A stretch of DNA of 64,000 bases from Limimaricola soesokkakensis (lineage in GTDB: Bacteria; Pseudomonadota; Alphaproteobacteria; Rhodobacterales; Rhodobacteraceae), in contig NZ_FWFY01000003.1 of NCBI RefSeq assembly GCF_900172345.1, forward strand, positions 1 through 64,000, in the 5' to 3' direction. This document shows positions 1-64,000 of this stretch, piece by piece; the stretch's first letter is position 1; the number at the start of each line of letters is the position of its first letter. Below the pieces are notes generated by a model, which was given only the letters and a program-made list of their open reading frames with translations, had not been told where the DNA came from and did no database searches. The position numbers and the translations under genes are program-made.

Positions 1-181
1 GTCGGTTCGCTCCGGACATGGTCGCTTGATCTCGCGCCCGAACATCTGCGCGCTCGGAGAATGGATTGGTAGAAGGATCATTCGAACCTGCCTTCGCCCG
101 GATTGCGATCGAAAGTCGGCTTCGGGCTGAATAGCCCCGCGTTTCTTGGACGCCTCCGTGTCTCAGTTTCCGCTCTCGTCC

Positions 182-568
182 TCAGTCGTCATCGAGATAG
201 ACATAGCGGACCTCCTGATAGCTGTCGGCGGCGAAGGCGAAGAACAGGCGTGCCTCGGTTTCGGCATGGACCGCGTGCTCTAAGTTGCCCGGAATGAAGA
301 TGGCCTGACCCTCGGCCAACTCGTGATCCTTTCCATCGACTGTAACCAGCGCCGCGCCAGCCAGCGCGAAGTAGACCTCTGCATGCGCGTGCCGGTGCAG
401 CGGCAAGGGCTCGCCCGGCCGCACGATAGCGATTCCGCAGGTGAGGCTGTCTGTCTTGGTGCGATCAGCCGAGAACAACATCTGGTAGCGGGCGCGGTGC
501 TGGCCACTGACCTCCACAACCTCTTCCTCAATCGCATCCGGGTCCCGGTGAACGGCATTGCTGGACAT
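182..568 (-). CDS. Cupin-domain protein
   Basis: Small single-domain cupin of 128 residues. The two cupin motifs are visible: a metal-binding stretch with PLHRHAHAEVYFALAG (His, His, Glu) near residues 55-70 and a second motif with GNLEHAVHA near residues 100-108. Such proteins bind a metal and act as small dioxygenases, isomerases or sensors; the substrate cannot be told. The ATG at 568 is chosen because AAGGAG lies six bases upstream; a longer frame reaching 682 has no such site. It follows the kinase gene ending at 986 on the same strand after 417 bases, so it is probably a separate unit. Family sure, function unknown. Confidence 0.75.
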   Translation of the reverse strand: MSSNAVHRDPDAIEEEVVEVSGQHRARYQMLFSADRTKTDSLTCGIAIVRPGEPLPLHRHAHAEVYFALAGAALVTVDGKDHELAEGQAIFIPGNLEHAVHAETEARLFFAFAADSYQEVRYVYLDDD

Positions 569-985
569 ATGGAGCTCCTTGCTGGTGCCGCGTTCACAGC
601 GGCCCTTCACATGGATAACGCTCGTCTGGCACTCGGTTCCGGCGGAGTACTGTAAACGGAGGATCAGGCATCGTGCACGCAAAGGCGGCCTGAGAAGCTG
701 ACAAGCTATAGAACGCTTTGCGGGCCAATCCCCCAGAAGGCAGCCGCCTTGGTTACGCTGTCTTCCGAAAACCGGAAGGCCATCAAAGTCGGGCGGGGTT
801 CGCTACTAACCATCACGCCCTGCACTCACCGAGTGCCGCTCTTGGTTGGTTGGGCACAGCACAGTTGGTGACGCCCCGCGGCGGCTATGGGCCGGAAGCG
901 CCAAGGCGGGGAAGGCCTGGAAGCTGGCCTTCGTTGCCTACGCCACGAACGTCCGCTCTTTCTTCCGATCGCGAGTCAGAAGGGA
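569..985. other. Intergenic stretch with one small hairpin
   Basis: No convincing gene on either strand. A 6-bp stem (CTTCCG at 762-767, CGGAAG at 773-778, loop AAAAC) lies downstream of the kinase gene on the minus strand and could help end its transcript, but no T run follows. The rest shows nothing recognisable. Confidence 0.4.
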
Positions 986-2536
986 TCAACCGTCGGCCGC
1001 GCCCGAATGGATGGTGGCGGGGGCCAGTTCAGGCGGGGCCTCCAGGCGCTCCCGCGGCAGCCTTAGCATCACACGGAAACCGGCCTCATCGAGGCACCGT
1101 TCAAAGATGCCTCCCAACCGTCCCTCGACCATGTGCCACATGAGCTTCGTGCCGAATCCGACACGCTCGGGCGTCGGCGGCGGGACAGCCAACGGGACAG
1201 CCCGATGTTCGCGCCACTCCAGAACCAGGTTCTCATTGGACTCATCGAACCGGGCCCTGACGGCGAGACGGCTGTCCTGGCAGGAGCTACCATGTTTCAG
1301 CGCGTTGGTGGCAAGTTCGTTCAGGATCAGCGCCAGCGGCATGATGCTGTCCCTGTCGACACTCAAGTTGGGTGCCTCGATGGAGATCCTGCTTCGCTCG
1401 GGGAGGATGCCAGTCGCCTCTTCGATCAGCGCCTGCAATGCCACGCTCTTGCTGGCGTCCTCAACGGCCATGCGGTTGGCCTGACCCACGGCCACGAGGC
1501 GCCCCAGGAAGGCCTCGTCCAGCTCATCCTTGGTCCGGGCCTCCCGGGAGCAGCTCCGGTAGATCGAGGCCAGCACCGAGAGACTGTTACCCACTCTGTG
1601 ACTCATCTCGCGGCGCAGCGTCTCGCGGTGTTCGGCATGTTGTTTGCGGTGGAGCGCGACGCCGATCTGGCTTCCAACTGTCTGGAGCATCCGCAGAACC
1701 TCCTCATCCAGCCGAGCGTAAGAGGTTCCGAAGAACTCGAGCACACCGTGTACGTCTCCGCCTTGCCACACCGGCAGGGCCACTGCGCGGGTCAACCCGA
1801 CCTCTTCGAATACGCTGCGACGAACGAACTGGCAGGACGCCGGAAGGTCGACGAGCGCTTGCAGCTGTCCCGACTGCCAAGCGCGGCCCGGGAGACCCTC
1901 TCCGGGTGCAAAGCGCACAACGCTCGTTGCCTCGACCACCGGTTGGAAACGCGGGTCCGCCAAGTGCCAGATTCCGGTGGGGTGCAGGCGCGCATGCGGC
2001 CCACGCCCGCGCACGACGTGGAAATGGCCTGCCTCCATGCCGGATACGGCACAGACACTATCGAGACAGAACTGTGTGAATTCGTCGAGCGAGACGTCTT
2101 CCAGAAGCTTCTGCGCGACGGCGAGTAGCGCCTCTCCTTCGCGGGCCCGCAATTCCTGCGCGCGCCGGGCAGCTTCCTCGGCGGCCATGCTCCGGATGAA
2201 GGCGTAGAAGATCCGCCCGCCGCCGTCGCCGGACATCGGGAATATCGACAGCTCGACCGGGAACTCAGCGCGGTCACGATGCAGGGCGGTGATCCGGACC
2301 CGTTGCTCGAGAACCGGACCTTCACCCGTGCGATTGTAATGTTCCAAGCCGCGCGCATGGGCGTCGCGATGCTGAGGGGGCACGATGAGATCCCCCATGG
2401 AAGACCCCATCGCTTCTGCGCGAGGCCAGCCAAACATCTCCTCGGCCGCACCATTCCAGGCAACGACCAACCCTGCTTCGTCCATTCCCACCACGGCATC
2501 GAGCGCGCGGTCAAAGAGGGACTCCAAATGCTTCAT
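986..2536 (-). CDS. PAS-GAF sensor histidine kinase, HWE family
   Basis: Cytosolic sensor kinase of 516 residues without membrane segments. Order: PAS domain (about 1-125), GAF domain (about 140-295), HisKA_2/HWE dimerisation segment with phospho-acceptor His in EMSHRVGNSLSVL, and an ATPase domain with N-box LNELATNALKHG and the HWE-typical GFGTKLM lid. The PAS domain lacks the GXNCRFLQ signature of LOV photoreceptors, so redox or a small ligand is a likelier signal than blue light. GGAGGGG five bases before the ATG supports the start. It lies 91 bases downstream of a single-domain response regulator and a second HWE kinase on the same strand, so the three probably form one signalling group. 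Confidence 0.88.
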   Translation of the reverse strand: MKHLESLFDRALDAVVGMDEAGLVVAWNGAAEEMFGWPRAEAMGSSMGDLIVPPQHRDAHARGLEHYNRTGEGPVLEQRVRITALHRDRAEFPVELSIFPMSGDGGGRIFYAFIRSMAAEEAARRAQELRAREGEALLAVAQKLLEDVSLDEFTQFCLDSVCAVSGMEAGHFHVVRGRGPHARLHPTGIWHLADPRFQPVVEATSVVRFAPGEGLPGRAWQSGQLQALVDLPASCQFVRRSVFEEVGLTRAVALPVWQGGDVHGVLEFFGTSYARLDEEVLRMLQTVGSQIGVALHRKQHAEHRETLRREMSHRVGNSLSVLASIYRSCSREARTKDELDEAFLGRLVAVGQANRMAVEDASKSVALQALIEEATGILPERSRISIEAPNLSVDRDSIMPLALILNELATNALKHGSSCQDSRLAVRARFDESNENLVLEWREHRAVPLAVPPPTPERVGFGTKLMWHMVEGRLGGIFERCLDEAGFRVMLRLPRERLEAPPELAPATIHSGAADG

Positions 2537-2627
2537 CCTGCCCCTCCAATTCTCAAAGAAAGAGAACTATCCGCGTATTGAGGCCAAGTCGAGACGAACG
2601 GTATCGGGAGTGGTTCGCCCTTACCCG

Positions 2628-2996
2628 TCATCGATCGAGGACGGCGTCTACACCGCGTATCACAGCGTGCAGTTTCACCGGGCTGAATGGCTTGCCAAGC
2701 AGAGCGACAGGAGCGGTGGCAGCAATGTCCGCCTCCGTCAACTCGTGCAGGCTGCCACTGACGATGACCGACGGAACGCCCAGCTCGGCCCGCATGAAAG
2801 CCGCAGCCTCTGCGCCGCTCGATGGGCCTGCCAGATGCAGGTCCACGAGGGCCAGGTCCGGCACATGCGCGCAGGCCATCTCGATCGCCGTCTCCTTCGT
2901 CCCGGCAATGCCTACGACCTCGTAACCCATGTCCATGAGCTGCATCTCGAGGTCGAGCGCGATGAAAACCTCGTCTTCGACGATGAGTATACGCAT
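2628..2996 (-). CDS. Single-domain response regulator
   Basis: A stand-alone receiver domain of 122 residues with no output domain. Acidic pocket residues lie in ILIVEDE near the start, the phospho-acceptor Asp in ALVDLHLAG near residue 52, the switch Ser in VIVSGS and the conserved Lys in LLGKPFS near residue 103. Such regulators pass phosphate between kinases or act by protein contact. The start at 2996 is chosen because the receiver fold begins there; the frame extends 24 codons further but overlaps the upstream kinase. It begins seven bases after that kinase's stop, so the two are co-transcribed and this is its probable partner. Confidence 0.87.
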   Translation of the reverse strand: MRILIVEDEVFIALDLEMQLMDMGYEVVGIAGTKETAIEMACAHVPDLALVDLHLAGPSSGAEAAAFMRAELGVPSVIVSGSLHELTEADIAATAPVALLGKPFSPVKLHAVIRGVDAVLDR

Positions 2997-3003
2997 GGCG
3001 AGG

Positions 3004-4425
3004 TCAGACCTTGGCCGGAAACCGGACGACGGTTTGCCAGCCCTGCGGAGAGCTCGACTGTTCGACATGCCCGCCGATCTGGCGAGCGGACATCTGGATC
3101 AGCCGCTGACCGAGGCCCGAGCCGCGCGACGCTCGGCCTTCGACTGCCTCGGACTGGCCGATGCCGTCGTCGATGACCGTCAGCACCAGCTCGCCCGCCT
3201 TGGCGTCGCGCGCGAGGCGCACGCGCACGCGTCCTTCCTCCCGCCCATGAAAGGCGTGCTTCAGGGCATTGGTGATCAGCTCGTTAACGATGATCGAGAG
3301 GCTGATGGCCTTGTTCGGGCAGAGCCGGATCGGCGTCACGTCGAGGTCGATCGAAATGCCCCGGACATCGCAGCCGGACGAGGCGGCGACATGGTCGCAG
3401 AGGTCGCGCAGCTGCTGGTCGACGGCTACGCTGGTCACATCGCCATCCTGGTAAAGGCTGGCGTGGATGGTGGCGATCGCATTGACCCGGGTGCTGGCCG
3501 AGAGCAGCTTCTCGCGGGTCTCGGGTGAGGCCCGCCCGCTTTCGAGACTGAGCAGGCTCGCCACCATCTGAAGCGAGTTCTTGACCCGGTGATTGACCTC
3601 GTCGAGCAGCATTTTCTGGTTGGCGAGCGCGGCTTTCAGCCGCTCTTCGTTCTGCCGGAACTCGGTAATGTCGACGACCATGCCCACGAGATGCGGCTCG
3701 CCGTTCACGGGGCCGAGCAAGATCTCACCCCGCGCCGAGATCCAGCGGACGCTGCCGTCGGGCAGCAGGAGCCGATGCTCGAGGATTGTCGGCCCGGGCC
3801 CGCGCTCGGCGGTCGAGAAAAGCTCCATGCGCACGCGCTCACGATCCTCGGGGTGAACGCGCTCGAAGAACGGCTCGATCTCGTCGCCGGCCTCGTCTGG
3901 CGCGAACCCGTGCATCGAATCGACGCCGGCGGAGCGGATCAGCTTGCCCGTGACGAGATTGAGGTCCCAGAAGGAAAGGGACGCCCCCTCGGCGGCCGTG
4001 CGCTCCCGTGCCTCGAGCAGCAACTGCTGCGTCACCTCTGCCGTCACGTCCTCGACCAGCTGAAGGATGCAGGTGACCTCGCCGTTCTCGATCACCGGGG
4101 AATGCGACAGCCGCCAGTAGCGGGTCTCGAAGCCGCCATCGGGCATGACGATGTCATGCCGGCCCGGCTCCAGCGCGTCGGTCTGCCGCGTGTCGACCGC
4201 GCGCGCAACCGAGGCGCGGATCGTCGCTTCAAGATTCGGGGTGTCGGGACGCGGCGGGAACTCGTCGAACAAAGGCCGGTCGAGCAGCGTGGCTCTGCGG
4301 CGCGCCACGGCTTCCTCAAAGGGCGCGTTGACGTCGATGATCAGAAGATCGGTCGACATGATGATCGCCGGCACTGGGATAGCGTGCAGGATGGCCCTGC
4401 CGGACAGAATGGGAGCGTCGAGCAT
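3004..4425 (-). CDS. PAS-domain histidine kinase, HWE/HisKA_2 family
   Basis: Soluble sensor kinase of 473 residues. Two PAS domains (about 8-130 and 145-260, the second with a PAC-like end) precede a HisKA_2 segment with phospho-acceptor His in LLDEVNHRVKNSLQMV and an ATPase domain with N-box IVNELITNALKHAF and VIDDGIG. No membrane helix is visible, so the signal is probably cytoplasmic. GAAGGG lies just upstream of the ATG at 4425. First gene of the kinase-regulator-kinase set. Two PAS domains followed by HisKA_2 is common in Alphaproteobacteria and includes light, redox and general-stress sensors; no cofactor-binding residue decides between them. Confidence 0.88.
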   Translation of the reverse strand: MLDAPILSGRAILHAIPVPAIIMSTDLLIIDVNAPFEEAVARRRATLLDRPLFDEFPPRPDTPNLEATIRASVARAVDTRQTDALEPGRHDIVMPDGGFETRYWRLSHSPVIENGEVTCILQLVEDVTAEVTQQLLLEARERTAAEGASLSFWDLNLVTGKLIRSAGVDSMHGFAPDEAGDEIEPFFERVHPEDRERVRMELFSTAERGPGPTILEHRLLLPDGSVRWISARGEILLGPVNGEPHLVGMVVDITEFRQNEERLKAALANQKMLLDEVNHRVKNSLQMVASLLSLESGRASPETREKLLSASTRVNAIATIHASLYQDGDVTSVAVDQQLRDLCDHVAASSGCDVRGISIDLDVTPIRLCPNKAISLSIIVNELITNALKHAFHGREEGRVRVRLARDAKAGELVLTVIDDGIGQSEAVEGRASRGSGLGQRLIQMSARQIGGHVEQSSSPQGWQTVVRFPAKV

Positions 4426-4731
4426 GATGACCCTTCAGGAAAACGCAGAGCTGCCCCGAGCCCGGCAGCGTCGCCCTATATAGCGTGCGGCCCATGAGAC
4501 GGTAGAGCGGCCGCGCAACAGGTCTGCCATTTCAGTAAGCCGACGTTCGATGTGACCCAGCCGAATGGCAACTATGGGCCGGTCGCGTCGGTTGCCTCGC
4601 CGCTGCCGAAAACACTGAGGTTCGATATGGGCGGCCTGTGCCCCAAATTCCTCTTCACCTAAGAGGTCGCGAGAGGTGCGCTCGATGTGTGTTGCTCGGC
4701 CTCTTAGCGAAATGGGCTCCAACCTAAATCA
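4426..4731. other. Intergenic stretch between kinase and TRAP genes
   Basis: About 300 bases separating the start of the kinase gene from the end of the TRAP permease gene. It should hold the promoter of the kinase-regulator set. A 95-codon minus-strand frame from a TTG crosses it but shows no family resemblance or ribosome site, so it is not called. Confidence 0.4.
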
Positions 4732-6030
4732 TCACATCAGGTCTGGAAGCCAGAGCACCAGGGCAGGGAAGGCTACCAGCAGTACAAGGCGCAAGATGTC
4801 GGCCAGGATGAACGGCAGGATGCCGCGGATCACGGTGGTCTGGCTCACATCGCCGGCGGCGGCCTGCACGACGAAGAGATTGAGACCGATGGGTGGCGTG
4901 ATCAGTCCGATCTCGGCCACCGTGACGACGAGAATTCCGAACCAGACGAGGTCGAAGCCGATCTCCTGGGCCACCGGGGCCAGAAGCGGCACGGTCAGCA
5001 GGATCATCGACATCGAGTCCATGAAGCAGCCCAGCACCACGTAGAAGAGGAGGATCAGCGCCAGCACCGCCAGCGGCGACAGCCCAGCCGCCTCGATCCA
5101 GGCGATCAGCAGCCGCGGCAGCCCGGTCTCCTCGAGGAAGAAGTTGAAGAAGGCGGCGCCGATCAGGATGAAGAAGATCATGCCGGTCAGACCGGCGGTC
5201 TCGAAGACCGCGTCGTGCAGCGCCCCGCGGTTCAGCTCGCCCGACAGCAGCGCCAGCAGGAAGGCGCCCACGGCCCCCACGGCCGCCGCCTCGGTGGGCG
5301 AGAACAGCCCGGCATAGATCCCGCCGATGACCAGCGCGAACAGAGCCGCGACCGGCCAGACCCGGCCGAGGCTGGTCAGCCGCGCCGCCCAGCCGTGCCG
5401 CTCCGAGCGCGGCGCGATGTCTGGATCGGCCCAGACCCGGCCGAGCACGGCCAGCGCATAGAGCCCGGCCCCGAGCAGCCCCGGAAGCAGCGCGCCGACG
5501 AAGAGCGCGCCGATCGAGCTCTGGGTGAGCAGCCCGTAGATTACCAGGAGCACCGAAGGTGGGATCAGCACACCGAGCGTGCCGCCGGCGGCGACGGTCG
5601 CGGTCGAAAGGGAATCGTCGTAGCCGTGGCGCCGCATCTCGGGCAGCGCGACCCGGCCGATCGTCGCCACGGTGGCGAGCGAGCTGCCGCAGATCGCCCC
5701 GAAGAGCGCGCTGGCCCCGACCGTGGTGACGGCGAGCCCGCCGCGGCGGTGGCCGATGAAGGCGTTGATCGCCGTGAAGAGCGAGCGCGACAGCCCGGCA
5801 TGCGAGGCGAAGGCGCCCATCAGCACGAAGAGCGGGATGACGCTGAAGGAATAGGGAAAGATCGACTCGAACGGGCTCGAGCCCAGCACGAAGGCGGTGC
5901 TGAACCAGCCCTCGAGCCACCAGTAGCCAAGCAGGCCCACCGCAGCCATCGCGATCGCGACCGGGAGACCGAGCGCAATCAGCGCCAGCGCCGCAGCGAA
6001 GCCGATCAGGCCGAGCCATGCGTCACTCAT
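4732..6030 (-). CDS. dctM: TRAP transporter large permease, DctM type
   Basis: Large membrane subunit of a tripartite ATP-independent periplasmic transporter, 432 residues and very hydrophobic, with about 12 helices across its length. Family features include GLPVAIAMAAVG near the N-terminus, the GGTLGVLIPPSVLLVIYG segment mid-protein and LITPPIGLNLFV near the C-terminus. It drives import of an organic acid-type substrate with the sodium gradient, together with the small permease and binding protein. The start at 6030 overlaps the dctQ stop by eight bases, which indicates translational coupling. Last gene of the P450-dctP-dctQ-dctM operon. Confidence 0.9.
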   Translation of the reverse strand: MSDAWLGLIGFAAALALIALGLPVAIAMAAVGLLGYWWLEGWFSTAFVLGSSPFESIFPYSFSVIPLFVLMGAFASHAGLSRSLFTAINAFIGHRRGGLAVTTVGASALFGAICGSSLATVATIGRVALPEMRRHGYDDSLSTATVAAGGTLGVLIPPSVLLVIYGLLTQSSIGALFVGALLPGLLGAGLYALAVLGRVWADPDIAPRSERHGWAARLTSLGRVWPVAALFALVIGGIYAGLFSPTEAAAVGAVGAFLLALLSGELNRGALHDAVFETAGLTGMIFFILIGAAFFNFFLEETGLPRLLIAWIEAAGLSPLAVLALILLFYVVLGCFMDSMSMILLTVPLLAPVAQEIGFDLVWFGILVVTVAEIGLITPPIGLNLFVVQAAAGDVSQTTVIRGILPFILADILRLVLLVAFPALVLWLPDLM

Positions 6031-6508
6031 CGGAAGCCTCCCGCAGCGCCGCAACGAGCCAGAGCATCACACCGGGCAGGCACAGACCGAGGCCGAGCAG
6101 CAGCGGGTACCAGTACCACGCGATCGGAATGCCGAGCTGCTGCGAGCTGTCCCCGAACATGGTCCGCGTCTCGAAGGTCGCGAAGCCCTGCCACAGCATC
6201 AGCGCCAGCAGCACAAGGGCGACCAGCGCGGCCATGACATGCAGCGCGTGCCGCGCGCGGCGTGGCAGCCGCGAGATCAGGAAGTCGACCCCGACATGGG
6301 CGGCGGCGAGGAAGGCGTGCGGCATGACCAGCCACGTCCCGGCCATCACGAAGAGCTGCACGAGGTCGACGACGCCGATGATCGGCAGCCCGACCTGACG
6401 GCCGAGCACGTCGCCTACGGTCACGAGCGCGGCCGCGGCGTAGGCGGCCACGCCCAGCGCCGCCAGCGCCTTGATCGCCAGCCGGGCGGCGGCGAGTGGT
6501 TTCGGCAT
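6023..6508 (-). CDS. dctQ: TRAP transporter small permease, DctQ type
   Basis: Four-helix small membrane subunit, 161 residues, pairing with DctM. Hydrophobic segments lie at about 12-32, 42-65, 82-105 and 125-148, with the usual DctQ pattern of a short loop and a DVLGRQVGLPI-like stretch after helix 1. The frame runs 13 codons further upstream, but the ATG at 6508 matches the normal length of the family. It lies between dctP (70 bases upstream) and dctM (overlapping). Confidence 0.87.
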   Translation of the reverse strand: MPKPLAAARLAIKALAALGVAAYAAAALVTVGDVLGRQVGLPIIGVVDLVQLFVMAGTWLVMPHAFLAAAHVGVDFLISRLPRRARHALHVMAALVALVLLALMLWQGFATFETRTMFGDSSQQLGIPIAWYWYPLLLGLGLCLPGVMLWLVAALREASDE

Positions 6509-6578
6509 GAGCCCTGTCTCCCTTCGCCCCGAGACGGGCCGGCGCACGCGGCGCCGGCCCAGACTCCCGGCCGTCCGC

Positions 6579-7607
6579 TCAGCCGTTCGCGGCCTCGTAC
6601 TCGGCGATTTTTTCCTGCATCATCTCGTAGATCTCGCGGGCGTTCTCCACGCCGGCGGCCTCGACCTCCGCGAGGTAGGCCTCCATCATCGGCGCGAGGG
6701 TCTCGCGCCAGCGCGCCCGCTCCTCGTCCGACAGGGTGGTGATCTCGTGCCCGGCCTCGACCGCGCCCTCGCGGCCCGGCGCGTCCCACTTGTCCCACCA
6801 GTCGGCGAATTTCGGAACGAGGTTGTCACCGGAATTCTCGTCGATGCAGCTCTGCGCCTCGGGGCTCAGCGCTGCGTAGGACCGCTCGTTCATCACGAAG
6901 AAGAACGACACGGTGTAGACGCCGGCCTCCAGATGGTAGTCGAGCACCTCGTTCAGGCCGAAGGAGGCCACCGGGTCCCACGGAAAGACGGTGCCGTCGA
7001 TGACGTCGCGCTGGAGGTTCTCGTAGACCTCGCCCGGCGGCAGGCCCTGCGGCACGGCGCCGAGATATTCGAGCATGCTGGAGATCGCGGGCGAGGGGGT
7101 GCGGATGCGCAGCCCCTCGAGGTCTTCCATGGTCTCGACCTTGGTGCCCTGTGTATGGACGAGGCCGCCGTTATGAGCGTGCAGCGCCAGCACCTTGAGC
7201 CCCTCGTACTCCTCGGCCAGCGTCTCGGGCAGGAGCGACCATAACGCGTGGGTCGCGGCGCCGGCGTCGTCGGTCAGGAAGGGCATGTCGATCAGCGAGC
7301 TGCGCGGGAAGCGGCCGCGCGGGATGCCGTGCAGGCCATGCGCGATGTCGACCACCCCGGCCATCACCTGCTCCTGCTGGCGCGCAACGTTGCCGAGCTG
7401 CGTGCCGGCGGGCGAGATATCGAACTGCACCTCGCCGCCGGTGCATTCGGTGACGGCCTCGGTCCAGGGCACGATGAAGTCCTGGTGGATGCCGTGCACG
7501 CTGGGCAGGAAGTGGCTGACCTTCAGCGTGGTCTCGGCCAGGCCTGCGCCAGGCAGCGCCAGGGCCAGCGCCGTGGCGGCGGTGGTGATCGTCGTTCTGG
7601 TCTTCAT
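6579..7607 (-). CDS. dctP: TRAP transporter substrate-binding protein, DctP type
   Basis: Periplasmic receptor of 342 residues with a signal peptide ending near GAGLAE, followed by the DctP fold. The segment LRIRTPSPAISSMLEYLGA contains the family Arg that normally clamps a substrate carboxylate, so the ligand is probably an organic acid. GGGAGG seven bases upstream supports the ATG at 7607. It starts 41 bases after the P450 fusion gene, so P450 and transporter are very likely co-transcribed. This suggests that the imported compound, or something derived from it, is the P450 substrate; that link is inferred. Confidence 0.9.
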   Translation of the reverse strand: MKTRTTITTAATALALALPGAGLAETTLKVSHFLPSVHGIHQDFIVPWTEAVTECTGGEVQFDISPAGTQLGNVARQQEQVMAGVVDIAHGLHGIPRGRFPRSSLIDMPFLTDDAGAATHALWSLLPETLAEEYEGLKVLALHAHNGGLVHTQGTKVETMEDLEGLRIRTPSPAISSMLEYLGAVPQGLPPGEVYENLQRDVIDGTVFPWDPVASFGLNEVLDYHLEAGVYTVSFFFVMNERSYAALSPEAQSCIDENSGDNLVPKFADWWDKWDAPGREGAVEAGHEITTLSDEERARWRETLAPMMEAYLAEVEAAGVENAREIYEMMQEKIAEYEAANG

Positions 7608-7648
7608 TCGGTACCTCCCAGTCACCGTGTTTCGCCCGCCGGCTCCCC

Positions 7649-9973
7649 TCAGAGCGCGAGCCTGATCCGGCCGCCGCGCGCGCGCGAGCAGCAGGCCATC
7701 ATCCTGTCGTTGCGGGCCCGTTCGGCCCGGGTCAGCACCATGTCGCGATGGTCGATCTCGCCCTCGAGAACCGGCACCTCGCAGCTGCCGCACAGACCCT
7801 CGCAGCAGTCGCTCGACACGTCGACGCCCTTGGCGCGGATCGCCTCGAGCAGGGTCTCGCCCGCGCCGACCTCGACCTCGAGGCCGCTATCTGCCAGCTC
7901 GGCGGTGAAGGGGCGCTCGGCCCTCGGGTCGGGCCCGCCGCCGGCCGCGGCGAAATGCTCGACATGCAGCGTCCCCTCCGGGTGGTCTGCCGTCAGCTCC
8001 TCCAGCGCCGAAAGCAGCCGCGCCGGGCCGCAGGCGTAGATCTGGCCGCCGCGCGGCAGCGCGGCGACCAGATCAGGCAGCCGCATGCGCGCCCCCTCGT
8101 CGGCCGGGTGCAGCGTCAGCGCCGCGCCGTGATCGCGCGCCAGCCGATCGAGAAAGGCCATGCTGCGGCGCGAGCGCCCGGCATAGTGCAGCCGGTAGCG
8201 CCGGCTCAGCGCCTTCAGCCGGTCGGCCATGGCGAGGATCGGGGTGATGCCGATGCCGCCGGCGATCAGCAGGCAGTCCTCGGCCGCCTCGTCGAGGCGG
8301 AACAGGTTATGCGGCCCGCGCAGGCGCAGTTCCATGCCGGGGCGGACATGGCCGTGGATATGCGCCGAGCCGCCGCGCCCTTCCGCCTCGCGCAGCACCG
8401 CGACGCGGTAGCCGCTTTCTCCCGGTGCGCCGCAGAGCGAGTACTTGCGCTCGTAATCCCCGACGCAGAGCTCGACATGGGCGCCGGGGCTCCAGCCGGG
8501 CAGGCGCTGGCCCTCCACCGGCGCGATCCCGAGCGACAACACCTCCTCGGCCTCGCCCGTTACCTCGGTCACCCGCACCCGCCGCGCGATGTCGCGGCGG
8601 TCCGGGGCGCCGACCGCGAACTCTCGATGCGCCGCGCGCAGGCCGGGCTGCGCGCGCTCGGGGTTCCGCGCCGGGTCCCACGCCACCCAGAGCTGGTCGG
8701 GCCCCCGGAAGGAGGTGTTCGGCAGGTAGGTGAACTCCTGCGGCTCGAGCCGCAGATGCGGCAGGCGGCGCGTGAACTCCTCGAGGAAGACGCGCATCTC
8801 CATCCGGGCGATGTTCTTGCCCATGCACTGGTGGCTGCCATAGCCGAAGGTCAGGTGGTCGACCGCGTTGTCGCGGTAGATGTCGAAGCGGGCCGCCTCC
8901 TCGAAATGCCGGTCGTCTTGGTTGGCCGAGGCGGTGACCATCAGCAGCTTGGCGCCCTGCGGCAGGCGGACGCCACCCAGCTCGACCGGCCGCGTCGCCT
9001 CGCGTCGCCAGGCCACCACCGAGCCCGCGTAACGCAGGCATTCCTCGACCGCGTTGGGGATCAGCGACGGGTCGGCGCAGACGTCGTCCCAGGCGTCGCG
9101 ATGCGTCAGAAGGGTGCGGAACATGTTGGCCGAGGCATGCGCCGTGGTCTCGTGCGCGGCGACGATGATCGCCATCATCATCGAGTGCAGGTAGCTGTCG
9201 GTGACGACCTCCGGCATCTCGGCGTTGCGCCGGATCGCCTGGTGCATCCAGCCGGGGCCGTCGGGCTCGGCGCGCATCTTCTCCAGAACCTTGCCCGCAT
9301 ATTGCCAGAACCGGCCGACCGAATGCGCGACCTCGAGTTGCTGCTCGGGCGTCGGCCGGCCCCAGGTGTTGACGGTGTGGGCGACGGAGAAGCGCCGCAG
9401 CGTCTCCATGTCGTCCTCCGGTACGCCGAGGAAGTCGAGCGCCACGGTCAGCGGCACCTCCCAGAGCATCTCCTGTACGAGGTCGGCCCGGCCCTTGTCC
9501 ACGAGCGCGTCCATGCGCTCGCGCACCAGCGCGCGGACCCGCTCGCGCCGCGGCAGCAGGTTCTCGGGCAGGAAATGGTCGAGCAGGGCCCGGCGGCGCT
9601 CCATATGCGCCGGCTCGTCCTCGTTCACCAGCGTGCGGTTCATCGCGTAGCCGTAGGAGGCCAGCGCCTCCTGCGCCTCGCGGCTGACCGGCGTCATCTT
9701 CTCGAGCGCGATGCGCGGCGAGAAGGTGAGGTTGTCGCGGAACACCGCCTTGATGTCGTCGTAGCGGGACACCACCCAGTAGCCCAGCTTTGAGCTGTAG
9801 AAGACCGGTTCGTCGTCCCTGGCCCAACGCAGCGCTTCGGCAGGATCGACCTGGTAGGGGCCCTCGAATGGATCGAAGGCCATGGCGCGCTCAGAGAGAG
9901 GGCATCCCTTCTCACCACCGAGACCTTCGCTGTCCGGTGCAACGTGCACGGGACAACGCCTCTGTTCTGCCAT
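7649..9973 (-). CDS. Self-sufficient cytochrome P450 fused to FMN/2Fe-2S reductase (CYP116B-like)
   Basis: A 774-residue fusion that can hydroxylate a substrate with NAD(P)H and O2 without separate redox partners. The P450 part (about 35-440) shows the I-helix AAHETTAHAS, the ExxR pair in EECLRYAGS, and the haem loop FGYGSHQCMGKN with the axial Cys. It is followed by a phthalate-dioxygenase-type reductase with a flavin segment (ERKYSLCG), an NAD segment (LLIAGGIGITPILAMADRL) and a C-terminal plant-type 2Fe-2S domain with Cys in SSDCCEGLCGSCEVPV and MMACCS. This order is that of class VII P450s such as P450RhF. GGAGG before the ATG at 9973 fixes the start. First gene of the operon, divergent from an IclR regulator. 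Confidence 0.93.
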   Translation of the reverse strand: MAEQRRCPVHVAPDSEGLGGEKGCPLSERAMAFDPFEGPYQVDPAEALRWARDDEPVFYSSKLGYWVVSRYDDIKAVFRDNLTFSPRIALEKMTPVSREAQEALASYGYAMNRTLVNEDEPAHMERRRALLDHFLPENLLPRRERVRALVRERMDALVDKGRADLVQEMLWEVPLTVALDFLGVPEDDMETLRRFSVAHTVNTWGRPTPEQQLEVAHSVGRFWQYAGKVLEKMRAEPDGPGWMHQAIRRNAEMPEVVTDSYLHSMMMAIIVAAHETTAHASANMFRTLLTHRDAWDDVCADPSLIPNAVEECLRYAGSVVAWRREATRPVELGGVRLPQGAKLLMVTASANQDDRHFEEAARFDIYRDNAVDHLTFGYGSHQCMGKNIARMEMRVFLEEFTRRLPHLRLEPQEFTYLPNTSFRGPDQLWVAWDPARNPERAQPGLRAAHREFAVGAPDRRDIARRVRVTEVTGEAEEVLSLGIAPVEGQRLPGWSPGAHVELCVGDYERKYSLCGAPGESGYRVAVLREAEGRGGSAHIHGHVRPGMELRLRGPHNLFRLDEAAEDCLLIAGGIGITPILAMADRLKALSRRYRLHYAGRSRRSMAFLDRLARDHGAALTLHPADEGARMRLPDLVAALPRGGQIYACGPARLLSALEELTADHPEGTLHVEHFAAAGGGPDPRAERPFTAELADSGLEVEVGAGETLLEAIRAKGVDVSSDCCEGLCGSCEVPVLEGEIDHRDMVLTRAERARNDRMMACCSRARGGRIRLAL

Positions 9974-10077
9974 GCTTCCTCCCTCACGACATTTACAAAT
10001 AGCGCACATCGTGTTTCATTAAAAAAGTAGAGCCGGTTGCCGCATTGAGTCAATCGGCAGCATTCGGGGACTGGGCC
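9974..10077. promoter_or_regulatory. Divergent promoter region of P450 operon and IclR gene
   Basis: Short region between the divergent starts, AT-richer than its surroundings (a run of six A near 10021-10027). It should hold both promoters and the IclR site. A weak dyad, ACA-N3-TGT, lies near 10006-10014 beside GTTTCATT; no clean IclR palindrome is visible. Confidence 0.4.
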
Positions 10078-10767
10078 ATGGCTGCTGGCGGCACGCTGCA
10101 AACGCTGGAGCGGGGCATTGCTGTTCTTCAGGCAGTGGCGGCGAGCGAGTCAGGGCTCAGGATTGCTGAGATCGCCGAGCGTCTGGGTGTGCACCGCGCC
10201 ATCGCCTATAGGCTGGTGAACACGCTGGCCGACCAGCACATGCTGCGGCGCTTGCCGGAGGGAAAGATCGTGCTCGGTTCGGCGTCCCTTCTGCTCGGCC
10301 TCAACGCCGAAGGCGCGCTCCGCACTTTGGCAGGACCCATCGTTCAGGCGTTGGCTGACCGGACCCAGGCGACGGCCTTCCTCTCCACCGCTGTCGGCGA
10401 GGAGGGTGTGGCCGTGCTGACCTCGACCCCGAAGGACGCCTTTCTCAACATCAACTATCGTGTTGGCAGCCGCCATCCGCTGACCCGGGGAGCCGCCGGG
10501 ATTGCGATACTGGCGGGACGGGGAGCGACAGAAGGAGAACCGGAGAGTGTGACGAACGCGCGGGAGCTGGGCTACAGCCTAACCGAAGGCCAGTTGCAGA
10601 AAGGGGCCACTGGGATTGCCAGCCCTGTCCCCATGCCGCGCGAGTTCTCCGTATGGCAGGACCTGTCGATCGGTGTCGTAGGAGTTGGCGGGCTGGATCA
10701 TGATCTGGCGATCAAGGAGGTTTTGGTCGCTGCTCGGGATCTCGCAAGGGCGGCTGCTCGAGCCTGA
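10078..10767 (+). CDS. IclR-family transcriptional regulator
   Basis: 229-residue regulator with the IclR layout: N-terminal winged helix (GGTLQTLERGIAVLQAVA, recognition helix around LGVHRAIAYRLVNTLA) and a C-terminal GAF-like ligand domain. The ligand part is slightly shorter than the usual 250-residue proteins. The ATG at 10078 fits the family's N-terminus; a TTG at 10045 would add 11 residues and cannot be excluded. Its position opposite the P450-TRAP operon suggests that it controls that operon and senses its substrate or product. It could also affect the amide operon 461 bases downstream, but that operon has its own leader. Confidence 0.85.
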   Translation: MAAGGTLQTLERGIAVLQAVAASESGLRIAEIAERLGVHRAIAYRLVNTLADQHMLRRLPEGKIVLGSASLLLGLNAEGALRTLAGPIVQALADRTQATAFLSTAVGEEGVAVLTSTPKDAFLNINYRVGSRHPLTRGAAGIAILAGRGATEGEPESVTNARELGYSLTEGQLQKGATGIASPVPMPREFSVWQDLSIGVVGVGGLDHDLAIKEVLVAARDLARAAARA

Positions 10768-11228
10768 TCGGCCTGGCTCAACGGGAGAAGTTGGAAGTGC
10801 CTTTGGTATTGCTTTGCGGTCCGGCAAGCCAGCGGACAACTCCTGCCCCAATGCATTACATTCAACAGCGGCCCCAAGAGTAAATGCCTGACTGTCCCTT
10901 CATATGCAGTGCAGTTTTTAGCTGCCTGACGGGCCCCGATAGTCCGAACTAATTAAACTCTCTACCTTTGTCTGAACGAACTGTGCATGCGACTTCCGCC
11001 ATTGTTGACATAACTTGGAGTTCGAATGTTGCGAGTTTTGTCCTCGGTGCCTTTCGATGATGCAAAAAATATCAGCGAAACAGATGCCCTGTTGCTTATG
11101 GGACTTGACCTCTCGGTAGATGTCGTCGCAGGTTGGCCGCAAATACCGGTTCGCCCGGATGGCATTCGCGCCCGCTTCGAAACGCTCTGCTGCGTTCTCG
11201 TGCGGGCTTTTTTCGTTGGGAGCGGTGC
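10768..11228 (+). promoter_or_regulatory. Leader region of the amide operon
   Basis: About 460 bases without a convincing gene, AT-richer than the neighbours. A perfect TTGACA hexamer at 11005-11010 could be a -35 element, although no good -10 follows. Downstream lies a possible first hairpin (AGC, bulge GA, AACAG, loop ATGCC, CTGTT, GCT; 11074-11096), then the terminator-like hairpin at 11170-11213. The order promoter, hairpin, terminator, amiC-amiR fits an ANTAR-controlled leader. Confidence 0.5.
11170..11213 (+). terminator. Intrinsic terminator in the leader of the amiC-amiR operon
   Basis: GCCCGC (11170-11175) pairs with GCGGGC (11202-11207) and is followed at once by six T. Inside, AACGC and GCGTT form a stem around a six-base loop TCTGCT (11186-11191). 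The element ends 15 bases before the amiC start, so unless it is overridden it should stop transcription of all seven genes. ANTAR proteins are known to bind paired hairpins with six-base loops to block such terminators. Here G is at loop position 4 as expected, but position 1 is T rather than A. Confidence 0.72.
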
Positions 11229-12302
11229 ATGCGACGTGATGTGGAGATCGGCCTGCTCTATTCGCGGTCCGGCGACTATGCTGCGATTGCAGCGGCATGC
11301 CGACGGGGCGCGCTGAACGCGGTAGCTGCGATCAACACCGATGCAGAGCGCTGCGTCCGGCTCCGGGTGATCGAACGAGATCCGGGGGGAAACCTCGATC
11401 ACTATGAGCCGCTTTGCACGGAAATGCTGCGCGAGGGGCGTGTGCGCCACGTTGTGGGATGCGTCACTTCGTCGAGCCGAAAGGAGGTGATCCCAGCGCT
11501 GGAGAAGGCAGGTGGCACATTGTGGTATGCCTGCCCTTACGAAGGTTTCGAATGCTCGGATCGGGTGATTTACACCCATGCCTGCGCGAACCAACATCTG
11601 CTGCCGTTACTTCATTGGGCTTTCGGTCGATACGGCCGGCGCGGCCATCTTGTTGGCTCCAACTACATCTGGGGCTGGGAAATGAACCGGGTGGCCCGGG
11701 AAGTCATTGCCTCCGCAGGCGGTTCGGTGACCGGGGAGCGCCATCAGGCCTTGGGCGATACCGATGTAGGACGTCTGATCGATGAGCTGCGCGCGGCGAA
11801 ACCCGATTTCGTTCTCAACAACCTGATTGGTCAGTCCTCGCGCGCCTTCCTCGAGGCGATGCGGCTGCTGCGCGGAAAGGACCCGGCCTTCGCCGAGGGC
11901 AGCTGTCCGGTGCTGTCATGCAACCTCACAGAATGTGAGCTTCCGGGTTTCGGCGCCGCCGCCGAGGGGGTGATCGCGGCCGGGCCGCATTTCGCCGGAG
12001 CACCGCTTTGGGGGGCCGGACACGGCGCAGAGGCTGCCTCTTCCTTCGAAGCAGCGGCCTATGTCGCGGTGGCAACGCTCGCAGCCCTCGAGGAAAGGAC
12101 AGGCGACCCGGCAACGCGGCTGAAGAGCTGCGGTGTCGATCCTGAGACGCGTCATATGGCCCTGCCGGTCTTGATTGCTCGGGTTGAAGAAGGCCTGTTC
12201 AAGGTTCTCGAACATAGCGGTGCGGTTGAGGCCGATCCCTATCTGGCGCGGCGTGAGCGCTGGCCCACTGCGCGCCATGCGGCGCTTCGGGTAGTGACAT
12301 GA
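11229..12302 (+). CDS. amiC: AmiC-like amide sensor (periplasmic-binding fold)
   Basis: 357-residue protein with the fold of branched-chain amino acid/amide receptors but no signal peptide, as expected for a cytoplasmic sensor such as AmiC. The N-terminus IGLLYSRSGDYAAIAAACRRG is the first strand-helix of that fold, and NYIWGWEMNRVARE is typical of AmiC/FmdD proteins. In Pseudomonas, AmiC holds the antiterminator AmiR silent until an amide binds. The ATG at 11229 is chosen for GGGAG upstream and for the fold start; the frame runs on to 11133 across the terminator. It overlaps the next gene by ATGA. Confidence 0.85.
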   Translation: MRRDVEIGLLYSRSGDYAAIAAACRRGALNAVAAINTDAERCVRLRVIERDPGGNLDHYEPLCTEMLREGRVRHVVGCVTSSSRKEVIPALEKAGGTLWYACPYEGFECSDRVIYTHACANQHLLPLLHWAFGRYGRRGHLVGSNYIWGWEMNRVAREVIASAGGSVTGERHQALGDTDVGRLIDELRAAKPDFVLNNLIGQSSRAFLEAMRLLRGKDPAFAEGSCPVLSCNLTECELPGFGAAAEGVIAAGPHFAGAPLWGAGHGAEAASSFEAAAYVAVATLAALEERTGDPATRLKSCGVDPETRHMALPVLIARVEEGLFKVLEHSGAVEADPYLARRERWPTARHAALRVVT

Positions 12303-12913
12303 GCCGCCGGATCGCGACGCCGGAACTGGGGGGCGCCACGGCGCTGCTTCTGCATCGGCCGCATGCGACAACCCAAGCACTCGCTCGGCAGCTCGCCGCG
12401 ATCGGCCTGCGTGCTCTACCCTGCTGGCCCCATTTGGATGCAGCTGCGCATTGCGCGGATTTCGTTTTCTTCGATGCGGACCAATGTCACGACGAAATGT
12501 TTCCCTGGCGGCCGGGTGAAGCACCAATGCCGATGATCGCGTTGATCGGTTCCGAAGCGCCAGGTCGGATCGAATGGGCGCTGGGGCAGGGCGCTGATGC
12601 ACATTTGCTTAAGCCGATTGGTGCCGGTGGGGTCTATTCCGCGCTTCTGATTGCACGACAAGGTTTCGAGGCGCGCCGGGCCGCCGCCGATGAGATCGCT
12701 GCTTTGCGCGCCCGGCTTTCCGAACGGCAAACCGTCGTCCGCGCGGTGCTGGCGCTGATGGGGCGTGGGCGCTCTGAAGCGGAGGCTTATGCCCAACTGA
12801 GGGCCATGGCGATGGCCTGGCAGGAAACGATCGAGCAGGCCGCGCGGCGTATTTGCGCGGCCGGAGAGACCGGCGCACCAACGCTGGCGACGAAGAGGGG
12901 ACGCGATGTCTGA
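12299..12913 (+). CDS. amiR: AmiR-like ANTAR-domain antiterminator
   Basis: 204 residues: a degenerate receiver-like N-terminal domain (about 1-120), a helical linker, and a C-terminal ANTAR domain (about 140-195) with VVRAVLALMGRGRSEAEAYA and LRAMAMAWQETIEQAAR. ANTAR domains bind two-hairpin RNA targets and prevent intrinsic termination. The ATGA overlap with the sensor gene fits the AmiC-AmiR pair, in which the sensor sequesters the antiterminator. The probable target is the hairpin at 11170-11213 upstream of this operon, which would make the control autogenous. It overlaps the next gene by eight bases. Confidence 0.85.
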   Translation: MSRRIATPELGGATALLLHRPHATTQALARQLAAIGLRALPCWPHLDAAAHCADFVFFDADQCHDEMFPWRPGEAPMPMIALIGSEAPGRIEWALGQGADAHLLKPIGAGGVYSALLIARQGFEARRAAADEIAALRARLSERQTVVRAVLALMGRGRSEAEAYAQLRAMAMAWQETIEQAARRICAAGETGAPTLATKRGRDV

Positions 12914-13817
12914 CACGACCGGAACTCTGCCGCCGGGCGCGCCGCCGCCGGTCGCGCGTCGCGCGCCCCGTGGGGCGTTGGCACGATTGATGAGACGCAA
13001 GCTGGCTTTGTTTGGTCTAATGCTGATCGTGCTCACCATCGCCGGGGCGGTGCTGGCGCCTTGGCTCACGCCCTACGATCCTAATGAGCAGATGTTCGAC
13101 GGGCTCACCATCACTGGAGCGCCGCTGCCGCCCAATTCGGATTTCTGGCTTGGTACCGATCTGCTCGGTCGCGACCTACTCACCCGCATCCTTTATGGCG
13201 CGCGGACCTCGCTGATCATCGGCGTGGTGGCCAATGGCATCGCGCTCATCATCGGCACGGTGATCGGGGTCTCGGCGGGCTATTTCCGAGGTATCTTCGG
13301 GGCGGTGCTGATGCGCTTCACCGACCTGATGATGGCCTTCCCAGCGCTACTGCTCGCCATCTGCCTCGCGGCGATCTTCCAGCCTTCTTTGTGGATCGTC
13401 GCGATGGTGATCGCCATTGTGAACTGGGTGCAGACCGCACGGGTGCTCTATACAGAGACCACCTCCCTGGCGGAGCGCGAGTTCATCGCGGCCGAGAAGA
13501 CGCTGGGCGCAGGCCATGCACGCATCCTGCTGTGCCATATCCTGCCGCACCTGGTGCCGACGATCATCGTTTGGGGCACGCTCGGCATCTCCACCACGGT
13601 GCTGCTCGAAGCGACGCTGAGCTTCCTCGGCATCGGGGTGCAGCCGCCGACGCCGTCCTGGGGCAACATCATCTTCGAGAACCAGACCTATTTCCAGGCT
13701 GCCCCCTGGCTGGTGTTCTTTCCCGGCGCCGCAATCCTGATCCTGGCGCTGTCTTTCAACCTCCTGGGCGACGCGCTGCGCGACGTGCTCGACCCGACGC
13801 AAAGGGGGCGTGACTGA
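12906..13817 (+). CDS. dppC: Peptide/nickel-type ABC transporter permease, DppC/OppC family
   Basis: 303-residue inner-membrane permease with an N-terminal OppC-N segment (RRKLALFGLMLIVLTIAGAV), six helices in all, and the coupling loop around EREFIAAEKTLGAGHARILL that docks on the ATPase. FLGIGVQPPTPSWGN is a hallmark of the DppC side. It should form a heterodimer with the DppB-type protein of the next gene (one-base overlap). The order C before B is the reverse of the usual one. With a formamidase in the operon the cargo is more likely a small amide or amide-bearing compound than a peptide. Confidence 0.9.
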   Translation: MSDTTGTLPPGAPPPVARRAPRGALARLMRRKLALFGLMLIVLTIAGAVLAPWLTPYDPNEQMFDGLTITGAPLPPNSDFWLGTDLLGRDLLTRILYGARTSLIIGVVANGIALIIGTVIGVSAGYFRGIFGAVLMRFTDLMMAFPALLLAICLAAIFQPSLWIVAMVIAIVNWVQTARVLYTETTSLAEREFIAAEKTLGAGHARILLCHILPHLVPTIIVWGTLGISTTVLLEATLSFLGIGVQPPTPSWGNIIFENQTYFQAAPWLVFFPGAAILILALSFNLLGDALRDVLDPTQRGRD

Positions 13818-14737
13818 TGGCCGCCTACGTCTTCCGCCGCCTGATCGTCTCGGTGCTGATCCTGCTCGGCGTATCCTTCATCACCTTTTTCCTGCTCTAC
13901 GCGCTCCCCGCCGATCCGGTGCGCCAGATCGCCGGGCGTTCGGCCACTGCGCAGACGGTCGAAAACATCCGCCAGCAGCTCGGTCTCGATCAGCCGCTTC
14001 TGGTGCAGTATTGGCGCTACCTCACTGGCTTGGTGCAGGGCGATCTCGGCCGCAGCTACTTGCAGCGCACCGATGTCGGCACACTGATCGCGGCACGGCT
14101 TCCGGCATCGCTGCTGCTGATGGCGGGCGCGATCGGCTGCGAGCTGGTGCTGGGGCTCACGATGGGTGTGATCGCTGCGTTGAAGCGCGGGACCGCCACC
14201 GACCAGTCGCTGATGATCGCGAGCTTCGTCGGCGTCTCGGCGCCGCAATTCGTGGTCGGCCTTCTGCTTCTCTACGTCTTCGCGGTGCAGCTTGGCTGGT
14301 TTCCGATCGGAGGCTACGGAACCTGGGCGCATCTGGTTCTGCCTTCCCTCACGCTCGGCATCATGGGGTCGGGCTGGTACAGCCGTATGATGCGCTCCTC
14401 GATGGTCGACGTGCTCCGCGCCGATTACATCCGCACCGCTCGCGCAAAGGGACTGACGCGGCGCCGGGTGATCCTGCGCCATGCACTGCCCAATGCGATC
14501 CTACCGGTCATCGCGATGATCGGCATCGACATCGGCATCTTCATGGGTGGCATCGTCGTGGTTGAGAGCGTGTTCGGCTGGCCAGGCATCGGGCAGCTTG
14601 CTTGGCAGGCGATCCAGCGCGTCGACATCCCGATCATCATGGGCGTCACGCTGGTTTCGGCCTGCGCCATCGTGCTGGGCAACCTCCTGGCCGATCTCGT
14701 CACCCCCCTCATCGATCCGCGCATCAAGCTGCGTTGA
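13817..14737 (+). CDS. dppB: Peptide/nickel-type ABC transporter permease, DppB/OppB family
   Basis: 306-residue permease with a first helix at about 10-30, a long periplasmic loop starting ALPADPVRQIAGRSA, then five helices. The coupling loop reads RADYIRTARAKGLTRRRVIL, and GWPGIGQLAWQAI near the C-terminus is typical of DppB. Its start codon shares a base with the dppC stop, so translation is coupled. Forms the channel with DppC. Confidence 0.9.
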   Translation: MAAYVFRRLIVSVLILLGVSFITFFLLYALPADPVRQIAGRSATAQTVENIRQQLGLDQPLLVQYWRYLTGLVQGDLGRSYLQRTDVGTLIAARLPASLLLMAGAIGCELVLGLTMGVIAALKRGTATDQSLMIASFVGVSAPQFVVGLLLLYVFAVQLGWFPIGGYGTWAHLVLPSLTLGIMGSGWYSRMMRSSMVDVLRADYIRTARAKGLTRRRVILRHALPNAILPVIAMIGIDIGIFMGGIVVVESVFGWPGIGQLAWQAIQRVDIPIIMGVTLVSACAIVLGNLLADLVTPLIDPRIKLR

Positions 14738-14782
14738 GACCCCGCACGACCAATCAACAAAAGACCTAACAGGAGAGTGAGA

Positions 14783-16411
14783 ATGAAACGACTGCTGACC
14801 TCGACGGCGCTAATCGCCGCGCTCGCCATGCCCGCCATCGCGCAGGATTACACGCCCGACCCGAACGCCCAGCCGGGTGGGGCTATCACCATCACCTACA
14901 AGGACGATGTCGCCACGCTCGACCCGGCTATCGGCTATGACTGGCAGAACTGGTCGATGATCAAGTCGATCTTCGACGGGTTGATGGATTACATCCCCGG
15001 CACCACCGAGCTGCGCCCGGGTCTTGCCGAGAGCTACGAGATCTCGGAGGATGGATTAACTTATACCTTCAAGCTGCGCGATGGCGTAACCTTCCATAAT
15101 GGTCGCGAGATGACGGCCGAGGACGTGAAGTACTCGCTCGACCGCGTCACCGACCCCGAGACCCAGTCGCCCGGCGCCGGTTTCTTCGGAGCGATCGAGG
15201 GCTATGATGCCGCTGCTTCCGGCGAGGCCGAGGGACTGTCGGGCGTGAAGGTGATCGACGACCAGACCATCGAGATCACCCTGACCCGGCCCGATGCCAC
15301 CTTCTTGCACGTGATGGCGCTGAACTTCGCCTCCGTCGTGCCACAGGAGGCGGTCGAGGCAGCAGGCGGTGATTTCGGCAAGGAGCCTGTCGGCACCGGC
15401 GCTTTCAAGCTCGGGGAGTGGACGATCGGCCAGCGGCTGGTGTTCGAGAAATTCGAGGACCATTGGCGCGAAGGCGTGCCCTATCTTGACCAGATCACCT
15501 TCGAGGTCGGACAGGAGCCCATCGTGGCGCTTCTGCGCCTTCAGAACGGTGAGGTCGACGTGCCCGGTGACGGCATCCCGCCTGCCAAGTTTGTCGAAGT
15601 GATGAACGATCCGGCCCAAGCCGAGCGCGTGGTCGAAGGCGGCCAGCTGCACACCGGTTACATCACCATGAACACCCAGATGCCGCCGTTCGACGATGTG
15701 AAGGTGCGCCAAGCGGTGAACATGGCGATCAACAAGGACCGGATCATCCAGATCATCAACGGTCGCGCCGTACCGGCCAATCAACCGCTGCCGCCTTCCA
15801 TGCCGGGCTACACCGAGAACTACGAGGGCTATCAATACGACATTGAGGCAGCCAAGGCCCTGCTGGCCGAGGCGGGTCACCCGGACGGCTTCGAGACCGA
15901 GCTGTTCGTTATGAATACCGATCCCAATCCGCGTATCGCGCAGGCAATCCAGCAGGATCTCAAGCAAATCGGGATCGATGCTTCGATCCAAAGCCTCGCG
16001 CAGGCCAACGTGATCGCCGCGGGCGGCGAGAAGGAGCAAGCGCCGATGATCTGGTCGGGCGGCATGGCCTGGATCGCCGACTTCCCAGATCCGTCGAACT
16101 TTTACGGCCCGATCCTCGGCTGCGCCGGCGCGGTCCCGGGCGGCTGGAACTGGTCTTGGTACTGCAACGAGGAACTCGACGCGATGGCCGCTGAGGCGGA
16201 CTCCATGGCCGATCCCGAGCAGGCCGAGGAGCGACTGGGCAAGTGGTCCGACGTCTATATGAAGGTCATGGAGGACGCGCCTTGGGTGCCGGTGTTCAAC
16301 GAGCAGCGCTATACCATGAAGTCCGAGCGCATGGGTGGCGATGACGCGCTCTATGTCGACCCGGTCTCGATCCCGGTGAACTACGACTACGTCTACGTGA
16401 CCGAGCAGTAA
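14783..16411 (+). CDS. dppA: ABC transporter substrate-binding protein, family 5 (DppA/OppA type)
   Basis: 542-residue exported receptor. Signal peptide MKRLLTSTALIAALAMPAIA with cleavage near AIAQD and no lipobox Cys. The family-5 solute-binding fold follows, with YTFKLRDGVTFHNGREMTAEDVKYSLDR split only by ordinary residues (about 95-120) and the C-terminal APWVPVFNEQRY. AGGAG before the ATG at 14783 favours it over a GTG six bases earlier. It captures the cargo for the DppBC permease; placement between permeases and formamidase suggests an amide-containing ligand. The next gene starts two bases downstream. Confidence 0.9.
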   Translation: MKRLLTSTALIAALAMPAIAQDYTPDPNAQPGGAITITYKDDVATLDPAIGYDWQNWSMIKSIFDGLMDYIPGTTELRPGLAESYEISEDGLTYTFKLRDGVTFHNGREMTAEDVKYSLDRVTDPETQSPGAGFFGAIEGYDAAASGEAEGLSGVKVIDDQTIEITLTRPDATFLHVMALNFASVVPQEAVEAAGGDFGKEPVGTGAFKLGEWTIGQRLVFEKFEDHWREGVPYLDQITFEVGQEPIVALLRLQNGEVDVPGDGIPPAKFVEVMNDPAQAERVVEGGQLHTGYITMNTQMPPFDDVKVRQAVNMAINKDRIIQIINGRAVPANQPLPPSMPGYTENYEGYQYDIEAAKALLAEAGHPDGFETELFVMNTDPNPRIAQAIQQDLKQIGIDASIQSLAQANVIAAGGEKEQAPMIWSGGMAWIADFPDPSNFYGPILGCAGAVPGGWNWSWYCNEELDAMAAEADSMADPEQAEERLGKWSDVYMKVMEDAPWVPVFNEQRYTMKSERMGGDDALYVDPVSIPVNYDYVYVTEQ

Positions 16412-16412
16412 G

Positions 16413-17372
16413 ATGTGCCAGAACTGCGACTACACGATCCATGGTGCGCAGCATCATTTCGGCTGGGACAATTCCATTGCCCCGGTCGAAAGGGTGGAGC
16501 CCGGCGCGCAGATCGCCTTCCACTGTATGGATTCATCGGCGGGCCAGCTCGGCCCGTCGAGCACGGTCAAAGACGTAGAGACTCTCGACTTCGGCAAGAT
16601 CAACCCGGTCTCGGGTCCCATCTATGTCGAAGGGGCCGAGCCGGGGGACGCTCTGAAGATCACCATCGACAGCTTCGCCCCGCGCGAGGCCGAGGGCTCG
16701 GCCTGGGGCTGGACCGCCAACATTCCGGGCTTCGGCCTTCTGGCGGACCAGTTCACCGACCCAGCGCTGACGATCTGGAAATACGATGCGAGAACGCTCG
16801 AGCCCGCGCTGTTCGGCGAGCATGGCCGAGTACCGCTCAAGCCGTTCTGCGGCACCATCGGCAACGCGCTGGCAGAGCCGGGGGGACATTCGATCGTGCC
16901 GCCGCGCCGGGTCGGCGGCAATCTCGACATTCGCGATCTCGCCGCGGGCACCGTGCTCTATCTGCCGGTCGAAGTCGCCGGGGCGCTGTTCTCCGTCGGG
17001 GACACCCATGCGGCGCAGGGTGACGGCGAGGTTTGCGGCACCGCGATCGAGAGCCCGATGTACGCAGTGCTTACGATCGATCTTGTGAAGGACGCGCAGC
17101 TGAAGTTCCCGCGCTTCACGACGTCGGGACCGGTGACGCGGCATCTCGATGCCAAGGGCTACGAAGTGACGACCGGCATCGGGCCGGATCTGATGACCGC
17201 CTCGCGTGATGCTGTGGCGGGGATGGTCGACCACCTCTGCGCCACGCGGCAGATGGCGGCGGTCGATGCCTACATGCTCGTCTCGACCTGTGGCGATCTC
17301 AGAATCTCGGAAATTGTCGACCAGCCGAACTGGGTGGTGAGCTTTTACTTCCCGCGCTGTGTGTTCGAATGA
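16413..17372 (+). CDS. fmdA: Acetamidase/formamidase family protein
   Basis: 319-residue member of the FmdA/AmdA family, which hydrolyses formamide, acetamide or related short amides to ammonia and the acid. Visible family signs: NPVSGPIYVEGAEPGDAL, PFCGTIGNALAEPG, and GDTHAAQGDGEVCGTAIESP, whose His and Glu belong to the metal/active-site region. Length is below the roughly 400 residues of classical formamidases and matches the shorter acetamidase subgroup. It follows dppA by one base and overlaps the ATPase gene by ATGA, so import and hydrolysis are made together. The natural amide is not evident. Confidence 0.88.
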   Translation: MCQNCDYTIHGAQHHFGWDNSIAPVERVEPGAQIAFHCMDSSAGQLGPSSTVKDVETLDFGKINPVSGPIYVEGAEPGDALKITIDSFAPREAEGSAWGWTANIPGFGLLADQFTDPALTIWKYDARTLEPALFGEHGRVPLKPFCGTIGNALAEPGGHSIVPPRRVGGNLDIRDLAAGTVLYLPVEVAGALFSVGDTHAAQGDGEVCGTAIESPMYAVLTIDLVKDAQLKFPRFTTSGPVTRHLDAKGYEVTTGIGPDLMTASRDAVAGMVDHLCATRQMAAVDAYMLVSTCGDLRISEIVDQPNWVVSFYFPRCVFE

Positions 17373-19153
17373 ATGCCGCCGTCACGAAGCTGTCCGGGGC
17401 TGAAAGGGCCCCGGATACCAACCCGCCGGTGCTTTCCGTAGAGGAACTCAAGATCTCAGTGCGCACCAGCGAGGGCCCCCGCCTGCTGGTGCAGGATCTC
17501 TCATTCGACCTGGCGCGTGGTGAGACACTGGCCATCGCGGGTGAGAGTGGGTCAGGGAAGTCCCTCACCTCGATGGCGATCATGGGGCTTCTGCCACCGC
17601 CTGCCGTCCATGTTTCGGGCGGTCGCATCCGACTTGGAGAGACCGATCTCCTGAGTCTGTCTGAGCGGCGGATGCGCGCGCTGCGTGGTGCGCGCATCGC
17701 GATGATCTTTCAAGAGCCGATGACCTCGCTCAACCCGGTGCTGACCATTGGTCATCAGCTGATCGAGGCGATCGAGGCGCATGAGACCTTGTCACGGCGT
17801 GAAGTGCGGGCTCGGGCGATAGAGGCGCTACGCGCGGTACGAATGTCGCAGCCCGAGGCGCGACTGAAACAGTATCCGCATGAGTTGTCGGGCGGTATGC
17901 GCCAACGGGTCATGATCGCCATGGCGATTGCGCTCAGACCCGATGTGCTGATCGCTGACGAGCCGACTACTGCGCTCGATGTGACGGTGCAGCGCGAGGT
18001 TCTGGAGCTGCTGCGCGATCTACAGCGGGACCTTGGCACCGCCGTTATCCTAATCACCCACGACATGGGGGTGGTGGCCGAGATGGCTGACCGCGTGGTT
18101 GTCATGCAGGCAGGCCGCATGGTCGAACAGGGGCCGGTGCAAGAGATCTTTGCAGCACCGAAAGAACCATATACCCGCGCGCTGCTGGCAGCAGTGCCCC
18201 GAATGGGGCGCGGGGAAGGGGCAGGCGCACCCAGCACGGCAGTGCCGGTGGCACGGGTCGAGGATCTGCGGGTGCGCTTCGACATTCGAGGGGGCATTCT
18301 GAACCGGCCCACCCACGCGGTGCACGCGGTGGCGGGCGTCAGCTTCGAGATCCGTGCTGGCGAGACCTTCTCGTTGGTAGGGGAATCCGGCTGCGGCAAG
18401 TCAACCATTGCAAAGGCCCTCACCGGGCTGGTGCCGTTCGAGGGCTTGTTGGAAGTGGCCGGTCGCAGGCTTGTGAGCGGCCAGCGGCCTGACACGGCCT
18501 TTCGCCGCGGCGTTCAGATGATCTTCCAAGACCCCATGGCCTCGCTCGACCCTCGGATGCGGGTAGGCGACCTTGTGGCTGAACCGCTGGTCATCCACGG
18601 CATCGGCTCCGCTCAGGAGCAGCGCGTCCAGGTTGAGGCGCTCTTCGAGCGCGTGGGGTTGGAGCGAGACCAACTCGACCGCTATCCCCACGAATTCTCG
18701 GGCGGACAGCGGCAGCGTATTTGCATCGCACGCGCGCTGGCTCTGCGGCCGCGGTTGATCATCGCTGATGAAAGCGTTTCGGCGCTCGACGTCAGCGTAC
18801 AGGCCCGGGTTCTTGAGTTGCTCAAGGCCCTGAAAACCGAGTTCGGCATCGCCTATCTGTTCATCAGCCATGACATGGCCGTGGTTGAGAACGTCTCCGA
18901 CCGGGTTGCGGTAATGCGACTGGGCCAGATCGTCGAAATGGGCACGCGTGCGCAGCTGTTTGGCGATCCGCGACACCCCTATACCCGCCAGCTTATCGCC
19001 GCCGTGCCGGTCCCTGACCCCACCCGGGTACCGCCACCGTTCTCCAGGCCACAGGGCGAAGTGCCGAGTCCCGTATTGCGGCGTGGCATGGAGCCTCAAA
19101 TCGAAGCACTGGCTGACATTGGGGAAGGGCACATGGTGGCCAAATTTGGGTAA
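17369..19153 (+). CDS. dppDF: Fused double ATPase of peptide-type ABC transporter (DppD-DppF)
   Basis: 594 residues carrying two complete ABC ATPase domains in one chain. Domain 1 (about 20-275): Walker A GESGSGKS, signature LSGGMRQR, Walker B VLIADEPTTALD. Domain 2 (about 300-560): Walker A GESGCGKST, signature FSGGQRQR, Walker B LIIADESVSALD, where the usual Pro is Ser. Oligopeptide-transport linkers close both halves (EPYTRALLAAVP and HPYTRQLIAAVP). Powers uptake through DppBC. Last gene of the operon. Confidence 0.92.
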   Translation: MNAAVTKLSGAERAPDTNPPVLSVEELKISVRTSEGPRLLVQDLSFDLARGETLAIAGESGSGKSLTSMAIMGLLPPPAVHVSGGRIRLGETDLLSLSERRMRALRGARIAMIFQEPMTSLNPVLTIGHQLIEAIEAHETLSRREVRARAIEALRAVRMSQPEARLKQYPHELSGGMRQRVMIAMAIALRPDVLIADEPTTALDVTVQREVLELLRDLQRDLGTAVILITHDMGVVAEMADRVVVMQAGRMVEQGPVQEIFAAPKEPYTRALLAAVPRMGRGEGAGAPSTAVPVARVEDLRVRFDIRGGILNRPTHAVHAVAGVSFEIRAGETFSLVGESGCGKSTIAKALTGLVPFEGLLEVAGRRLVSGQRPDTAFRRGVQMIFQDPMASLDPRMRVGDLVAEPLVIHGIGSAQEQRVQVEALFERVGLERDQLDRYPHEFSGGQRQRICIARALALRPRLIIADESVSALDVSVQARVLELLKALKTEFGIAYLFISHDMAVVENVSDRVAVMRLGQIVEMGTRAQLFGDPRHPYTRQLIAAVPVPDPTRVPPPFSRPQGEVPSPVLRRGMEPQIEALADIGEGHMVAKFG

Positions 19154-19193
19154 GCCGCTTCGAGAGGGGCGGGATCAAAGCCGTTATTTGAAG

Positions 19194-19230
19194 AGAGGCC
19201 GGAAAGGAACCGGTAGAGCCAGGGGCCTCT
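19194..19230. terminator. Hairpin at the end of the amide operon
   Basis: AGAGGCC (19194-19200) pairs with GGCCTCT (19224-19230); a competing inner CCGG pair is present. It lies between two convergent operons and may end transcription, but there is no T run. Confidence 0.4.
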
Positions 19231-19289
19231 GAGTGCAACATTGACGACCAGAGAGCTGCTAACGGCCACTAATGCCGTGAACCGCTACC

Positions 19290-20645
19290 TTAACCCAGCG
19301 CGCGTTCGAAGTAGTCAACCGATCCGAGCTGCCCTCCCTTGAGGGCAAGTTCGAGGCCGGCAAAGCTGGGATCATCGGTGTGAACGCGGCACAGAGGCGC
19401 ACCCGGGCTAATATGCGCCAACATTTCCAGCGCCTTGACTGGAAGGGTTTCGACGACCCGGCCCGAGGTGTCGCCGCCCGCCACGACCATTCGCCTAAGC
19501 TCGAAACGCGGCACGGCCTCCAACGCAATCTGCGCCAGGAGGTTGCCAATCGCCTCTTGGGCATCGCCAAAGGTGCCTTTGTTGCTCCTCGCATGTCTCT
19601 TGAGTGCTTCGAAGGCTGGATCGTCGACTGTTCGCGCTGCGTAAATGACCACGCCTTTAGCGCTTTCAAAGGACCGCTCGGCTTCCGTGAGAAGACGTGC
19701 TTTCTCCGTAAGGGCCGTGCTTTTTTCTTGGGCGGCGATAACGTCGAGCCGCAGCAAAGCGAAGCCCGCCTTTTCCGCAGCTTCGATCTGTTCGGATGTT
19801 ACCGGCGAGCAGCTTCCGGAAAGGACGAGCAGACGCTTTGTAGGTTTGGGGGAGGGCATGACCGGCGCGGTCTCTGCAACGAGCCCGATGCGGCGCCAGT
19901 GCGAGACCAGGGCATACTGGAGCCCCGAAGATGATGGGGAGAACACTGGCCCGTCCCGATGGCCCCAGACCAGTTCTCCAGCCTTCTGCTGACTGATCTC
20001 GTCCGCGACATCGATGAACGTGATTGCTCGGCGCTCCCGGGCTTCCGCGAGCCGTTTGATGTCGTCGCCGCGCGCCATGTCACCAAGGTCGACGGATCGG
20101 GTTTCGATATGTGTCTGAAGCCCAATATGGTGCCGTAAGTCGGCCTCCCGCATCGGGGTCACAGGGTGGCGCGACATCGTAGGATGACGGTCGATGCGAT
20201 AGGTCGTACCGCCGGCTGCCGCGAACAGGTTGGAGAACGCCTGCCAACGGCCAAGCTGCGGGGCGCCTACGATTGATGGAGCCCAATCGGGGCGCAAGTA
20301 GCGGCGTGCGATCTCCGTTGCCCGACCAATCGATCCAACTTCGGGGGCGGAATCGAATGTGGAGCAAACTTTGTATTGGAGGATGGGCGGCTCCAGTTCC
20401 GCGAGCCTTGCCAAAATGGGCCCCAAATGGGCTTCCATCCATTCAGGGTTGCGCGCGCGGGACGTGCCGGCGACCCCGATAACCGGGCAATCCTCGAACT
20501 CGGCCAAATCGGCCTCCGTGGGAGGAGTGGTGAAGAGCACGGTGCGCAATCCGGCACGTGCGGTGACTTCCATTGCATCGGTGGAGCCCGTGAAGTCATC
20601 CCCGTAGAAGGCGAGCAGGAGATCCGTGGAGCGGTTATGGGTCAT
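19290..20645 (-). CDS. Four-carbon acid-sugar kinase family protein (DUF1537, OtnK/OiaK-like)
   Basis: 451-residue ATP-dependent kinase. The N-terminal FYGDDFTGSTDAMEV is the DUF1537 signature; the C-terminal nucleotide domain shows VVAGGDTSGRVV and ISPGAPLC. Family members phosphorylate 3-keto acid sugars such as 3-oxo-tetronates (OtnK, DtnK) or 3-oxo-isoapionate (OiaK). The start at 20645 overlaps the stop of the RuBisCO-like gene by ATGA; the frame continues 81 codons inside that gene without cause. Kinase plus RuBisCO-like protein recalls OiaK and OiaX, in which the phosphorylated keto acid is the substrate of the RuBisCO-like enzyme. Confidence 0.87.
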   Translation of the reverse strand: MTHNRSTDLLLAFYGDDFTGSTDAMEVTARAGLRTVLFTTPPTEADLAEFEDCPVIGVAGTSRARNPEWMEAHLGPILARLAELEPPILQYKVCSTFDSAPEVGSIGRATEIARRYLRPDWAPSIVGAPQLGRWQAFSNLFAAAGGTTYRIDRHPTMSRHPVTPMREADLRHHIGLQTHIETRSVDLGDMARGDDIKRLAEARERRAITFIDVADEISQQKAGELVWGHRDGPVFSPSSSGLQYALVSHWRRIGLVAETAPVMPSPKPTKRLLVLSGSCSPVTSEQIEAAEKAGFALLRLDVIAAQEKSTALTEKARLLTEAERSFESAKGVVIYAARTVDDPAFEALKRHARSNKGTFGDAQEAIGNLLAQIALEAVPRFELRRMVVAGGDTSGRVVETLPVKALEMLAHISPGAPLCRVHTDDPSFAGLELALKGGQLGSVDYFERALG

Positions 20646-21895
20646 TTGAAGGCCTCCAATGCCGTGGCGAGTTCCGGCGTGTCTTTCGCCGCCTCGGCCA
20701 ACGTGGTCCCTGCTTGTGCGGCCTCCCAAGCCGCACGCATTGCTGCCACTCCGGCCGGCACGCCGCCCGGATGAGCGACGATGCCGCCTCCGGCGCAATG
20801 GATGAGATCGGCGCTTCCAACCCGCTGCCAGGTTTCGGGCACCTGCCGAATGGTCTGTCCAGACGAGAAGACCGGCATTGCCTGCCAAGCTCGTTCGGGG
20901 AAGAGAGGAGAAAGACAGGCACGGGCAGACGAGACTACGCTGTCGTCATCCTCCCAGAACTTGTTGGCGAGCGCGTTCACATGCAGATGGTCGACACCAG
21001 CCACGCGCCAGATCTTCTGCCAAGCTTGGAAACCCCAACCGTTGTCCGGGGATCGCCCGAGATAGCCCCAGCCGTTTCTATGGCCGTGGATTGGCAAACG
21101 GGCATGGGAGCGCAGGGCAGCGAGACCGACCACGCCGAGGCTGTTCAAGCTGACCATCACGCAGGTGCCACCCATTTCGGCGACGATATCATGCTTGCGA
21201 CGCATCTCATCGATCTCGTCGGTGATGTTGACTGCATACATCACTCTCTTGCCTGTGCGCTGCGCATGGGCATCGATGACACGGAGGACCGAGCGGGCCC
21301 GCTCGTCGAAGGGGCAGGCCGGACCGTCAGCTTGGAGCTCGTCGTCCTTGATGAAGTCGATTCCGCCCTGGCAAAGCTCTTCGACAAGCTCCGCCGTATC
21401 TTGTGGGCTGAGCCCAACGGAAGGCTTGATGATCGTGCCGATGAGGGGCTTGCTCGCTTCCACGCCAGACAGCTCCCGGGTGCCAGAGATGCCGAAAGCG
21501 GGGCCTGCGTATCGATCTAAGAAGACTTCCGGCAGATCTATGTCGAGCAACTTCAGGCCGGCGACCTCGCGCAGCTCGTAAAGATTGCCCGCAAGGGTGG
21601 CCATGAGGTTGGGCAGGGACGGCCCGATATTCGCGAGGGGCCACGTAATTCTTAGACGAAAACTGCGAAGCTCGCCGTCACCGGTCGCCCCCGGCAGGGG
21701 CGGCGCACCGCTGTCCTCGATTTCCTCGAGAGCTTCCACTCGCGCGGCGGCGCGTTTGGTCAGTTCAGCGGTTTCGCCGGGGAGGCTGACAAAGGTACCG
21801 GAAGACTGCTCGCCGGCGATCACCTTCGCCGCACGCTCAGGGTCGAGGCGTGTCCGCAGTAGGTAGGTCGCGCCAATCCGGTCTACTTCGCTCAT
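20642..21895 (-). CDS. RuBisCO-like protein (form IV), probable OiaX-type enzyme
   Basis: 417-residue RuBisCO large-subunit homologue. Most catalytic positions are kept: Glu29 and Asn104 (counterparts of Glu60 and Asn123), Lys157 in IIKPSVGLS (Lys175), the carbamylated-Lys triad Lys183-Asp185-Glu186 in GGIDFIKDDE, His272-Arg273, His305, Lys312, and the phosphate-binding Ser345-Gly346 and GGG near 369. The Lys177 position is Ser159, which argues against true RuBisCO activity. RuBisCO-like proteins act in methionine salvage or on acid-sugar phosphates; next to a DUF1537 kinase the latter is likely, as for 3-oxo-isoapionate-4-phosphate transcarboxylase/hydrolase. It is joined by ATGA overlaps to both neighbours. 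Confidence 0.88.
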   Translation of the reverse strand: MSEVDRIGATYLLRTRLDPERAAKVIAGEQSSGTFVSLPGETAELTKRAAARVEALEEIEDSGAPPLPGATGDGELRSFRLRITWPLANIGPSLPNLMATLAGNLYELREVAGLKLLDIDLPEVFLDRYAGPAFGISGTRELSGVEASKPLIGTIIKPSVGLSPQDTAELVEELCQGGIDFIKDDELQADGPACPFDERARSVLRVIDAHAQRTGKRVMYAVNITDEIDEMRRKHDIVAEMGGTCVMVSLNSLGVVGLAALRSHARLPIHGHRNGWGYLGRSPDNGWGFQAWQKIWRVAGVDHLHVNALANKFWEDDDSVVSSARACLSPLFPERAWQAMPVFSSGQTIRQVPETWQRVGSADLIHCAGGGIVAHPGGVPAGVAAMRAAWEAAQAGTTLAEAAKDTPELATALEAFK

Positions 21896-22845
21896 GTCTG
21901 GGTCCCTGCAAGCCACTCGTGGTAATCGGACAGCCCTTCCCGAATATCGGTGAATCTCGGCGTGAACTTCAGGCGCTGCCGGGCTTTCGAAATGTCGAGG
22001 GGTGCGCCGCGGCTGAAGTACTGGCCCGAACCGAGCCTCATCGCTGCCTCACGACCCGTGAGCAATTCCACGTGTTCGATGATCTCTCGGTGATTGGTTG
22101 CTACGCCGCAGGAGATGTTGAAGGCCTCGCCCGGCTCTACCTGGGGCGCATCCAGCAGGCGGATTACGCCCTGAGCGGTATCCCTCACGTGCGTCCAGTC
22201 GAGGCTCTGGTCGCCGCCATTTGCGACTTCAATGCCAGTAAGTCCCTCCAGCCCGCCGAACATCGCCTTGTAAAGGGGATGCATCGTTGAGGGACGTTTG
22301 CCCGGGCCGTAGACAAAATAAAGGCGAGCTTGCCTCACATCGATGCCGTAAGTGAGGGAGTACTGCTGCGCGAGAACCTCGTTGGCAACCTTCGTGGCAC
22401 CGTAGAGATCTGTGGCCTTGAACGGCAGATCCTCCGTCTGGCCGCCCGGCTGGTTACCATAAACAGCGCCGGAACTGAGGTTGATGAATTTCGGCACACC
22501 GAGAATCCGGCAAGCGTCGATCACGTTCAGCATGCCGGTTGTGTTGATGCCGATGTTACGGAAGGGCCGGTTTTGGAACGTCGGACCGGCGATCACCGCT
22601 ACCCCGAAGATGGCCGCCGAGATGCGTCCTTCATAGGCGCGCATCCGCTCGAACAGCGTATGCGTGTCGAGAACGTCGACATTCTCGAACCGGATGTTCG
22701 GAAGATGAGGTTCGAGGTAGTCGAGCTCCAGTCCCTCAATGTCCGAGGCACGATCGAACACCACGACCTCCTCGCCGCGTTCAGCAAGATCATGCACGAT
22801 CCAGGAGCCAACATGGCCCAAACCGCCGAAAACGAGTGTCGTCAT
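21892..22845 (-). CDS. NAD-dependent epimerase/dehydratase (extended SDR)
   Basis: 317-residue extended SDR. The Rossmann motif is FGGLGHVGSWIV near the N-terminus, followed by acidic VVVFDRASD, which favours NAD. The catalytic Tyr-Lys pair is in DLYGATKVANE and the Ser in NLSSGAVYG. Relatives include sugar-nucleotide epimerases and D-erythronate dehydrogenase (DenD). In this operon it probably oxidises the imported acid sugar to the keto acid that the kinase then phosphorylates. The ATG at 22845 has weak upstream purines but gives the exact Rossmann start. Ends inside the start of the RuBisCO-like gene. Confidence 0.86.
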   Translation of the reverse strand: MTTLVFGGLGHVGSWIVHDLAERGEEVVVFDRASDIEGLELDYLEPHLPNIRFENVDVLDTHTLFERMRAYEGRISAAIFGVAVIAGPTFQNRPFRNIGINTTGMLNVIDACRILGVPKFINLSSGAVYGNQPGGQTEDLPFKATDLYGATKVANEVLAQQYSLTYGIDVRQARLYFVYGPGKRPSTMHPLYKAMFGGLEGLTGIEVANGGDQSLDWTHVRDTAQGVIRLLDAPQVEPGEAFNISCGVATNHREIIEHVELLTGREAAMRLGSGQYFSRGAPLDISKARQRLKFTPRFTDIREGLSDYHEWLAGTQT

Positions 22846-22872
22846 GAGTATCTCCAGTAATTGGTCGGCGCT

Positions 22873-24165
22873 TCAGCGCAGCAGAAGGCCGGGCACGAAG
22901 AGCACCACCGCCGGCACGAAAGTGATCAGCAGCAGCATCGCGAACAACGGAAGGTAGAAAGGCATCAGCTCTCGAAGGAGCTCGATGTAAGAGATGCCCG
23001 CAACGCGCTGCACGGTGAATAGCACCGTTCCCACCGGCGGGGTGACCAGGCCGATCATCAGGTTAAAGATCATCGCGACACCGAAATGCACCGGATCGAT
23101 CCCGTAGCTCGTGACCAGAGGAACCAGAATTGGGGTCAACAGGAACAGTGCCGGGACTGAGTCGATGAAACAGCCGATCACGAGGATGAACAGAAGCAGC
23201 AGCGCAAGCAGAAGGGCGGGGCTGGTCACCGTCGCCGACATGGCATCGATGATCTGCGAGGTCACCTGGTAGCGCGCCAGAACCCAAGCATAGAGAGCAG
23301 AGCCAGCTATGATCAGCAACAGGGCCGACGTGTCGATCGCAGTTTCCCGGCAGATCCGCCAGAAGCTTGTCAGGGTGATCGTCCGGTAGACCAGAGCCGC
23401 GATAAGCAGGCAGTAGACCAGTGCGATCACCGAGGCTTCGGTCGGTGTGAAGATACCTGATAGGATGCCGCCGATGATGATGATTGGCGTAAGCATGGGG
23501 AGTATCCCCTGCATGAGCGCCGCTGCGAACTCCATGAGCGTTGCCCGGCTCGCGACCGGGTAGCCGCGGCGTCGCGAGATCACCGCGACGACCGCCATCA
23601 ACGCCAGTCCCATCAGCAGGCCCGGCAGGATCGAGCCCAAGAAGACCGCAGCGATCGAGACGTTGGCCAAAGCTCCGTAGATGACAGCCGGGATAGAGGG
23701 TGGAATGATTGGTCCGATTGTGGCCGAGCTGGCCGTAACAGCGGCCGAGAAGCCGCGGCCGTAACCGTCGCGCTCCATCGCGCGCATCTGAACCGGGCCG
23801 AGTCCGCCTGCATCGGCAACTGCCGATCCTGACATTCCGGCGAAGATCATGCTGGAGAGAACATTGACATGGCCCAGGCCGCCCCGCAGGTGGCCGACGG
23901 CCACGCGCGCCACGTTGAACACCCGGTCCGAAATGCCGGACTCGTTCATTAGCTTGCCGATGAGTAGGAAGGCGGGGATTGCAAGAAGGGTGAAGCTGTT
24001 GACACCGTAAAGCGTCCGCTGCGCCAGCATCTCGAGCGGGAGATCTGTGAAACCCCGGTTGACCCCGAGGACCACGACGGAGGCCCCGATCATCGAGAAA
24101 CCGACCGGGACACCAATGAACATCAAGACCAGCAAGGTCCCGAAGAGGGCGATCAGGATAGTCAT
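22873..24165 (-). CDS. dctM: TRAP transporter large permease, DctM type
   Basis: 430-residue polytopic membrane protein of the DctM family, with about 12 helices; GVPVGFSMIGASVVVLG at the start, GPIIPPSIPAVIYGALAN mid-protein and GLVTPPVGTVLFTVQR near the end are family hallmarks. Works with the DctQ and DctP proteins encoded just upstream. Nine bases separate it from dctQ and 27 from the SDR gene, so transport and catabolic genes form one unit. Confidence 0.9.
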   Translation of the reverse strand: MTILIALFGTLLVLMFIGVPVGFSMIGASVVVLGVNRGFTDLPLEMLAQRTLYGVNSFTLLAIPAFLLIGKLMNESGISDRVFNVARVAVGHLRGGLGHVNVLSSMIFAGMSGSAVADAGGLGPVQMRAMERDGYGRGFSAAVTASSATIGPIIPPSIPAVIYGALANVSIAAVFLGSILPGLLMGLALMAVVAVISRRRGYPVASRATLMEFAAALMQGILPMLTPIIIIGGILSGIFTPTEASVIALVYCLLIAALVYRTITLTSFWRICRETAIDTSALLLIIAGSALYAWVLARYQVTSQIIDAMSATVTSPALLLALLLLFILVIGCFIDSVPALFLLTPILVPLVTSYGIDPVHFGVAMIFNLMIGLVTPPVGTVLFTVQRVAGISYIELLRELMPFYLPLFAMLLLITFVPAVVLFVPGLLLR

Positions 24166-24174
24166 GTGGGGGTC

Positions 24175-24675
24175 CTATTGCGCTTGGCTGCCGGTCAGGC
24201 GCCGAATGAGATCGCGGGCCACAAGGAGCGTGTAAAGTCCGATGCCGAGGCCTTGGACCGCGTAGATGGCAGCCATGGTGATCGGCAGGGTGCTCGCTTT
24301 CACGTTGCTGGTGCGCAACGTCATCTCGTAGGTGCCCACCAGCAACGCCAGCGCGGTCAAGAGCAGGAGCAGGTCCGCGAGGCTGGCGACAATGCGTGAA
24401 ACCGCCGGCGGCAGCAGGTCGAGGAGCAGTGTCACTCGAATATGCGCGCCGTGTCGTTGGGCAATGGCGGCGCCGAGAAAGATCTGCCCTATGTAAAGAA
24501 AACGGGCGGTCTCGTCGGTCCAGGGAACGCCAATACCTAAAGCGTATCGCGACACCACCTGCACAAACATTGCCGCGAGCATGCCCAGGAAGATCAGGAT
24601 GACGATCCCCTCGAGTACCTGCCAGAAGCGGTTGGGGGGCGGTTCATGTGCTTCCAGTATCGACGTCTCAGTCAT
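24175..24675 (-). CDS. dctQ: TRAP transporter small permease, DctQ type
   Basis: 166-residue small membrane subunit with four helices (about 22-42, 60-78, 100-120, 138-158) and a DctQ-type VPWTDETARFLYIGQIFLGA segment after helix 2. It connects the binding protein and DctM of the same operon. GGGAGG just upstream of the ATG at 24675 supports the start. Confidence 0.87.
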   Translation of the reverse strand: MTETSILEAHEPPPNRFWQVLEGIVILIFLGMLAAMFVQVVSRYALGIGVPWTDETARFLYIGQIFLGAAIAQRHGAHIRVTLLLDLLPPAVSRIVASLADLLLLLTALALLVGTYEMTLRTSNVKASTLPITMAAIYAVQGLGIGLYTLLVARDLIRRLTGSQAQ

Positions 24676-24731
24676 GCTTCGACCTCCCTCGAAGAATGCG
24701 GCCCGCCGGATCGGCGGGCCGGCTGGTCACG

Positions 24732-25697
24732 TCAGTCGATATGAGACAGCACGTAATCGCGCACTTCAGGCGCGAAGCCCTCGGCTACGCGGCGGATGGC
24801 CGGAATGGCCTTCTCGCGGAAGGCGGCCACGTCGGGCTCGACCACCTCCATGCCTTCTTCTTTCAAGGTAGCGAGGATTTTCTCCTCGTTTTCACGGACC
24901 AGCTCGTCGCCCCAGCCGACGGCTTCGTCAATCGCTCCCTGAATCAGCGTGCGATCCTCGTCCGAAAGCCCAGCGTAGAATTCCTCGTTGATTAGCCAAT
25001 GAAAGAAGGAGTGCACATGCTGGGTGCGGTTCAGATAGTTCTGCACCTCGTAAAGGCGGCCGTTGTAGATCAGCGAAACCGGGTTTTCCTGCATGTCAAT
25101 CACCCCGGTCTGGAGCGACGTGTAGACCTCAGGCCAAGCGATCGGGCTCGGAAGTGCGCCGATTTCGCTCCAGATCTCGACCCAAGGCTCGATCTCCGGA
25201 AGCCTCAAACGCACGCCCTGCACATCGTCCGGGCCCTGAACCGGTTCGCGTGACGTGAGGTTTCGGGGGCTCCGCATGGACAGGCCGACCAACCGCAAGT
25301 TGCCATTGGCCACCAGCGCCTCGTTGATGAAACCCCCAATGTCGCCTTCGTAGACTTGGCGTGCTTGATCACTGCTGGAATAGACAAAGGGCAGGTCGGC
25401 CGCGGCATATTCAGGCGCGTAGAGGGTCATCGGCATCGAGCCACCGAGGGCGATCGTATACTCGCCGATGCTTGCACCCTCGAGGTGATCGCGCTCGCCT
25501 CCCACCTCCGTACCGAGCAAGGTGACCGTGTAGCGTCCGTCCGTCTCGTCCTCGATCTTCTCCTTCAGGCGTTCTCCCACTTGGAACATCTCGTGGCCCG
25601 GATCGACATGTAGCGCGATCGAGATTTCCTCGGCCATGAGTGGCGTTCCGGCAAAAGCAACGCCGGCCAGTAGTGCGGCGATGGCGGTCGATTTCAT
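24732..25697 (-). CDS. dctP: TRAP transporter substrate-binding protein, DctP type
   Basis: 321-residue periplasmic receptor with a signal peptide MKSTAIAALLAGVAFAGTPL cleaved near LMAEE. The DctP core shows VRLRLPEIEPWVEIWSEIGA, where the first Arg is the usual carboxylate clamp, and PIAWPEVYTSLQTGVIDMQE. The ligand is thus probably a carboxylate, fitting a sugar acid. GGGAGG lies eight bases before the ATG at 25697; the frame reaches five codons further but lacks a better site. First gene of the operon, reading away from the FadR-type regulator. Confidence 0.9.
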   Translation of the reverse strand: MKSTAIAALLAGVAFAGTPLMAEEISIALHVDPGHEMFQVGERLKEKIEDETDGRYTVTLLGTEVGGERDHLEGASIGEYTIALGGSMPMTLYAPEYAAADLPFVYSSSDQARQVYEGDIGGFINEALVANGNLRLVGLSMRSPRNLTSREPVQGPDDVQGVRLRLPEIEPWVEIWSEIGALPSPIAWPEVYTSLQTGVIDMQENPVSLIYNGRLYEVQNYLNRTQHVHSFFHWLINEEFYAGLSDEDRTLIQGAIDEAVGWGDELVRENEEKILATLKEEGMEVVEPDVAAFREKAIPAIRRVAEGFAPEVRDYVLSHID

Positions 25698-25773
25698 GTC
25701 TGTACCTCCCACAGCCGGCTCCGCGGCTGCCTCTCGTTCTGGTCACATCGAGGCGCCTCCAACGCCCCGTCGA

Positions 25774-25788
25774 ACTGGTCATACCAGT
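25774..25788. promoter_or_regulatory. FadR/GntR-type operator, perfect palindrome
   Basis: ACTGGTCATACCAGT is a perfect dyad with six-base arms around CAT and contains the FadR-subfamily core TGGT-N3-ACCA. It lies 77 bases before dctP and 90 bases before the regulator gene, in the shared promoter region. The regulator very likely binds here. Confidence 0.8.
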
Positions 25789-25792
25789 AGAC

Positions 25793-25803
25793 CGTATGAC
25801 CTG
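25793..25803 (-). promoter_or_regulatory. Second, degenerate GntR half-operator
   Basis: On the minus strand GGTCATACG repeats the core of the palindrome at 25774-25788, inverted and centred 16 bases away. GGTCATAC (25778-25785) and GTATGACC (25794-25801) form an inverted repeat. It may let two regulator dimers bind side by side. Confidence 0.5.
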
Positions 25804-25877
25804 TTGCATTCGTGAGTGAATGATGATGATCTTGTCAAGGCATTCTTCGACGGATGCGAAAGACATTGGAGGGTGCC

Positions 25878-26648
25878 ATGGCGGGGATCAGTGACGGGAG
25901 CCGAACGGGGCAGGGTGACGGGCGCCGGATCGTTCGCCGCCGGCGTATGCACGAAGATCTCGTCGAGATGCTGGCCACTGACATCTGCGACGGGGTCTAC
26001 CCGGTCGGCGATTGTCTGCCCTCGGAACGTGCTCTCATGGAGGAATTCGGCGTATCGCGATTGACGGTCCGCGAGGCCACTGCCGCCCTCGAGGCGCGGG
26101 GATTGATCGAAACCCGGCCCGGTTCACGCGCACGCGTGTGTGGCCCACGCACTGACTTCCTGCTCACTATGTTGTCACAGACCGCAACGTTCTACCTGCG
26201 GCAACCCGGCGGCCTAACCTCGTTCTCCGAAGTGCGGCAGCTTGTGGAGACGGGAGTGGTCCGCCTCGCCGCGCAGCGTGCGACGAAGCAGGATATTCAG
26301 GATCTTAAGGAACGGCTCGACGCGAACCGCGCGGCAATCGGCGATACCGCGCAGTTCGGCGCGACCGATATGGAATTCCACGCAGCGATTGCTGCTATTG
26401 TCGGCAATCCGATCCTGTCCGGTTTTTTCCGCGCACTTGACAGGTGGCTTCAGGAGGTGCGCACGACCAGCCTCAGATTGGATGGTCAAACCGAAACGGC
26501 CTATCGCGCCCATGTCGAGATTTACGAGGCGATTGCCGCGAAGGACCCTGATCGCGCGGATCGTGCCATGCGGCATCACCTTGAACAGCTGCAAAGCATC
26601 TATCCCGAGGCACTTGCTGCTGATGCTGACAAGGACAGCGCGGCATGA
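25878..26648 (+). CDS. FadR-subfamily GntR transcriptional regulator
   Basis: 256 residues. The N-terminal winged helix has IVRRRRMHEDLVEMLATDIC, then LPSERALMEEFGVSRLTVREA as the helix-turn-helix. A helical FCD effector domain follows (about 90-245) with Asp/His positions in TDMEFHAAIAAIVGNPIL and YRAHVEIYEAI that commonly bind a metal and a carboxylate ligand. GGAGGG five bases before the ATG at 25878 favours it over an ATG at 25854. It is divergent from the TRAP/acid-sugar operon and very probably represses it until the sugar acid or an intermediate binds. Confidence 0.88.
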   Translation: MAGISDGSRTGQGDGRRIVRRRRMHEDLVEMLATDICDGVYPVGDCLPSERALMEEFGVSRLTVREATAALEARGLIETRPGSRARVCGPRTDFLLTMLSQTATFYLRQPGGLTSFSEVRQLVETGVVRLAAQRATKQDIQDLKERLDANRAAIGDTAQFGATDMEFHAAIAAIVGNPILSGFFRALDRWLQEVRTTSLRLDGQTETAYRAHVEIYEAIAAKDPDRADRAMRHHLEQLQSIYPEALAADADKDSAA

Positions 26649-26763
26649 GGGACGCGGTCCTAACAGGCTGCTGAAGAAGTCAGGTTTGAGGAACGTTGTT
26701 CCTGCCGGCGCGATCTGAAGGCGGGGCTCGGCGGCAACAAGGCCGGGTTTTTTGGCTGCTCCG
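26649..26763. other. Junction segment with a possible old IS end
   Basis: Between the regulator stop and the IS3-family element. AACAGGCTGCTGAAGAAGTC at about 26664 resembles the outer end of IS1182-like or related elements, but no transposase or second end is visible. No gene seen. Confidence 0.35.
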
Positions 26764-26836
26764 TGTCCGTCGTCAGATGATTTGGGACACGATGGCCTGA
26801 TGTTGACCGGAGGGTCTGGCTCGTTCGGGTTTCGGT

Positions 26837-27817
26837 TCATGCCGCCGTCTGGCGATGCAGCGAACGGCGCTTTTCGATGGTCCTGGCTTTGATCTCCTTT
26901 CGTCGATTGAGGATGGTGTCGGCCCTGCCGAGATAGACGTCGACAGGGGCGAGATTGCCGAGGCTCTCGTGATAGCGGTGATGGTTGTAGTGGTCGACGA
27001 AAGCCGCCACGGCCTCTTCGAGCGCCCCGGGCAGGTAGTAGTTCTCGAGCAGGATGCGGTTCTTCAGGGTCTGGTGCCAGCGTTCGATCTTGCCTTGGGT
27101 CTGGGGGTGGTTCGGGGCGCCGCGAACATGGTCCATGCCTTTGTCACCGAGCCAACCGGCCAGTTCCCCGGAGATGTAGCTGCTGCCATTGTCGCTGAGC
27201 AGCCGGGGCCGGTGGGCGACGGTAGCCCGATCGCAGCCCGAGGCGACCAGCGCATCTTCCAGCGTCGCGGTCACATCCGCCGCTTTCATCGTCGTGCAGA
27301 GCCGCCAGGCGACGACGTAGCGGCTGTAGTCGTCGAGGATGGTCGAGAGGTAGAACCAGCCCCAGCCGATGACCATCAGATAGGTGAAGTCGGTCTGCCA
27401 GAGCTGGTTTGGCCGGGTCGTCTTCTCGTGGAACTCGTCCGCCGCCTTGATCACCACGAAGGCCGGGCTGGTGATCAGGTCGTGGGCCTTTAGAACCCTG
27501 TAAACGCTGGCCTCGGACACGAAGTAGCGCCGGGTGTCGGTGAAGCGGGCGGCGAGCTCCCGGGGTGACAGCTCGGGCTGCTCCAGGGCCAGATCGACGA
27601 TCTGCTCGCGCACCTTATCGGGAATCCGGTTCCAGACCCGGCTCGGTCGCGAGGGCCGGTCCTCGAGCCCGGCGGGGCCAAGCGACACGTAGCGATCATA
27701 CCAACGGTAGAAGCTCGTGCGCGGCACGCCGATCATGTCGAGGGTCCGCTTCGCCGGCAGGTGTGAGCGTTCCACCTGCCGGATGATCTCGAGCTTCTCG
27801 GAAGCGGGATATCTCAT
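26837..27817 (-). CDS. IS3-family transposase OrfB
   Basis: 326-residue integrase-core transposase. The N-terminal helix-turn-helix segment (LPAKRTLDMIGVPRTSFYRW) and HTH_21-like region precede the DDE catalytic core: Asp in WQTDFTYLMV, Asp in LLSDNGSSYISG, Glu in TQGKIERWHQTLKN. The ATG at 27817 overlaps the orfA stop as ATGA; IS3 elements normally make an OrfAB fusion by -1 frameshifting upstream of that overlap. OrfB itself looks intact, while OrfA does not. Confidence 0.87.
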   Translation of the reverse strand: MRYPASEKLEIIRQVERSHLPAKRTLDMIGVPRTSFYRWYDRYVSLGPAGLEDRPSRPSRVWNRIPDKVREQIVDLALEQPELSPRELAARFTDTRRYFVSEASVYRVLKAHDLITSPAFVVIKAADEFHEKTTRPNQLWQTDFTYLMVIGWGWFYLSTILDDYSRYVVAWRLCTTMKAADVTATLEDALVASGCDRATVAHRPRLLSDNGSSYISGELAGWLGDKGMDHVRGAPNHPQTQGKIERWHQTLKNRILLENYYLPGALEEAVAAFVDHYNHHRYHESLGNLAPVDVYLGRADTILNRRKEIKARTIEKRRSLHRQTAA

Positions 27818-28225
27818 GCCTCGTCTCCCCCATCCCCGAGCATGCTTTTTTTGAGCAAGCGGTTCTCCAGGGTGAGATCGGCCACCGCCTCCTTCAGCGC
27901 CGAGGCCTCGTGCCGCAGCTCCCTGACCTCGGGGCTGGTGGCCTGGCGGGCCGTGTCGCCCGCGAGCCGCTTCTTGCCGGCCTCGAGGAACTCCTTCGAC
28001 CAGCTGTAATAGAGGCTCGTGGCAATCCCCTCGCGCCGGCAGAGCTCGGCATTCGCCATTGTCGCTCGGACCGATGGCGCGACATGGCTCATTGTCCTCG
28101 CCGCGCAGCCCATCCAGAACGATGCGGATCTTCTCCTCGGCCGAATGGTGCTTCCGCGTGCGCCGACGGATGTCCTTCACCAGCGACTCCGCCGTCGATC
28201 TGGCTGTTCCGGGTTTCTGTCTCAT
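27814..28225 (-). pseudogene. IS3-family OrfA, frameshifted
   Basis: The N-terminal part (MRQKPGTARSTAESLVKDIR and the HTH start to GLRGEDN) is in one frame; the rest (AELCRREGIATSLYYSWSK to LLKKSMLGDGGDEA, including the leucine-zipper region) is in another. At the break, near 28050-28090, GACAATG occurs twice 33 bases apart, as if a short duplication had been added, and the frame is lost. Without an intact OrfA the element probably cannot move by itself, unless translation restarts at an internal ATG. Confidence 0.7.
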
Positions 28226-28309
28226 CTCCACTCCTCGGTGGTTACGATGAGCCAGAAACCCTCCGTTACAAAATCAACTCAGATGTCCCAGAGGCGCTGA
28301 CGGGGGACA

Positions 28310-28564
28310 ACCCGGTATAGCGCGGTATTATCTCTTCTATACCGGTATACCTGATCCAATACCTACATTCCTGATCCAACTCCGGCCGGGTTGATTGCAT
28401 GGTATCCGATCGAAGATACTTGAGGATACCGTGGTAGCGCATGATGCTCGGGCCCTCGGAATAGAGGCCGCCACAGCTGGAATAGCTACGGAATCGGGCG
28501 ATCTTCTTGCTCTTCGTCAGGCCGCGGCCATTCTGATATCATCATGGGTAGGCAGGGAGGATAC
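28310..28564. repeat. Palindrome-rich low-GC gap
   Basis: No supported gene. Repeated GGTAT/ATACC motifs: TATACCGGTATA (28338-28349) is a perfect 12-base palindrome, GGTATACC (28344-28351) overlaps it, and GGTATAG (about 28314) pairs with CTATACC (about 28337). This looks like a regulator-binding cluster whose gene may have been lost when the IS3 element arrived. A minus-strand open frame crosses the gap, but no family is recognised. Confidence 0.4.
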
Positions 28565-28915
28565 ATGATGGGCTATGAGCCGCTACTCACTCTCGTCTCT
28601 GCGATCTTCACTGCCGGTGTGCTGGTGTACCTGTGGTACGTCGTGCGCTCGGGCGCGCGAAAACGCGGCAACCCAGAGCTCGCGGCGAAAGCTATGCGCG
28701 AGCCGCCGTTTCATCGTCTGCTCGATCTCGGACTGGAGGAGACGCTGCACCTCAAGAAGAACCCCGCGAATGCGCAGCGGCTGCAAGCCTCGATCACTCA
28801 GCTCAACGCAGGCGCCGGGGCTTCCGAGGGTACCGGGACAGCTCACGAAAAGCGGAAAGGGTTGCTCAACCTACTGCCAGGCTGGGAGCCCCTTCCTGAC
28901 GACGACCGCACCTGA
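28565..28915 (+). CDS. Small single-helix membrane protein, unknown
   Basis: 116 residues, not recognised. One clear membrane helix near the N-terminus (LLTLVSAIFTAGVLVYLWYV) is followed by a basic stretch and a soluble, mostly helical tail rich in Ala, Leu and charged residues. GGGAGG lies four bases before the ATG at 28565 (a second ATG follows directly), a good ribosome site. It stands alone between two insertion sequences, convergent with the next pair of genes. Could be an accessory-island gene; no function is proposed. Confidence 0.55.
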   Translation: MMGYEPLLTLVSAIFTAGVLVYLWYVVRSGARKRGNPELAAKAMREPPFHRLLDLGLEETLHLKKNPANAQRLQASITQLNAGAGASEGTGTAHEKRKGLLNLLPGWEPLPDDDRT

Positions 28916-28920
28916 ACAGT

Positions 28921-29226
28921 TCAGTTAAAGTCCGTCTCCATCAGGAGATCGACGAGATCCGAGACCGGAACGCTGACCTCATCACGCCGGCCGTCGAAGA
29001 CGTAGGCCGCACGCATGAGGAAGAGGTCGTCGAGGGCAACCTCGATCCGTTCGATCGAACCGCCGATCTGCTCGGTGGCCACTGGGTCGTCGGCGAAATT
29101 CTCCTCGTCCCAATCGGCAACACGCTCTGCGATCGCGCGCCGCCGGGTGGTCTCGGCCTTATCCATCAAATGGGCGAGCTCGGAGGTCTTGAGCGTCAGA
29201 GCCTCGAAGGGTTCGCCACTGCTCAT
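28921..29226 (-). CDS. Hypothetical protein, partner of the zinc-ribbon gene
   Basis: 101 residues, acidic, largely helical, no membrane segment or known motif. It starts with an ATGA overlap on the stop of the Cys-rich gene upstream, so the two are translated together. It ends five bases from the stop of the small membrane protein gene facing it. Not recognised. Confidence 0.55.
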   Translation of the reverse strand: MSSGEPFEALTLKTSELAHLMDKAETTRRRAIAERVADWDEENFADDPVATEQIGGSIERIEVALDDLFLMRAAYVFDGRRDEVSVPVSDLVDLLMETDFN

Positions 29227-29480
29227 GTCAGGGGCTCGAAGCGGCCGTGTCCATTGGCAAGGAAGAAGACGACCCTGTCACACCCAACACAGCGACACGG
29301 CTCCTCGCGTCCGAGCAGGCTGCACTCGGCGCCGCGGGTCGCCGCCAGCTCGACGGGGCTGACCTCGAGTACGGTCCCGCACTTGCGGCACCAAGAGCGT
29401 ACGCGGACGCCCTCGGCGGCCATTGCATGGAGCGTTGCGAAGCGGCGTGGCATGATACGAGGCTGACTTCCCTTAGGCAT
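29223..29480 (-). CDS. Small Cys-rich zinc-ribbon-like protein
   Basis: 85 residues from the ATG at 29480. Two cysteine pairs, SWCRKCGTV and CRCVGCDRV, with one more Cys between, could form a zinc ribbon; the tail VVFFLANGHGRFEPL is hydrophobic. An internal ATG at 29453 is an alternative start. It is coupled by ATGA to the next gene. The protein could be a nucleic-acid-binding or chaperone-like factor, but nothing fixes its role. The adjacent IS5-family element lies only about 60 bases upstream and may have removed its natural promoter. Confidence 0.55.
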   Translation of the reverse strand: MPKGSQPRIMPRRFATLHAMAAEGVRVRSWCRKCGTVLEVSPVELAATRGAECSLLGREEPCRCVGCDRVVFFLANGHGRFEPLT

Positions 29481-29542
29481 CCATATGGCTTGACGCAGTC
29501 GGCGGCTCCCGTCAATGTTCTTTTTATGTTCTGTATGGGGAT

Positions 29543-30593
29543 GGCGATGTTGCACAAAGCAGCCTCGGGCATGACTGCCCCCTTTCCCGCATTTCTTCAG
29601 CGGACGGCTTCGATCTCGGCCCTGCCGAGGGCCGAGAAGCGGTTCATGATGGCGATGCGGATCTGGATTTCGGCGGTTTGGCGGTCAGGATCTCGTGACA
29701 TGATCCTCTCGCCGAAGAGCTTCAGGCAGTTCATCATGGCCTCGACCCGACTTCGGACGTGATAGCCGGTCCACTTCTTCCAGAGCGTCCGGCCCAAGCG
29801 TCTGGTTGCCCGCAGGATCTCGTTTCGCGCGGTGGCAGCGAAGCAGTCTTCTTTCCAGGCACGGCCATTGCGCCGGATTGGTATGACAGCGTCGGCACCT
29901 CGATCGATGATGGCGCCATGGCAGCGGCGCGTGTCGTAAGCGCCATCCGCGGTGACCACGCCGATCGTCTCCTCCGGGGGGATCTGCGCCAGCAGCTCCG
30001 GCAGCAGCGGGCTGTCGCCTTGGCGGCTCGAGGTGAACTCGACTGCGCGCACGTCCCCGGTGCCCGCGTCCATGGCAATATGAACCTTTCTCCATTGCCT
30101 GCGACGTGACGGGCCATGCTTGCGGGCCTGCCACTCACCATCACCGCGGAACTTGATGCCGGTGCTGTCGACGAGCAGGTTCAGCGGCTGTCCTGATGCG
30201 CGATACGGGACCTGCACCGCGATCCGCGCCTGCCGGCGACACAGCGTCGAATAGTCCGGAACCGGCCAATCCAGCCCCGCCATCTGGATCAGGCTCTCGA
30301 TCAGCCCGACCGTCTGCCGGAGCGGAAGCCCGAAGAGCACTTTCAGGGTGAGGCATGTCTGGATCGCAGCGTCTGAGAAGGTCTCGGGCCGCCCACGCCT
30401 GCCGGTCTTGCCGGCGTGCCAGACCATCTCGGGGTCGAACCAGACCGACAGCGAGCCGCGCTTGCGCAGCGCCGCGTTGTAGTCGGACCAGTTCATCGTG
30501 CGATAGCGGGTCGGGGAAGGCTTCGGCATGCCCTCGAGCTAACCCTCAGGGCGCGCCCAGTGAATCCCCATCACCGATATGTGCAACAGCGCC
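29543..30593 (-). mobile_element. IS5-family insertion sequence (IS427-like ends)
   Basis: About 1.05 kb. Left end GGCGATGTTGCACA (29543-29556) and the complement of the right end GGCGCTGTTGCACA (30580-30593) are near-identical inverted repeats of the GTTGCACA type seen in IS427-group elements. It carries one transposase. The exact outer base and target duplication cannot be fixed: AT flanks both sides. It abuts the truncated hsdS. Confidence 0.82.
29597..30529 (-). CDS. IS5-family transposase
   Basis: 310-residue DDE transposase. An N-terminal DUF772-type domain (MNWSDYNAALRKRGSLSVWF; FSDAAIQTCLTLKVLFGLPL) precedes the catalytic core, with Asp in NLLVDSTGIKFRG, Asp in VVTADGAYDTRRC and Glu in HVRSRVEAMMNCLKLFGERI. 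It looks complete, so the element may be active. Met-12 is an alternative start. Confidence 0.88.
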   Translation of the reverse strand: MPKPSPTRYRTMNWSDYNAALRKRGSLSVWFDPEMVWHAGKTGRRGRPETFSDAAIQTCLTLKVLFGLPLRQTVGLIESLIQMAGLDWPVPDYSTLCRRQARIAVQVPYRASGQPLNLLVDSTGIKFRGDGEWQARKHGPSRRRQWRKVHIAMDAGTGDVRAVEFTSSRQGDSPLLPELLAQIPPEETIGVVTADGAYDTRRCHGAIIDRGADAVIPIRRNGRAWKEDCFAATARNEILRATRRLGRTLWKKWTGYHVRSRVEAMMNCLKLFGERIMSRDPDRQTAEIQIRIAIMNRFSALGRAEIEAVR

Positions 30594-31075
30594 ATGTCGA
30601 TGTCTACCCGCCAAACTCGATATATCTTATTGGGATTGGGGGTACACTGGGAAAGGCTAACATCAGTAGAGTCGCGGCAAGTTGCAATCAGCAATTCAAC
30701 GTAATAGAGGCAGTCAGAAATTTTTCACCTGAATGGATTCTCACCTGGTTGAATTCATCGAGGGAACTAATCTTCAATCAGACCGACTATACTACAATGC
30801 CGATTATGAATCAGGCAAAAACAAAGCGCCTTCCAATTCCGGTGCCCCCACTTTCTGAACAAGTTTTCATGCTGGCAGAAATATCCAGATTCCGGGCGAA
30901 AATATCGTCGGCCATTTCGCTCAAGAAAGACCAGATCGCCGCGCTCAAGGAGTACAAAACAAGCCTGATCAACGCGGCGGTCACAGGCAAGATTCAGGTC
31001 ACATCCGACAGTTTGCATGAAACGGGCCAGGACATGGATGCCTGTTCCGAACTGAAGTTGAACGAGTACGCGTAA
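30594..31075 (+). pseudogene. hsdS: Truncated type I restriction specificity subunit, HsdS
   Basis: Only the last ~160 codons remain, open directly from the IS5 end. The second target-recognition domain's hallmark IYLIGIGGTLGKANI and SCNQQFNVI are present, then MPIMNQAKTKRLPIPVPPL and SEQ, and the conserved coiled coil ending LKEYKTSLINAAVTGKIQV. The first recognition domain and all of hsdM are absent, so no functional methylase or specificity subunit can be made from here. The stretch is clearly poorer in GC than its neighbours, as often in horizontally acquired hsdS. It ends 10 bases before hsdR. Confidence 0.85.
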
Positions 31076-31085
31076 GGAAGCGGTT

Positions 31086-34000
31086 ATGAATATTGCGGTC
31101 AGCAACACCAAGGAAATCGCGCTGGAACAGGCCATCGAGCGGCGCCTGACCGGCACCATCTCCGAGGAGCTGGCCGCGGGCGCCACGGCTCCCGGCCCGT
31201 ATCGCATTGGCCGCCCGACCGACTTCGACGCGCAGTTGGCGATCGACACCGCGCTGTTCTGGGAGTTCCTCGAGACCACCCAGGGCAAAGCGCTTGCGAA
31301 GCTCAAGACCCGCAATCCCGCCGATTGGCAGGCCAAGATCCTTGGCCAGTTCGACAAGCTCGTGAAGCGCAAGGGTCTGCTGCATGTGCTAAAGAAGGGC
31401 CTGCCTGTCGACGACGCGCATTTCACCCTCATGTACCCTGCGCCGCTCGCCAGTTCGGCGCAGAGGGTGCATGATAACTTCGCCGCCAATATCTGGAGCG
31501 TGACCCGGCAGGTCCGCCACAACCTGGCGAACGCAAACGAGTCCGTGGACATGGTGCTGTTCCTGAACGGGCTGCCCATCGTCACGCTGGAACTGAAGAA
31601 TCCCTGGACCGGCCAGACTGCCCGCTATCACGGGCGCAAGCAGTACCGGGATCGGGACGCCTCGCAGCCGCTACTGCAATTCGGCCGAGCCTTGGTGCAC
31701 ATGACCGCGGATCAGGACGAGGTCTGGATGGCAACGAAGCTGTCCGGCACGTCGACATACTTCTTGCCCTTCAACAAGGGGCACAATGAAGGGGCGGGCA
31801 ACCCGCCCAACCCGAATGGTCACAAGACGTCCTATCTCTGGGAAGAAGTCTTCGCGCCCGCCAGCATGGCCGGCATCATCCAGCATTTTGTTCTGCTCGA
31901 GGGCAAGTCCACCGACCTGTTGGCGAAGAAGACTCTCATCTTCCCGCGTTACCACCAGCTCGACGTGGTGCGGAGGCTGCTGACGCATGCTGCGGAGCAC
32001 GGTGTCGGGCACAGCTACCTGGTCCAGCACTCAGCCGGCTCCGGAAAGTCGAACAGCGTCACCTGGGCGGCCTATCAGCTGATCGAAACCTATCCCGAGC
32101 GCGCCGATCTTCCCGGCGCGAAGGCCGTCGATGCGCCGCTCTTCGACAGCGTGATCGTGGTCACCGATCGACGCTTGCTGGACAAGCAGCTGCGGGACAA
32201 CATCAAGGACTTCTCCGAGGTCAAGAACATCGTCGCTCCGGCGATGCGCTCGGCCGACCTGAAGGCTGCGCTGGAAAGCGGCAAGAAGATCATCATCACG
32301 ACGATCCAGAAGTTTCCTTTCATCATCGAAGGGATTTCCGACCTGAGCGACAAGCGCTTCGCCGTGATTATTGACGAAGCCCACAGCGGGCAGAGCGGCC
32401 TTGCGCATGACAAGATGAACCAGGCCATGGGCGGCGGCGAAGAGTCCGACATCGAGGATGCCCAGGACAAGATCCTGGCCGCCATGCAGGCCCGCAAGAT
32501 GCGTGGCAACGCGTCCTACTTCGCATTCACGGCGACACCGAAGAACACGACGTTGGAGAAGTTCGGGACCAAGCAGCCGGATGGGCGCTTCAGGCCTTTC
32601 CATCTCTACAGCATGAAGCAGGCCATCGAGGAAGGCTTCATCCTGGACGTCTTGGCGAACTACACGACTTACAAAAGCTACTACGAGATCCAAAAGTCGA
32701 TCGAGGACAACCCACTCTTCGACACCGCCAAGGCCCAGAAGAAGCTCCGCGCGCATGTCGAACGCAGCCCGCAGACGATCAGCACCAAGGCCGAGATCAT
32801 GGTCGAGGACTTCATCGCCAATGTCGTCAATGCCAAGAAGCTGCGAGGCAAGGGCAAGGGGATGATCGTCACGCAGGACATCGAGACGGCCATTCTCTAT
32901 TACAAGGCAGTCCAGGCGCACCTGGAAGCACGGGGCAACCCGTTCAAGGCACTGGTCGCCTTTTCGGGCGAGAAGGAGATCAAGGGGAACAAGTACTCCG
33001 AGGCCGAGATGAATGGCTTTCCGGAGGACAAGACCCGGGAGCATTTCGACAAGGATGAGTATCGACTACTTGTCGTGGCCAACAAGTACCTGACCGGTTT
33101 CGACCAGCCGAAGCTTTGCGCGATGTACGTCGACAAGAAGCTGCAACACGTCTTGGCCGTACAGGCCCTGTCCCGGCTCAATCGCTCGGCCCCGAAGCTC
33201 GGCAAGCGCACGGAGGACCTTTTCGTTCTCGACTTCTTCAACAGCGTCGAGGACATCAAGGCGGCGTTCGATCCGTTCTTTACGGTCACGACGCTGTCCG
33301 AGGCCACGGATGTCAACGTCCTGCATGAATTGAAGGCCACGCTGGACGATGCCGGGGTCTACGAGTGGTCGGAAGTCGAAGAGTTTTGCACGCGGTATTT
33401 TGGCGGGGAGGACTCGCAGGCGCTGAGCCCGTTGCTGGACGTTTCGGCGGAGCGCTTCAACAGCGAGCTTGAGCTCGAAGACCCAGAGAAGATCGATTTC
33501 AAGATCAAGGCCAGGCAGTTCGTTAAGATCTACGGGCAGATGGCATCGATCATGCCGTTCGAAGTCCTGGCCTGGGAAAAGCTTTTCTGGTTTCTGAAGT
33601 TCCTGATCCCCAAGCTGAAGGTCCAGGACCCAGATCGGGACGCGCTGGACGCGCTTCTGGAGGCGGTCGACCTGTCTTCCTACGGGCTGGAACGGACTAA
33701 GCTAAACCACGGCATTGGCCTTGATGCCTCCGAGGCAGAGATGGACCCGCAGAATCCCAATCCGCGGGGCTACAGGGAGGGAGACACCCAGGAAGACCCC
33801 CTCGAAGAGATCATCCGCAGTTTCAATGAGCGGTGGTTCCAGGGGTGGAGCGCGACGCCTGAGGAACAGCGCGTGAAGTTCCTCAATCTCGTCAGTGCCG
33901 TTCAGGCCCATGCCGATTACGAAGAGAAGTACAAGTCGAACCCCGATCCCTACGCTCGAGATCTCGCCTTCGATAAGATCATGAGGGAAGTCATGCTGCG

Positions 34001-34097
34001 CCGCCGGAAAGAGGAGCTCGAACTCTACAAGCTGCACGCCCATGACACAGCGTTCAAAGCCTCGCTCTACCAGAGCATCAAGGAGGCGCTGCGCTAA
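31086..34097 (+). CDS. hsdR: Type I restriction endonuclease, R subunit (HsdR), orphaned
   Basis: 1003 residues, full family length. N-terminal nuclease domain with SVDMVLFLNGLPIVTLELKN (catalytic Asp and Glu-x-Lys) and GRKQY; then a superfamily 2 translocase with Walker A QHSAGSGKS, DEAH box AVIIDEAHSGQ, motif III FTATPK and motif VI VQALSRLNR; then a C-terminal helical part that docks to HsdM. AAGGAAG lies upstream of the ATG. HsdR cleaves only with HsdM and HsdS, whose genes are lost or truncated here, so it is probably inactive unless a partner set is encoded elsewhere. Confidence 0.94.
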   Translation: MNIAVSNTKEIALEQAIERRLTGTISEELAAGATAPGPYRIGRPTDFDAQLAIDTALFWEFLETTQGKALAKLKTRNPADWQAKILGQFDKLVKRKGLLHVLKKGLPVDDAHFTLMYPAPLASSAQRVHDNFAANIWSVTRQVRHNLANANESVDMVLFLNGLPIVTLELKNPWTGQTARYHGRKQYRDRDASQPLLQFGRALVHMTADQDEVWMATKLSGTSTYFLPFNKGHNEGAGNPPNPNGHKTSYLWEEVFAPASMAGIIQHFVLLEGKSTDLLAKKTLIFPRYHQLDVVRRLLTHAAEHGVGHSYLVQHSAGSGKSNSVTWAAYQLIETYPERADLPGAKAVDAPLFDSVIVVTDRRLLDKQLRDNIKDFSEVKNIVAPAMRSADLKAALESGKKIIITTIQKFPFIIEGISDLSDKRFAVIIDEAHSGQSGLAHDKMNQAMGGGEESDIEDAQDKILAAMQARKMRGNASYFAFTATPKNTTLEKFGTKQPDGRFRPFHLYSMKQAIEEGFILDVLANYTTYKSYYEIQKSIEDNPLFDTAKAQKKLRAHVERSPQTISTKAEIMVEDFIANVVNAKKLRGKGKGMIVTQDIETAILYYKAVQAHLEARGNPFKALVAFSGEKEIKGNKYSEAEMNGFPEDKTREHFDKDEYRLLVVANKYLTGFDQPKLCAMYVDKKLQHVLAVQALSRLNRSAPKLGKRTEDLFVLDFFNSVEDIKAAFDPFFTVTTLSEATDVNVLHELKATLDDAGVYEWSEVEEFCTRYFGGEDSQALSPLLDVSAERFNSELELEDPEKIDFKIKARQFVKIYGQMASIMPFEVLAWEKLFWFLKFLIPKLKVQDPDRDALDALLEAVDLSSYGLERTKLNHGIGLDASEAEMDPQNPNPRGYREGDTQEDPLEEIIRSFNERWFQGWSATPEEQRVKFLNLVSAVQAHADYEEKYKSNPDPYARDLAFDKIMREVMLRRRKEELELYKLHAHDTAFKASLYQSIKEALR

Positions 34098-34562
34098 GGG
34101 GGGATCACGAAGGGTAGCCTTGGGGCTTCCCGCAATCCCCCTATCGGGAGGAACCGCGACGCTGGCCGCCGGGCAGTTGGTGGGGCCCTGAACGTGTAGG
34201 CCCTGTGCGGGCCCCGTGAGGCCACGCGTAGTCACTACGCCTTGCGGTAGCCCCTGTGATGGACTTCACAGGGGCCGGCGAGAAGCCTGTCTGTCTTTCG
34301 TGTGCCTGGGCAGCTTAGTGATCTGCGGCATGAACGGCTCTGGATGCCCCAGTCCTTGTGCAAGGGAGATCTGAGGCTTGATCCCTCCTGTTCGCCGAAC
34401 CCGATCCGGTGAGAAGTGCTGACAGGGTTTCGGCTGATGGCCACTGAGGCGCGAATCCAGCGCGGCGCGGGCGGGCCGGCGGTGAGTGTCTCGCTTGGGG
34501 CCTGCGAAAGGAATCGAAAGGGCGGGCCATGGCCCGCCCTTATCCCGGTATTGACTTGAGTG
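34098..34562. repeat. Gap with three strong dyads between hsdR and integrase
   Basis: No gene seen. GCGTAGT-C-ACTACGC (34226-34240) is a perfect dyad. A 10-bp stem (34250-34259 with 34266-34275) with six-base loop TGGACT lies ten bases on. A perfect 24-base palindrome spans 34518-34541 just after the integrase stop. The last is a likely bidirectional terminator; the first two could be recombinase arm or core sites. Confidence 0.55.
34518..34541 (-). terminator. Terminator palindrome downstream of the integrase
   Basis: Perfect palindrome around CCATGG with GGGCGGG arms, 22 bases past the integrase stop. On the minus strand it is followed by TTTCG only, a weak T run. Confidence 0.5.
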
Positions 34563-36776
34563 TCACCCGAGCGCTTGGAAGTGCTCGAAGGCCAGCCGCT
34601 TGAGATGGTGGATGGGCAGGCGCACCGCGCTCTGATCGCAGATCTCACGAAACGCCTTGGCAGCCGCAAACACGTCTTCCGTGGGAAGTCGGTCGCCCGA
34701 TATCGGATCACAGCGGTGGAAGGCGAAAACATGGTCGTCCTGACCCGCCCGGGTGAGCAGGATGCTCTGCGCCTGGCCATCATCCGCGAGAATGACCTCT
34801 GCCAGCAGCGGCTCGGTCCCGGCAAGCCCGCTCGACCGGATGACCGGGAACCCGTGCCGGGCATCCATGACGATCTCGAGCTGGAAAGCTGCGCGATCGA
34901 CCGCCGCCTTCAAATCCTTCGTGCGATGCGCGGTGTAGCAGCGGTTGATCACGTTGGACCGGCGATGGCCGGCAATGGCCTGCCGCTCGTTCTCCGCGAC
35001 GCCCGCACTGTGCAGCATCGATGAGAGCGTCTTGCGAAGGGCATAGATGTCCTCGTCGAAGCTCCGTAGGTCGAGGTGGTCGAGAATGCGGTAGAACGCC
35101 TTGCTGAAGGGGTCCGCGGCCGTGCCCTTGCTCGAGCGCTCCGCGGCGTCGGGGAAGAGCAGCAGCCCGTGATCTTCGCCAAGGCTTTTCCACCAGTCGA
35201 TGAAACCGAGATCGAGCAGCATCTGCGGAATCGGAATAACCCGTTCCGAGGCCTCGGTTTTTGTCCGCTGCTCCGGGCCGAGGCCGATGGCCAGACAGTA
35301 GACCTTGTTGCGGTAGACGATGTCGGTCCGTTTCAGCTCGAGGATCTCCTCGATCCGGCTCCCGATCGCCAGAACGATCAGCGGGACCCAGTAGATGGCA
35401 TCGCGCACGATGACGTTGCCCGGCCGCCAGCGGCGGTGCGGGGAGGACGACCCCGTATAGATCGGGCAGGTCAGGAACTCCGCCAGGCGCTCTTCTGTCC
35501 AGGCCATCCGCAGTTTCGGCTTGGTGACGCGGATGTAGAGATCATCCTTGTTTTCGTCGGCCTTCACGATCGTCTCGATATCCTTGTAGGACAGGACGGG
35601 GGGGCGGTTCTTGCAGCCGAGGTCGTCCGCCCCCTTCATGACGCGGCTGAAGCTGTCGCGATAGCGTTTCAGGGTCGTGAGGGTCAGGCGGGGCGTCAGA
35701 CGCTCGGCAAGGATGGCGCGCTTCTCCAGGACGGAGATGTCATTTCGAGCGCGGATCTCTTCCATGATCGCCTCGTCGGCCGCATCCGCCCAAGCGATTT
35801 CATCGTCTTTTGTGAAGGCATATTTTTCCGGGTCCAGCGGGCCCGACCGTCCGTCCTTCTCGGTGAATCGGTTCTTGCCGTGGGCTTTGCCGTGATTGCG
35901 GGGCAGCCGCGCCAGCCACCGGAAGAACGCGTCCTGCTCGGCCTTGGTCAGGATCGCGACGGGGATATTGCCGAAGCGCAGGCGTAGCAGCTTCGCGATC
36001 GTGTCGATGTTTCCCTTCATGTGGTGGGAGGGATTGCGCTGGTAGGTGCGTGCAATGGCGTCCTCGAGCAAGACCGGAGCGACGACGAAGCTGTCGACGT
36101 CCGTCCCGCCGAACTGATGGACGATGGGCAGGGCTGCCGTTCGGACGTCCTCCCCATCGAGCACTTCGCTTTCGAGGCTGCACAGGCTGCGCAGGAGCTG
36201 CATGCCCTGGCGACCAAGGGCCACCGGGATCGCGGTCGGCAGAGTGATGCCGATACCTTGGGCGGCGGCGCGCAGCATCGGCTCCGCCTTGCTGTAGTCG
36301 CTATTACGTGCCTGCCGCTTGAGCTGGGGCTCGAGCTCGTCAAGCTGTGCAATGCGCTCGTCGAGCTCCTCGTCGGTGGGGCGGGTAGCGGCGTCCTGCT
36401 CGCACAGGATGCGGGCCATGGCGTCGCGCGCGGCGGCGCTCAGCAGCTGGTTGATCTTCTCGGGCGTCAGCGCCGGCTCGAAATTGTCGTTCATCACTCT
36501 GTCCTCGATTCCGTTTATGACGGCGAGGAGCCGGGTTGCGCGTCTCATCGCCTCGACCCGGATTTCGGTCTTTAGCGAGAAGCACAGAAAATTTCGGGCA
36601 CCTTTTTCGCGGATGACCTTGGGGCAACGTCTTCGGAAGTAATAGATGCGCCCGCGCCGCTGGAGGTAGGGGCCGGCGGGGCGACGGCCGCGGGGCGCGG
36701 TGCGGCGTGCAAAGGGAGGCCCGCCGGGCTGACCGGCAGGGGACGGCGACAGGTCGTGTGTCACACCATGTGTCAT
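34563..36776 (-). CDS. Tyrosine recombinase/integrase with DUF6538-type N-terminus
   Basis: 737 residues from the ATG at 36776. The N-terminal DUF6538-like segment YLQRRGRIYYFRRRCPK lies near residue 40, a long helical core-binding part follows, and the catalytic domain shows Arg in IGSRIEEILELK (~474), YALRKTLSSMLH (~578-589, Tyr where most integrases have His), GHRRSN (His ~604) and nucleophile Tyr in NRCYTAH (~614). About 120 residues follow the Tyr, an unusually long tail. The frame also extends through the tRNA; an ATG at 36863 overlaps the tRNA CCA end. No ribosome site marks either start. It probably inserted the island at tRNA-Gln. Confidence 0.87.
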   Translation of the reverse strand: MTHGVTHDLSPSPAGQPGGPPFARRTAPRGRRPAGPYLQRRGRIYYFRRRCPKVIREKGARNFLCFSLKTEIRVEAMRRATRLLAVINGIEDRVMNDNFEPALTPEKINQLLSAAARDAMARILCEQDAATRPTDEELDERIAQLDELEPQLKRQARNSDYSKAEPMLRAAAQGIGITLPTAIPVALGRQGMQLLRSLCSLESEVLDGEDVRTAALPIVHQFGGTDVDSFVVAPVLLEDAIARTYQRNPSHHMKGNIDTIAKLLRLRFGNIPVAILTKAEQDAFFRWLARLPRNHGKAHGKNRFTEKDGRSGPLDPEKYAFTKDDEIAWADAADEAIMEEIRARNDISVLEKRAILAERLTPRLTLTTLKRYRDSFSRVMKGADDLGCKNRPPVLSYKDIETIVKADENKDDLYIRVTKPKLRMAWTEERLAEFLTCPIYTGSSSPHRRWRPGNVIVRDAIYWVPLIVLAIGSRIEEILELKRTDIVYRNKVYCLAIGLGPEQRTKTEASERVIPIPQMLLDLGFIDWWKSLGEDHGLLLFPDAAERSSKGTAADPFSKAFYRILDHLDLRSFDEDIYALRKTLSSMLHSAGVAENERQAIAGHRRSNVINRCYTAHRTKDLKAAVDRAAFQLEIVMDARHGFPVIRSSGLAGTEPLLAEVILADDGQAQSILLTRAGQDDHVFAFHRCDPISGDRLPTEDVFAAAKAFREICDQSAVRLPIHHLKRLAFEHFQALG

Positions 36777-36862
36777 ACTTGGCGACGCGCCTGACACAGC
36801 GTTTTGCGACAGCGATCTGTCGACCCTATATTCTTGGGCTTTTGGCGATTTCGGGGGAAACA

Positions 36863-36937
36863 TGGCTGGGGTGGTAGGATTCGAACCTACGGTACACGGT
36901 ACCAAAAACCGCTGCCTTACCACTTGGCTACACCCCA
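36863..36937 (-). tRNA. tRNA-Gln (anticodon TTG)
   Basis: 75 bases including an encoded CCA. Acceptor strands TGGGGTG and CACCCCA pair; D arm GCCAAGTGGTAAGGC; anticodon loop TTTTGGT between GCGG and CCGT-type arms with TTG as anticodon; T arm GTAGG-TTCGAAT-CCTAC. Its 3' end faces the integrase gene 86 bases away, the usual position for a tRNA used as attachment site. Confidence 0.93.
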
Positions 36938-37046
36938 GCAGGTGTGGCGGCTGTCTAACCTCGTCGGAGGATGGCTGCAAGGGTGGGATGACGGATTTTT
37001 TGGCTTCCGCAGAGGCATTTTCGCCGCCCGCGGGAAACGGGTTCCA

Positions 37047-37067
37047 GCGGGCCGTGTGACGGCCCGC
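37047..37067 (-). terminator. Hairpin downstream of kdsA
   Basis: Nine-base arms (GCGGGCCGT, ACGGCCCGC) around a three-base loop, 13 bases past the kdsA stop. GC-rich, without a T run; probably ends the kdsA transcript. Confidence 0.5.
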
Positions 37068-37079
37068 CGGGCAGGGTCG

Positions 37080-37913
37080 TCACACCCGGATCGGGTTGGC
37101 CTTCGCGAGGCGGTCGAAGCCCATCAGCCCCTCGACGAGCTGTGGCATCTGCGCCAGCGGCAACATGTTCGGCCCGTCCGAGGGAGCCGTGTCGGGCGCC
37201 TCGTGGGTCTCGATGAACACCGCGGCGATCCCGAGGGACACGGCCGCGCGCGCCATCACCGGGGCGTATTCGCGCTGGCCGCCGGAGGCGCCGCCCAGCC
37301 CGCCGGGCTGCTGCACCGAATGCGTGGCGTCCATCACCACCGGGTAGCCGGTCTTCATCATCTCGGGCAGCGACCGCATGTCGGCCACCAGCGTGTTGTA
37401 ACCGAAGGACACGCCGCGCTCGGTGAGCAGGATGCGGCGGTTGCCGGTCGAGGCGATCTTCTCGGCGACGTTGGCCATGTCCCATGGCGCCAGGAACTGG
37501 CCCTTCTTGACGTTGATCACCGCCCCCGTATCCCCGGCCGCCAAGAGCAGATCGGTCTGGCGGCACAGAAAGGCCGGGATCTGCAGGATGTCGGCCACCT
37601 CGGCCACGGGCGCGCAGTGATCGGCGCCATGGATGTCGGTCAGCACCGGGCAGCCGATGGCGCGCTTCACGTCTTCGAGCACGCGCAGCCCGGCCTCCAT
37701 GCCAAGGCCGCGTTTGCCCGAAAGCGAGGTGCGGTTTGCCTTGTCGTAGCTGCCCTTGAACACGAATTGCGCGCCGTGGGCCGCGCAGGCCTCGGCCATC
37801 CGACCCGCGATCATCTGGGCGTGGTCCGAGGATTCGAGCTGGCAGGGTCCGGCGATCAGGGTGAGGGGGCGGTCGTTGCCGACCGTGAGTGAGCCTATCT
37901 GGACGTCGATCAT
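37080..37913 (-). CDS. kdsA: 3-deoxy-D-manno-octulosonate 8-phosphate synthase
   Basis: 277 residues, normal family length. Joins phosphoenolpyruvate and arabinose 5-phosphate to Kdo-8-phosphate in the cytosol, for lipopolysaccharide and Kdo-linked capsule. Visible: LIAGPCQLESSDHA, FKGSYDKANRTS, VLTDIHGADHCA, INVKKGQFLAPWDM, and HSVQQPGGLGGASGG. The sequence shows Cys near the N-terminus (AGPCQ) and His, Glu and Asp positions of the metal-dependent type. It lies just downstream of two capsule-export genes on the same strand, a fitting context since ABC-exported capsules are built on a Kdo linker. Confidence 0.95.
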   Translation of the reverse strand: MIDVQIGSLTVGNDRPLTLIAGPCQLESSDHAQMIAGRMAEACAAHGAQFVFKGSYDKANRTSLSGKRGLGMEAGLRVLEDVKRAIGCPVLTDIHGADHCAPVAEVADILQIPAFLCRQTDLLLAAGDTGAVINVKKGQFLAPWDMANVAEKIASTGNRRILLTERGVSFGYNTLVADMRSLPEMMKTGYPVVMDATHSVQQPGGLGGASGGQREYAPVMARAAVSLGIAAVFIETHEAPDTAPSDGPNMLPLAQMPQLVEGLMGFDRLAKANPIRV

Positions 37914-37993
37914 GGGGCAGGGGCCTTTCGCATGCTGTCGGGGCCCGGTCTAACGCGGCTGGCGGGCGGCGTCACGCGCCGCCCGCCACCGGC

Positions 37994-39703
37994 TCAGCCC
38001 GACACCTGCTCGCGCAGGATCGAAACGGTGAGCGAGAGCATCAGGTAGATGCCCGAGAAGATCAGGAAGGCCAGCGCCGTGTTCTCGAGTGCCTTGGGAT
38101 AGGTCGGCTCGTCCGGGGCCACAGGCTCGACCCCGAGCGACAGGTAGCGCACCTGCCGGTTGGCCTCGATCTGCGCCGCCTCCATCTGCTGCAGCGCCTG
38201 CTGCACCAAGAGTGTCTGGAAGCCGTAGTTTTCCTCGGCCAGCCGCAGTTCGGTGTTGCGCGCGGCGAGCGAAGCGCCCTGTTCCGAGGCCTCGGTCATC
38301 TCGCGGCGCAGGTCCGAGATCAGCGCCTCGATGCCCGCGATCTGGCTCCTGAGCGAGTTCACCTGTGCCTCGTTCGGGCGGCGCACCGCGAGACGGGTCT
38401 GCAACTCCAGCTGCAATTGCTGGCGCTGGGTCTCGAGCGCCGAGATTTGCGAGGTGCGCGCCGCGGTTTCGCCCACCGGGTCGATCTGCTGCACCTCCTG
38501 CTGGATCCTGAGCCAGTTGGCCAAGGCCTCGGCGCGGCGCGCCTCGGCCGTCTCGTAGCTCTCGCGCGCGCCCTGCATTTGGTCGGTGCGTAGCCGCGCG
38601 GTGAGCTGGTCGACCTGTTCCTCGGCATAACCCAGAAGCGCCTCGGAAAAGCGCTGCGAGGTCTCGGGATCGGGGGCGATCACCTCCATCTTCACGATGC
38701 CCTCGGTGGGATCGTAGGAAATCTTCACGTGATCTTGGTAGAGATCGTAGGCGGCCTCGTTCGTGGCGGGACGGGGCAGGCGCTGCAACGGGTCGATGGC
38801 GGGGTCCGAGAACACCTCCTTGAACCCCTCTTCCTCGTCGAGCCGCACCATCGCAGCGCGCGAGGTCAGGTAGGACTGAACGGTGATGCTGTCCTGCTGC
38901 GTCGCCATCGAGGTGCCCTGGAACAGTCCGCCGAGACCGGGGCCGGACTGCGGCTCGGCCTGTTGGATCACGAATTCCGAGCGGGTGGCGTACATCGGGG
39001 TGGCGACCGCGAAAAAGTAGTAGCCGGCCAGCACCGTCGGCAGCAGCACGAAGAGCGCCAGCCGCAGGCACAGGAGCGCCATACGACGGCGCCGGCGCTT
39101 CGCGAGGTCGCGCTGGATCCGGCCGATCTCCGAGGCGCGGCGCTCGGCCGAAGCGCCGGGGTCGGCCCGCTCGGTCGAAGGCAGGCTGCGATCGGGATCG
39201 GGCACGGTGGAGGGAAGCTGCACGCGGGGCGTCATCCCGGCCTCATCATCTTGCTGCCGCGGCACGACCAGCTCGATGATGTTCGAGCGCTGGAACGGAT
39301 CGACACCGCGCGCGCGAAGCTGGCGCACCGCGTCGTAATCCGAGCTCACCTCCAGCCCCTGCTTCTGCGCCACGCGCCGTGCCATGCGCAGCTGCCTGCC
39401 GCTCAACCCCTCCTGGCGGATCCGGTCGATCTCGTCCTCGATATCGGCGAAGCTGCCGCCGGACGCCGAGGCTTGCGTCGCGGGCCGGGTAGCGTCGGCC
39501 GGCCCGGCCTCGTCCTCGGCCAGCCATTGCTGAACCGGGCGCATTGCGACGGCGGTCCCGGCCTGCCGCTGCTCGGCTTCGGTCTCAGTCGCGCCGGCCT
39601 CAGTGTCGGCATCGGCGACGCTCCGGGCCGCCTCGAGCGCGGGCGGAGCAAGCGGCGCGCCTGCGCGCAGGCGGTAACGGGTCACCCTAGGCTTGGTAGT
39701 CAT
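37994..39703 (-). CDS. kpsE: Capsule polysaccharide export inner-membrane protein (KpsE-like, Wzz/PCP family)
   Basis: 569 residues. A long Pro/Ala-rich cytoplasmic N-terminus (about 1-200) is followed by a membrane helix (LALFVLLPTVLAGYYFFAVA), a periplasmic domain with extended coiled coil (about 330-510, heptads around SQISALETQRQQLQLELQTR) and a second helix near the C-terminus (LAFLIFSGIYLMLSLTVSIL). This is the polysaccharide co-polymerase layout of KpsE. The long cytoplasmic extension is unusual; classical KpsE is about 380 residues. GGGAGC precedes the ATG at 39703; it overlaps the ATPase gene by 17 bases. Confidence 0.85.
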   Translation of the reverse strand: MTTKPRVTRYRLRAGAPLAPPALEAARSVADADTEAGATETEAEQRQAGTAVAMRPVQQWLAEDEAGPADATRPATQASASGGSFADIEDEIDRIRQEGLSGRQLRMARRVAQKQGLEVSSDYDAVRQLRARGVDPFQRSNIIELVVPRQQDDEAGMTPRVQLPSTVPDPDRSLPSTERADPGASAERRASEIGRIQRDLAKRRRRRMALLCLRLALFVLLPTVLAGYYFFAVATPMYATRSEFVIQQAEPQSGPGLGGLFQGTSMATQQDSITVQSYLTSRAAMVRLDEEEGFKEVFSDPAIDPLQRLPRPATNEAAYDLYQDHVKISYDPTEGIVKMEVIAPDPETSQRFSEALLGYAEEQVDQLTARLRTDQMQGARESYETAEARRAEALANWLRIQQEVQQIDPVGETAARTSQISALETQRQQLQLELQTRLAVRRPNEAQVNSLRSQIAGIEALISDLRREMTEASEQGASLAARNTELRLAEENYGFQTLLVQQALQQMEAAQIEANRQVRYLSLGVEPVAPDEPTYPKALENTALAFLIFSGIYLMLSLTVSILREQVSG

Positions 39704-40340
39704 AGAGCTCCCGTGCCTCCTCAAGACTGTCGAACATGTGCAGTTGGCCGTGGCGGAGCACAGCGGCCTGCCGGGCAAAGCGTTCCAGCGTTTGCGGCTG
39801 GTGCGAGACGATCACGACCGTCGTCGTTTCCAGCCGCTCGCGCAATATCTCGCCCGCCTTGCGGTTGAACTCGGCATCCGTGGTCTGTGGCATGCCCTCG
39901 TCGATCAGATAGATGTCGAATTCGAGAGCCAGCATCAACGAAAAGCCGAAGCGCGCGCGCATGCCCTGGCTGTAGGTCCCGACGGGGCGATCGAAATACT
40001 CGGCGATGCCGCAGAGCCAGCGGCAGAAGGCCTCGACGTAATCGGGATCGAGCCCGTAGAGGCGGGCGATGTAGCGCGCGTTCTCCCGCGCGCTGTGACG
40101 CGGCACCACGCCGCCCATGAAGCCGAGCGGAAAGGAAATCCGGGAACTGCGGATGATCCGCCCCTCATCGGGCTTTTCCAGCCCGGCCATCATGTTGATC
40201 AGCGTCGTCTTGCCGGTACCGTTCGGCGCCAGGATCCCGAGCGAACGCCCGAGCTCGACCCGGAACGAGGCCCGGTCGAGGATCACCTTGCGCCGTTTGC
40301 CGGTCCAGAAGGACTTGCTGACCTCATCGAATTCGAGCAT
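39687..40340 (-). CDS. kpsT: Capsule polysaccharide ABC transporter ATPase, KpsT-like
   Basis: 217 residues, one ABC ATPase domain. Walker A GILAPNGTGKTTLINMMAG, signature TYSQGMRARFGFS (the KpsT-type variant of LSGGQ), Walker B FDIYLIDEGMPQTTD and switch His in VVIVSHQPQTL. The ATG at 40340 follows GGGGAGCC; the frame extends 13 codons further. It would energise export of the capsule polymer; its membrane partner KpsM is not in this window. Confidence 0.88.
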   Translation of the reverse strand: MLEFDEVSKSFWTGKRRKVILDRASFRVELGRSLGILAPNGTGKTTLINMMAGLEKPDEGRIIRSSRISFPLGFMGGVVPRHSARENARYIARLYGLDPDYVEAFCRWLCGIAEYFDRPVGTYSQGMRARFGFSLMLALEFDIYLIDEGMPQTTDAEFNRKAGEILRERLETTTVVIVSHQPQTLERFARQAAVLRHGQLHMFDSLEEARELYDYQA

Positions 40341-40565
40341 CGGCTCCCCGTTTCTGCCCTCGTCGCCCCGTTCAACCACATAGGGCCGGTATCGGATGCC
40401 CTGAAGCCCTGTCTAGAAAGGCTTTAAGGCGAAAGAGCGCCGAAATCCTCGCCAAACTGGGGGACTGTTTCCCGTCAAGGCCTTGCGTGTCCTTCGCCAC
40501 CGCATGGACCTTCGGCTTCGGCCGCGCGTTTATAGGCCGAACCCCCTTAGTGAAGGAGTGACGTC
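40341..40565. promoter_or_regulatory. Divergent intergenic region
   Basis: Separates the capsule genes from the plus-strand small ORF. It must contain promoters for both directions; no clear hexamer pair or repeat is seen. Confidence 0.35.
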
Positions 40566-40640
40566 ATGCGCAAGTTCGTCAAGTATTTCGCGATCTGGAA
40601 ACTCGCACGCAAGTTCCTGCGCGGCGGCCGTCGGGTCTGA
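40566..40640 (+). CDS. 24-residue basic small protein
   Basis: MRKFVKYFAIWKLARKFLRG followed by GRRV and a stop. AAGGAG lies seven bases before the ATG, an excellent ribosome site. The peptide has nine Lys/Arg and no acidic residue; helix projection gives an amphipathic pattern with aromatic residues on one side, fitting a membrane-surface or RNA-binding micro-protein. Too short for homology judgement. It lies 43 bases upstream of the uracil-DNA glycosylase-like gene, which itself lacks a good ribosome site. Confidence 0.6.
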   Translation: MRKFVKYFAIWKLARKFLRGGRRV

Positions 40641-40683
40641 TCGGACCCTTGCGCGGGGGCCGTGGGCACATAGATGATCGGCG

Positions 40684-41271
40684 ATGGACCAGCTTCGTTC
40701 CGATCTCTCCGCCTGCCGCCTCTGCGCCGACCGCTTTGCCGCCACCGCGACGCGCCATGCGCCGCGCCCGGTGGTCTGGTTTCGCCCCGGCGCCCGGCTC
40801 CTGATCGCGAGCCAGGCGCCGGGGCTTCGCGTGCACGAGGCCGGCACCCCGTTCTGGGATCGTTCAGGTACCCGTCTGCGCGACTGGCTGGGTCTCGACG
40901 AGGACGCATTCTACGATCGCGCGCGTGTGGCCATCGTGCCGATGGCCTTCTGCTTTCCCGGATATGATGCCAAGGGCTCGGACCTGCCGCCGCCGCCGAT
41001 CTGCGCGCAGGTCTGGCGCAACCGGGTGCTGTCCGAGCTGAGCGACATCCGGCTCACCGTGCTGATCGGCGGCGCGGCGATGAACTGGCATCTGGGCCGC
41101 GGGCCGGGCGTAACCGAGCGGGTGCGACGCTGGCGCGAATACGGCCCAGAGCTGTTTCCCTTGCCTCATCCGTCATGGCGCAATACCGCATGGCTCAAGC
41201 GCAACCCGTGGTTCGGCGAGGAGGTTCTCCCGGATCTGAAGGCCCGCGTGCGAGAGATCATGGAGGACTGA
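40684..41271 (+). CDS. Uracil-DNA glycosylase superfamily protein
   Basis: 195 residues. N-terminal SACRLCADRF, then RLLIASQAPGLRVHEAGTPF, which matches the motif 1 region of the UDG fold (usually GEAPG...), and C-terminal LPHPSWRN, the motif 2 His-Pro-Ser. Only two Cys stand at the N-terminus, with others at FCFPGYD and PICAQ; whether these bind a 4Fe-4S cluster as in family 4/5 enzymes is uncertain. It would excise uracil or related damaged bases, or act as a non-catalytic relative. Followed after three bases by an SseB-domain gene. Confidence 0.78.
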   Translation: MDQLRSDLSACRLCADRFAATATRHAPRPVVWFRPGARLLIASQAPGLRVHEAGTPFWDRSGTRLRDWLGLDEDAFYDRARVAIVPMAFCFPGYDAKGSDLPPPPICAQVWRNRVLSELSDIRLTVLIGGAAMNWHLGRGPGVTERVRRWREYGPELFPLPHPSWRNTAWLKRNPWFGEEVLPDLKARVREIMED

Positions 41272-41274
41272 CAC

Positions 41275-42054
41275 ATGGAAACCGGTCTCGACGTGGCCTC
41301 GGCCACGATGGATGCGTCGCCTGAGGACGACGCGGCGCGGCTTCGCTATTACGGCCGTCTCGCCGATGCCGAGCTGTACCTGCTGCTGGCCGAGGAGGCG
41401 GGCGACGAGAACGTGACCCCCGTGACCATCGACGAGGCCGGGCAGAGCTATGCGGTGGCCTTCGATCGCGAGGAACGCCTGTCGGATTATGCGGGCGCGG
41501 CGGCCTTCCACGCGGCGGTGCCCGGGCGGGCGCTGGCGCAGATCCTCGGCGCGCAGGGCCTCGGTCTCGCGCTCAACCCGCGCGTGGCGCCCTCGGCGCG
41601 GTTGCTGCCGCCGGAGGCGCTGGTCTGGCTGGCCGAGACGCTGACCCATGCGCCGCAGCAGGCCGCCGACCGGCCGGTGGCGGTGAACCCGCCCAAGGAT
41701 TTCTCGGAAAAGCTCCTGGCCGCGCTCGACGAAAAGCTGGCTTCGGCGCGCGGTCTGGCGCGAGAGGCCTGGCTGGTGCGGGTCGAATATGCCGATGGCC
41801 GCGAGGCACCGCTTCTGGCCTTCATCGATCCCGCCCCGGTGGCCGAGCGCGGTCTTGCCGTTGCCGTGGGCGAGGCGCTGACCTTCTCGGGGCTGGAAGA
41901 AGGCGCGCTCGACGTGACCTTCCTCGAGGGCGGCAGCGAAACCGCGAGGCGCATCGCCCGCGTCGGCCTGCGTCTCAAGCTGCCGCAGCCGCATGTCGCG
42001 CCGGGACCCAAGGCCCCGGGCATGGACCCGGAAAAGCCGCCGCGGCTGCACTAG
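41275..42054 (+). CDS. SseB-domain protein
   Basis: 259 residues with an SseB N-terminal-type domain (about 20-125: AELYLLLAEEAGDENVTPVT, then VAFDREERLSDYAG and LAQILGAQGLGLALNPRVA) and a C-terminal alpha-beta part ending in a Pro-rich tail. The name comes from a Salmonella secretion protein; stand-alone copies in Rhodobacterales have no known role. It begins three bases after the upstream gene, so they are co-transcribed. Confidence 0.75.
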   Translation: METGLDVASATMDASPEDDAARLRYYGRLADAELYLLLAEEAGDENVTPVTIDEAGQSYAVAFDREERLSDYAGAAAFHAAVPGRALAQILGAQGLGLALNPRVAPSARLLPPEALVWLAETLTHAPQQAADRPVAVNPPKDFSEKLLAALDEKLASARGLAREAWLVRVEYADGREAPLLAFIDPAPVAERGLAVAVGEALTFSGLEEGALDVTFLEGGSETARRIARVGLRLKLPQPHVAPGPKAPGMDPEKPPRLH

Positions 42055-42117
42055 GCCCCTTCAGGCCATTTTGTTCCAGAAATACGCAAACACGCCGCCA
42101 GCCCCGCTCGGGAGGTC

Positions 42118-43044
42118 TCAATAGCCGCGCGCCCGGTCCACGAGATGCAAAAGCGGCTCGCCGGCCTCCGAGCGCCGGATATTCTCGACGATCACCCGCG
42201 CCGCCGTGCCGGGGCGGGTGGCCGAGGCGACATGCGGCGTCACCGTGACCTGCGGATGCCGCCAGTAGGGATGGTCCGCGGGCAGTGGCTCGGTGCGGAA
42301 CACATCGAGCGTTGCATGGCCGATCCGCCCCTCGTCCAGCGCCGCCAGCAGGGCCGCGTCGTCGATCAGCGGCCCCCGCCCGGGATTGATGAGCGCCGCG
42401 CCGCGCGCGGGCAGGGCAAGGCGCGTGGCGTTAAGCAGGTTCTCCGTCTCGGGCGTCAGCGGCAGCAGCGTCACCACGATCTGCGCGTCGCGCAGCGCCT
42501 GCGTCAGGCCGTCCTCACCGGACAGGCAACGCAGTCCCTGGATCTCTTTCGGCGTGCGGCTCCAACCCGTCACCGGGAAGCCCAGCCCCGCAAGCGTCTC
42601 GGCGCAGGCCCGTCCCAGCGCGCCTAGGCCCAGCACAGTCACGGGACGATCGGCGGCCAGAGGCGGCGGCGAGGGATGCCAAGCGCGCTCCGGGTTGAGG
42701 ATATGCGCATCCATGCCGAGATGATGGCGCAGCACATGACCGGTCACGTATTCCACCATGCCCCGTTCGAGCCCGGCATCGACCATCCGCGTCAGCGGCT
42801 GGGTCAGCGTCGCGTTGCCGACGATGCGCTCCACCCCGGCCCAGAGGCTGAGCACGGCGCGGGCGCGGATAAATGGCGTGAAGTCGCGCAGCGCGTCATT
42901 GGGCGCATAGACGATGTAATCGACCGTCCCCGGATCGGCCTCACGCGACAGCTCCGCCTCGATGCCGGCCTCGGCCAGTGCCCGGGGCAGCAACTCGCGA
43001 TAATCGGCCCAGTCCGTGTCGGGCGCGGAAAACAGGATCCTCAT
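42118..43044 (-). CDS. ghrA: Glyoxylate/hydroxypyruvate reductase A-type 2-hydroxyacid dehydrogenase
   Basis: 308 residues. NAD(P)-binding motif VTVLGLGALGRACAETLAGL; catalytic Arg in LINPGRGPLID, Glu in DVFRTEPLP and His in VTPHVASATRP, the standard D-2-hydroxyacid dehydrogenase set. It reduces glyoxylate or hydroxypyruvate. The ATG at 43044 lies one base past the rodA stop with GAGGTGA upstream; a longer frame reaches into rodA. It is probably read through from the rod-shape cluster. Confidence 0.85.
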   Translation of the reverse strand: MRILFSAPDTDWADYRELLPRALAEAGIEAELSREADPGTVDYIVYAPNDALRDFTPFIRARAVLSLWAGVERIVGNATLTQPLTRMVDAGLERGMVEYVTGHVLRHHLGMDAHILNPERAWHPSPPPLAADRPVTVLGLGALGRACAETLAGLGFPVTGWSRTPKEIQGLRCLSGEDGLTQALRDAQIVVTLLPLTPETENLLNATRLALPARGAALINPGRGPLIDDAALLAALDEGRIGHATLDVFRTEPLPADHPYWRHPQVTVTPHVASATRPGTAARVIVENIRRSEAGEPLLHLVDRARGY

Positions 43045-43045
43045 G

Positions 43046-44185
43046 TCACCTCGGCTTGTGGACATGCGCGCTCTGCACCAGCCCGAAGGCCAAGAGCAGC
43101 ACCAGCATCGCCGAGCCGCCATAACTCACCAGCGGCAGCGGCACGCCCACCACAGGGGCGAGCCCCATCACCATCGACATGTTCACCGCGAAGAACAGGA
43201 AGAACGTCATGGTGATGCCGATCGTGAGCAGCGAGGCGAAGCGGTCGCGGTTGTTCACCGCCGACACCACGCAGAAGAAGATGATCAGCGCGTAGAGCGC
43301 CAGCAGCGTCGAGGCGCCGACGAAGCCGAACTCCTCGGCCAGCGTGGTGAAGATGAAGTCGGTGTGCTTCTCGGGCAGGAAGTTGAGCCGCGACTGCGTG
43401 CCCTGCATGAAGCCGCGCCCGGTCCAGCCGCCCGAGCCCAGCGCGATCTTGGCCTGGGTGATGTGGTAGCCTGCGCCCAGCGGATCGTTCGAGGGATCGA
43501 GAAACGTGTCGATGCGGCGATACTGGTAATCCTTGAGAAGCTGCCAAGGCGTGCCCCGCGACACGAAGACGGCATAGACCGCGCCGATCCCTGCAGCGAT
43601 CACGGTGGCGAAATAGGCCCAGTGGACGCCTGCCGCGAACATCACCGTCGCGCCGCCGATCAGCAAGAGCAGCGCCGTGCCGAGATCGGGCTGGGCCAGC
43701 GTCAGCAGCGTCGGGATAGAAATGAAGACGACCGGCAGCAGCACCCAGAAGATGTGCGAGGTGCGCCTGAGCGGCAGCCAGTCGTAATAGGCGGCGAGGA
43801 ACATCACCAGACTGACCTTCATCAGCTCCGAGGGCTGTAGCCGGATCGGCCCGAGATCGATCCAGCGCTGGGCGCCCATGCCGACCTCGCCGAACATGTC
43901 CACCGCCACGAGCAACGCCAAAGAGCCGCCATAGGCCAAGAGCGCCATGTTGCGCCAGAACCAGATCGGCACCATGGCGACGACGATCATCGCCACCATG
44001 CCGACGCCGAAACGCTTCATCTGCGGCTCCATCCAGGGCCGGGGCGAGCCGCCGGCGACCGAGTAGAGCATCAGGAAGCCGAAGCTGCAGACGGCGGTGA
44101 TCAGCAGGATCACCGGCCAGTTGAGGTAAAGCAGCTTGCGAAAGCCCGTGGGGACGAACTTGGCGTTGGTCTCGAGGTAGCTCAT
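43046..44185 (-). CDS. rodA: Rod-shape SEDS glycosyltransferase RodA
   Basis: 379-residue polytopic protein of the SEDS family with ten helices, polymerising peptidoglycan glycan strands during elongation. Hallmarks: LGMGAQRWIDLGPIRLQPSE near residue 100 (here GEVGMGAQRWID), FLPEKHTDFIFTTLAEEFGF, and the C-terminal VPLPLVSYGGSAML. It works with the PBP2 encoded one base upstream. Confidence 0.95.
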   Translation of the reverse strand: MSYLETNAKFVPTGFRKLLYLNWPVILLITAVCSFGFLMLYSVAGGSPRPWMEPQMKRFGVGMVAMIVVAMVPIWFWRNMALLAYGGSLALLVAVDMFGEVGMGAQRWIDLGPIRLQPSELMKVSLVMFLAAYYDWLPLRRTSHIFWVLLPVVFISIPTLLTLAQPDLGTALLLLIGGATVMFAAGVHWAYFATVIAAGIGAVYAVFVSRGTPWQLLKDYQYRRIDTFLDPSNDPLGAGYHITQAKIALGSGGWTGRGFMQGTQSRLNFLPEKHTDFIFTTLAEEFGFVGASTLLALYALIIFFCVVSAVNNRDRFASLLTIGITMTFFLFFAVNMSMVMGLAPVVGVPLPLVSYGGSAMLVLLLAFGLVQSAHVHKPR

Positions 44186-44186
44186 C

Positions 44187-46127
44187 TCAGGCCCTGTCGG
44201 AGGCGGTCATGCCACGCGCCACGTGGTTCTCGATGCGCTTTTGCTGCTCGGCGATCGCATCCCGCAGGTTCGAGGGATAGGCCTCGAGCGGCGGCGGCCC
44301 GTCATAGAGCGCCTGCAGTGTCACGTCGCGCGCGATCGGGGCGGCGACCGAGGAGCCGCCGCCGCCATGCTCGACCACGACCGAGACGGCGAAGCGCGGG
44401 TTCTCGTAGGGGGCGAAGTTGACCCAGAGCGCGTGGTCGCGCCGTTCCCAAGGCAGGTCAGCGTTCGAGGTGACGCCGCGGGCCCGCTCCTCGGCGGTGA
44501 TGCGGCGCACCTGACTGGTGCCGGACTTGCCCGCCATCTGCATCCCCTCGGCCACGATCCGCGCCCCGTAGCCGGTACCGCGCGGGGCGTTCGAGACGTC
44601 ATTCATCGCGGAGCGCACCCGGCGCAGGTAGTTCTCGTTGAGACCCATCGGCTCGCCGGCGCCGGAGGGCTGGATCTCGCCGCCGATCGAATGCACCAGC
44701 CGTGGCCGCACATCGCGCCCGGTGGCGAGCCGCGCCGACATCACCGCGAGCTGCAGCGGCGTCGCCAGCACGTAGCCCTGACCGATCGAGGCGTTGACGG
44801 TATCGCCGATGCGCCAGCTCTCGCCGTAGCGGTCGCGCTTCCACTGGGTGTCGGGGGCCACCCCCTCGCTCACCGCCGACATCGGCACGTCGAGCGGTAC
44901 GCCGACGCCGAGCCTGCGCGCCATCTCGGCGATGCGGTCGATGCCGATCTTCTGGCTGATCTCGTAGTAATAGACGTCGCAGCTTTCCTGCAGGCTGCGA
45001 TGCATGTTGACGTTGCCATGGCCGCCGCGCTTCCAGCAGTGGAAGCGGGTGCCGCCGACTTCGGAATAGCCGGGGCAGTATTCGGTGTCCTCGGGGCCCA
45101 CGAGCCCCGATTCCAGCGCTGCCATGGCGACCACCATCTTGAATGTCGAACCGGGCGGGTAGGCGCCCTGCACGGTCTTGGCCGAGAGCGGGCGGTACTT
45201 GTTCTCGTTCAGGGCGCGCCAGTCGGGCCCCGAGATGCCGCGCACGAAGAGGTTCGGGTCGAAGGTCGGGGCCGAGGCCACAGCGCGCAGGTCGCCGGTC
45301 TCGAGATCGATCACCACCACCGAGGCGCTCTCGCCCTCGAGCCGCGCCTCGGTGTAGCTTTGCAGCTTGCTGTCAAGGGTGAGCTGGATGTCCGCGCCGG
45401 ACTTGCCCTCCTCGCGGTCAATCTCGCGCATCACTCGGCCCGCGGCGTTGACCTCGATCCGCTTGGTGCCGGCGGAGCCGCGTAGCTCTTCCTCGAACTT
45501 GGCCTCGACCCCGGTCTTGCCGATCTGGAAGCGCGGGATCTGCATCAGCGGGTCGGGGTTCTCCATCTTCGACAGGTCGTAATCGGAGACCGGGCCCACA
45601 TAGCCCACCACATGCGCGGTATCTGAGCCGCGCGGGTAATGGCGCGACAGGCCGACCTCGGCGGTGATGCCGGGCAGGGCAGGGGCGTTGACGGTGACCT
45701 TGGCCACGTCGTCCCACGGCACCCGCTCGGCCACGGTGACCGGAACGAAGGCGGGGCGACGGGCCATCTCGGCCTTGGCGCTTTCGATCGCCTCGGGCGG
45801 CAGGTCGATCAGCCGCGCCAGCCGGTCGAGCGTATCGTCGACATCGCCCGCATCCTCGCGGGTGAGCACCACGCGGTAGTTCTGTTCGTTGACCGCGAGC
45901 GGCACGCCGTTGCGGTCGAAGATCAGCCCGCGCGCCGGCGGGATCAGCCGCATGTTGATACGGTTCTCCTCGGCGAGAGAGCGGTAGATCTCGCCCTCGT
46001 CGACCTGCATCGACCGCATCCGCCAGCCCAGCACGCCGATCATGGCGAGCTGCGAGGCACCGATGACGAGGCTGCGCCGCCCGATGCGGCGGGCGCTTTC
46101 GGCGGTTTCCTTCGGCGGTCGTTTCAT
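44187..46127 (-). CDS. mrdA: Penicillin-binding protein 2, elongasome transpeptidase
   Basis: 646 residues. One N-terminal membrane anchor (about 20-40), a pedestal domain with LIPPARGLIFDRNGVPLAVN, and a transpeptidase domain with active Ser in AYPPGSTFKMVVAM, SxN-type motif in LQESCDVYYYE and KTG-type AGKSGTSQV. It cross-links peptidoglycan for lateral growth with RodA. Its start overlaps the mreD stop by four bases. Confidence 0.95.
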   Translation of the reverse strand: MKRPPKETAESARRIGRRSLVIGASQLAMIGVLGWRMRSMQVDEGEIYRSLAEENRINMRLIPPARGLIFDRNGVPLAVNEQNYRVVLTREDAGDVDDTLDRLARLIDLPPEAIESAKAEMARRPAFVPVTVAERVPWDDVAKVTVNAPALPGITAEVGLSRHYPRGSDTAHVVGYVGPVSDYDLSKMENPDPLMQIPRFQIGKTGVEAKFEEELRGSAGTKRIEVNAAGRVMREIDREEGKSGADIQLTLDSKLQSYTEARLEGESASVVVIDLETGDLRAVASAPTFDPNLFVRGISGPDWRALNENKYRPLSAKTVQGAYPPGSTFKMVVAMAALESGLVGPEDTEYCPGYSEVGGTRFHCWKRGGHGNVNMHRSLQESCDVYYYEISQKIGIDRIAEMARRLGVGVPLDVPMSAVSEGVAPDTQWKRDRYGESWRIGDTVNASIGQGYVLATPLQLAVMSARLATGRDVRPRLVHSIGGEIQPSGAGEPMGLNENYLRRVRSAMNDVSNAPRGTGYGARIVAEGMQMAGKSGTSQVRRITAEERARGVTSNADLPWERRDHALWVNFAPYENPRFAVSVVVEHGGGGSSVAAPIARDVTLQALYDGPPPLEAYPSNLRDAIAEQQKRIENHVARGMTASDRA

Positions 46128-46657
46128 ACGGAGATCCTCCGACGGCTATCGGTGGGGCGGTGGCCGATACGGAACAGCCAGCGCGCGGCGATGGCGGCGA
46201 GCGGGTAGGCCAGCGCAGTGGTGACGGCTTGGCTCGCCACGAGGCCGAGCGGCGGCGCGGGCACCACGGTGATCAGCAGTGCCAGCTGCGTTGCCGCGAG
46301 GATCCCCGCCACGGCGAGGCTCGTCGCCGCCCATTCGGCGGCGAATCCACCGGCGCGCAGCCGCATGTGCCGCCGCCTGAGCATCTCGGTCGCGATCACC
46401 GTCAACGCCGCCATCAGGCCCGGCGGCCTCTGGAACAGGAAATCGGCCAGCAGCACCACCCCCGCCACCATCCAGACCGGCAGGAAGCCGGGCCGCCGCA
46501 CGACCCATAACAGCACCGCCACCAGCAAGAGGTCCGGCCCGGCCCATCGCGGCGGCAGCGTGTCGAGCGGCAGCAGCCGCAGGAAGATCAGCCCCATGGC
46601 CAGCGCGGCGAAACCCGCGCGGCCGAGCCAGAGCCGGGCCTGCCTGGGGCTAGCCAT
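46124..46657 (-). CDS. mreD: Rod-shape determining protein MreD
   Basis: 177-residue hydrophobic protein with about five helices and no catalytic motif; the sequence is poorly conserved in MreD generally, and position between mreC and mrdA is the main evidence. The ATG at 46657 overlaps the mreC stop by eight bases. It anchors the MreB-MreC elongasome in the membrane. Confidence 0.85.
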   Translation of the reverse strand: MASPRQARLWLGRAGFAALAMGLIFLRLLPLDTLPPRWAGPDLLLVAVLLWVVRRPGFLPVWMVAGVVLLADFLFQRPPGLMAALTVIATEMLRRRHMRLRAGGFAAEWAATSLAVAGILAATQLALLITVVPAPPLGLVASQAVTTALAYPLAAIAARWLFRIGHRPTDSRRRISV

Positions 46658-47603
46658 CGGGCGCCTCCGCGGCCTGGTCCGGCTCTGGCTCGGCCAGCCC
46701 AATGCTTGCAGGCGCCGGGGCCGGCGGGCCGAAGACCTCGCGCGGTTCGGGCACGATCAACCGGCCCGTTTCGTCCACGGTCTCGGCCTGATGGCTGCGC
46801 AACACCCGCAGGAATTCGAGCCGCTCGTAATCGGCGGCGAGACGAATCCGCAGCCGCCCGTCCGAGCCCATCGTCACTTGGCCCACCAGCAGGTCGGCCG
46901 GGAACATGCCGCCATCGCCCGAGGAAACGACCCGGTCGCCGGGACGCACGAGGTCGGGGTTCTCGAGGAAATCGATCGGCGGATAGATCGTGTTGTCGCC
47001 GGCGAGGATCGCGCGCTGCCCCGAGGGCTGGATCGTCACGGGAATGCGCGACGAGGTATCGGTGAGCAGCAGCACCCGGCTCGAGGCGTGCCCGACGCCC
47101 GAGATCCGGCCCACCAGCCCGATCCCGTCCATCGCGGGCCAGCCGTCGAGCACGCCGTCGCGGGCGCCGACATTGACCAGCACCGATTGCCGGAACGGCG
47201 AGCCGCTATCGGCCATCACCACGCCGGTGATGTAGGTGAGCCGCGGGTCGAGCCGCACGTTGTTGAGATCGAGAAGCTTGGCGTTCTCCTGCTCGAGCTG
47301 CAGCGCCGCCTCGCGCCACGCGCGCATCTGCTGAAGCTCTCGGCGGAGCTGCTGGTTCTGCTCGTGCAGATGCGCATAGCTCTGGAAATTGCCGGCCATG
47401 GTCGCGAGGCCGGTGACGGGCGCCAGCGCCCAGTCGAAACTGGGCAGCACCCGGTCGACCACCTCGGCGCGCATCCGCTCCACGCGGGGGCTGTCGATGC
47501 GCCACAGGGCGAACAGCGCCAGAAGCGCGAGCAGCAGGAGCCCGACCAGCAGCCTGCGGATCGGGCGGGCGTAATCCTCGCCGCTATGTCTCGGTCTCGC
47601 CAA
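46650..47603 (-). CDS. mreC: Rod-shape determining protein MreC
   Basis: 317 residues: short cytoplasmic N-terminus, one helix (LLVGLLLLALLALFALW), a coiled coil (about 75-115, HEQNQQLRRELQQMRAWREA), then the MreC beta domain (GVVMADSGSPFRQSVLVNVG, GLVGRISGVGHASSRVLLLT) and a Pro/Glu-rich tail. It links MreB to PBP2 in the periplasm. Confidence 0.94.
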   Translation of the reverse strand: MARPRHSGEDYARPIRRLLVGLLLLALLALFALWRIDSPRVERMRAEVVDRVLPSFDWALAPVTGLATMAGNFQSYAHLHEQNQQLRRELQQMRAWREAALQLEQENAKLLDLNNVRLDPRLTYITGVVMADSGSPFRQSVLVNVGARDGVLDGWPAMDGIGLVGRISGVGHASSRVLLLTDTSSRIPVTIQPSGQRAILAGDNTIYPPIDFLENPDLVRPGDRVVSSGDGGMFPADLLVGQVTMGSDGRLRIRLAADYERLEFLRVLRSHQAETVDETGRLIVPEPREVFGPPAPAPASIGLAEPEPDQAAEAPDG

Positions 47604-47680
47604 GGAGCGCGCACCCCCTCGTCATCTGGCAGGAACCCTCCGCGAGGGAGGGTCGGGACACCCCCGGCGGGGGCGTCGTC

Positions 47681-48850
<1,170 letters not shown>

Positions 48851-48870
48851 TCACGTACCGTTGCATGGAA

Positions 48871-48894
48871 GACGCGGCGCCGGGGCGCCGCGTC
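48871..48894 (-). terminator. Hairpin downstream of leuA
   Basis: A near-perfect 24-base dyad (arms GACGCGGCG and CGCCGCGTC) ten bases past the leuA stop. Very stable but with no T run; likely ends leuA transcription before mreB. Confidence 0.55.
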
Positions 48895-48903
48895 GGCGCG
48901 ATG

Positions 48904-50487
48904 TTACTCCCCGGCGTCGAGATAGCCCACGCCCTTCACATCGGCATTCGGGGCGGTCTTCTCGCGCCGCACCAGCAGCCGGTTCACGGCGTTGATATAG
49001 GCCTTGGCACTGGCGACGACGGTGTCGGTATCGGCGGATTGGCCGGTCGCGATGCGCCCGTCTTCCTCGAGCCGCACCGAGACGGTCGCCTGCGCGTCGG
49101 TCCCTTCGGTGACGGCCGCCACTTGGTAGAGTTGCAGTCGCGCCTCGTGCGGGAACAGCGCCTTGATCGCGTTGAAGGTGGCGTCGACCGGGCCGTCGCC
49201 GGTGGCGTCGACCGATTTCTCCTCGTCGTCGATGGTCAGGGTCATCGCTGCGTGCTGTGGCCCCTCGGTGCCGCAGATCACCTTCAGCGACTTGAGCCGC
49301 AGCCGATCCGAGACCGCCTCGTTCTGGCGCACCAGAGCGATCAGGTCGTCGTCGTAGACCTCCTTCTTGCGGTCGGCCAGTTCCTTGAACCGCACGAAGA
49401 CGTCGTTGAGTTGATTGTCGGCCAGCTCGAAGCCCAGCTCCTTCAGCTTGGAGCGCAGCGCGGCACGGCCGGAATGCTTGCCCAGCACGATGTTGGTGGC
49501 GTTGAGGCCGACATCCTCGGGACGCATGATCTCGAAGGTCTCGGCGTTCTTCAGCATCCCGTCCTGATGGATGCCGCTTTCATGCGCGAAGGCGTTCTTG
49601 CCGACGATCGCCTTGTTGAACTGCACTGGGAAGCCCGAGACGGTGGCAACGCGGCGCGAGATGTTCATGATCTTGCGGGTGTCGATACCGGTGTCCCAAG
49701 GCAGGATGTCGTGGCGCACCTTCAGCGCCATCACCACTTCTTCCAGCGCGGTGTTGCCAGCGCGCTCGCCGAGGCCGTTGATCGTGCATTCGATCTGCCG
49801 GGCGCCACCCTCGACCGCGGCCAGCGCGTTCGCCGTCGCCATGCCCAGATCGTTGTGACAATGGGTCGCAAAGATGATCTCGTCGGCGCCCGGCACCTCG
49901 GCGATCAGGCGCCGGATCAGCTGGGCGCTCTCCATCGGGGCGGTGTAGCCCACAGTGTCGGGGATGTTGATCGTCGTGGCGCCGGCCTTGATCGCGATCT
50001 CGACCACGCGGGCGAGGTAGTCCCATTCGGTCCGGGTGGCGTCCATCGGCGACCACTGCACGTTATCGCACAGGTTGCGCGCGTGGGTCACCGTGTCGTG
50101 GATCCGCTGCGCCATCTCGTCCTTGGTCAGGTTCGGGATTGCGCGGTGCAGCGGCGAGGTGCCGATGAAAGTGTGGATGCGCGGCGATTTCGCGTGGCGA
50201 ACCGCCTCCCAGCAGCGGTCGATGTCCTTGTAGTTGGCGCGGGCGAGGCCACAGATCGTGGCGTTCTTCGACTGCTTCGCGATTTCGCTCACCGCCTTGA
50301 AATCGCCCTCCGAGGCGATCGGGAAGCCGGCTTCGATGATGTCGACGCCCATCTCGTCGAGCAGCTCGGCGATCTCCAGCTTCTCGGCATGGGTCATGGT
50401 GGCGCCGGGCGATTGCTCGCCGTCGCGCAGCGTCGTGTCGAAGATCAGGACGCGGTTTTCGGGGCGGGTGTCGGGGGTGGTGGTCAT
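48904..50487 (-). CDS. leuA: 2-isopropylmalate synthase
   Basis: 527 residues. Condenses acetyl-CoA with 2-oxoisovalerate, the first committed step of leucine synthesis. TIM barrel: FDTTLRDGEQSPGATMTHAE near the start, IFATHCHNDLGMATANALAA with the metal His pair, and CTINGLGERAGNTALEEVVM. The C-terminal LeuA dimer/regulatory domain (about 390-515) carries feedback inhibition by leucine. The gene is preceded by a leucine-rich leader peptide and hairpin, so attenuation probably adds to feedback control. GAGAGGAATTGAGAG before the ATG provides the ribosome site. Confidence 0.95.
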   Translation of the reverse strand: MTTTPDTRPENRVLIFDTTLRDGEQSPGATMTHAEKLEIAELLDEMGVDIIEAGFPIASEGDFKAVSEIAKQSKNATICGLARANYKDIDRCWEAVRHAKSPRIHTFIGTSPLHRAIPNLTKDEMAQRIHDTVTHARNLCDNVQWSPMDATRTEWDYLARVVEIAIKAGATTINIPDTVGYTAPMESAQLIRRLIAEVPGADEIIFATHCHNDLGMATANALAAVEGGARQIECTINGLGERAGNTALEEVVMALKVRHDILPWDTGIDTRKIMNISRRVATVSGFPVQFNKAIVGKNAFAHESGIHQDGMLKNAETFEIMRPEDVGLNATNIVLGKHSGRAALRSKLKELGFELADNQLNDVFVRFKELADRKKEVYDDDLIALVRQNEAVSDRLRLKSLKVICGTEGPQHAAMTLTIDDEEKSVDATGDGPVDATFNAIKALFPHEARLQLYQVAAVTEGTDAQATVSVRLEEDGRIATGQSADTDTVVASAKAYINAVNRLLVRREKTAPNADVKGVGYLDAGE

Positions 50488-50534
50488 CTCTCAATTCCTC
50501 TCGGGTCCGGGTGCGTTATCCGGCGCGATTGTCC

Positions 50535-50570
50535 CCTCTGAGCGGTCGCGCCGACGGGCACGCTCAGAGG
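50535..50570 (-). promoter_or_regulatory. leuA leader hairpin (attenuator element)
   Basis: CCTCTGAGCG and CGCTCAGAGG form a perfect 10-bp stem with a 16-base loop, 48 bases before the leuA start. The leader-peptide stop codon lies in the upstream arm, so a ribosome reaching the stop would melt it while one stalled at the leucine codons would not. No T run follows, so this may be the alternative rather than the terminating fold. Confidence 0.65.
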
Positions 50571-50641
50571 CGAGTAAGGAGAAGGAGGGTCCGAAGCGCG
50601 GGCAGGGCCGCGGGGGACGAGAGGGTGAGGTTCCGGCTCAT
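50564..50641 (-). CDS. leuL: Leucine leader peptide of leuA
   Basis: 25 codons: MSRNLTLSSPAALPALR then TLLLLTRL and stop. Nine of 25 residues are Leu, with four Leu codons in a row (CTC CTT CTC CTT) just before the hairpin that contains the stop codon. This is the layout of amino-acid attenuator leaders. No ribosome site precedes the ATG; instead TATAGT ends eight bases before it, so the transcript probably begins at or next to the ATG (leaderless), as known for trpL in rhizobia. Confidence 0.75.
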   Translation of the reverse strand: MSRNLTLSSPAALPALRTLLLLTRL

Positions 50642-50648
50642 GGGCGGG

Positions 50649-50676
50649 ACTATATCGCCCGTTCGCGGGATGAAAA
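50649..50676 (-). promoter_or_regulatory. Probable leuA promoter
   Basis: On the minus strand TTTTCA (50671-50676) and TATAGT (50649-50654) are separated by 16 bases, fair matches to sigma-70 hexamers. The predicted start falls at about 50641-50643, on the leader peptide ATG. Confidence 0.55.
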
Positions 50677-50679
50677 CCC

Positions 50680-51480
50680 CTAAGCCGACAGAAGTCCCAA
50701 CTCGGTATCCGAGGCGACGCGGTCGTACTTGTCACGGGGTGGCATCGGCCGGTCGCGCCAGTCGGGCTCGAACACGAAGCTCGAGCGCCGCCGCCCCTCG
50801 GGCAGCGCGCCATTGCCCGATCCCACGGCGTAATCGTAGTAGAGCTTGACGATCTGGTCGTAGCGCACCTGCTGCGCCGCCTCGAAGCCGAGGCAGGCGT
50901 CGCGCCAGCGCCGCACGCGCTCGAATTCGGGGGTCTCGGGCAGATCGAATCCCTCGTAATGTTCGAGAAACCAGAACCGCATCATCAGCGGCGTGTAGAC
51001 GATCTCGGCCAGCCCGTAGCGGTCGAACAGCCATGTACCCTCGGGGTTGTGTCGCTCCAGCATCTCGCCCAGCCATCGGTAATGCCCGAGCAGCGCCGCG
51101 CGCTTGTCGTCTCGCTTCGCGGGGTCGGTGTTCATCACATAGAGATAACCGGACATGCCGAACGGCCCCTCGCGGGTGATGAACAGCCGCTCGATGCCGC
51201 GCTCGAACGGGTCGGCGCGGGCGATGCGCGGCTCGGCCCAGCGCTCCTCGACATAGCGCAGGATCACCAGGCTCTCCTTGAGGATGCCGCCATCCTCGGT
51301 CTCCAGCACCGGCAAAGCCGTGGTGCCCCCGGTCTTCTCCAGCAGCCAGTCGGGGCGCGGTTCGGTGATGTCTATGACATAGAAATCCACCGCATCCCTC
51401 AGCCCCTTGAGCGCCAGCAGGATCTCGACCCGCTGCGAGAACGGGCAGACCGGGATGTGGTAGATGGTCGGTCGGGTCAT
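50680..51480 (-). CDS. Glutathione S-transferase family protein
   Basis: 266 residues. The thioredoxin-fold N-terminal domain shows IYHIPVCPFSQRVEILLALK with the CPFS site, the cis-Pro in TTALPVLET and acidic ESLVILRYVEERW; an all-helical C-terminal domain (about 90-225) follows, then a basic tail. This resembles omega/beta-like GSTs or the GST-like thiol reductases. The start at 51480 is set by the fold; the frame upstream is a shadow of the divergent SDR gene. Its stop lies four bases from the leuA promoter. Confidence 0.8.
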   Translation of the reverse strand: MTRPTIYHIPVCPFSQRVEILLALKGLRDAVDFYVIDITEPRPDWLLEKTGGTTALPVLETEDGGILKESLVILRYVEERWAEPRIARADPFERGIERLFITREGPFGMSGYLYVMNTDPAKRDDKRAALLGHYRWLGEMLERHNPEGTWLFDRYGLAEIVYTPLMMRFWFLEHYEGFDLPETPEFERVRRWRDACLGFEAAQQVRYDQIVKLYYDYAVGSGNGALPEGRRRSSFVFEPDWRDRPMPPRDKYDRVASDTELGLLSA

Positions 51481-51571
51481 GGACGATCCTCCTCTCCGAC
51501 GGAGATCATGCCACGCCGGGGCCGCGCCGTCACGGATTGACCGGCGAACGCATCCTTCTAGCTCGCGGCGC

Positions 51572-52285
51572 ATGACACAGCACATGAAGCGGGCGCTCGT
51601 CACCGGCGGCGCCAAAGGTATCGGGCGCGGCCTCGTGGAGCGGCTGGCGCAGGAGGGCTGGGAGGTCGCGGCGATGGACCGCGACGCCGGGGCGCTGCAG
51701 GGGCTACCCCAGGGCGCACGGGCGATCGAGGGCGACGTCTCGGACGAGGCCTCGGTCCGGGCCGCCATCGCCGCCACCGGTTGGGACGGGCTCGACCTTC
51801 TGGTCAACAACGCAGGGCTCGCGAGCCCGGAAGCGGGGCCGATCGAGGATCTGGCGCTGGCCGATTGGCAGAAATGGATCGGCACCAATCTCACCGGTGC
51901 CTTCCTGATGACCAAGCACTGCGTGCCGTTGTTGCGCGCGCGGCGCGGCGCGATCGTCAACATCACCTCGTCGCGCGCCCACCAGTCCGAGCCGCAGACC
52001 GAACCCTACGCTGCCGCCAAGGGCGGGCTGACGGCGCTGACCCACGCGCTCGCCATCTCGCTCGGACCCGAGATCCGCGTGAACGCCATCGCGCCCGGCT
52101 GGATCGTGACAACCGGCTGGGACGAGCTGCGCGAGATCGACCATGCGCAGCATCCGGCCGGCCGCGCGGGCCGCCCCGAGGACGTGGCCGAGGCGGTGCT
52201 CTGGCTCGCCGGGGCGGGGTTCATGACCGGCGAGAGCATCCTGCTCGACGGGGGCATGACCCGGAAGATGATCTATGCCGAGTGA
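51572..52285 (+). CDS. SDR-family oxidoreductase (classical)
   Basis: 237 residues. Rossmann motif ALVTGGAKGIGRGLVERLA, NNAGLASP, catalytic Ser in NITSSRAHQS and Tyr-Lys in EPYAAAKGG, C-terminal MTGESILLDGGM: all elements of a classical short-chain dehydrogenase. Substrate unknown. An ATG at 51584 (MKRALV) is an equally plausible start, since neither has a clear ribosome site. It overlaps the next SDR gene by 11 bases. Confidence 0.82.
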   Translation: MTQHMKRALVTGGAKGIGRGLVERLAQEGWEVAAMDRDAGALQGLPQGARAIEGDVSDEASVRAAIAATGWDGLDLLVNNAGLASPEAGPIEDLALADWQKWIGTNLTGAFLMTKHCVPLLRARRGAIVNITSSRAHQSEPQTEPYAAAKGGLTALTHALAISLGPEIRVNAIAPGWIVTTGWDELREIDHAQHPAGRAGRPEDVAEAVLWLAGAGFMTGESILLDGGMTRKMIYAE

Positions 52286-52967
52286 CGCCGCCGCCTCCAC
52301 GACCGTTCCTGCGACCGCTCTCGTGATCGGCGCGTCGGGCGGCATCGGCGCGGCGCTCGCCGCCGAACTGGAGCGGCGCGGCACGGCCGTCACCCGGCTG
52401 TCGCGCCGGGAAGATGGGCTCGACGTCACGGACCCGGACTCGGTCGAAAGGGTGCTTGGCGCCGTCGAGGGGCCCTTCGCGCTGATCCTCGTCGCCATCG
52501 GCATTCTCGCGCCCGAAGGGCAGGGGCCGGAAAAGGCGCTCGACGCGATCGAGGCCGATCACATGGCCCGGGTCTTCGCGGTCAATGCCATCGGCCCGGC
52601 GCTGGTGCTGCGGCAGCTGTCGCGGCTGCTGGAGCCGGGCGGGCGCTGCGGCGTGCTCTCGGCGCGGGTCGGCTCGATCGGCGACAACGCCATGGGTGGC
52701 TGGTATTCCTACCGCGCCTCGAAGACGGCGCTGAACCAGATCGTGCATGGCGCGGCGCTGGAGATGAAACGTCAGGACAAGGGCGCGGTGCTCGTGGCCC
52801 TGCATCCCGGCACGGTCGAGACCGAGTTCACCGCCCCCTATGCCGGGCGTCACAAGATGGTTTCGGCCGAGGAGGCGGCGAAGAACCTGCTGCAGGTCAT
52901 GGACAACCTTGATCCGGCGCAGTCGGGGGGCTTTTACGACTGGCGCGGGGAGGAGGTGCCGTGGTGA
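52275..52967 (+). CDS. SDR-family protein, CsgA-like
   Basis: 230 residues. Motif VIGASGGIGAALAAELERRG, then VGILAPEGQG-type loop (here VAIGILAPEGQGP), catalytic Ser region LSARVGSIGDNAMGG and Tyr-Lys in WYSYRASKTALNQ; C-terminal HPGTVETEF. In many Rhodobacterales this type of SDR sits next to a photolyase-related gene, as here. It overlaps its neighbour upstream by 11 bases and the pseudogene downstream by GTGA. Confidence 0.82.
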   Translation: MPSDAAASTTVPATALVIGASGGIGAALAAELERRGTAVTRLSRREDGLDVTDPDSVERVLGAVEGPFALILVAIGILAPEGQGPEKALDAIEADHMARVFAVNAIGPALVLRQLSRLLEPGGRCGVLSARVGSIGDNAMGGWYSYRASKTALNQIVHGAALEMKRQDKGAVLVALHPGTVETEFTAPYAGRHKMVSAEEAAKNLLQVMDNLDPAQSGGFYDWRGEEVPW

Positions 52968-53210
52968 GGCTGGTCCTCGCTCTCGGCGATTAGCTCGCCC
53001 TGTCTCTCTGGGCGCTGCGCGAGGCCGACAAGGGCCGCGACGTGGTGGCGATGGCCGAGGGCGGCGACGATGCCAGCGACGTCCCGCATCACCCCAGGAA
53101 GATTGCCTTTGTACCGGACCCGGGACCGGAGGGATGCCGACAGGCGCCGCGCCGTGTGGCGCGCGGCGGCGGCCTTCCTCGACCGGATGAACCGGGGCGA
53201 GCGGGTCTAG
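52964..53210 (+). pseudogene. Photolyase/cryptochrome-related gene reduced to its two ends
   Basis: From a GTG at 52964 the first codons read RLVLALGD, stop (TAG where CAG, Gln, is expected), LALSLWALREADKGRDVVAM and PHHPRKIAF, the start of the photolyase-related family with its GDQL motif. After about 53110 the frame shifts and the other end appears: YRTRDRRDADRRRAVWRAAA, then FLDRMNRGERV and stop. About 430 residues are missing between. A nonsense change, a large internal deletion and a frameshift make it non-functional. Confidence 0.75.
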
Positions 53211-53214
53211 GCCC

Positions 53215-54891
<1,677 letters not shown>

Positions 54892-54997
54892 GACCGATTG
54901 CCCCCGATCGCTGGACCCGGTGCGACCGGTCCAAGTTTCCGCTTTCGTGCAAGAGTAACGACGGCCCCCGCCCAAGACAACAGCCCCGGCACCTCAG

Positions 54998-55510
54998 TCA
55001 CTTGCGCGGCGGATCGGCCACGGTATCGGGCCACGTTTCCGACATCGGGCCGCCGGTCACCGGATCGCGCTCCGGGCAGGGCAGGGCGGCGATCCGGGCG
55101 CCGAAGCGGCGCCCGGCATCCGCTGCCGCGCGTTCGACCGATGGCGATTCCTGGCCCGGCGGATAGGCCCCGAGCACCGCGAAGCCCGGCCGGCTCTCGA
55201 GGCAGCGATGCCCGAACCCCGCCGGCAACACCAGCGCATCGCCGGGCACGACGTCGAGATCCTCGCCCGCCTCGCCGCCGATCCGCAGCCGGGCGCTGCC
55301 GGCGACGCAAAGCAGCGCCTCATGCGCATCGGGATGGAAATGGTGATAGTCGAAGACGCCCCAGCGCCAGATCCCGCCCCAGCCATGGCGGCGCAGCAAC
55401 GCCTCCGCCGCCTCGGGTGCGAAGGCGCGCGCATGGAGCAGCGCTGGCCAGCGCGGGTGGTTCGGGATGCCGCCATTGGCGGCGACGCGGATACGGCGGA
55501 CAGGGCTCAT
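54998..55510 (-). CDS. Cupin-domain protein (YjlB-like)
   Basis: 170 residues. Cupin motif 1 in FDYHHFHPDAHEALLCVAG (His, His, Glu) near residues 65-80 and motif 2 in LVLPAGFGHRCLES near 110. The layout, with the metal His cluster after GGIWRWGVFDYHH, resembles YjlB-type cupins of unknown function. The ATG at 55510 is chosen by family length; the longer frame overlaps the divergent gene. Stands alone. Confidence 0.78.
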   Translation of the reverse strand: MSPVRRIRVAANGGIPNHPRWPALLHARAFAPEAAEALLRRHGWGGIWRWGVFDYHHFHPDAHEALLCVAGSARLRIGGEAGEDLDVVPGDALVLPAGFGHRCLESRPGFAVLGAYPPGQESPSVERAAADAGRRFGARIAALPCPERDPVTGGPMSETWPDTVADPPRK

Positions 55511-55613
55511 GCGCGGGAGTCTAGACGCGCGCGGCCCCTCGGCAACGCCGCGCTTGCGCCACGCCGCCGGGTCTCTAATCTCGGCCCGATCCCCAAGCCC
55601 GCCGGGAGGCGCC

Positions 55614-56042
55614 ATGTCCGAGAACAAGACCCTGCCCACCGGCGCCAGCGTCGAGGCGTTCCTAGAGGCGGTGACGCCGGAGCGCCGCCGCGCCGACGCA
55701 TCGGCTCTCGACGCGCTGTTCCGGGAGGTCACCGGTTTCGTGCCGCAGATGTGGGGGCCGTCGATCGTGGGCTACGGCTCCTATGACTACGTCTACGAGA
55801 GCGGCCATGCGGGACGCTTCCTCGCCACCGGGTTTTCGCCTCGAAAGGCCAATCTCGTGCTCTACATCATGCCGGGATACGACGAGGCCAACCCGATCCT
55901 CGCCCGGCTGGGCAAGCATCGGATAGGCAAGTCGTGCCTTTACATCAACAAGCTCGCCGACGTGGATCGCGGCGCGCTGGCGGAGCTGATCCGGCACGGG
56001 CTCGACCGGCTGGCGGGGTATTGGCCGGTGCATCCGATCTGA
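55614..56042 (+). CDS. DUF1801-domain protein
   Basis: 142 residues with the DUF1801 fold: RADASALDALFREVTGFVPQ, MWGPSIVGYGSYDYVYESG, and LGKHRIGKSCLYINKLADVD, which match the YdhG-like family. GGGAGG precedes the ATG at 55614. No enzymatic role is known. It ends 26 bases before the MFS gene. Confidence 0.82.
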   Translation: MSENKTLPTGASVEAFLEAVTPERRRADASALDALFREVTGFVPQMWGPSIVGYGSYDYVYESGHAGRFLATGFSPRKANLVLYIMPGYDEANPILARLGKHRIGKSCLYINKLADVDRGALAELIRHGLDRLAGYWPVHPI

Positions 56043-56068
56043 GCGGCGGGCGCGCGCCGGGGATCGCC

Positions 56069-57520
56069 ATGACCGAAGAGGGTACTCCGCTCAGGGGCCG
56101 CTGGATCGCCATGGCGGCGCTGTTGGTGGCGGGTTTCATGAACCTGATCGACGTCACCATCGTCAACGTGGCCATCCCCTCGCTGCAGGACGCCCTCCAG
56201 GCCAGCGACAGCCAGATCGAATGGGTCGTCGCGGCCTATATCCTGAGCTTCGCGTTGTTTTTGCTGCCCGCCGGCCGTCTCGGCGACGTGGTCGGGCAGC
56301 GGCGGATGTTCGTGATCGGGGTCACGGTCTTCACCATCGCCTCGGCGCTGTGCGGCCTCGCGCCCGGCATCGGCAGCCTCGTGGCCGCAAGGGTTCTGCA
56401 GGGCTTGGGCGGCGCGATGATGACGCCGCAGACGCTGGCGCTGGTGCCGGCGCTGTTCCCGCCGCGCGAACGCGGCGCCGCCTTCGCGCTGTTCGGGCTT
56501 TCGGCCGGGCTCGCCAGCGTCGCCGGCCCGCTCTTGGGCGGGGTGCTGATCGGGGCCGACATCATGGGGCTCGACTGGCGGCCTATCTTTCTCGTCAACA
56601 TCCCGGTCGGCGCGGTGGCGGTGCTCGGGGCGCTGCGCTTCGTGCCCAAGGTGCCGGGCGACGCGGCGCTCAGGCTCGACCTCGCCGGCATGGCGCTGGC
56701 GGGCACCGGGCTGATGCTGCTGCTGTTTCCGCTGATCGAGGGGCGCCAGCTCGGCTGGCCCGTTTGGGTCTTCGCGATGATGGTCGCCGCCATCCCGACC
56801 GGTGCGGGCTTCGTCGCCTGGCAGCGGCGGCAGGCCCGGCGGGGCGCGCCGCAGTTGATCCCGGCAAGCCTTCTGGCGAATGCCGACTACGTCACCGGCT
56901 CGGTGCTGGCGACGCTGCTCTTCGCCGGCATTCCCGGCTTCTTCTTGGTCTTCGCGATCTTCCTGCAGCTGGGCTACGGGCTAACGCCGCTGGAGTCGGG
57001 GATCACCACCTTGCCGTTCTCGCTCGGGGTGCTGGGCGCGTCGGTCCTGTCGGGGCGTCTCGGCACCCGCTGGCCGCGCGAGCGGATCACGGCGGGCGCG
57101 GTGCTGCTGGTGATCGGCATGACTGCGCTGCGGCTGATGCTCCCCGAGGCGGGCGGGGCGCTGTCGCGCGCGGCCTTCATCGTGCCTCTGGCGCTCTCGG
57201 GGCTCGGCCTCGGCACCGCCGTCTCGCCGCTGTTCCAGACGGTGCTCGCCAACGTCGCCGACCGCGACACCGGCGCGGGCTCGGGCGCGCTGCAAAGCTT
57301 CCAGCAGGTCGGCGGCGCGCTGGGCGTGGCGGTGATGGGGCAGCTGTTCTTCGGGATGCTGCGCGGGGGCGGCGGCTATCCGGACGCGCTGACGGCTGCG
57401 CTGTGGTTCAACGCGGCCGCCTTCGTCGCCGTGGCGCTGCTGGTCTGGCGGCTGCCCGAGCCGCGCCTCGTGCCGGGGCAGGGACCTGGCGGAAAGCCCG
57501 AGCCCACCCCGGCGGAGTGA
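56069..57520 (+). CDS. MFS multidrug exporter, DHA2/EmrB-QacA family
   Basis: 483 residues with 14 helices. Helix 1 has FMNLIDVTIVNVAIPSLQDA, the DHA2 motif D1, followed by WVVAAYILSFALFLLPAGRL and the loop motif GRLGDVVGQRR; motif C-like GPLLGGVLIG lies in helix 5. It exports drugs or other amphiphiles with protons. The stop codon directly adjoins that of the facing hydrolase gene. The ATG at 56069 is set by the family start. Confidence 0.88.
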   Translation: MTEEGTPLRGRWIAMAALLVAGFMNLIDVTIVNVAIPSLQDALQASDSQIEWVVAAYILSFALFLLPAGRLGDVVGQRRMFVIGVTVFTIASALCGLAPGIGSLVAARVLQGLGGAMMTPQTLALVPALFPPRERGAAFALFGLSAGLASVAGPLLGGVLIGADIMGLDWRPIFLVNIPVGAVAVLGALRFVPKVPGDAALRLDLAGMALAGTGLMLLLFPLIEGRQLGWPVWVFAMMVAAIPTGAGFVAWQRRQARRGAPQLIPASLLANADYVTGSVLATLLFAGIPGFFLVFAIFLQLGYGLTPLESGITTLPFSLGVLGASVLSGRLGTRWPRERITAGAVLLVIGMTALRLMLPEAGGALSRAAFIVPLALSGLGLGTAVSPLFQTVLANVADRDTGAGSGALQSFQQVGGALGVAVMGQLFFGMLRGGGGYPDALTAALWFNAAAFVAVALLVWRLPEPRLVPGQGPGGKPEPTPAE

Positions 57521-58453
57521 TCAGAGCGTCAGCTGGTAGCTGTGCGGCACCCACGCAAAGCCGTCATCCACCGCCATGACGTAGCCCGCCCCGGGGAAGG
57601 GCATGTGGTAGCCGATCACGGGCATCTTGCGCTCGGCCGCCATCGACAGCACCCGGCGCCGGGTTTCGACCGCCATCTCCTTGTCGGAGTCGAAGCTGAC
57701 ATGCCAGTCGGGCTCGCCCACCGACCAGACGTAGTGGTTGGCGGTATCGGCCATCAGCAGCAGCTCGCCCTCGCTCCCTGCGACGGTGAAGACGAGGTGA
57801 CCCGGCGTATGGCCAAAGGCCGCCATCGCGGTGAGCGGACCGACCTGATCGCCATCCTCGATGAACTGCAGTTCCCCCTCGAGCGGCCGCACCTTGGCTT
57901 CGAAGCCCTCGTTGTTCTGCCCGGCCCAGTGGTCGAATTCGACCCGGCCCGCGTGATGCGAGGCGTTGGCAAAGGTCTTTTCCCCGGCCTCGGTCATCAG
58001 CCCGCCGATATGGTCGCCATGCATGTGGGTCAGCACCACGTGGGTGACGTCCCCCGGCGAGCGGCCGGCGGCCTCCAGCGCCGCGGTGATGCCCGCCGCG
58101 TCGAGGCCGGTATCGACGAGGATCACGTTCTCGCCCGCCTCGACCAGCACCGGGTTGAAGAAGAACCGCGCCTCGTCGGAGGGGATGAAGTTCTCCTCGC
58201 TGACCTGCGCGAAGGTCTCGTCATCGACATTGAGCCCGAAGATCGAATGCGGCTCCGGCACGACGCGGCTGCCGGCGAGCAGGGTGGTCACCTTGACATC
58301 GCCCAGCGTGAAGGCGCGGTGCGTCGGAAGCTCGACCGCGTCGCCCGAGGGGGCGGTCTGGGCAATGGCGGTACCGGGCAGGCCCGCACTCGCAGCCAGC
58401 GGCAGCGCCGCGCCGGCCATGAGCGCCGCGCGGCGGCTGATGGAATGTGACAT
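57521..58453 (-). CDS. Exported metallo-beta-lactamase-fold hydrolase
   Basis: 310 residues. Twin-arginine-like signal peptide (SRRAALMAGAALPLAASAG), then the metal motif VLTHMHGDHIGG, further ligands in SHHAGRVEFDHW and FGHTPGHL, Asp in LLMADTANHY and His near MPVIGYHMPF. This is the quorum-lactonase/MBL-fold type found in the periplasm. GGAG upstream of the ATG at 58453 supports the start. The substrate is unknown. Confidence 0.86.
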   Translation of the reverse strand: MSHSISRRAALMAGAALPLAASAGLPGTAIAQTAPSGDAVELPTHRAFTLGDVKVTTLLAGSRVVPEPHSIFGLNVDDETFAQVSEENFIPSDEARFFFNPVLVEAGENVILVDTGLDAAGITAALEAAGRSPGDVTHVVLTHMHGDHIGGLMTEAGEKTFANASHHAGRVEFDHWAGQNNEGFEAKVRPLEGELQFIEDGDQVGPLTAMAAFGHTPGHLVFTVAGSEGELLLMADTANHYVWSVGEPDWHVSFDSDKEMAVETRRRVLSMAAERKMPVIGYHMPFPGAGYVMAVDDGFAWVPHSYQLTL

Positions 58454-58537
58454 CTCACGTCTCCTCTGCGTTGTATGACGCAAAGGTTAGGGCGTGCCGG
58501 GGCTTTGCCTAGCGCCGGGCCGCACAAAGCCCCTGCA

Positions 58538-58957
58538 TCACAGCCACCATTGGTCGATCGCGGCGATGTCGTCGTCGGACCAGCCGAAATGATGGGCGAA
58601 TTCATGCACCGTCACATGCGCCACCATCTCGGCCACGGTGACGTCGCCGCGCTCGGCCCATTCGTCGAGGATCGGCCGCCGGAACAGCCAGACCACGTCC
58701 GGGCCGTGCGGCACGTCCCAGTTCGACTTCTCGGTCATCGGCGTGCCGTCATAGAGCCCGGTCAGCTCGAACGGCTCCATTTCCATCTGCTCGAGAATGT
58801 CGTCGGGCGCGAAATCGACGACGCGCAGCGCCACCTCGGCGGCCGCGCGGCGGAACGGCTCGGGCAGGGTGGCGATGACGTGGCGCGCGATCGTCTCGAT
58901 CTCGTCGAGAGTGGGCGCGAGGGGGCTGCCCGCGAAGGGGTCGGATGTGCTGTCCAT
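58538..58957 (-). CDS. Small zincin-like metallopeptidase family protein
   Basis: 139 residues with the HExxH site in VTVHEFAHHFGWSDDD near the C-terminus and an N-terminal helical part. This is the conserved minimal zincin family (DUF1025/MpN-like) of Proteobacteria and Actinobacteria. No signal peptide; cytosolic. It is divergent from gltX with about 60 bases between. An ATG six codons earlier is possible. Confidence 0.84.
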   Translation of the reverse strand: MDSTSDPFAGSPLAPTLDEIETIARHVIATLPEPFRRAAAEVALRVVDFAPDDILEQMEMEPFELTGLYDGTPMTEKSNWDVPHGPDVVWLFRRPILDEWAERGDVTVAEMVAHVTVHEFAHHFGWSDDDIAAIDQWWL

Positions 58958-59018
58958 AGCCCCCGATATGGACAAAACGGACCGCCTGTGAAAGAGCCGT
59001 CACGAACAGGAGAGCCCC

Positions 59019-60338
59019 ATGACAACGACCCGTTTCGCCCCGTCCCCCACCGGTTGGCTGCATATCGGCAACCTGCGCGCCGCGCTGTTCAACCATGCCA
59101 TCGCGCGACAGCAAGGCGGCGAGTTCATCCTGCGCATCGATGACACCGACCAGGAACGCTCCAAGCCCGAATACGTGGACGGCATCCTCGAGGCGCTGGA
59201 TTGGCTTGGCATCACCCATGACCGGGTTGAGCGGCAATCCGACCGGATGGAGCGCTACACGGCGGCGCGCGAGAAGCTGGTGGCCGACGGGCGGCTCTAC
59301 GAATGCTTCGAGACCCCGACCGAGCTCGACCTGAAGCGCAAGAAGCAGCTCAACATGGGCAAGCCGCCGGTCTATGACCGCGCTGCGCTGGACCTGTCCG
59401 ACGCCGAGAAGGACCGCCTGCGCGCCGAGCGCGGTAGCCATTGGCGCTTCAGGCTCGACCGCGAGCGGATCGAGTGGGAGGACGGCATCCTCGGGCCGAT
59501 CTCGATCGACGCCGCGAGCGTGTCCGACCCGGTGCTGATCAAGGAAAGCGGGCAGGTGCTCTACACCTTCGCCTCCTCGGTGGACGATGCCGAGATGGGC
59601 ATCACCGACGTGGTGCGTGGCTCGGACCATGTCACCAACACCGCGACGCAGATCCAGATCATCCGGGCCCTGGGCTACGAGCCGCCGCGCTTCGCGCATC
59701 ACTCGCTGCTCACCGGCCCGCAGGGCGAGGCGCTGTCCAAGCGGCTCGGTACGCTGAGCTTGCGCGACCTCAAGGCAGCGGGGATCGAGCCGATGGCGAT
59801 CCTGAGCCTGATGGCGCGGCTGGGTTCCTCGCAGCCCGTGGAACTGCGCCAGACGCCTGCCGAGGTGATCGAGGGCTTCGACATCGCCACCTTCGGCTCG
59901 GCGCCCACCAAGTTCGACCCCGCCGATCTGGAGCCGCTGACCGCGCGCTGGCTGTCGCAGCAGCCGCTCTCGGAGGTCGCCGAGGACGTCCGCGCGGCGG
60001 GGGTGCCCGAGGATCTGGCCGAGGCGTTCTGGGCCACGGTGCGCGGCAACCTCAAGACCCGCGCCACCATCGCCGAGTGGTGGGCGGTGTTCCGCGACGG
60101 CACGGCGGGCCGCGCCGAGCCCGAGGATGCCGAATTCGTGGCGCAGGCTCTGGGAATGCTGGGCGAGCCGCCCTATGGCCCGGAGACCTGGAAGTCCTGG
60201 ACCGACGCCGTGAAGGCCGAGACCGGCCGCAAGGGCAAGTCGCTGTTCCTGCCGCTGCGCCGCGCCGTCACCGGCATGGATCACGGCCCGGAAATGGCCG
60301 ATGTCATGGCGCTGATGCAGGTCAAGCCGCGCGTCTGA
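59019..60338 (+). CDS. gltX: Glutamyl-tRNA synthetase
   Basis: 439 residues. Class I signatures: RFAPSPTGWLHIGNLRAALF (HIGH-like) and GEALSKRLGTLSLRDL (KMSKS-like). It attaches glutamate to tRNA-Glu, and in many Alphaproteobacteria also to tRNA-Gln for later amidation. It is slightly shorter than the common 465-480 residues and may be one of two GltX paralogues, as is usual in this group. CAGGAGAG lies seven bases before the ATG. Confidence 0.94.
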   Translation: MTTTRFAPSPTGWLHIGNLRAALFNHAIARQQGGEFILRIDDTDQERSKPEYVDGILEALDWLGITHDRVERQSDRMERYTAAREKLVADGRLYECFETPTELDLKRKKQLNMGKPPVYDRAALDLSDAEKDRLRAERGSHWRFRLDRERIEWEDGILGPISIDAASVSDPVLIKESGQVLYTFASSVDDAEMGITDVVRGSDHVTNTATQIQIIRALGYEPPRFAHHSLLTGPQGEALSKRLGTLSLRDLKAAGIEPMAILSLMARLGSSQPVELRQTPAEVIEGFDIATFGSAPTKFDPADLEPLTARWLSQQPLSEVAEDVRAAGVPEDLAEAFWATVRGNLKTRATIAEWWAVFRDGTAGRAEPEDAEFVAQALGMLGEPPYGPETWKSWTDAVKAETGRKGKSLFLPLRRAVTGMDHGPEMADVMALMQVKPRV

Positions 60339-60385
60339 TCGGGCCCGCCCAGGGCTTCGGGCTGGACCCGGCCCGCCCGCGCCAT

Positions 60386-60413
60386 ATCTCCCGCCTCTGA
60401 CGAGGCGGGAGAT
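60386..60413 (+). promoter_or_regulatory. Hairpin covering the ribosome site of the flavoprotein gene
   Basis: A perfect 12-bp stem (ATCTCCCGCCTC with GAGGCGGGAGAT) and four-base loop TGAC. The 3' arm contains the only Shine-Dalgarno-like run, GGGAG (60407-60411), seven bases before the ATG at 60419. It may be the gltX terminator, a translation switch, or both. Confidence 0.65.
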
Positions 60414-60418
60414 CGGCC

Positions 60419-61309
60419 ATGAAGGATTGCATCATCGTGGGCGGCGGTCCGGCGGGGCTCACCGCCGGGATCTACCTCGCGCGGTTCCTGCGCGACACGG
60501 CGCTGTTCGATGCGGGCCGGCCCCGCGCGCATCGCATCCCGCGCACCCGCAACCTGCCGGGCTACCCGGACGGGATCGAGGGGCCGGAACTGCTCGACCG
60601 GATGCGCCGCCAGCTCGATCACTACGACGTGGAGATCCGCCGCGACCGCGTCACATCGGCCAGCCGCATCGATGGCGGTTTCCGGGTCGAGGCCAATGGC
60701 GGCGCGCTAGAAGCGCGGACGCTGATCCTCGCCACCGGCGTCACCAACCGCCCGCCACAGATCCCCGAGGAGATCCATAACGAAGGGGTGGCGCGCGGGC
60801 TGATCCGCTATTGCCCGATCTGCGACGCCTACGAGGTGCGCGGAAAGAAGGTGGCGATCCTCGGCTCGGGTCCGCACGCCGTGGCCGAAGGCCGCTTCGT
60901 GCGCCACTACGCCGAGGACGTGACCGTGGTGCGCCCCGAGCACGCGCCGCTCGACGATGACGGAGAGCGGGCGCTGTCCGAGGCAGGGCTGAAGATCCTG
61001 CCGTCGCATCGCCGCGAGATCCGGCTCGACGGTGACGAGATCGTGGTCGAGATGCAGGACGGGCGCGAGGCCCGCTTCGACACGCTCTATGTCGCGCTCG
61101 GCACCGATCCGCATTCCGATCTCGCCCGCGATCTCGGCGCGGATCTGACCGAGGCGGGTTGCATCCCGGTCGACGAGCATTGCGAGACCAGCATCGAGGG
61201 GCTCTTCGCCATAGGCGACGTGATCGCCGGGCTCGACCAGATCGCCTATGGCATGGGCCATGCCGCCGTGGCGACCACGGCGATCCACAACCGGCTGCTC
61301 GGGCGCTAG
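60419..61309 (+). CDS. Thioredoxin-reductase-like FAD/NAD(P) oxidoreductase
   Basis: 296 residues. FAD motif CIIVGGGPAGLTAGIYLAR, redox pair in RYCPICDAYEV (CxxC, at the place of the thioredoxin reductase disulfide), NAD(P) motif VAILGSGPHAVAEG, and the second FAD motif GLFAIGDVIAGLDQIAYGMG. It may reduce a thioredoxin or act as a ferredoxin/flavodoxin reductase relative. The ribosome site is buried in a hairpin. Convergent with the ABC permease gene, two bases away. Confidence 0.85.
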   Translation: MKDCIIVGGGPAGLTAGIYLARFLRDTALFDAGRPRAHRIPRTRNLPGYPDGIEGPELLDRMRRQLDHYDVEIRRDRVTSASRIDGGFRVEANGGALEARTLILATGVTNRPPQIPEEIHNEGVARGLIRYCPICDAYEVRGKKVAILGSGPHAVAEGRFVRHYAEDVTVVRPEHAPLDDDGERALSEAGLKILPSHRREIRLDGDEIVVEMQDGREARFDTLYVALGTDPHSDLARDLGADLTEAGCIPVDEHCETSIEGLFAIGDVIAGLDQIAYGMGHAAVATTAIHNRLLGR

Positions 61310-61310
61310 C

Positions 61311-63836
61311 TCAGTCCTGCGCCCTGAGCACCTGCGCCGGGCGCACCTTCAGCGGTCGCCAGGCGAAGCCCAGCCCCGCCAGCAGGCTCGCCAGCGCACC
61401 ACCCAGCACGATGCCCACGGCCGAGGACCAGATCACCGAAAAATCGGTCTCCATCACGAAGCGCGCCGCGGCCCAGCCGCCCAGCACGCCGGCGCCGAGC
61501 GCCACGAGGCCGGCGGCTGCCCCCAGAAGCGCCGCGCGCAGCGCGAAGCTCGACAGGATGCGGCGGCGCGAGGCGCCCAGCGTCTTGAGAATCGCCGCCT
61601 CATAGGTGCGCGACCGCTCGCCAGCCGCCGCCGCGCCGATCAGCACCAGGAAACCGGTGAGCAGGGTGGCGGCGGCGCCGTAGCGGGTCGCGGCGGCGAT
61701 GCCATCGACCACGCGGGTGACCTGATCGATGGCGTCGCGGACCCGGATCGCGGTGATGTTGGGATAGGCGTCGGCGAGATCGCGCAGGATCGCGGCCTCG
61801 GCCTCTTCCTCGGCATAGACCGTCGAGATCCAGCTATGCGGCGCGCCGGCGAGCGCGCCGGGGTTCATCGACATCACGAAGGCGATGGCTGCCGAGCCGA
61901 AATCGACGCGCCGCAGGTTGGCGATGGTCGCGGTCACGTCGCGGCCCAGCACGTTGACCGTGATCTCGTCGCCGATTCCGAGCCCGATCTCCAGCGCCTC
62001 CTCCTCGGCGAAGCTCACCAGCGGCGGACCCGCGTAATCCTCGGCCCACCATTCGCCCGCGACGATCTCTTCGCCATCCGGCGGCGTGGCGGAATAGGTC
62101 AGGCCGCGATCGCCATGCAGCACCCAGTGATCGGCGACCTCGCGCGCAGCTCGGCCGTTGATCTCGCTGACGATGCCGCGCAGCATCGGCGCGCTGTCGA
62201 CCCGGCTAACCTGCGGATCGTCGTCGAGCCGGGCGCGGAAGCCCTCGATCTGGTCGGGCTGGATGTCGACGAAGAAATAGGCGGGCGCGACCTCCGGCAG
62301 GTCGTTCTGGATCGCCCGGCGCAGATTGCCGTCGATCTGGCCCACGGCGGCCAGCACCGACAGGCCGAGCCCCAGAGACAGCACGACCGAGCCGGTCTCG
62401 CCCCCGCGCTTGCCGATCGCGCCGAGCGCCAGCCGCAGGCCGGGGCGTCCGCGCAGGCCGCGGCCGAAGCGGCGCGCCAAGGCCTGCACGCCGAGCGCTG
62501 CGAGGGTCAGCAGCAGCAGCGCCCCCCCTATGCCACCCGCGGTCGAGAGGGTGAGCCTCCACGTGCCCGAAAACAGCACCGCGGCGCCGAGAAGCACCGC
62601 CAGCAGCGCGAGGATCGCGCCCATGTAGCGCCGCCGAGGCAGGGCGCGGCCCGCCCCCATCGCGTCGCGAAACAGCGTCGCGGCGCGCACGTTCTCGGTC
62701 CGCGCCAGCGGCCAGAGCGTGAAGATCATGGCGACCAGCGCGCCGTAGAGCGCCGCCTCGATCAGGGGGCGCGGATAGATCGCGAACTCCGCCGGGATCG
62801 GCAGCCGCGCGGTGATCAAGGGCGCCAGAACGAGCGGCACCGCGATGCCCAGCGCCAGACCGATGGCGAGACCCAGCAGGGTCAGCGCGCCGATCTGCAG
62901 GAAATAGGTGAGGAAAATGGTGGCGCGGGTCGCGCCCAGTGTCCTGAGCGTGGCGATGGTTGCGGTCTTGCCCGCGAGATAGGCGCGCACCGCGGCCGAG
63001 ATGCCGACGCCGCCCACAGCGAGGCCCGACAGGCCGATCAGCACGAGGAAAGAGCCGAGCCGGTCGATGAAACGCTCGGTGCCGCCGGCGCCGCGCCGCA
63101 CATCGCGCCAGCGCAGCCCGCTGCCCTCGAACCGGCTCTCAGCCTCGTCCTCAAGCGCCTGCAGATCGGCCTCGGGCGGCAGGTCGAGCCGGTAGGCGGT
63201 CGAGAACAGCGTGCCCTCGGCCAGAAGCCCCGACCCCGACAGGTCCTCGGCCAGAACCAGGCTGCGCGGCCCCAGGCCGAAGCCGCCCGCCGCGCTGTCA
63301 GGATAGCGCGTCAGGACCGCCATCAGCACGAAGTCCTGCGTGCCGAGCCGCAGCCGGTCGCCGGGCGACAGCGCCAGCCGGTCGGCCAGCGCCCGCTCCA
63401 CCACGATGCCGGGCAGGCCGTCCGTGCCCGCGAAGGCCGCCTCGATCGGCATTTCCGGTTCGAGCCGGACCTCGCCCACCAGCGGATAGGCCCCGTCGAC
63501 GGCGCGGATCTGGGTCAGGGCGCGTTCGGTGTCGCCATCGCGTTCGACCACCGCCATGGAGCGGAAATCCACGGTTTCCGAGACGGTTGTCGCGACGCCC
63601 TGCATCCATTCCAGCTCGGTCGGGTCGGCATAGCGATAGGTCAGCTCGATCTCGGCATCGCCACCGAGGATCGCGGCGCTCTCGCGCTCCAACCCGGCCT
63701 GGATCGCCGAGCGCACCATGCCGACCGCGGCGATGGCGGCGACGCCGAGCGCCAGACAGGCGAGAAAAATGCGAAAGCCGCGCAGCCCGCCGCGCAGCTC
63801 GCGCCGCGCGAGGCGTGCGGCGAGACCGGCGCTCAC
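61311..63836 (-). CDS. FtsX-like ABC transporter permease (YbbP type)
   Basis: 841 residues with two FtsX-like permease blocks. An N-terminal helix (FRIFLACLALGVAAIAAVGM) and a MacB-like periplasmic domain (about 45-230), three helices near 265-380, two central helices, a second periplasmic domain, and three final helices near 720-815. It starts with GTG at 63836, overlapping the ATPase stop as GTGA. Relatives extract lipoproteins or other compounds from the inner membrane. Confidence 0.88.
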   Translation of the reverse strand: MSAGLAARLARRELRGGLRGFRIFLACLALGVAAIAAVGMVRSAIQAGLERESAAILGGDAEIELTYRYADPTELEWMQGVATTVSETVDFRSMAVVERDGDTERALTQIRAVDGAYPLVGEVRLEPEMPIEAAFAGTDGLPGIVVERALADRLALSPGDRLRLGTQDFVLMAVLTRYPDSAAGGFGLGPRSLVLAEDLSGSGLLAEGTLFSTAYRLDLPPEADLQALEDEAESRFEGSGLRWRDVRRGAGGTERFIDRLGSFLVLIGLSGLAVGGVGISAAVRAYLAGKTATIATLRTLGATRATIFLTYFLQIGALTLLGLAIGLALGIAVPLVLAPLITARLPIPAEFAIYPRPLIEAALYGALVAMIFTLWPLARTENVRAATLFRDAMGAGRALPRRRYMGAILALLAVLLGAAVLFSGTWRLTLSTAGGIGGALLLLTLAALGVQALARRFGRGLRGRPGLRLALGAIGKRGGETGSVVLSLGLGLSVLAAVGQIDGNLRRAIQNDLPEVAPAYFFVDIQPDQIEGFRARLDDDPQVSRVDSAPMLRGIVSEINGRAAREVADHWVLHGDRGLTYSATPPDGEEIVAGEWWAEDYAGPPLVSFAEEEALEIGLGIGDEITVNVLGRDVTATIANLRRVDFGSAAIAFVMSMNPGALAGAPHSWISTVYAEEEAEAAILRDLADAYPNITAIRVRDAIDQVTRVVDGIAAATRYGAAATLLTGFLVLIGAAAAGERSRTYEAAILKTLGASRRRILSSFALRAALLGAAAGLVALGAGVLGGWAAARFVMETDFSVIWSSAVGIVLGGALASLLAGLGFAWRPLKVRPAQVLRAQD

Positions 63837-64000
63837 GCCGCCACCCGCCCGTCGGTGAGGCGCACCACCCGGTCACAGCGCTCGGCCAGCTCGGGCGCGT
63901 GGGTCACCATCACCAGCGTCGCGCCGTGCCGGTCGCGCAGGTCGAACAGCAGGTCCATGATCTGCGCGCCGTTGGCGGCGTCGAGATTTCCGGTGGGCTC
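63833..64000 (-). CDS. ABC transporter ATPase, LolD/MacB type (3' part only)
   Basis: Only the last 55 codons lie in the window. They include EPTGNLDAANG, the end of Walker B with the D-loop, and VMVTHAPELAERC with the switch His. It is the motor of the FtsX-like permease encoded next, by GTGA overlap. The start lies past position 64000. Confidence 0.85.
   Translation of the reverse strand, partial: EPTGNLDAANGAQIMDLLFDLRDRHGATLVMVTHAPELAERCDRVVRLTDGRVAA

Follow-up and report, generated by a model that had tools for sequence, protein, structure and literature searches.

A RuBisCO-like protein and a DUF1537 kinase in a TRAP transporter operon of Limimaricola soesokkakensis: a possible pathway for tetronate-type acids

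Which acid is taken up, and what does the RuBisCO-like protein (RLP) do to it, when an operon joins a TRAP transporter to an SDR, an RLP and a DUF1537 kinase? To our knowledge, few RLPs have a known reaction. The window analysed here is the whole stretch of 64,000 nucleotides at the start of contig NZ_FWFY01000003.1 of L. soesokkakensis. The reading that we tentatively prefer, at a little under an even chance, is that of a tetronate-type pathway, with an OiaT-like RLP that would act on a 3-oxo-acid 4-phosphate, alongside or instead of the decarboxylase OtnC.

Layout of the operon, its transporter and its regulator

The open reading frames at 19290-25697 follow the order dctP-dctQ-dctM-SDR-RLP-DUF1537 kinase, all on the minus strand. 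A preliminary description had seen dctPQM followed by three enzymes joined by two ATGA overlaps, and both coordinates and junctions confirm it: the overlap is found at the SDR/RLP and RLP/kinase junctions, and a gap of 27 nt separates dctM from the SDR gene. The features are as follows.

19290-20645, minus strand: DUF1537 (SBD_N/NBD_C) kinase of the OiaK family (PF07005 and PF17042; tree)
20642-21895, minus strand: RLP of an OiaT-like branch (PF00016, 223.9 bits, cut-off 30.1; PF02788)
21892-22845, minus strand: extended (epimerase-type) SDR (PF01370, 128.9 bits), predicted to oxidise a tetronate-type acid at C3
22873-24165, minus strand: DctM, TRAP large permease (TIGR00786, 412.8 bits, over cut-off)
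24175-24675, minus strand: DctQ, TRAP small permease (orthologues in 11 of 11 other loci)
24732-25697, minus strand: DctP, TRAP solute-binding protein (ATG at 25697; PF03480, 192 bits)
25776-25801: putative operator, from sequence, with TGGTCATACCA at 25776-25786 and an inverted repeat at 25777-25801
25854-26648, plus strand: regulator of the GntR/FCD family, its gene divergent from the operon (PF07729 and PF00392, both above cut-off)

An identical arrangement, regulator / dctPQM-SDR-RLP-kinase, recurs in six other loci (L002, L003, L124, L132, L133 and L134), the members of which are 49-81% identical to those of the window, so that the operon represents more than chance; the earlier view that it serves a sugar acid and has a TRAP transporter of its own is likewise supported. 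DctQ scores 52.7 bits on the YiaM model, below the cut-off of 260. DctP gave an AlphaFold2 model with pLDDT 89.6 and 4pcd as its best Foldseek match; a ligand was sought in this way and the attempt abandoned, identities to the nearest Foldseek entries, near 30%, being too low to decide.

The regulator reaches 228.6 bits on the NanR subfamily model, below the cut-off of 260, and its orthologues (52-68% identity) adjoin the operon in all 11 other loci that we found to carry an orthologous regulator, TRAP transporter and SDR. Between the regulator gene and dctP lies an 8-bp inverted repeat, GGTCATAC-N9-GTATGACC, at 25777-25801, overlapping TGGTCATACCA, the sole occurrence of TGGTNNNACCA within the 64-kb window. 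TGGTNNNACCA is present in the same intergenic region at 7 of the 12 loci and absent at five. Neither the regulator gene nor this motif figures in the preliminary description. We infer that the regulator may bind this putative operator.

Ancestry and residue conservation of the RuBisCO-like protein and the kinase

The best NCBIfam matches of RLP and kinase, OiaX and OiaK, are both below cut-off, so that naming by best match would mislead. The RLP scores 439 bits on the OiaX model (NF042437; equivalog cut-off 700), is 46% identical to the annotated OiaX of Rhizobium bangladeshense, and is about 60% identical to ApnO-linked RLPs, which in trees and comparisons stand in for OiaT of X. autotrophicus (OiaT and ApnO being names from general knowledge). 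In the tree it is nested among these ApnO-linked RLPs, in an 11-row clade (98/89), and OiaX is distant, in agreement with the preliminary description. A tree that joins the four epimerase-SDR RLPs known at that stage as one clade is not the best tree but is not rejected (p-AU 0.313). The kinase, with 534.5 bits on the OiaK model (equivalog cut-off 700), 189.8 bits on the OtnK model (equivalog cut-off 350) and 29% identity to P. profunda OtnK, nests within the ApnO-linked kinase set. The comparison with OiaK/OiaX routes made in the preliminary description was therefore apt as to origin, both proteins belonging to the apionate (OiaT/OiaK-type) radiation, but it pointed to the wrong RLP branch. 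Loci with less than 85% cover of RLP or kinase were left out of these trees and of the residue work, keeping 79 of 80 for the RLP and 68 for the kinase; the ApnO-linked set excludes loci with both ApnO-type and SDRc genes, and L101 entered it on its neighbour's name and place alone. The kinases of the window group display no convergence on OtnK, which agrees with them at six positions and with the apionate-type kinases at nine; this speaks against a tetronate substrate.

The active site was read against a RuBisCO, L103, from the genome of L003, with the position numbers which we take to be those of the RuBisCO active site applied to its alignment; 16 positions were located, T173 not among them. 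The RLP keeps 14 of them. The exceptions are K177, which is S, and W66, which is F, and the ApnO-linked RLPs have the same two replacements. That K177 and W66 of RuBisCO are not kept is a further observation against the tetronate reading. The equivalents of E60, T65, N123, K175, K201, D203, E204, H294, R295, H327, K334, S379, G403 and G404, among them the carbamate lysine and the Mg ligands, are kept in 10 of 10 window-group RLPs, and among 37 other RLPs there are single exceptions to N123 and to G403. OiaX, 3-oxo-isoapionate-4-phosphate decarboxylase, has a family-level likeness to the window RLP, but at E60, N123, H327 and S379 all six annotated OiaX carry D, G, Q and G/C, whereas the window RLP keeps E, N, H and S. 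Plain membership of OiaX was thus rejected on three grounds: a score below the 700-bit cut-off, a distant place in the tree and a different active-site pattern.

One of the nearest known systems is the OiaT/OiaK branch of D-apionate catabolism, reportedly described by Carter in 2018. The operon shares with it an RLP followed by a DUF1537 kinase, a NanR-like regulator, and an RLP nested with ApnO-linked ones, and differs from it in its epimerase-type SDR, in two RLP positions changed throughout the window group and in gene content: profile searches found neither ApnL (an NCBIfam name) nor a GFO/IDH gene in the operon, and no match to PF16896, the ApnO-type family, in the genome of the window, with a control genome positive. 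We take the PF16896 cluster, for one representative of which there is a Pfam assignment, to be ApnO. By conservation-based gene calls, which are approximate and made on contigs some of which are short, an ApnO-type gene is present in 50 of 80 RLP loci, and a classical SDR stands within about 9.5 kb, without ApnO-type gene, in 19 of the 80, one of which, L003, also has an epimerase-type SDR. The arrangement with an SDR as sole oxidoreductase is not isolated, given these 19 loci.

A second explanation, which we hold to be somewhat unlikely, is that the known OiaT reaction is at work. The SDR would oxidise C3 of a branched acid, isoapionate (a 2-C-hydroxymethyl tetronate), directly to 3-oxo-isoapionate, the kinase would follow, and the RLP would carry out transcarboxylation and hydrolysis, with the OiaT products glycolate and 3-phosphoglycerate; OtnC would then serve a second, linear acid via the same transporter and SDR. 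The nesting of RLP and kinase inside the ApnO-linked sets favours this, as do the same 14 active-site positions, the 133 of 140 columns near-invariant across 50 ApnO-linked RLPs that the RLP keeps, and the fact that classical SDRs take the place of the ApnO-type gene beside other RLPs. PMC6302742 also summarises the two RLP reactions on 3-oxo-isoapionate-4-phosphate. The OiaT reading is opposed by two residues that OiaX and the ApnO-linked RLPs share and that are changed in 10 of 10 RLPs of the window group (418-residue numbering): position 15, E in six of six OiaX and 49 of 50 ApnO-linked RLPs, is R or D, and position 113, S/T in six of six OiaX and S in 48 of 50 ApnO-linked RLPs, is A. The apionate families of RLP and kinase, and the 133 of 140 columns, which fit an unchanged substrate, remain observations against a tetronate.

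Gene content, orthology and layout exchange in related loci

The SDR has the features of an extended SDR, namely PF01370, a glycine motif and a Ser-Tyr-Lys site: GGLGHVG, presumably the Rossmann glycine motif, and SSGA with YGATK, presumably the Ser-Tyr-Lys site, are identical in five aligned SDRs including that of the window. In profile searches it was over no NCBIfam cut-off, and on the D-erythronate dehydrogenase (ErythonDh) model it reached 39.4 bits over residues 1-183 (cut-off 325), a low score that is again an observation against the tetronate reading. Its predicted structure, of mean pLDDT 48.2, was set aside. The gene was found in at least 1 of 390 genomes of the order, 1 of 385 of the class, 3 of 394 of the family of G773 and 6 of 394 of the family of G770, all lower bounds, five first-look candidates having been scored in most genomes listed. 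An unrooted tree of five SDRs places L082 and L116 together, apart from the window, L002 and L003 (100/99).

The partners of this SDR vary. Over all 12 loci, six have RLP and kinase, four have RLP, kinase and OtnC, and two have OtnK and OtnC without RLP. The last two, L082 (Paroceanicella profunda) and L125, are 64-65% identical to the window in the SDR, 68-72% in DctP and 77% in DctM, and carry OtnK (549.9 and 552.3 bits, over the equivalog cut-off of 350) and OtnC (317.5 and 316.2 bits, over that of 250) where other loci have RLP and kinase; a search of the P. profunda plasmid found no RLP. L116 has the divergent layout of L082, with RLP-kinase taking the place of OtnK-OtnC. The four mixed loci, L124, L134, L135 and L136, have OtnC over cut-off and lack OtnK in the cluster; in two of these genomes, G1188 and G1501, no DUF1537 protein other than the cluster kinase was found, so that this kinase probably makes the substrate of OtnC there. 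L082 and L125, with OtnK and OtnC in place of RLP and kinase, point to a tetronate-type acid, a substrate absent from the preliminary description.

Whether inside the cluster or outside it, an OtnC over cut-off is present in 11 of 11 searched genomes with this SDR, the background being 156 of 394 genomes in one family, that of G770, three of whose six SDR genomes carry OtnC within the cluster. It is encoded elsewhere in the genome in six of six genomes without cluster OtnC versus one of five with it (one-sided Fisher p 0.015), these statistics being post hoc, small and inclusive of close relatives such as the almost identical L002 and L132. Because of the 11 genomes a fourth enzyme, OtnC, may take part, and the 'compact' three-enzyme pathway proposed earlier may be too strong a description. 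The idea, suggested by L082 and L116, that the RLP simply replaces OtnC was also weakened, as four loci carry both and OtnC is present in all 11 genomes. Since relatives carry OtnK and OtnC, and OtnC recurs in this way, the SDR most likely yields a 3-oxo-tetronate-type acid.

A cluster for two substrates, as the OiaT reaction would require, would account for OtnC together with the RLP; the OtnK and OtnC partners in L082 and L125 argue against the OiaT reading, as does R. albus, which also has a separate ApnO-type-RLP-kinase locus, the two sets seeming not to be duplicates. One might also imagine the RLP as an upstream isomerase or C2-epimerase, of enolase type, working on the 3-oxo acid phosphate, with OtnC always finishing. 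This would agree with OtnC in 11 of 11 genomes and its complementary placing, and there are known RLPs that abstract a proton or isomerise their substrate (PMC10176493); it is nevertheless improbable, for the RLP keeps the equivalents of E60, N123, H327 and S379, which an epimerase would hardly need, and OtnC lies in a separate locus in the six layout-A genomes. We give equally little credence to hamamelonate or another longer branched acid as the substrate, on which the RLP would act as oxygenase or decarboxylase as in the D-hamamelose pathway: the operon holds no lactonase or sugar dehydrogenase in profile searches, and OtnK and OtnC again replace RLP and kinase in L082 and L125. In its favour, according to PMC8914248, the rlp of Ochrobactrum anthropi sits amid hamamelose genes and its product performs the last step, to 3-phosphoglycerate and glycolate; the paper cites a 2018 study by Kim, the title of which calls the RLP an oxygenase. 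There too an RLP comes last in a pathway, that of a branched sugar, but the content of the window operon differs, and probably its substrate too.

A candidate tetronate-type pathway and its place among known systems

What the sequences show directly is gene content, orthology, exchange of layout and conservation of residues; for the preferred tetronate-type pathway we infer substrate, reactions and products alike. The GntR regulator would control an operon by which a tetronate, a sugar acid of four carbons, is taken up and broken down, and DctPQM would import this acid. The SDR, with NAD+, would oxidise its C3 hydroxyl to give the beta-keto acid 3-oxo-tetronate, and the OiaK-family kinase would phosphorylate O4. 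The RLP would bind the resulting 3-oxo-tetronate 4-phosphate via its carbamylated-lysine/Mg site and degrade it, either replacing or working beside OtnC, a class II aldolase-type decarboxylase that the host encodes as well. The order of oxidation, phosphorylation and RLP put forward earlier is plausible. If OtnC handles the intermediate, an RLP that did the same work would be redundant, an observation that weighs against a tetronate. A simple decarboxylation to dihydroxyacetone phosphate is possible; so is a re-carboxylation with hydrolysis after decarboxylation, because the RLP keeps residues that are lost in the plain decarboxylase OiaX. That it would move CO2 within 3-oxo-tetronate 4-phosphate, as OiaT does with its own substrate, and hydrolyse the product to 3-phosphoglycerate and formate seems to us quite unlikely.

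The OtnK/OtnC pathways for 3-oxo-tetronate (NF043035 and NF043034, with LtnD/OtnI or D-erythronate dehydrogenase) share transporter, regulator and SDR in two relatives; the window differs from them in its RLP, in a kinase below the OtnK cut-off and in an SDR far from D-erythronate dehydrogenase. The L-threonate pathway is described in PMC12540250, and one sentence of PMC8914248 gives as a role of RLPs 'threonate and erithrose assimilation'; among the matches listed in our literature searches, none dealt with an RLP that acts on a tetronate.

The same regulator, transporter and dehydrogenase thus occur with OtnK and OtnC, with RLP, kinase and OtnC, or with RLP and kinase, a natural comparison that leaves only a few candidate substrates and identifies the proteins for side-by-side assay. 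The contrast in residues between OiaX and the branch of the window bears on how decarboxylation differs from RuBisCO-like re-carboxylation and hydrolysis. If the proposed transfer of CO2 is true, the RLP would be an alternative to OtnC that retains the carbon which OtnC loses as CO2, and its reaction would be one of this family on an unbranched C4 acid.

The operon and its surroundings

The ORF and junction listing places dctPQM, an epimerase-type dehydrogenase (SDR), a RuBisCO-like protein (RLP) and an OiaK-family DUF1537 kinase in a single minus-strand unit, and the coupling of SDR to RLP and of RLP to kinase by ATGA overlaps, proposed in the preliminary description, holds at both junctions.

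19290-25697, minus strand: operon dctP-dctQ-dctM-SDR-RLP-kinase
25854-26648, plus strand: GntR/FCD regulator gene, divergent from the operon

Between the regulator gene and dctP, TGGTCATACCA lies within an 8-bp inverted repeat; TGGTNNNACCA, which occurs once in the 64-kb window, is present between regulator and dctP at 7 of the 12 related loci and is missing from the other 5. The G+C content of the operon, 61% as against 66% for the window, together with two transposase-like ORFs (26837-28231 and 29597-30529, read from translations) located after the regulator and ahead of a type I restriction region, makes a recent gain of the operon possible; such an SDR was not seen in the same-genus genome of the order sample (G236). 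In the restriction region (30416-34097), translations point to an HsdR-like ORF at 31086-34097; before it comes a short ORF, akin to the C-terminal portion of an HsdS specificity subunit, that adjoins a transposase-like ORF, and the specificity gene looks interrupted. Downstream of the operon, on the other strand, lie oligopeptide-type ABC transporter genes (13817-19153), and among them a gene for an acetamidase/formamidase-family protein (PF03069, 16413-17372).

Relatives of the RLP and the kinase

The preliminary description drew a comparison with known OiaK/OiaX routes; the RLP falls far from OiaX, the 3-oxo-isoapionate-4-phosphate decarboxylase, in a tree of 33 RLPs, with 439 bits against the OiaX model (NCBIfam equivalog cut-off 700). 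The kinase scores 534.5 bits for OiaK (cut-off 700) and 189.8 for OtnK, the 3-oxo-tetronate kinase (cut-off 350), while the SDR reaches no model cut-off, its top score being galE at 89.4 bits (cut-off 262.3). In the 33-RLP tree the window belongs to an 11-row clade (support 98/89), nested among RLPs linked to an ApnO-type PF16896 gene, our stand-in for the apionate OiaT branch; at all 11 loci an SDR is present and the ApnO-type gene absent from the stretch seen. The other ten rows form one clade (support 99) in a 91-row quick tree built before the eleventh, L116, was known, and the kinase tree groups the window with L002 (R. albus), L003, L004 and L032 (support 100). Among the best 80 of 495 confirmed RLP relatives, with neighbours sought within about 9.5 kb under approximate gene calling and on some short contigs, an ApnO-type gene lies near the RLP in 50 loci and a classical SDR without it in 19.

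A genome search found one PF00016 protein, two DUF1537 proteins and no PF16896 protein in the window's genome, the genome of L011 serving as positive control. The second DUF1537 protein is the OtnK of a canonical L-threonate locus (L089, contig C17, 6883-10452):

LtnD: 403.2 bits, above the cut-off of 350
OtnK: 544.7 bits, above the cut-off of 350
OtnC: 302.6 bits, above the cut-off of 250
OtnI-like protein: 258.8 bits, below the cut-off of 325

R. albus does carry an ApnO-type gene away from its epimerase-SDR operon, and it has a second, separate ApnO-type, RLP and kinase locus with TRAP genes nearby (L115, 7579-11051). RLP-kinase pairs of Pseudosulfitobacter, Paracoccus and Azospirillum (L110, L111, L112) have TRAP, LacI and VOC-family genes around them, no oxidoreductase adjoining the pair, and possibly represent another RLP pathway. 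On a Rhodococcus plasmid (L113, 6001-9638), an RLP and a DUF1537 kinase stand with an alcohol-dehydrogenase-like gene opposite a divergent GntR gene, close to a KDG permease and a pyruvate kinase. Four betaproteobacterial loci (L026, L028, L034, L050) have a classical SDR directly before the RLP, a peptidase-S66 gene after the kinase and a distant kinase (36-38%); in L028 one ORF fuses deaminase and alpha/beta-hydrolase domains. A Cupriavidus plasmid (L099, 949-8630) carries eno-otnK-otnC a few genes away from an SDR-hydrolase-RLP-kinase-TRAP set. In L070 (11238-12615) and L081 (3888-5290) the kinase match is spread over two ORFs, as broken genes or assembly errors would produce.

Exchange of partners around a conserved SDR

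Searches based on RLP and SDR recovered orthologous regulator, TRAP and SDR genes at 12 loci, the window included, in three layouts:

Layout A, RLP and kinase only: window, L002, L003, L132, L133, L116
Layout B, RLP, kinase and OtnC (class II aldolase-type decarboxylase), cluster without OtnK: L124, L134, L135, L136
Layout C, OtnK and OtnC, without RLP: L082, L125

L116 and L082 (Paroceanicella profunda) share a divergent layout in which the same slot holds RLP-kinase in the former and OtnK-OtnC in the latter. The unrooted SDR tree sets these two together against the window, L002 and L003 (support 100/99); a 12-locus tree of SDR, DctM, DctP and regulator separates L116, L082 and L125 (support 100/100), and the layouts require at least three changes on it. 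In its SDR, L082 stands slightly further from the RLP-linked loci (64-68% identity) than these do from each other (72-76%). Its DctP is about as distant from the RLP-linked DctPs (67-71%) as these are mutually (69-74%), so that the acid imported is probably identical. Since OtnK and OtnC of layout C both exceed their equivalog cut-offs, this partnership suggests that the SDR product would be 3-oxo-tetronate or a close analogue.

OtnC was above cut-off in all 11 searched genomes with the operon-type SDR; in a background of one family, that of G770, it occurs in 156 of 394 genomes and in 6/6 SDR-bearing ones (hypergeometric p 0.0036), 3 of which carry it within the cluster itself. Clusters without OtnC have it elsewhere in the genome in 6/6 cases, and a second copy accompanies 1/5 of those with it (one-sided Fisher p 0.015), both tests being framed post hoc and some genomes being close relatives. 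In two genomes (G1188, G1501) no DUF1537 protein was found besides the cluster kinase. Such counts, complementary placing and sole kinases suggest that the pathway may need OtnC, fed by the OiaK-like kinase.

The RLP active site and its substrate

We take the RLP of A. radiobacter K84 to be OiaX and that of X. autotrophicus to be OiaT, and assume the roles in RLPs of the RuBisCO-type residues compared. According to PMC6302742, the former decarboxylates 3-oxo-isoapionate-4-phosphate and the latter acts on it by transcarboxylation and hydrolysis. In an alignment of 10 RLPs of the operon group with L103, a RuBisCO encoded in the L003 genome, the equivalents of E60, T65, N123, K175, K201, D203, E204, H294, R295, H327, K334, S379, G403 and G404 were each kept in 10/10; K177 is replaced by S and W66 by F, unlike RuBisCO, in the four group RLPs checked, as in 50/50 ApnO-linked RLPs. 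These last keep E60, N123 and H327 in 50/50 and S379 in 48/50, whereas in six annotated OiaX the four read D, G, Q and G/C; the window RLP, sharing the conserved set, could thus perform transcarboxylation and hydrolysis. This would also suit a branched tetronate that undergoes the OiaT reaction while OtnC handles another acid, a reading which we hold rather unlikely, if close behind the favoured one. Two positions (418-residue numbering) point away from it: position 15 is R or D in 10/10 group RLPs and E in 49/50 ApnO-linked and 6/6 OiaX, and position 113 is A in 10/10 and S in 48/50 ApnO-linked, S/T in 6/6 OiaX. The loss of residues common to both types of 3-oxo-isoapionate 4-phosphate enzyme hints at an altered substrate, for example one without the hydroxymethyl branch, shared ancestry reducing these changes to few independent events and substrate contact at either position being hypothetical.

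None of the papers listed in the literature searches described such an operon, part of which Carter 2018, Zhang 2016 and Kim 2018 could cover. The route likely runs from SDR to kinase to RLP; that a linear tetronate would be the substrate of the entire chain, RLP included, is the best single reading, tentatively held.
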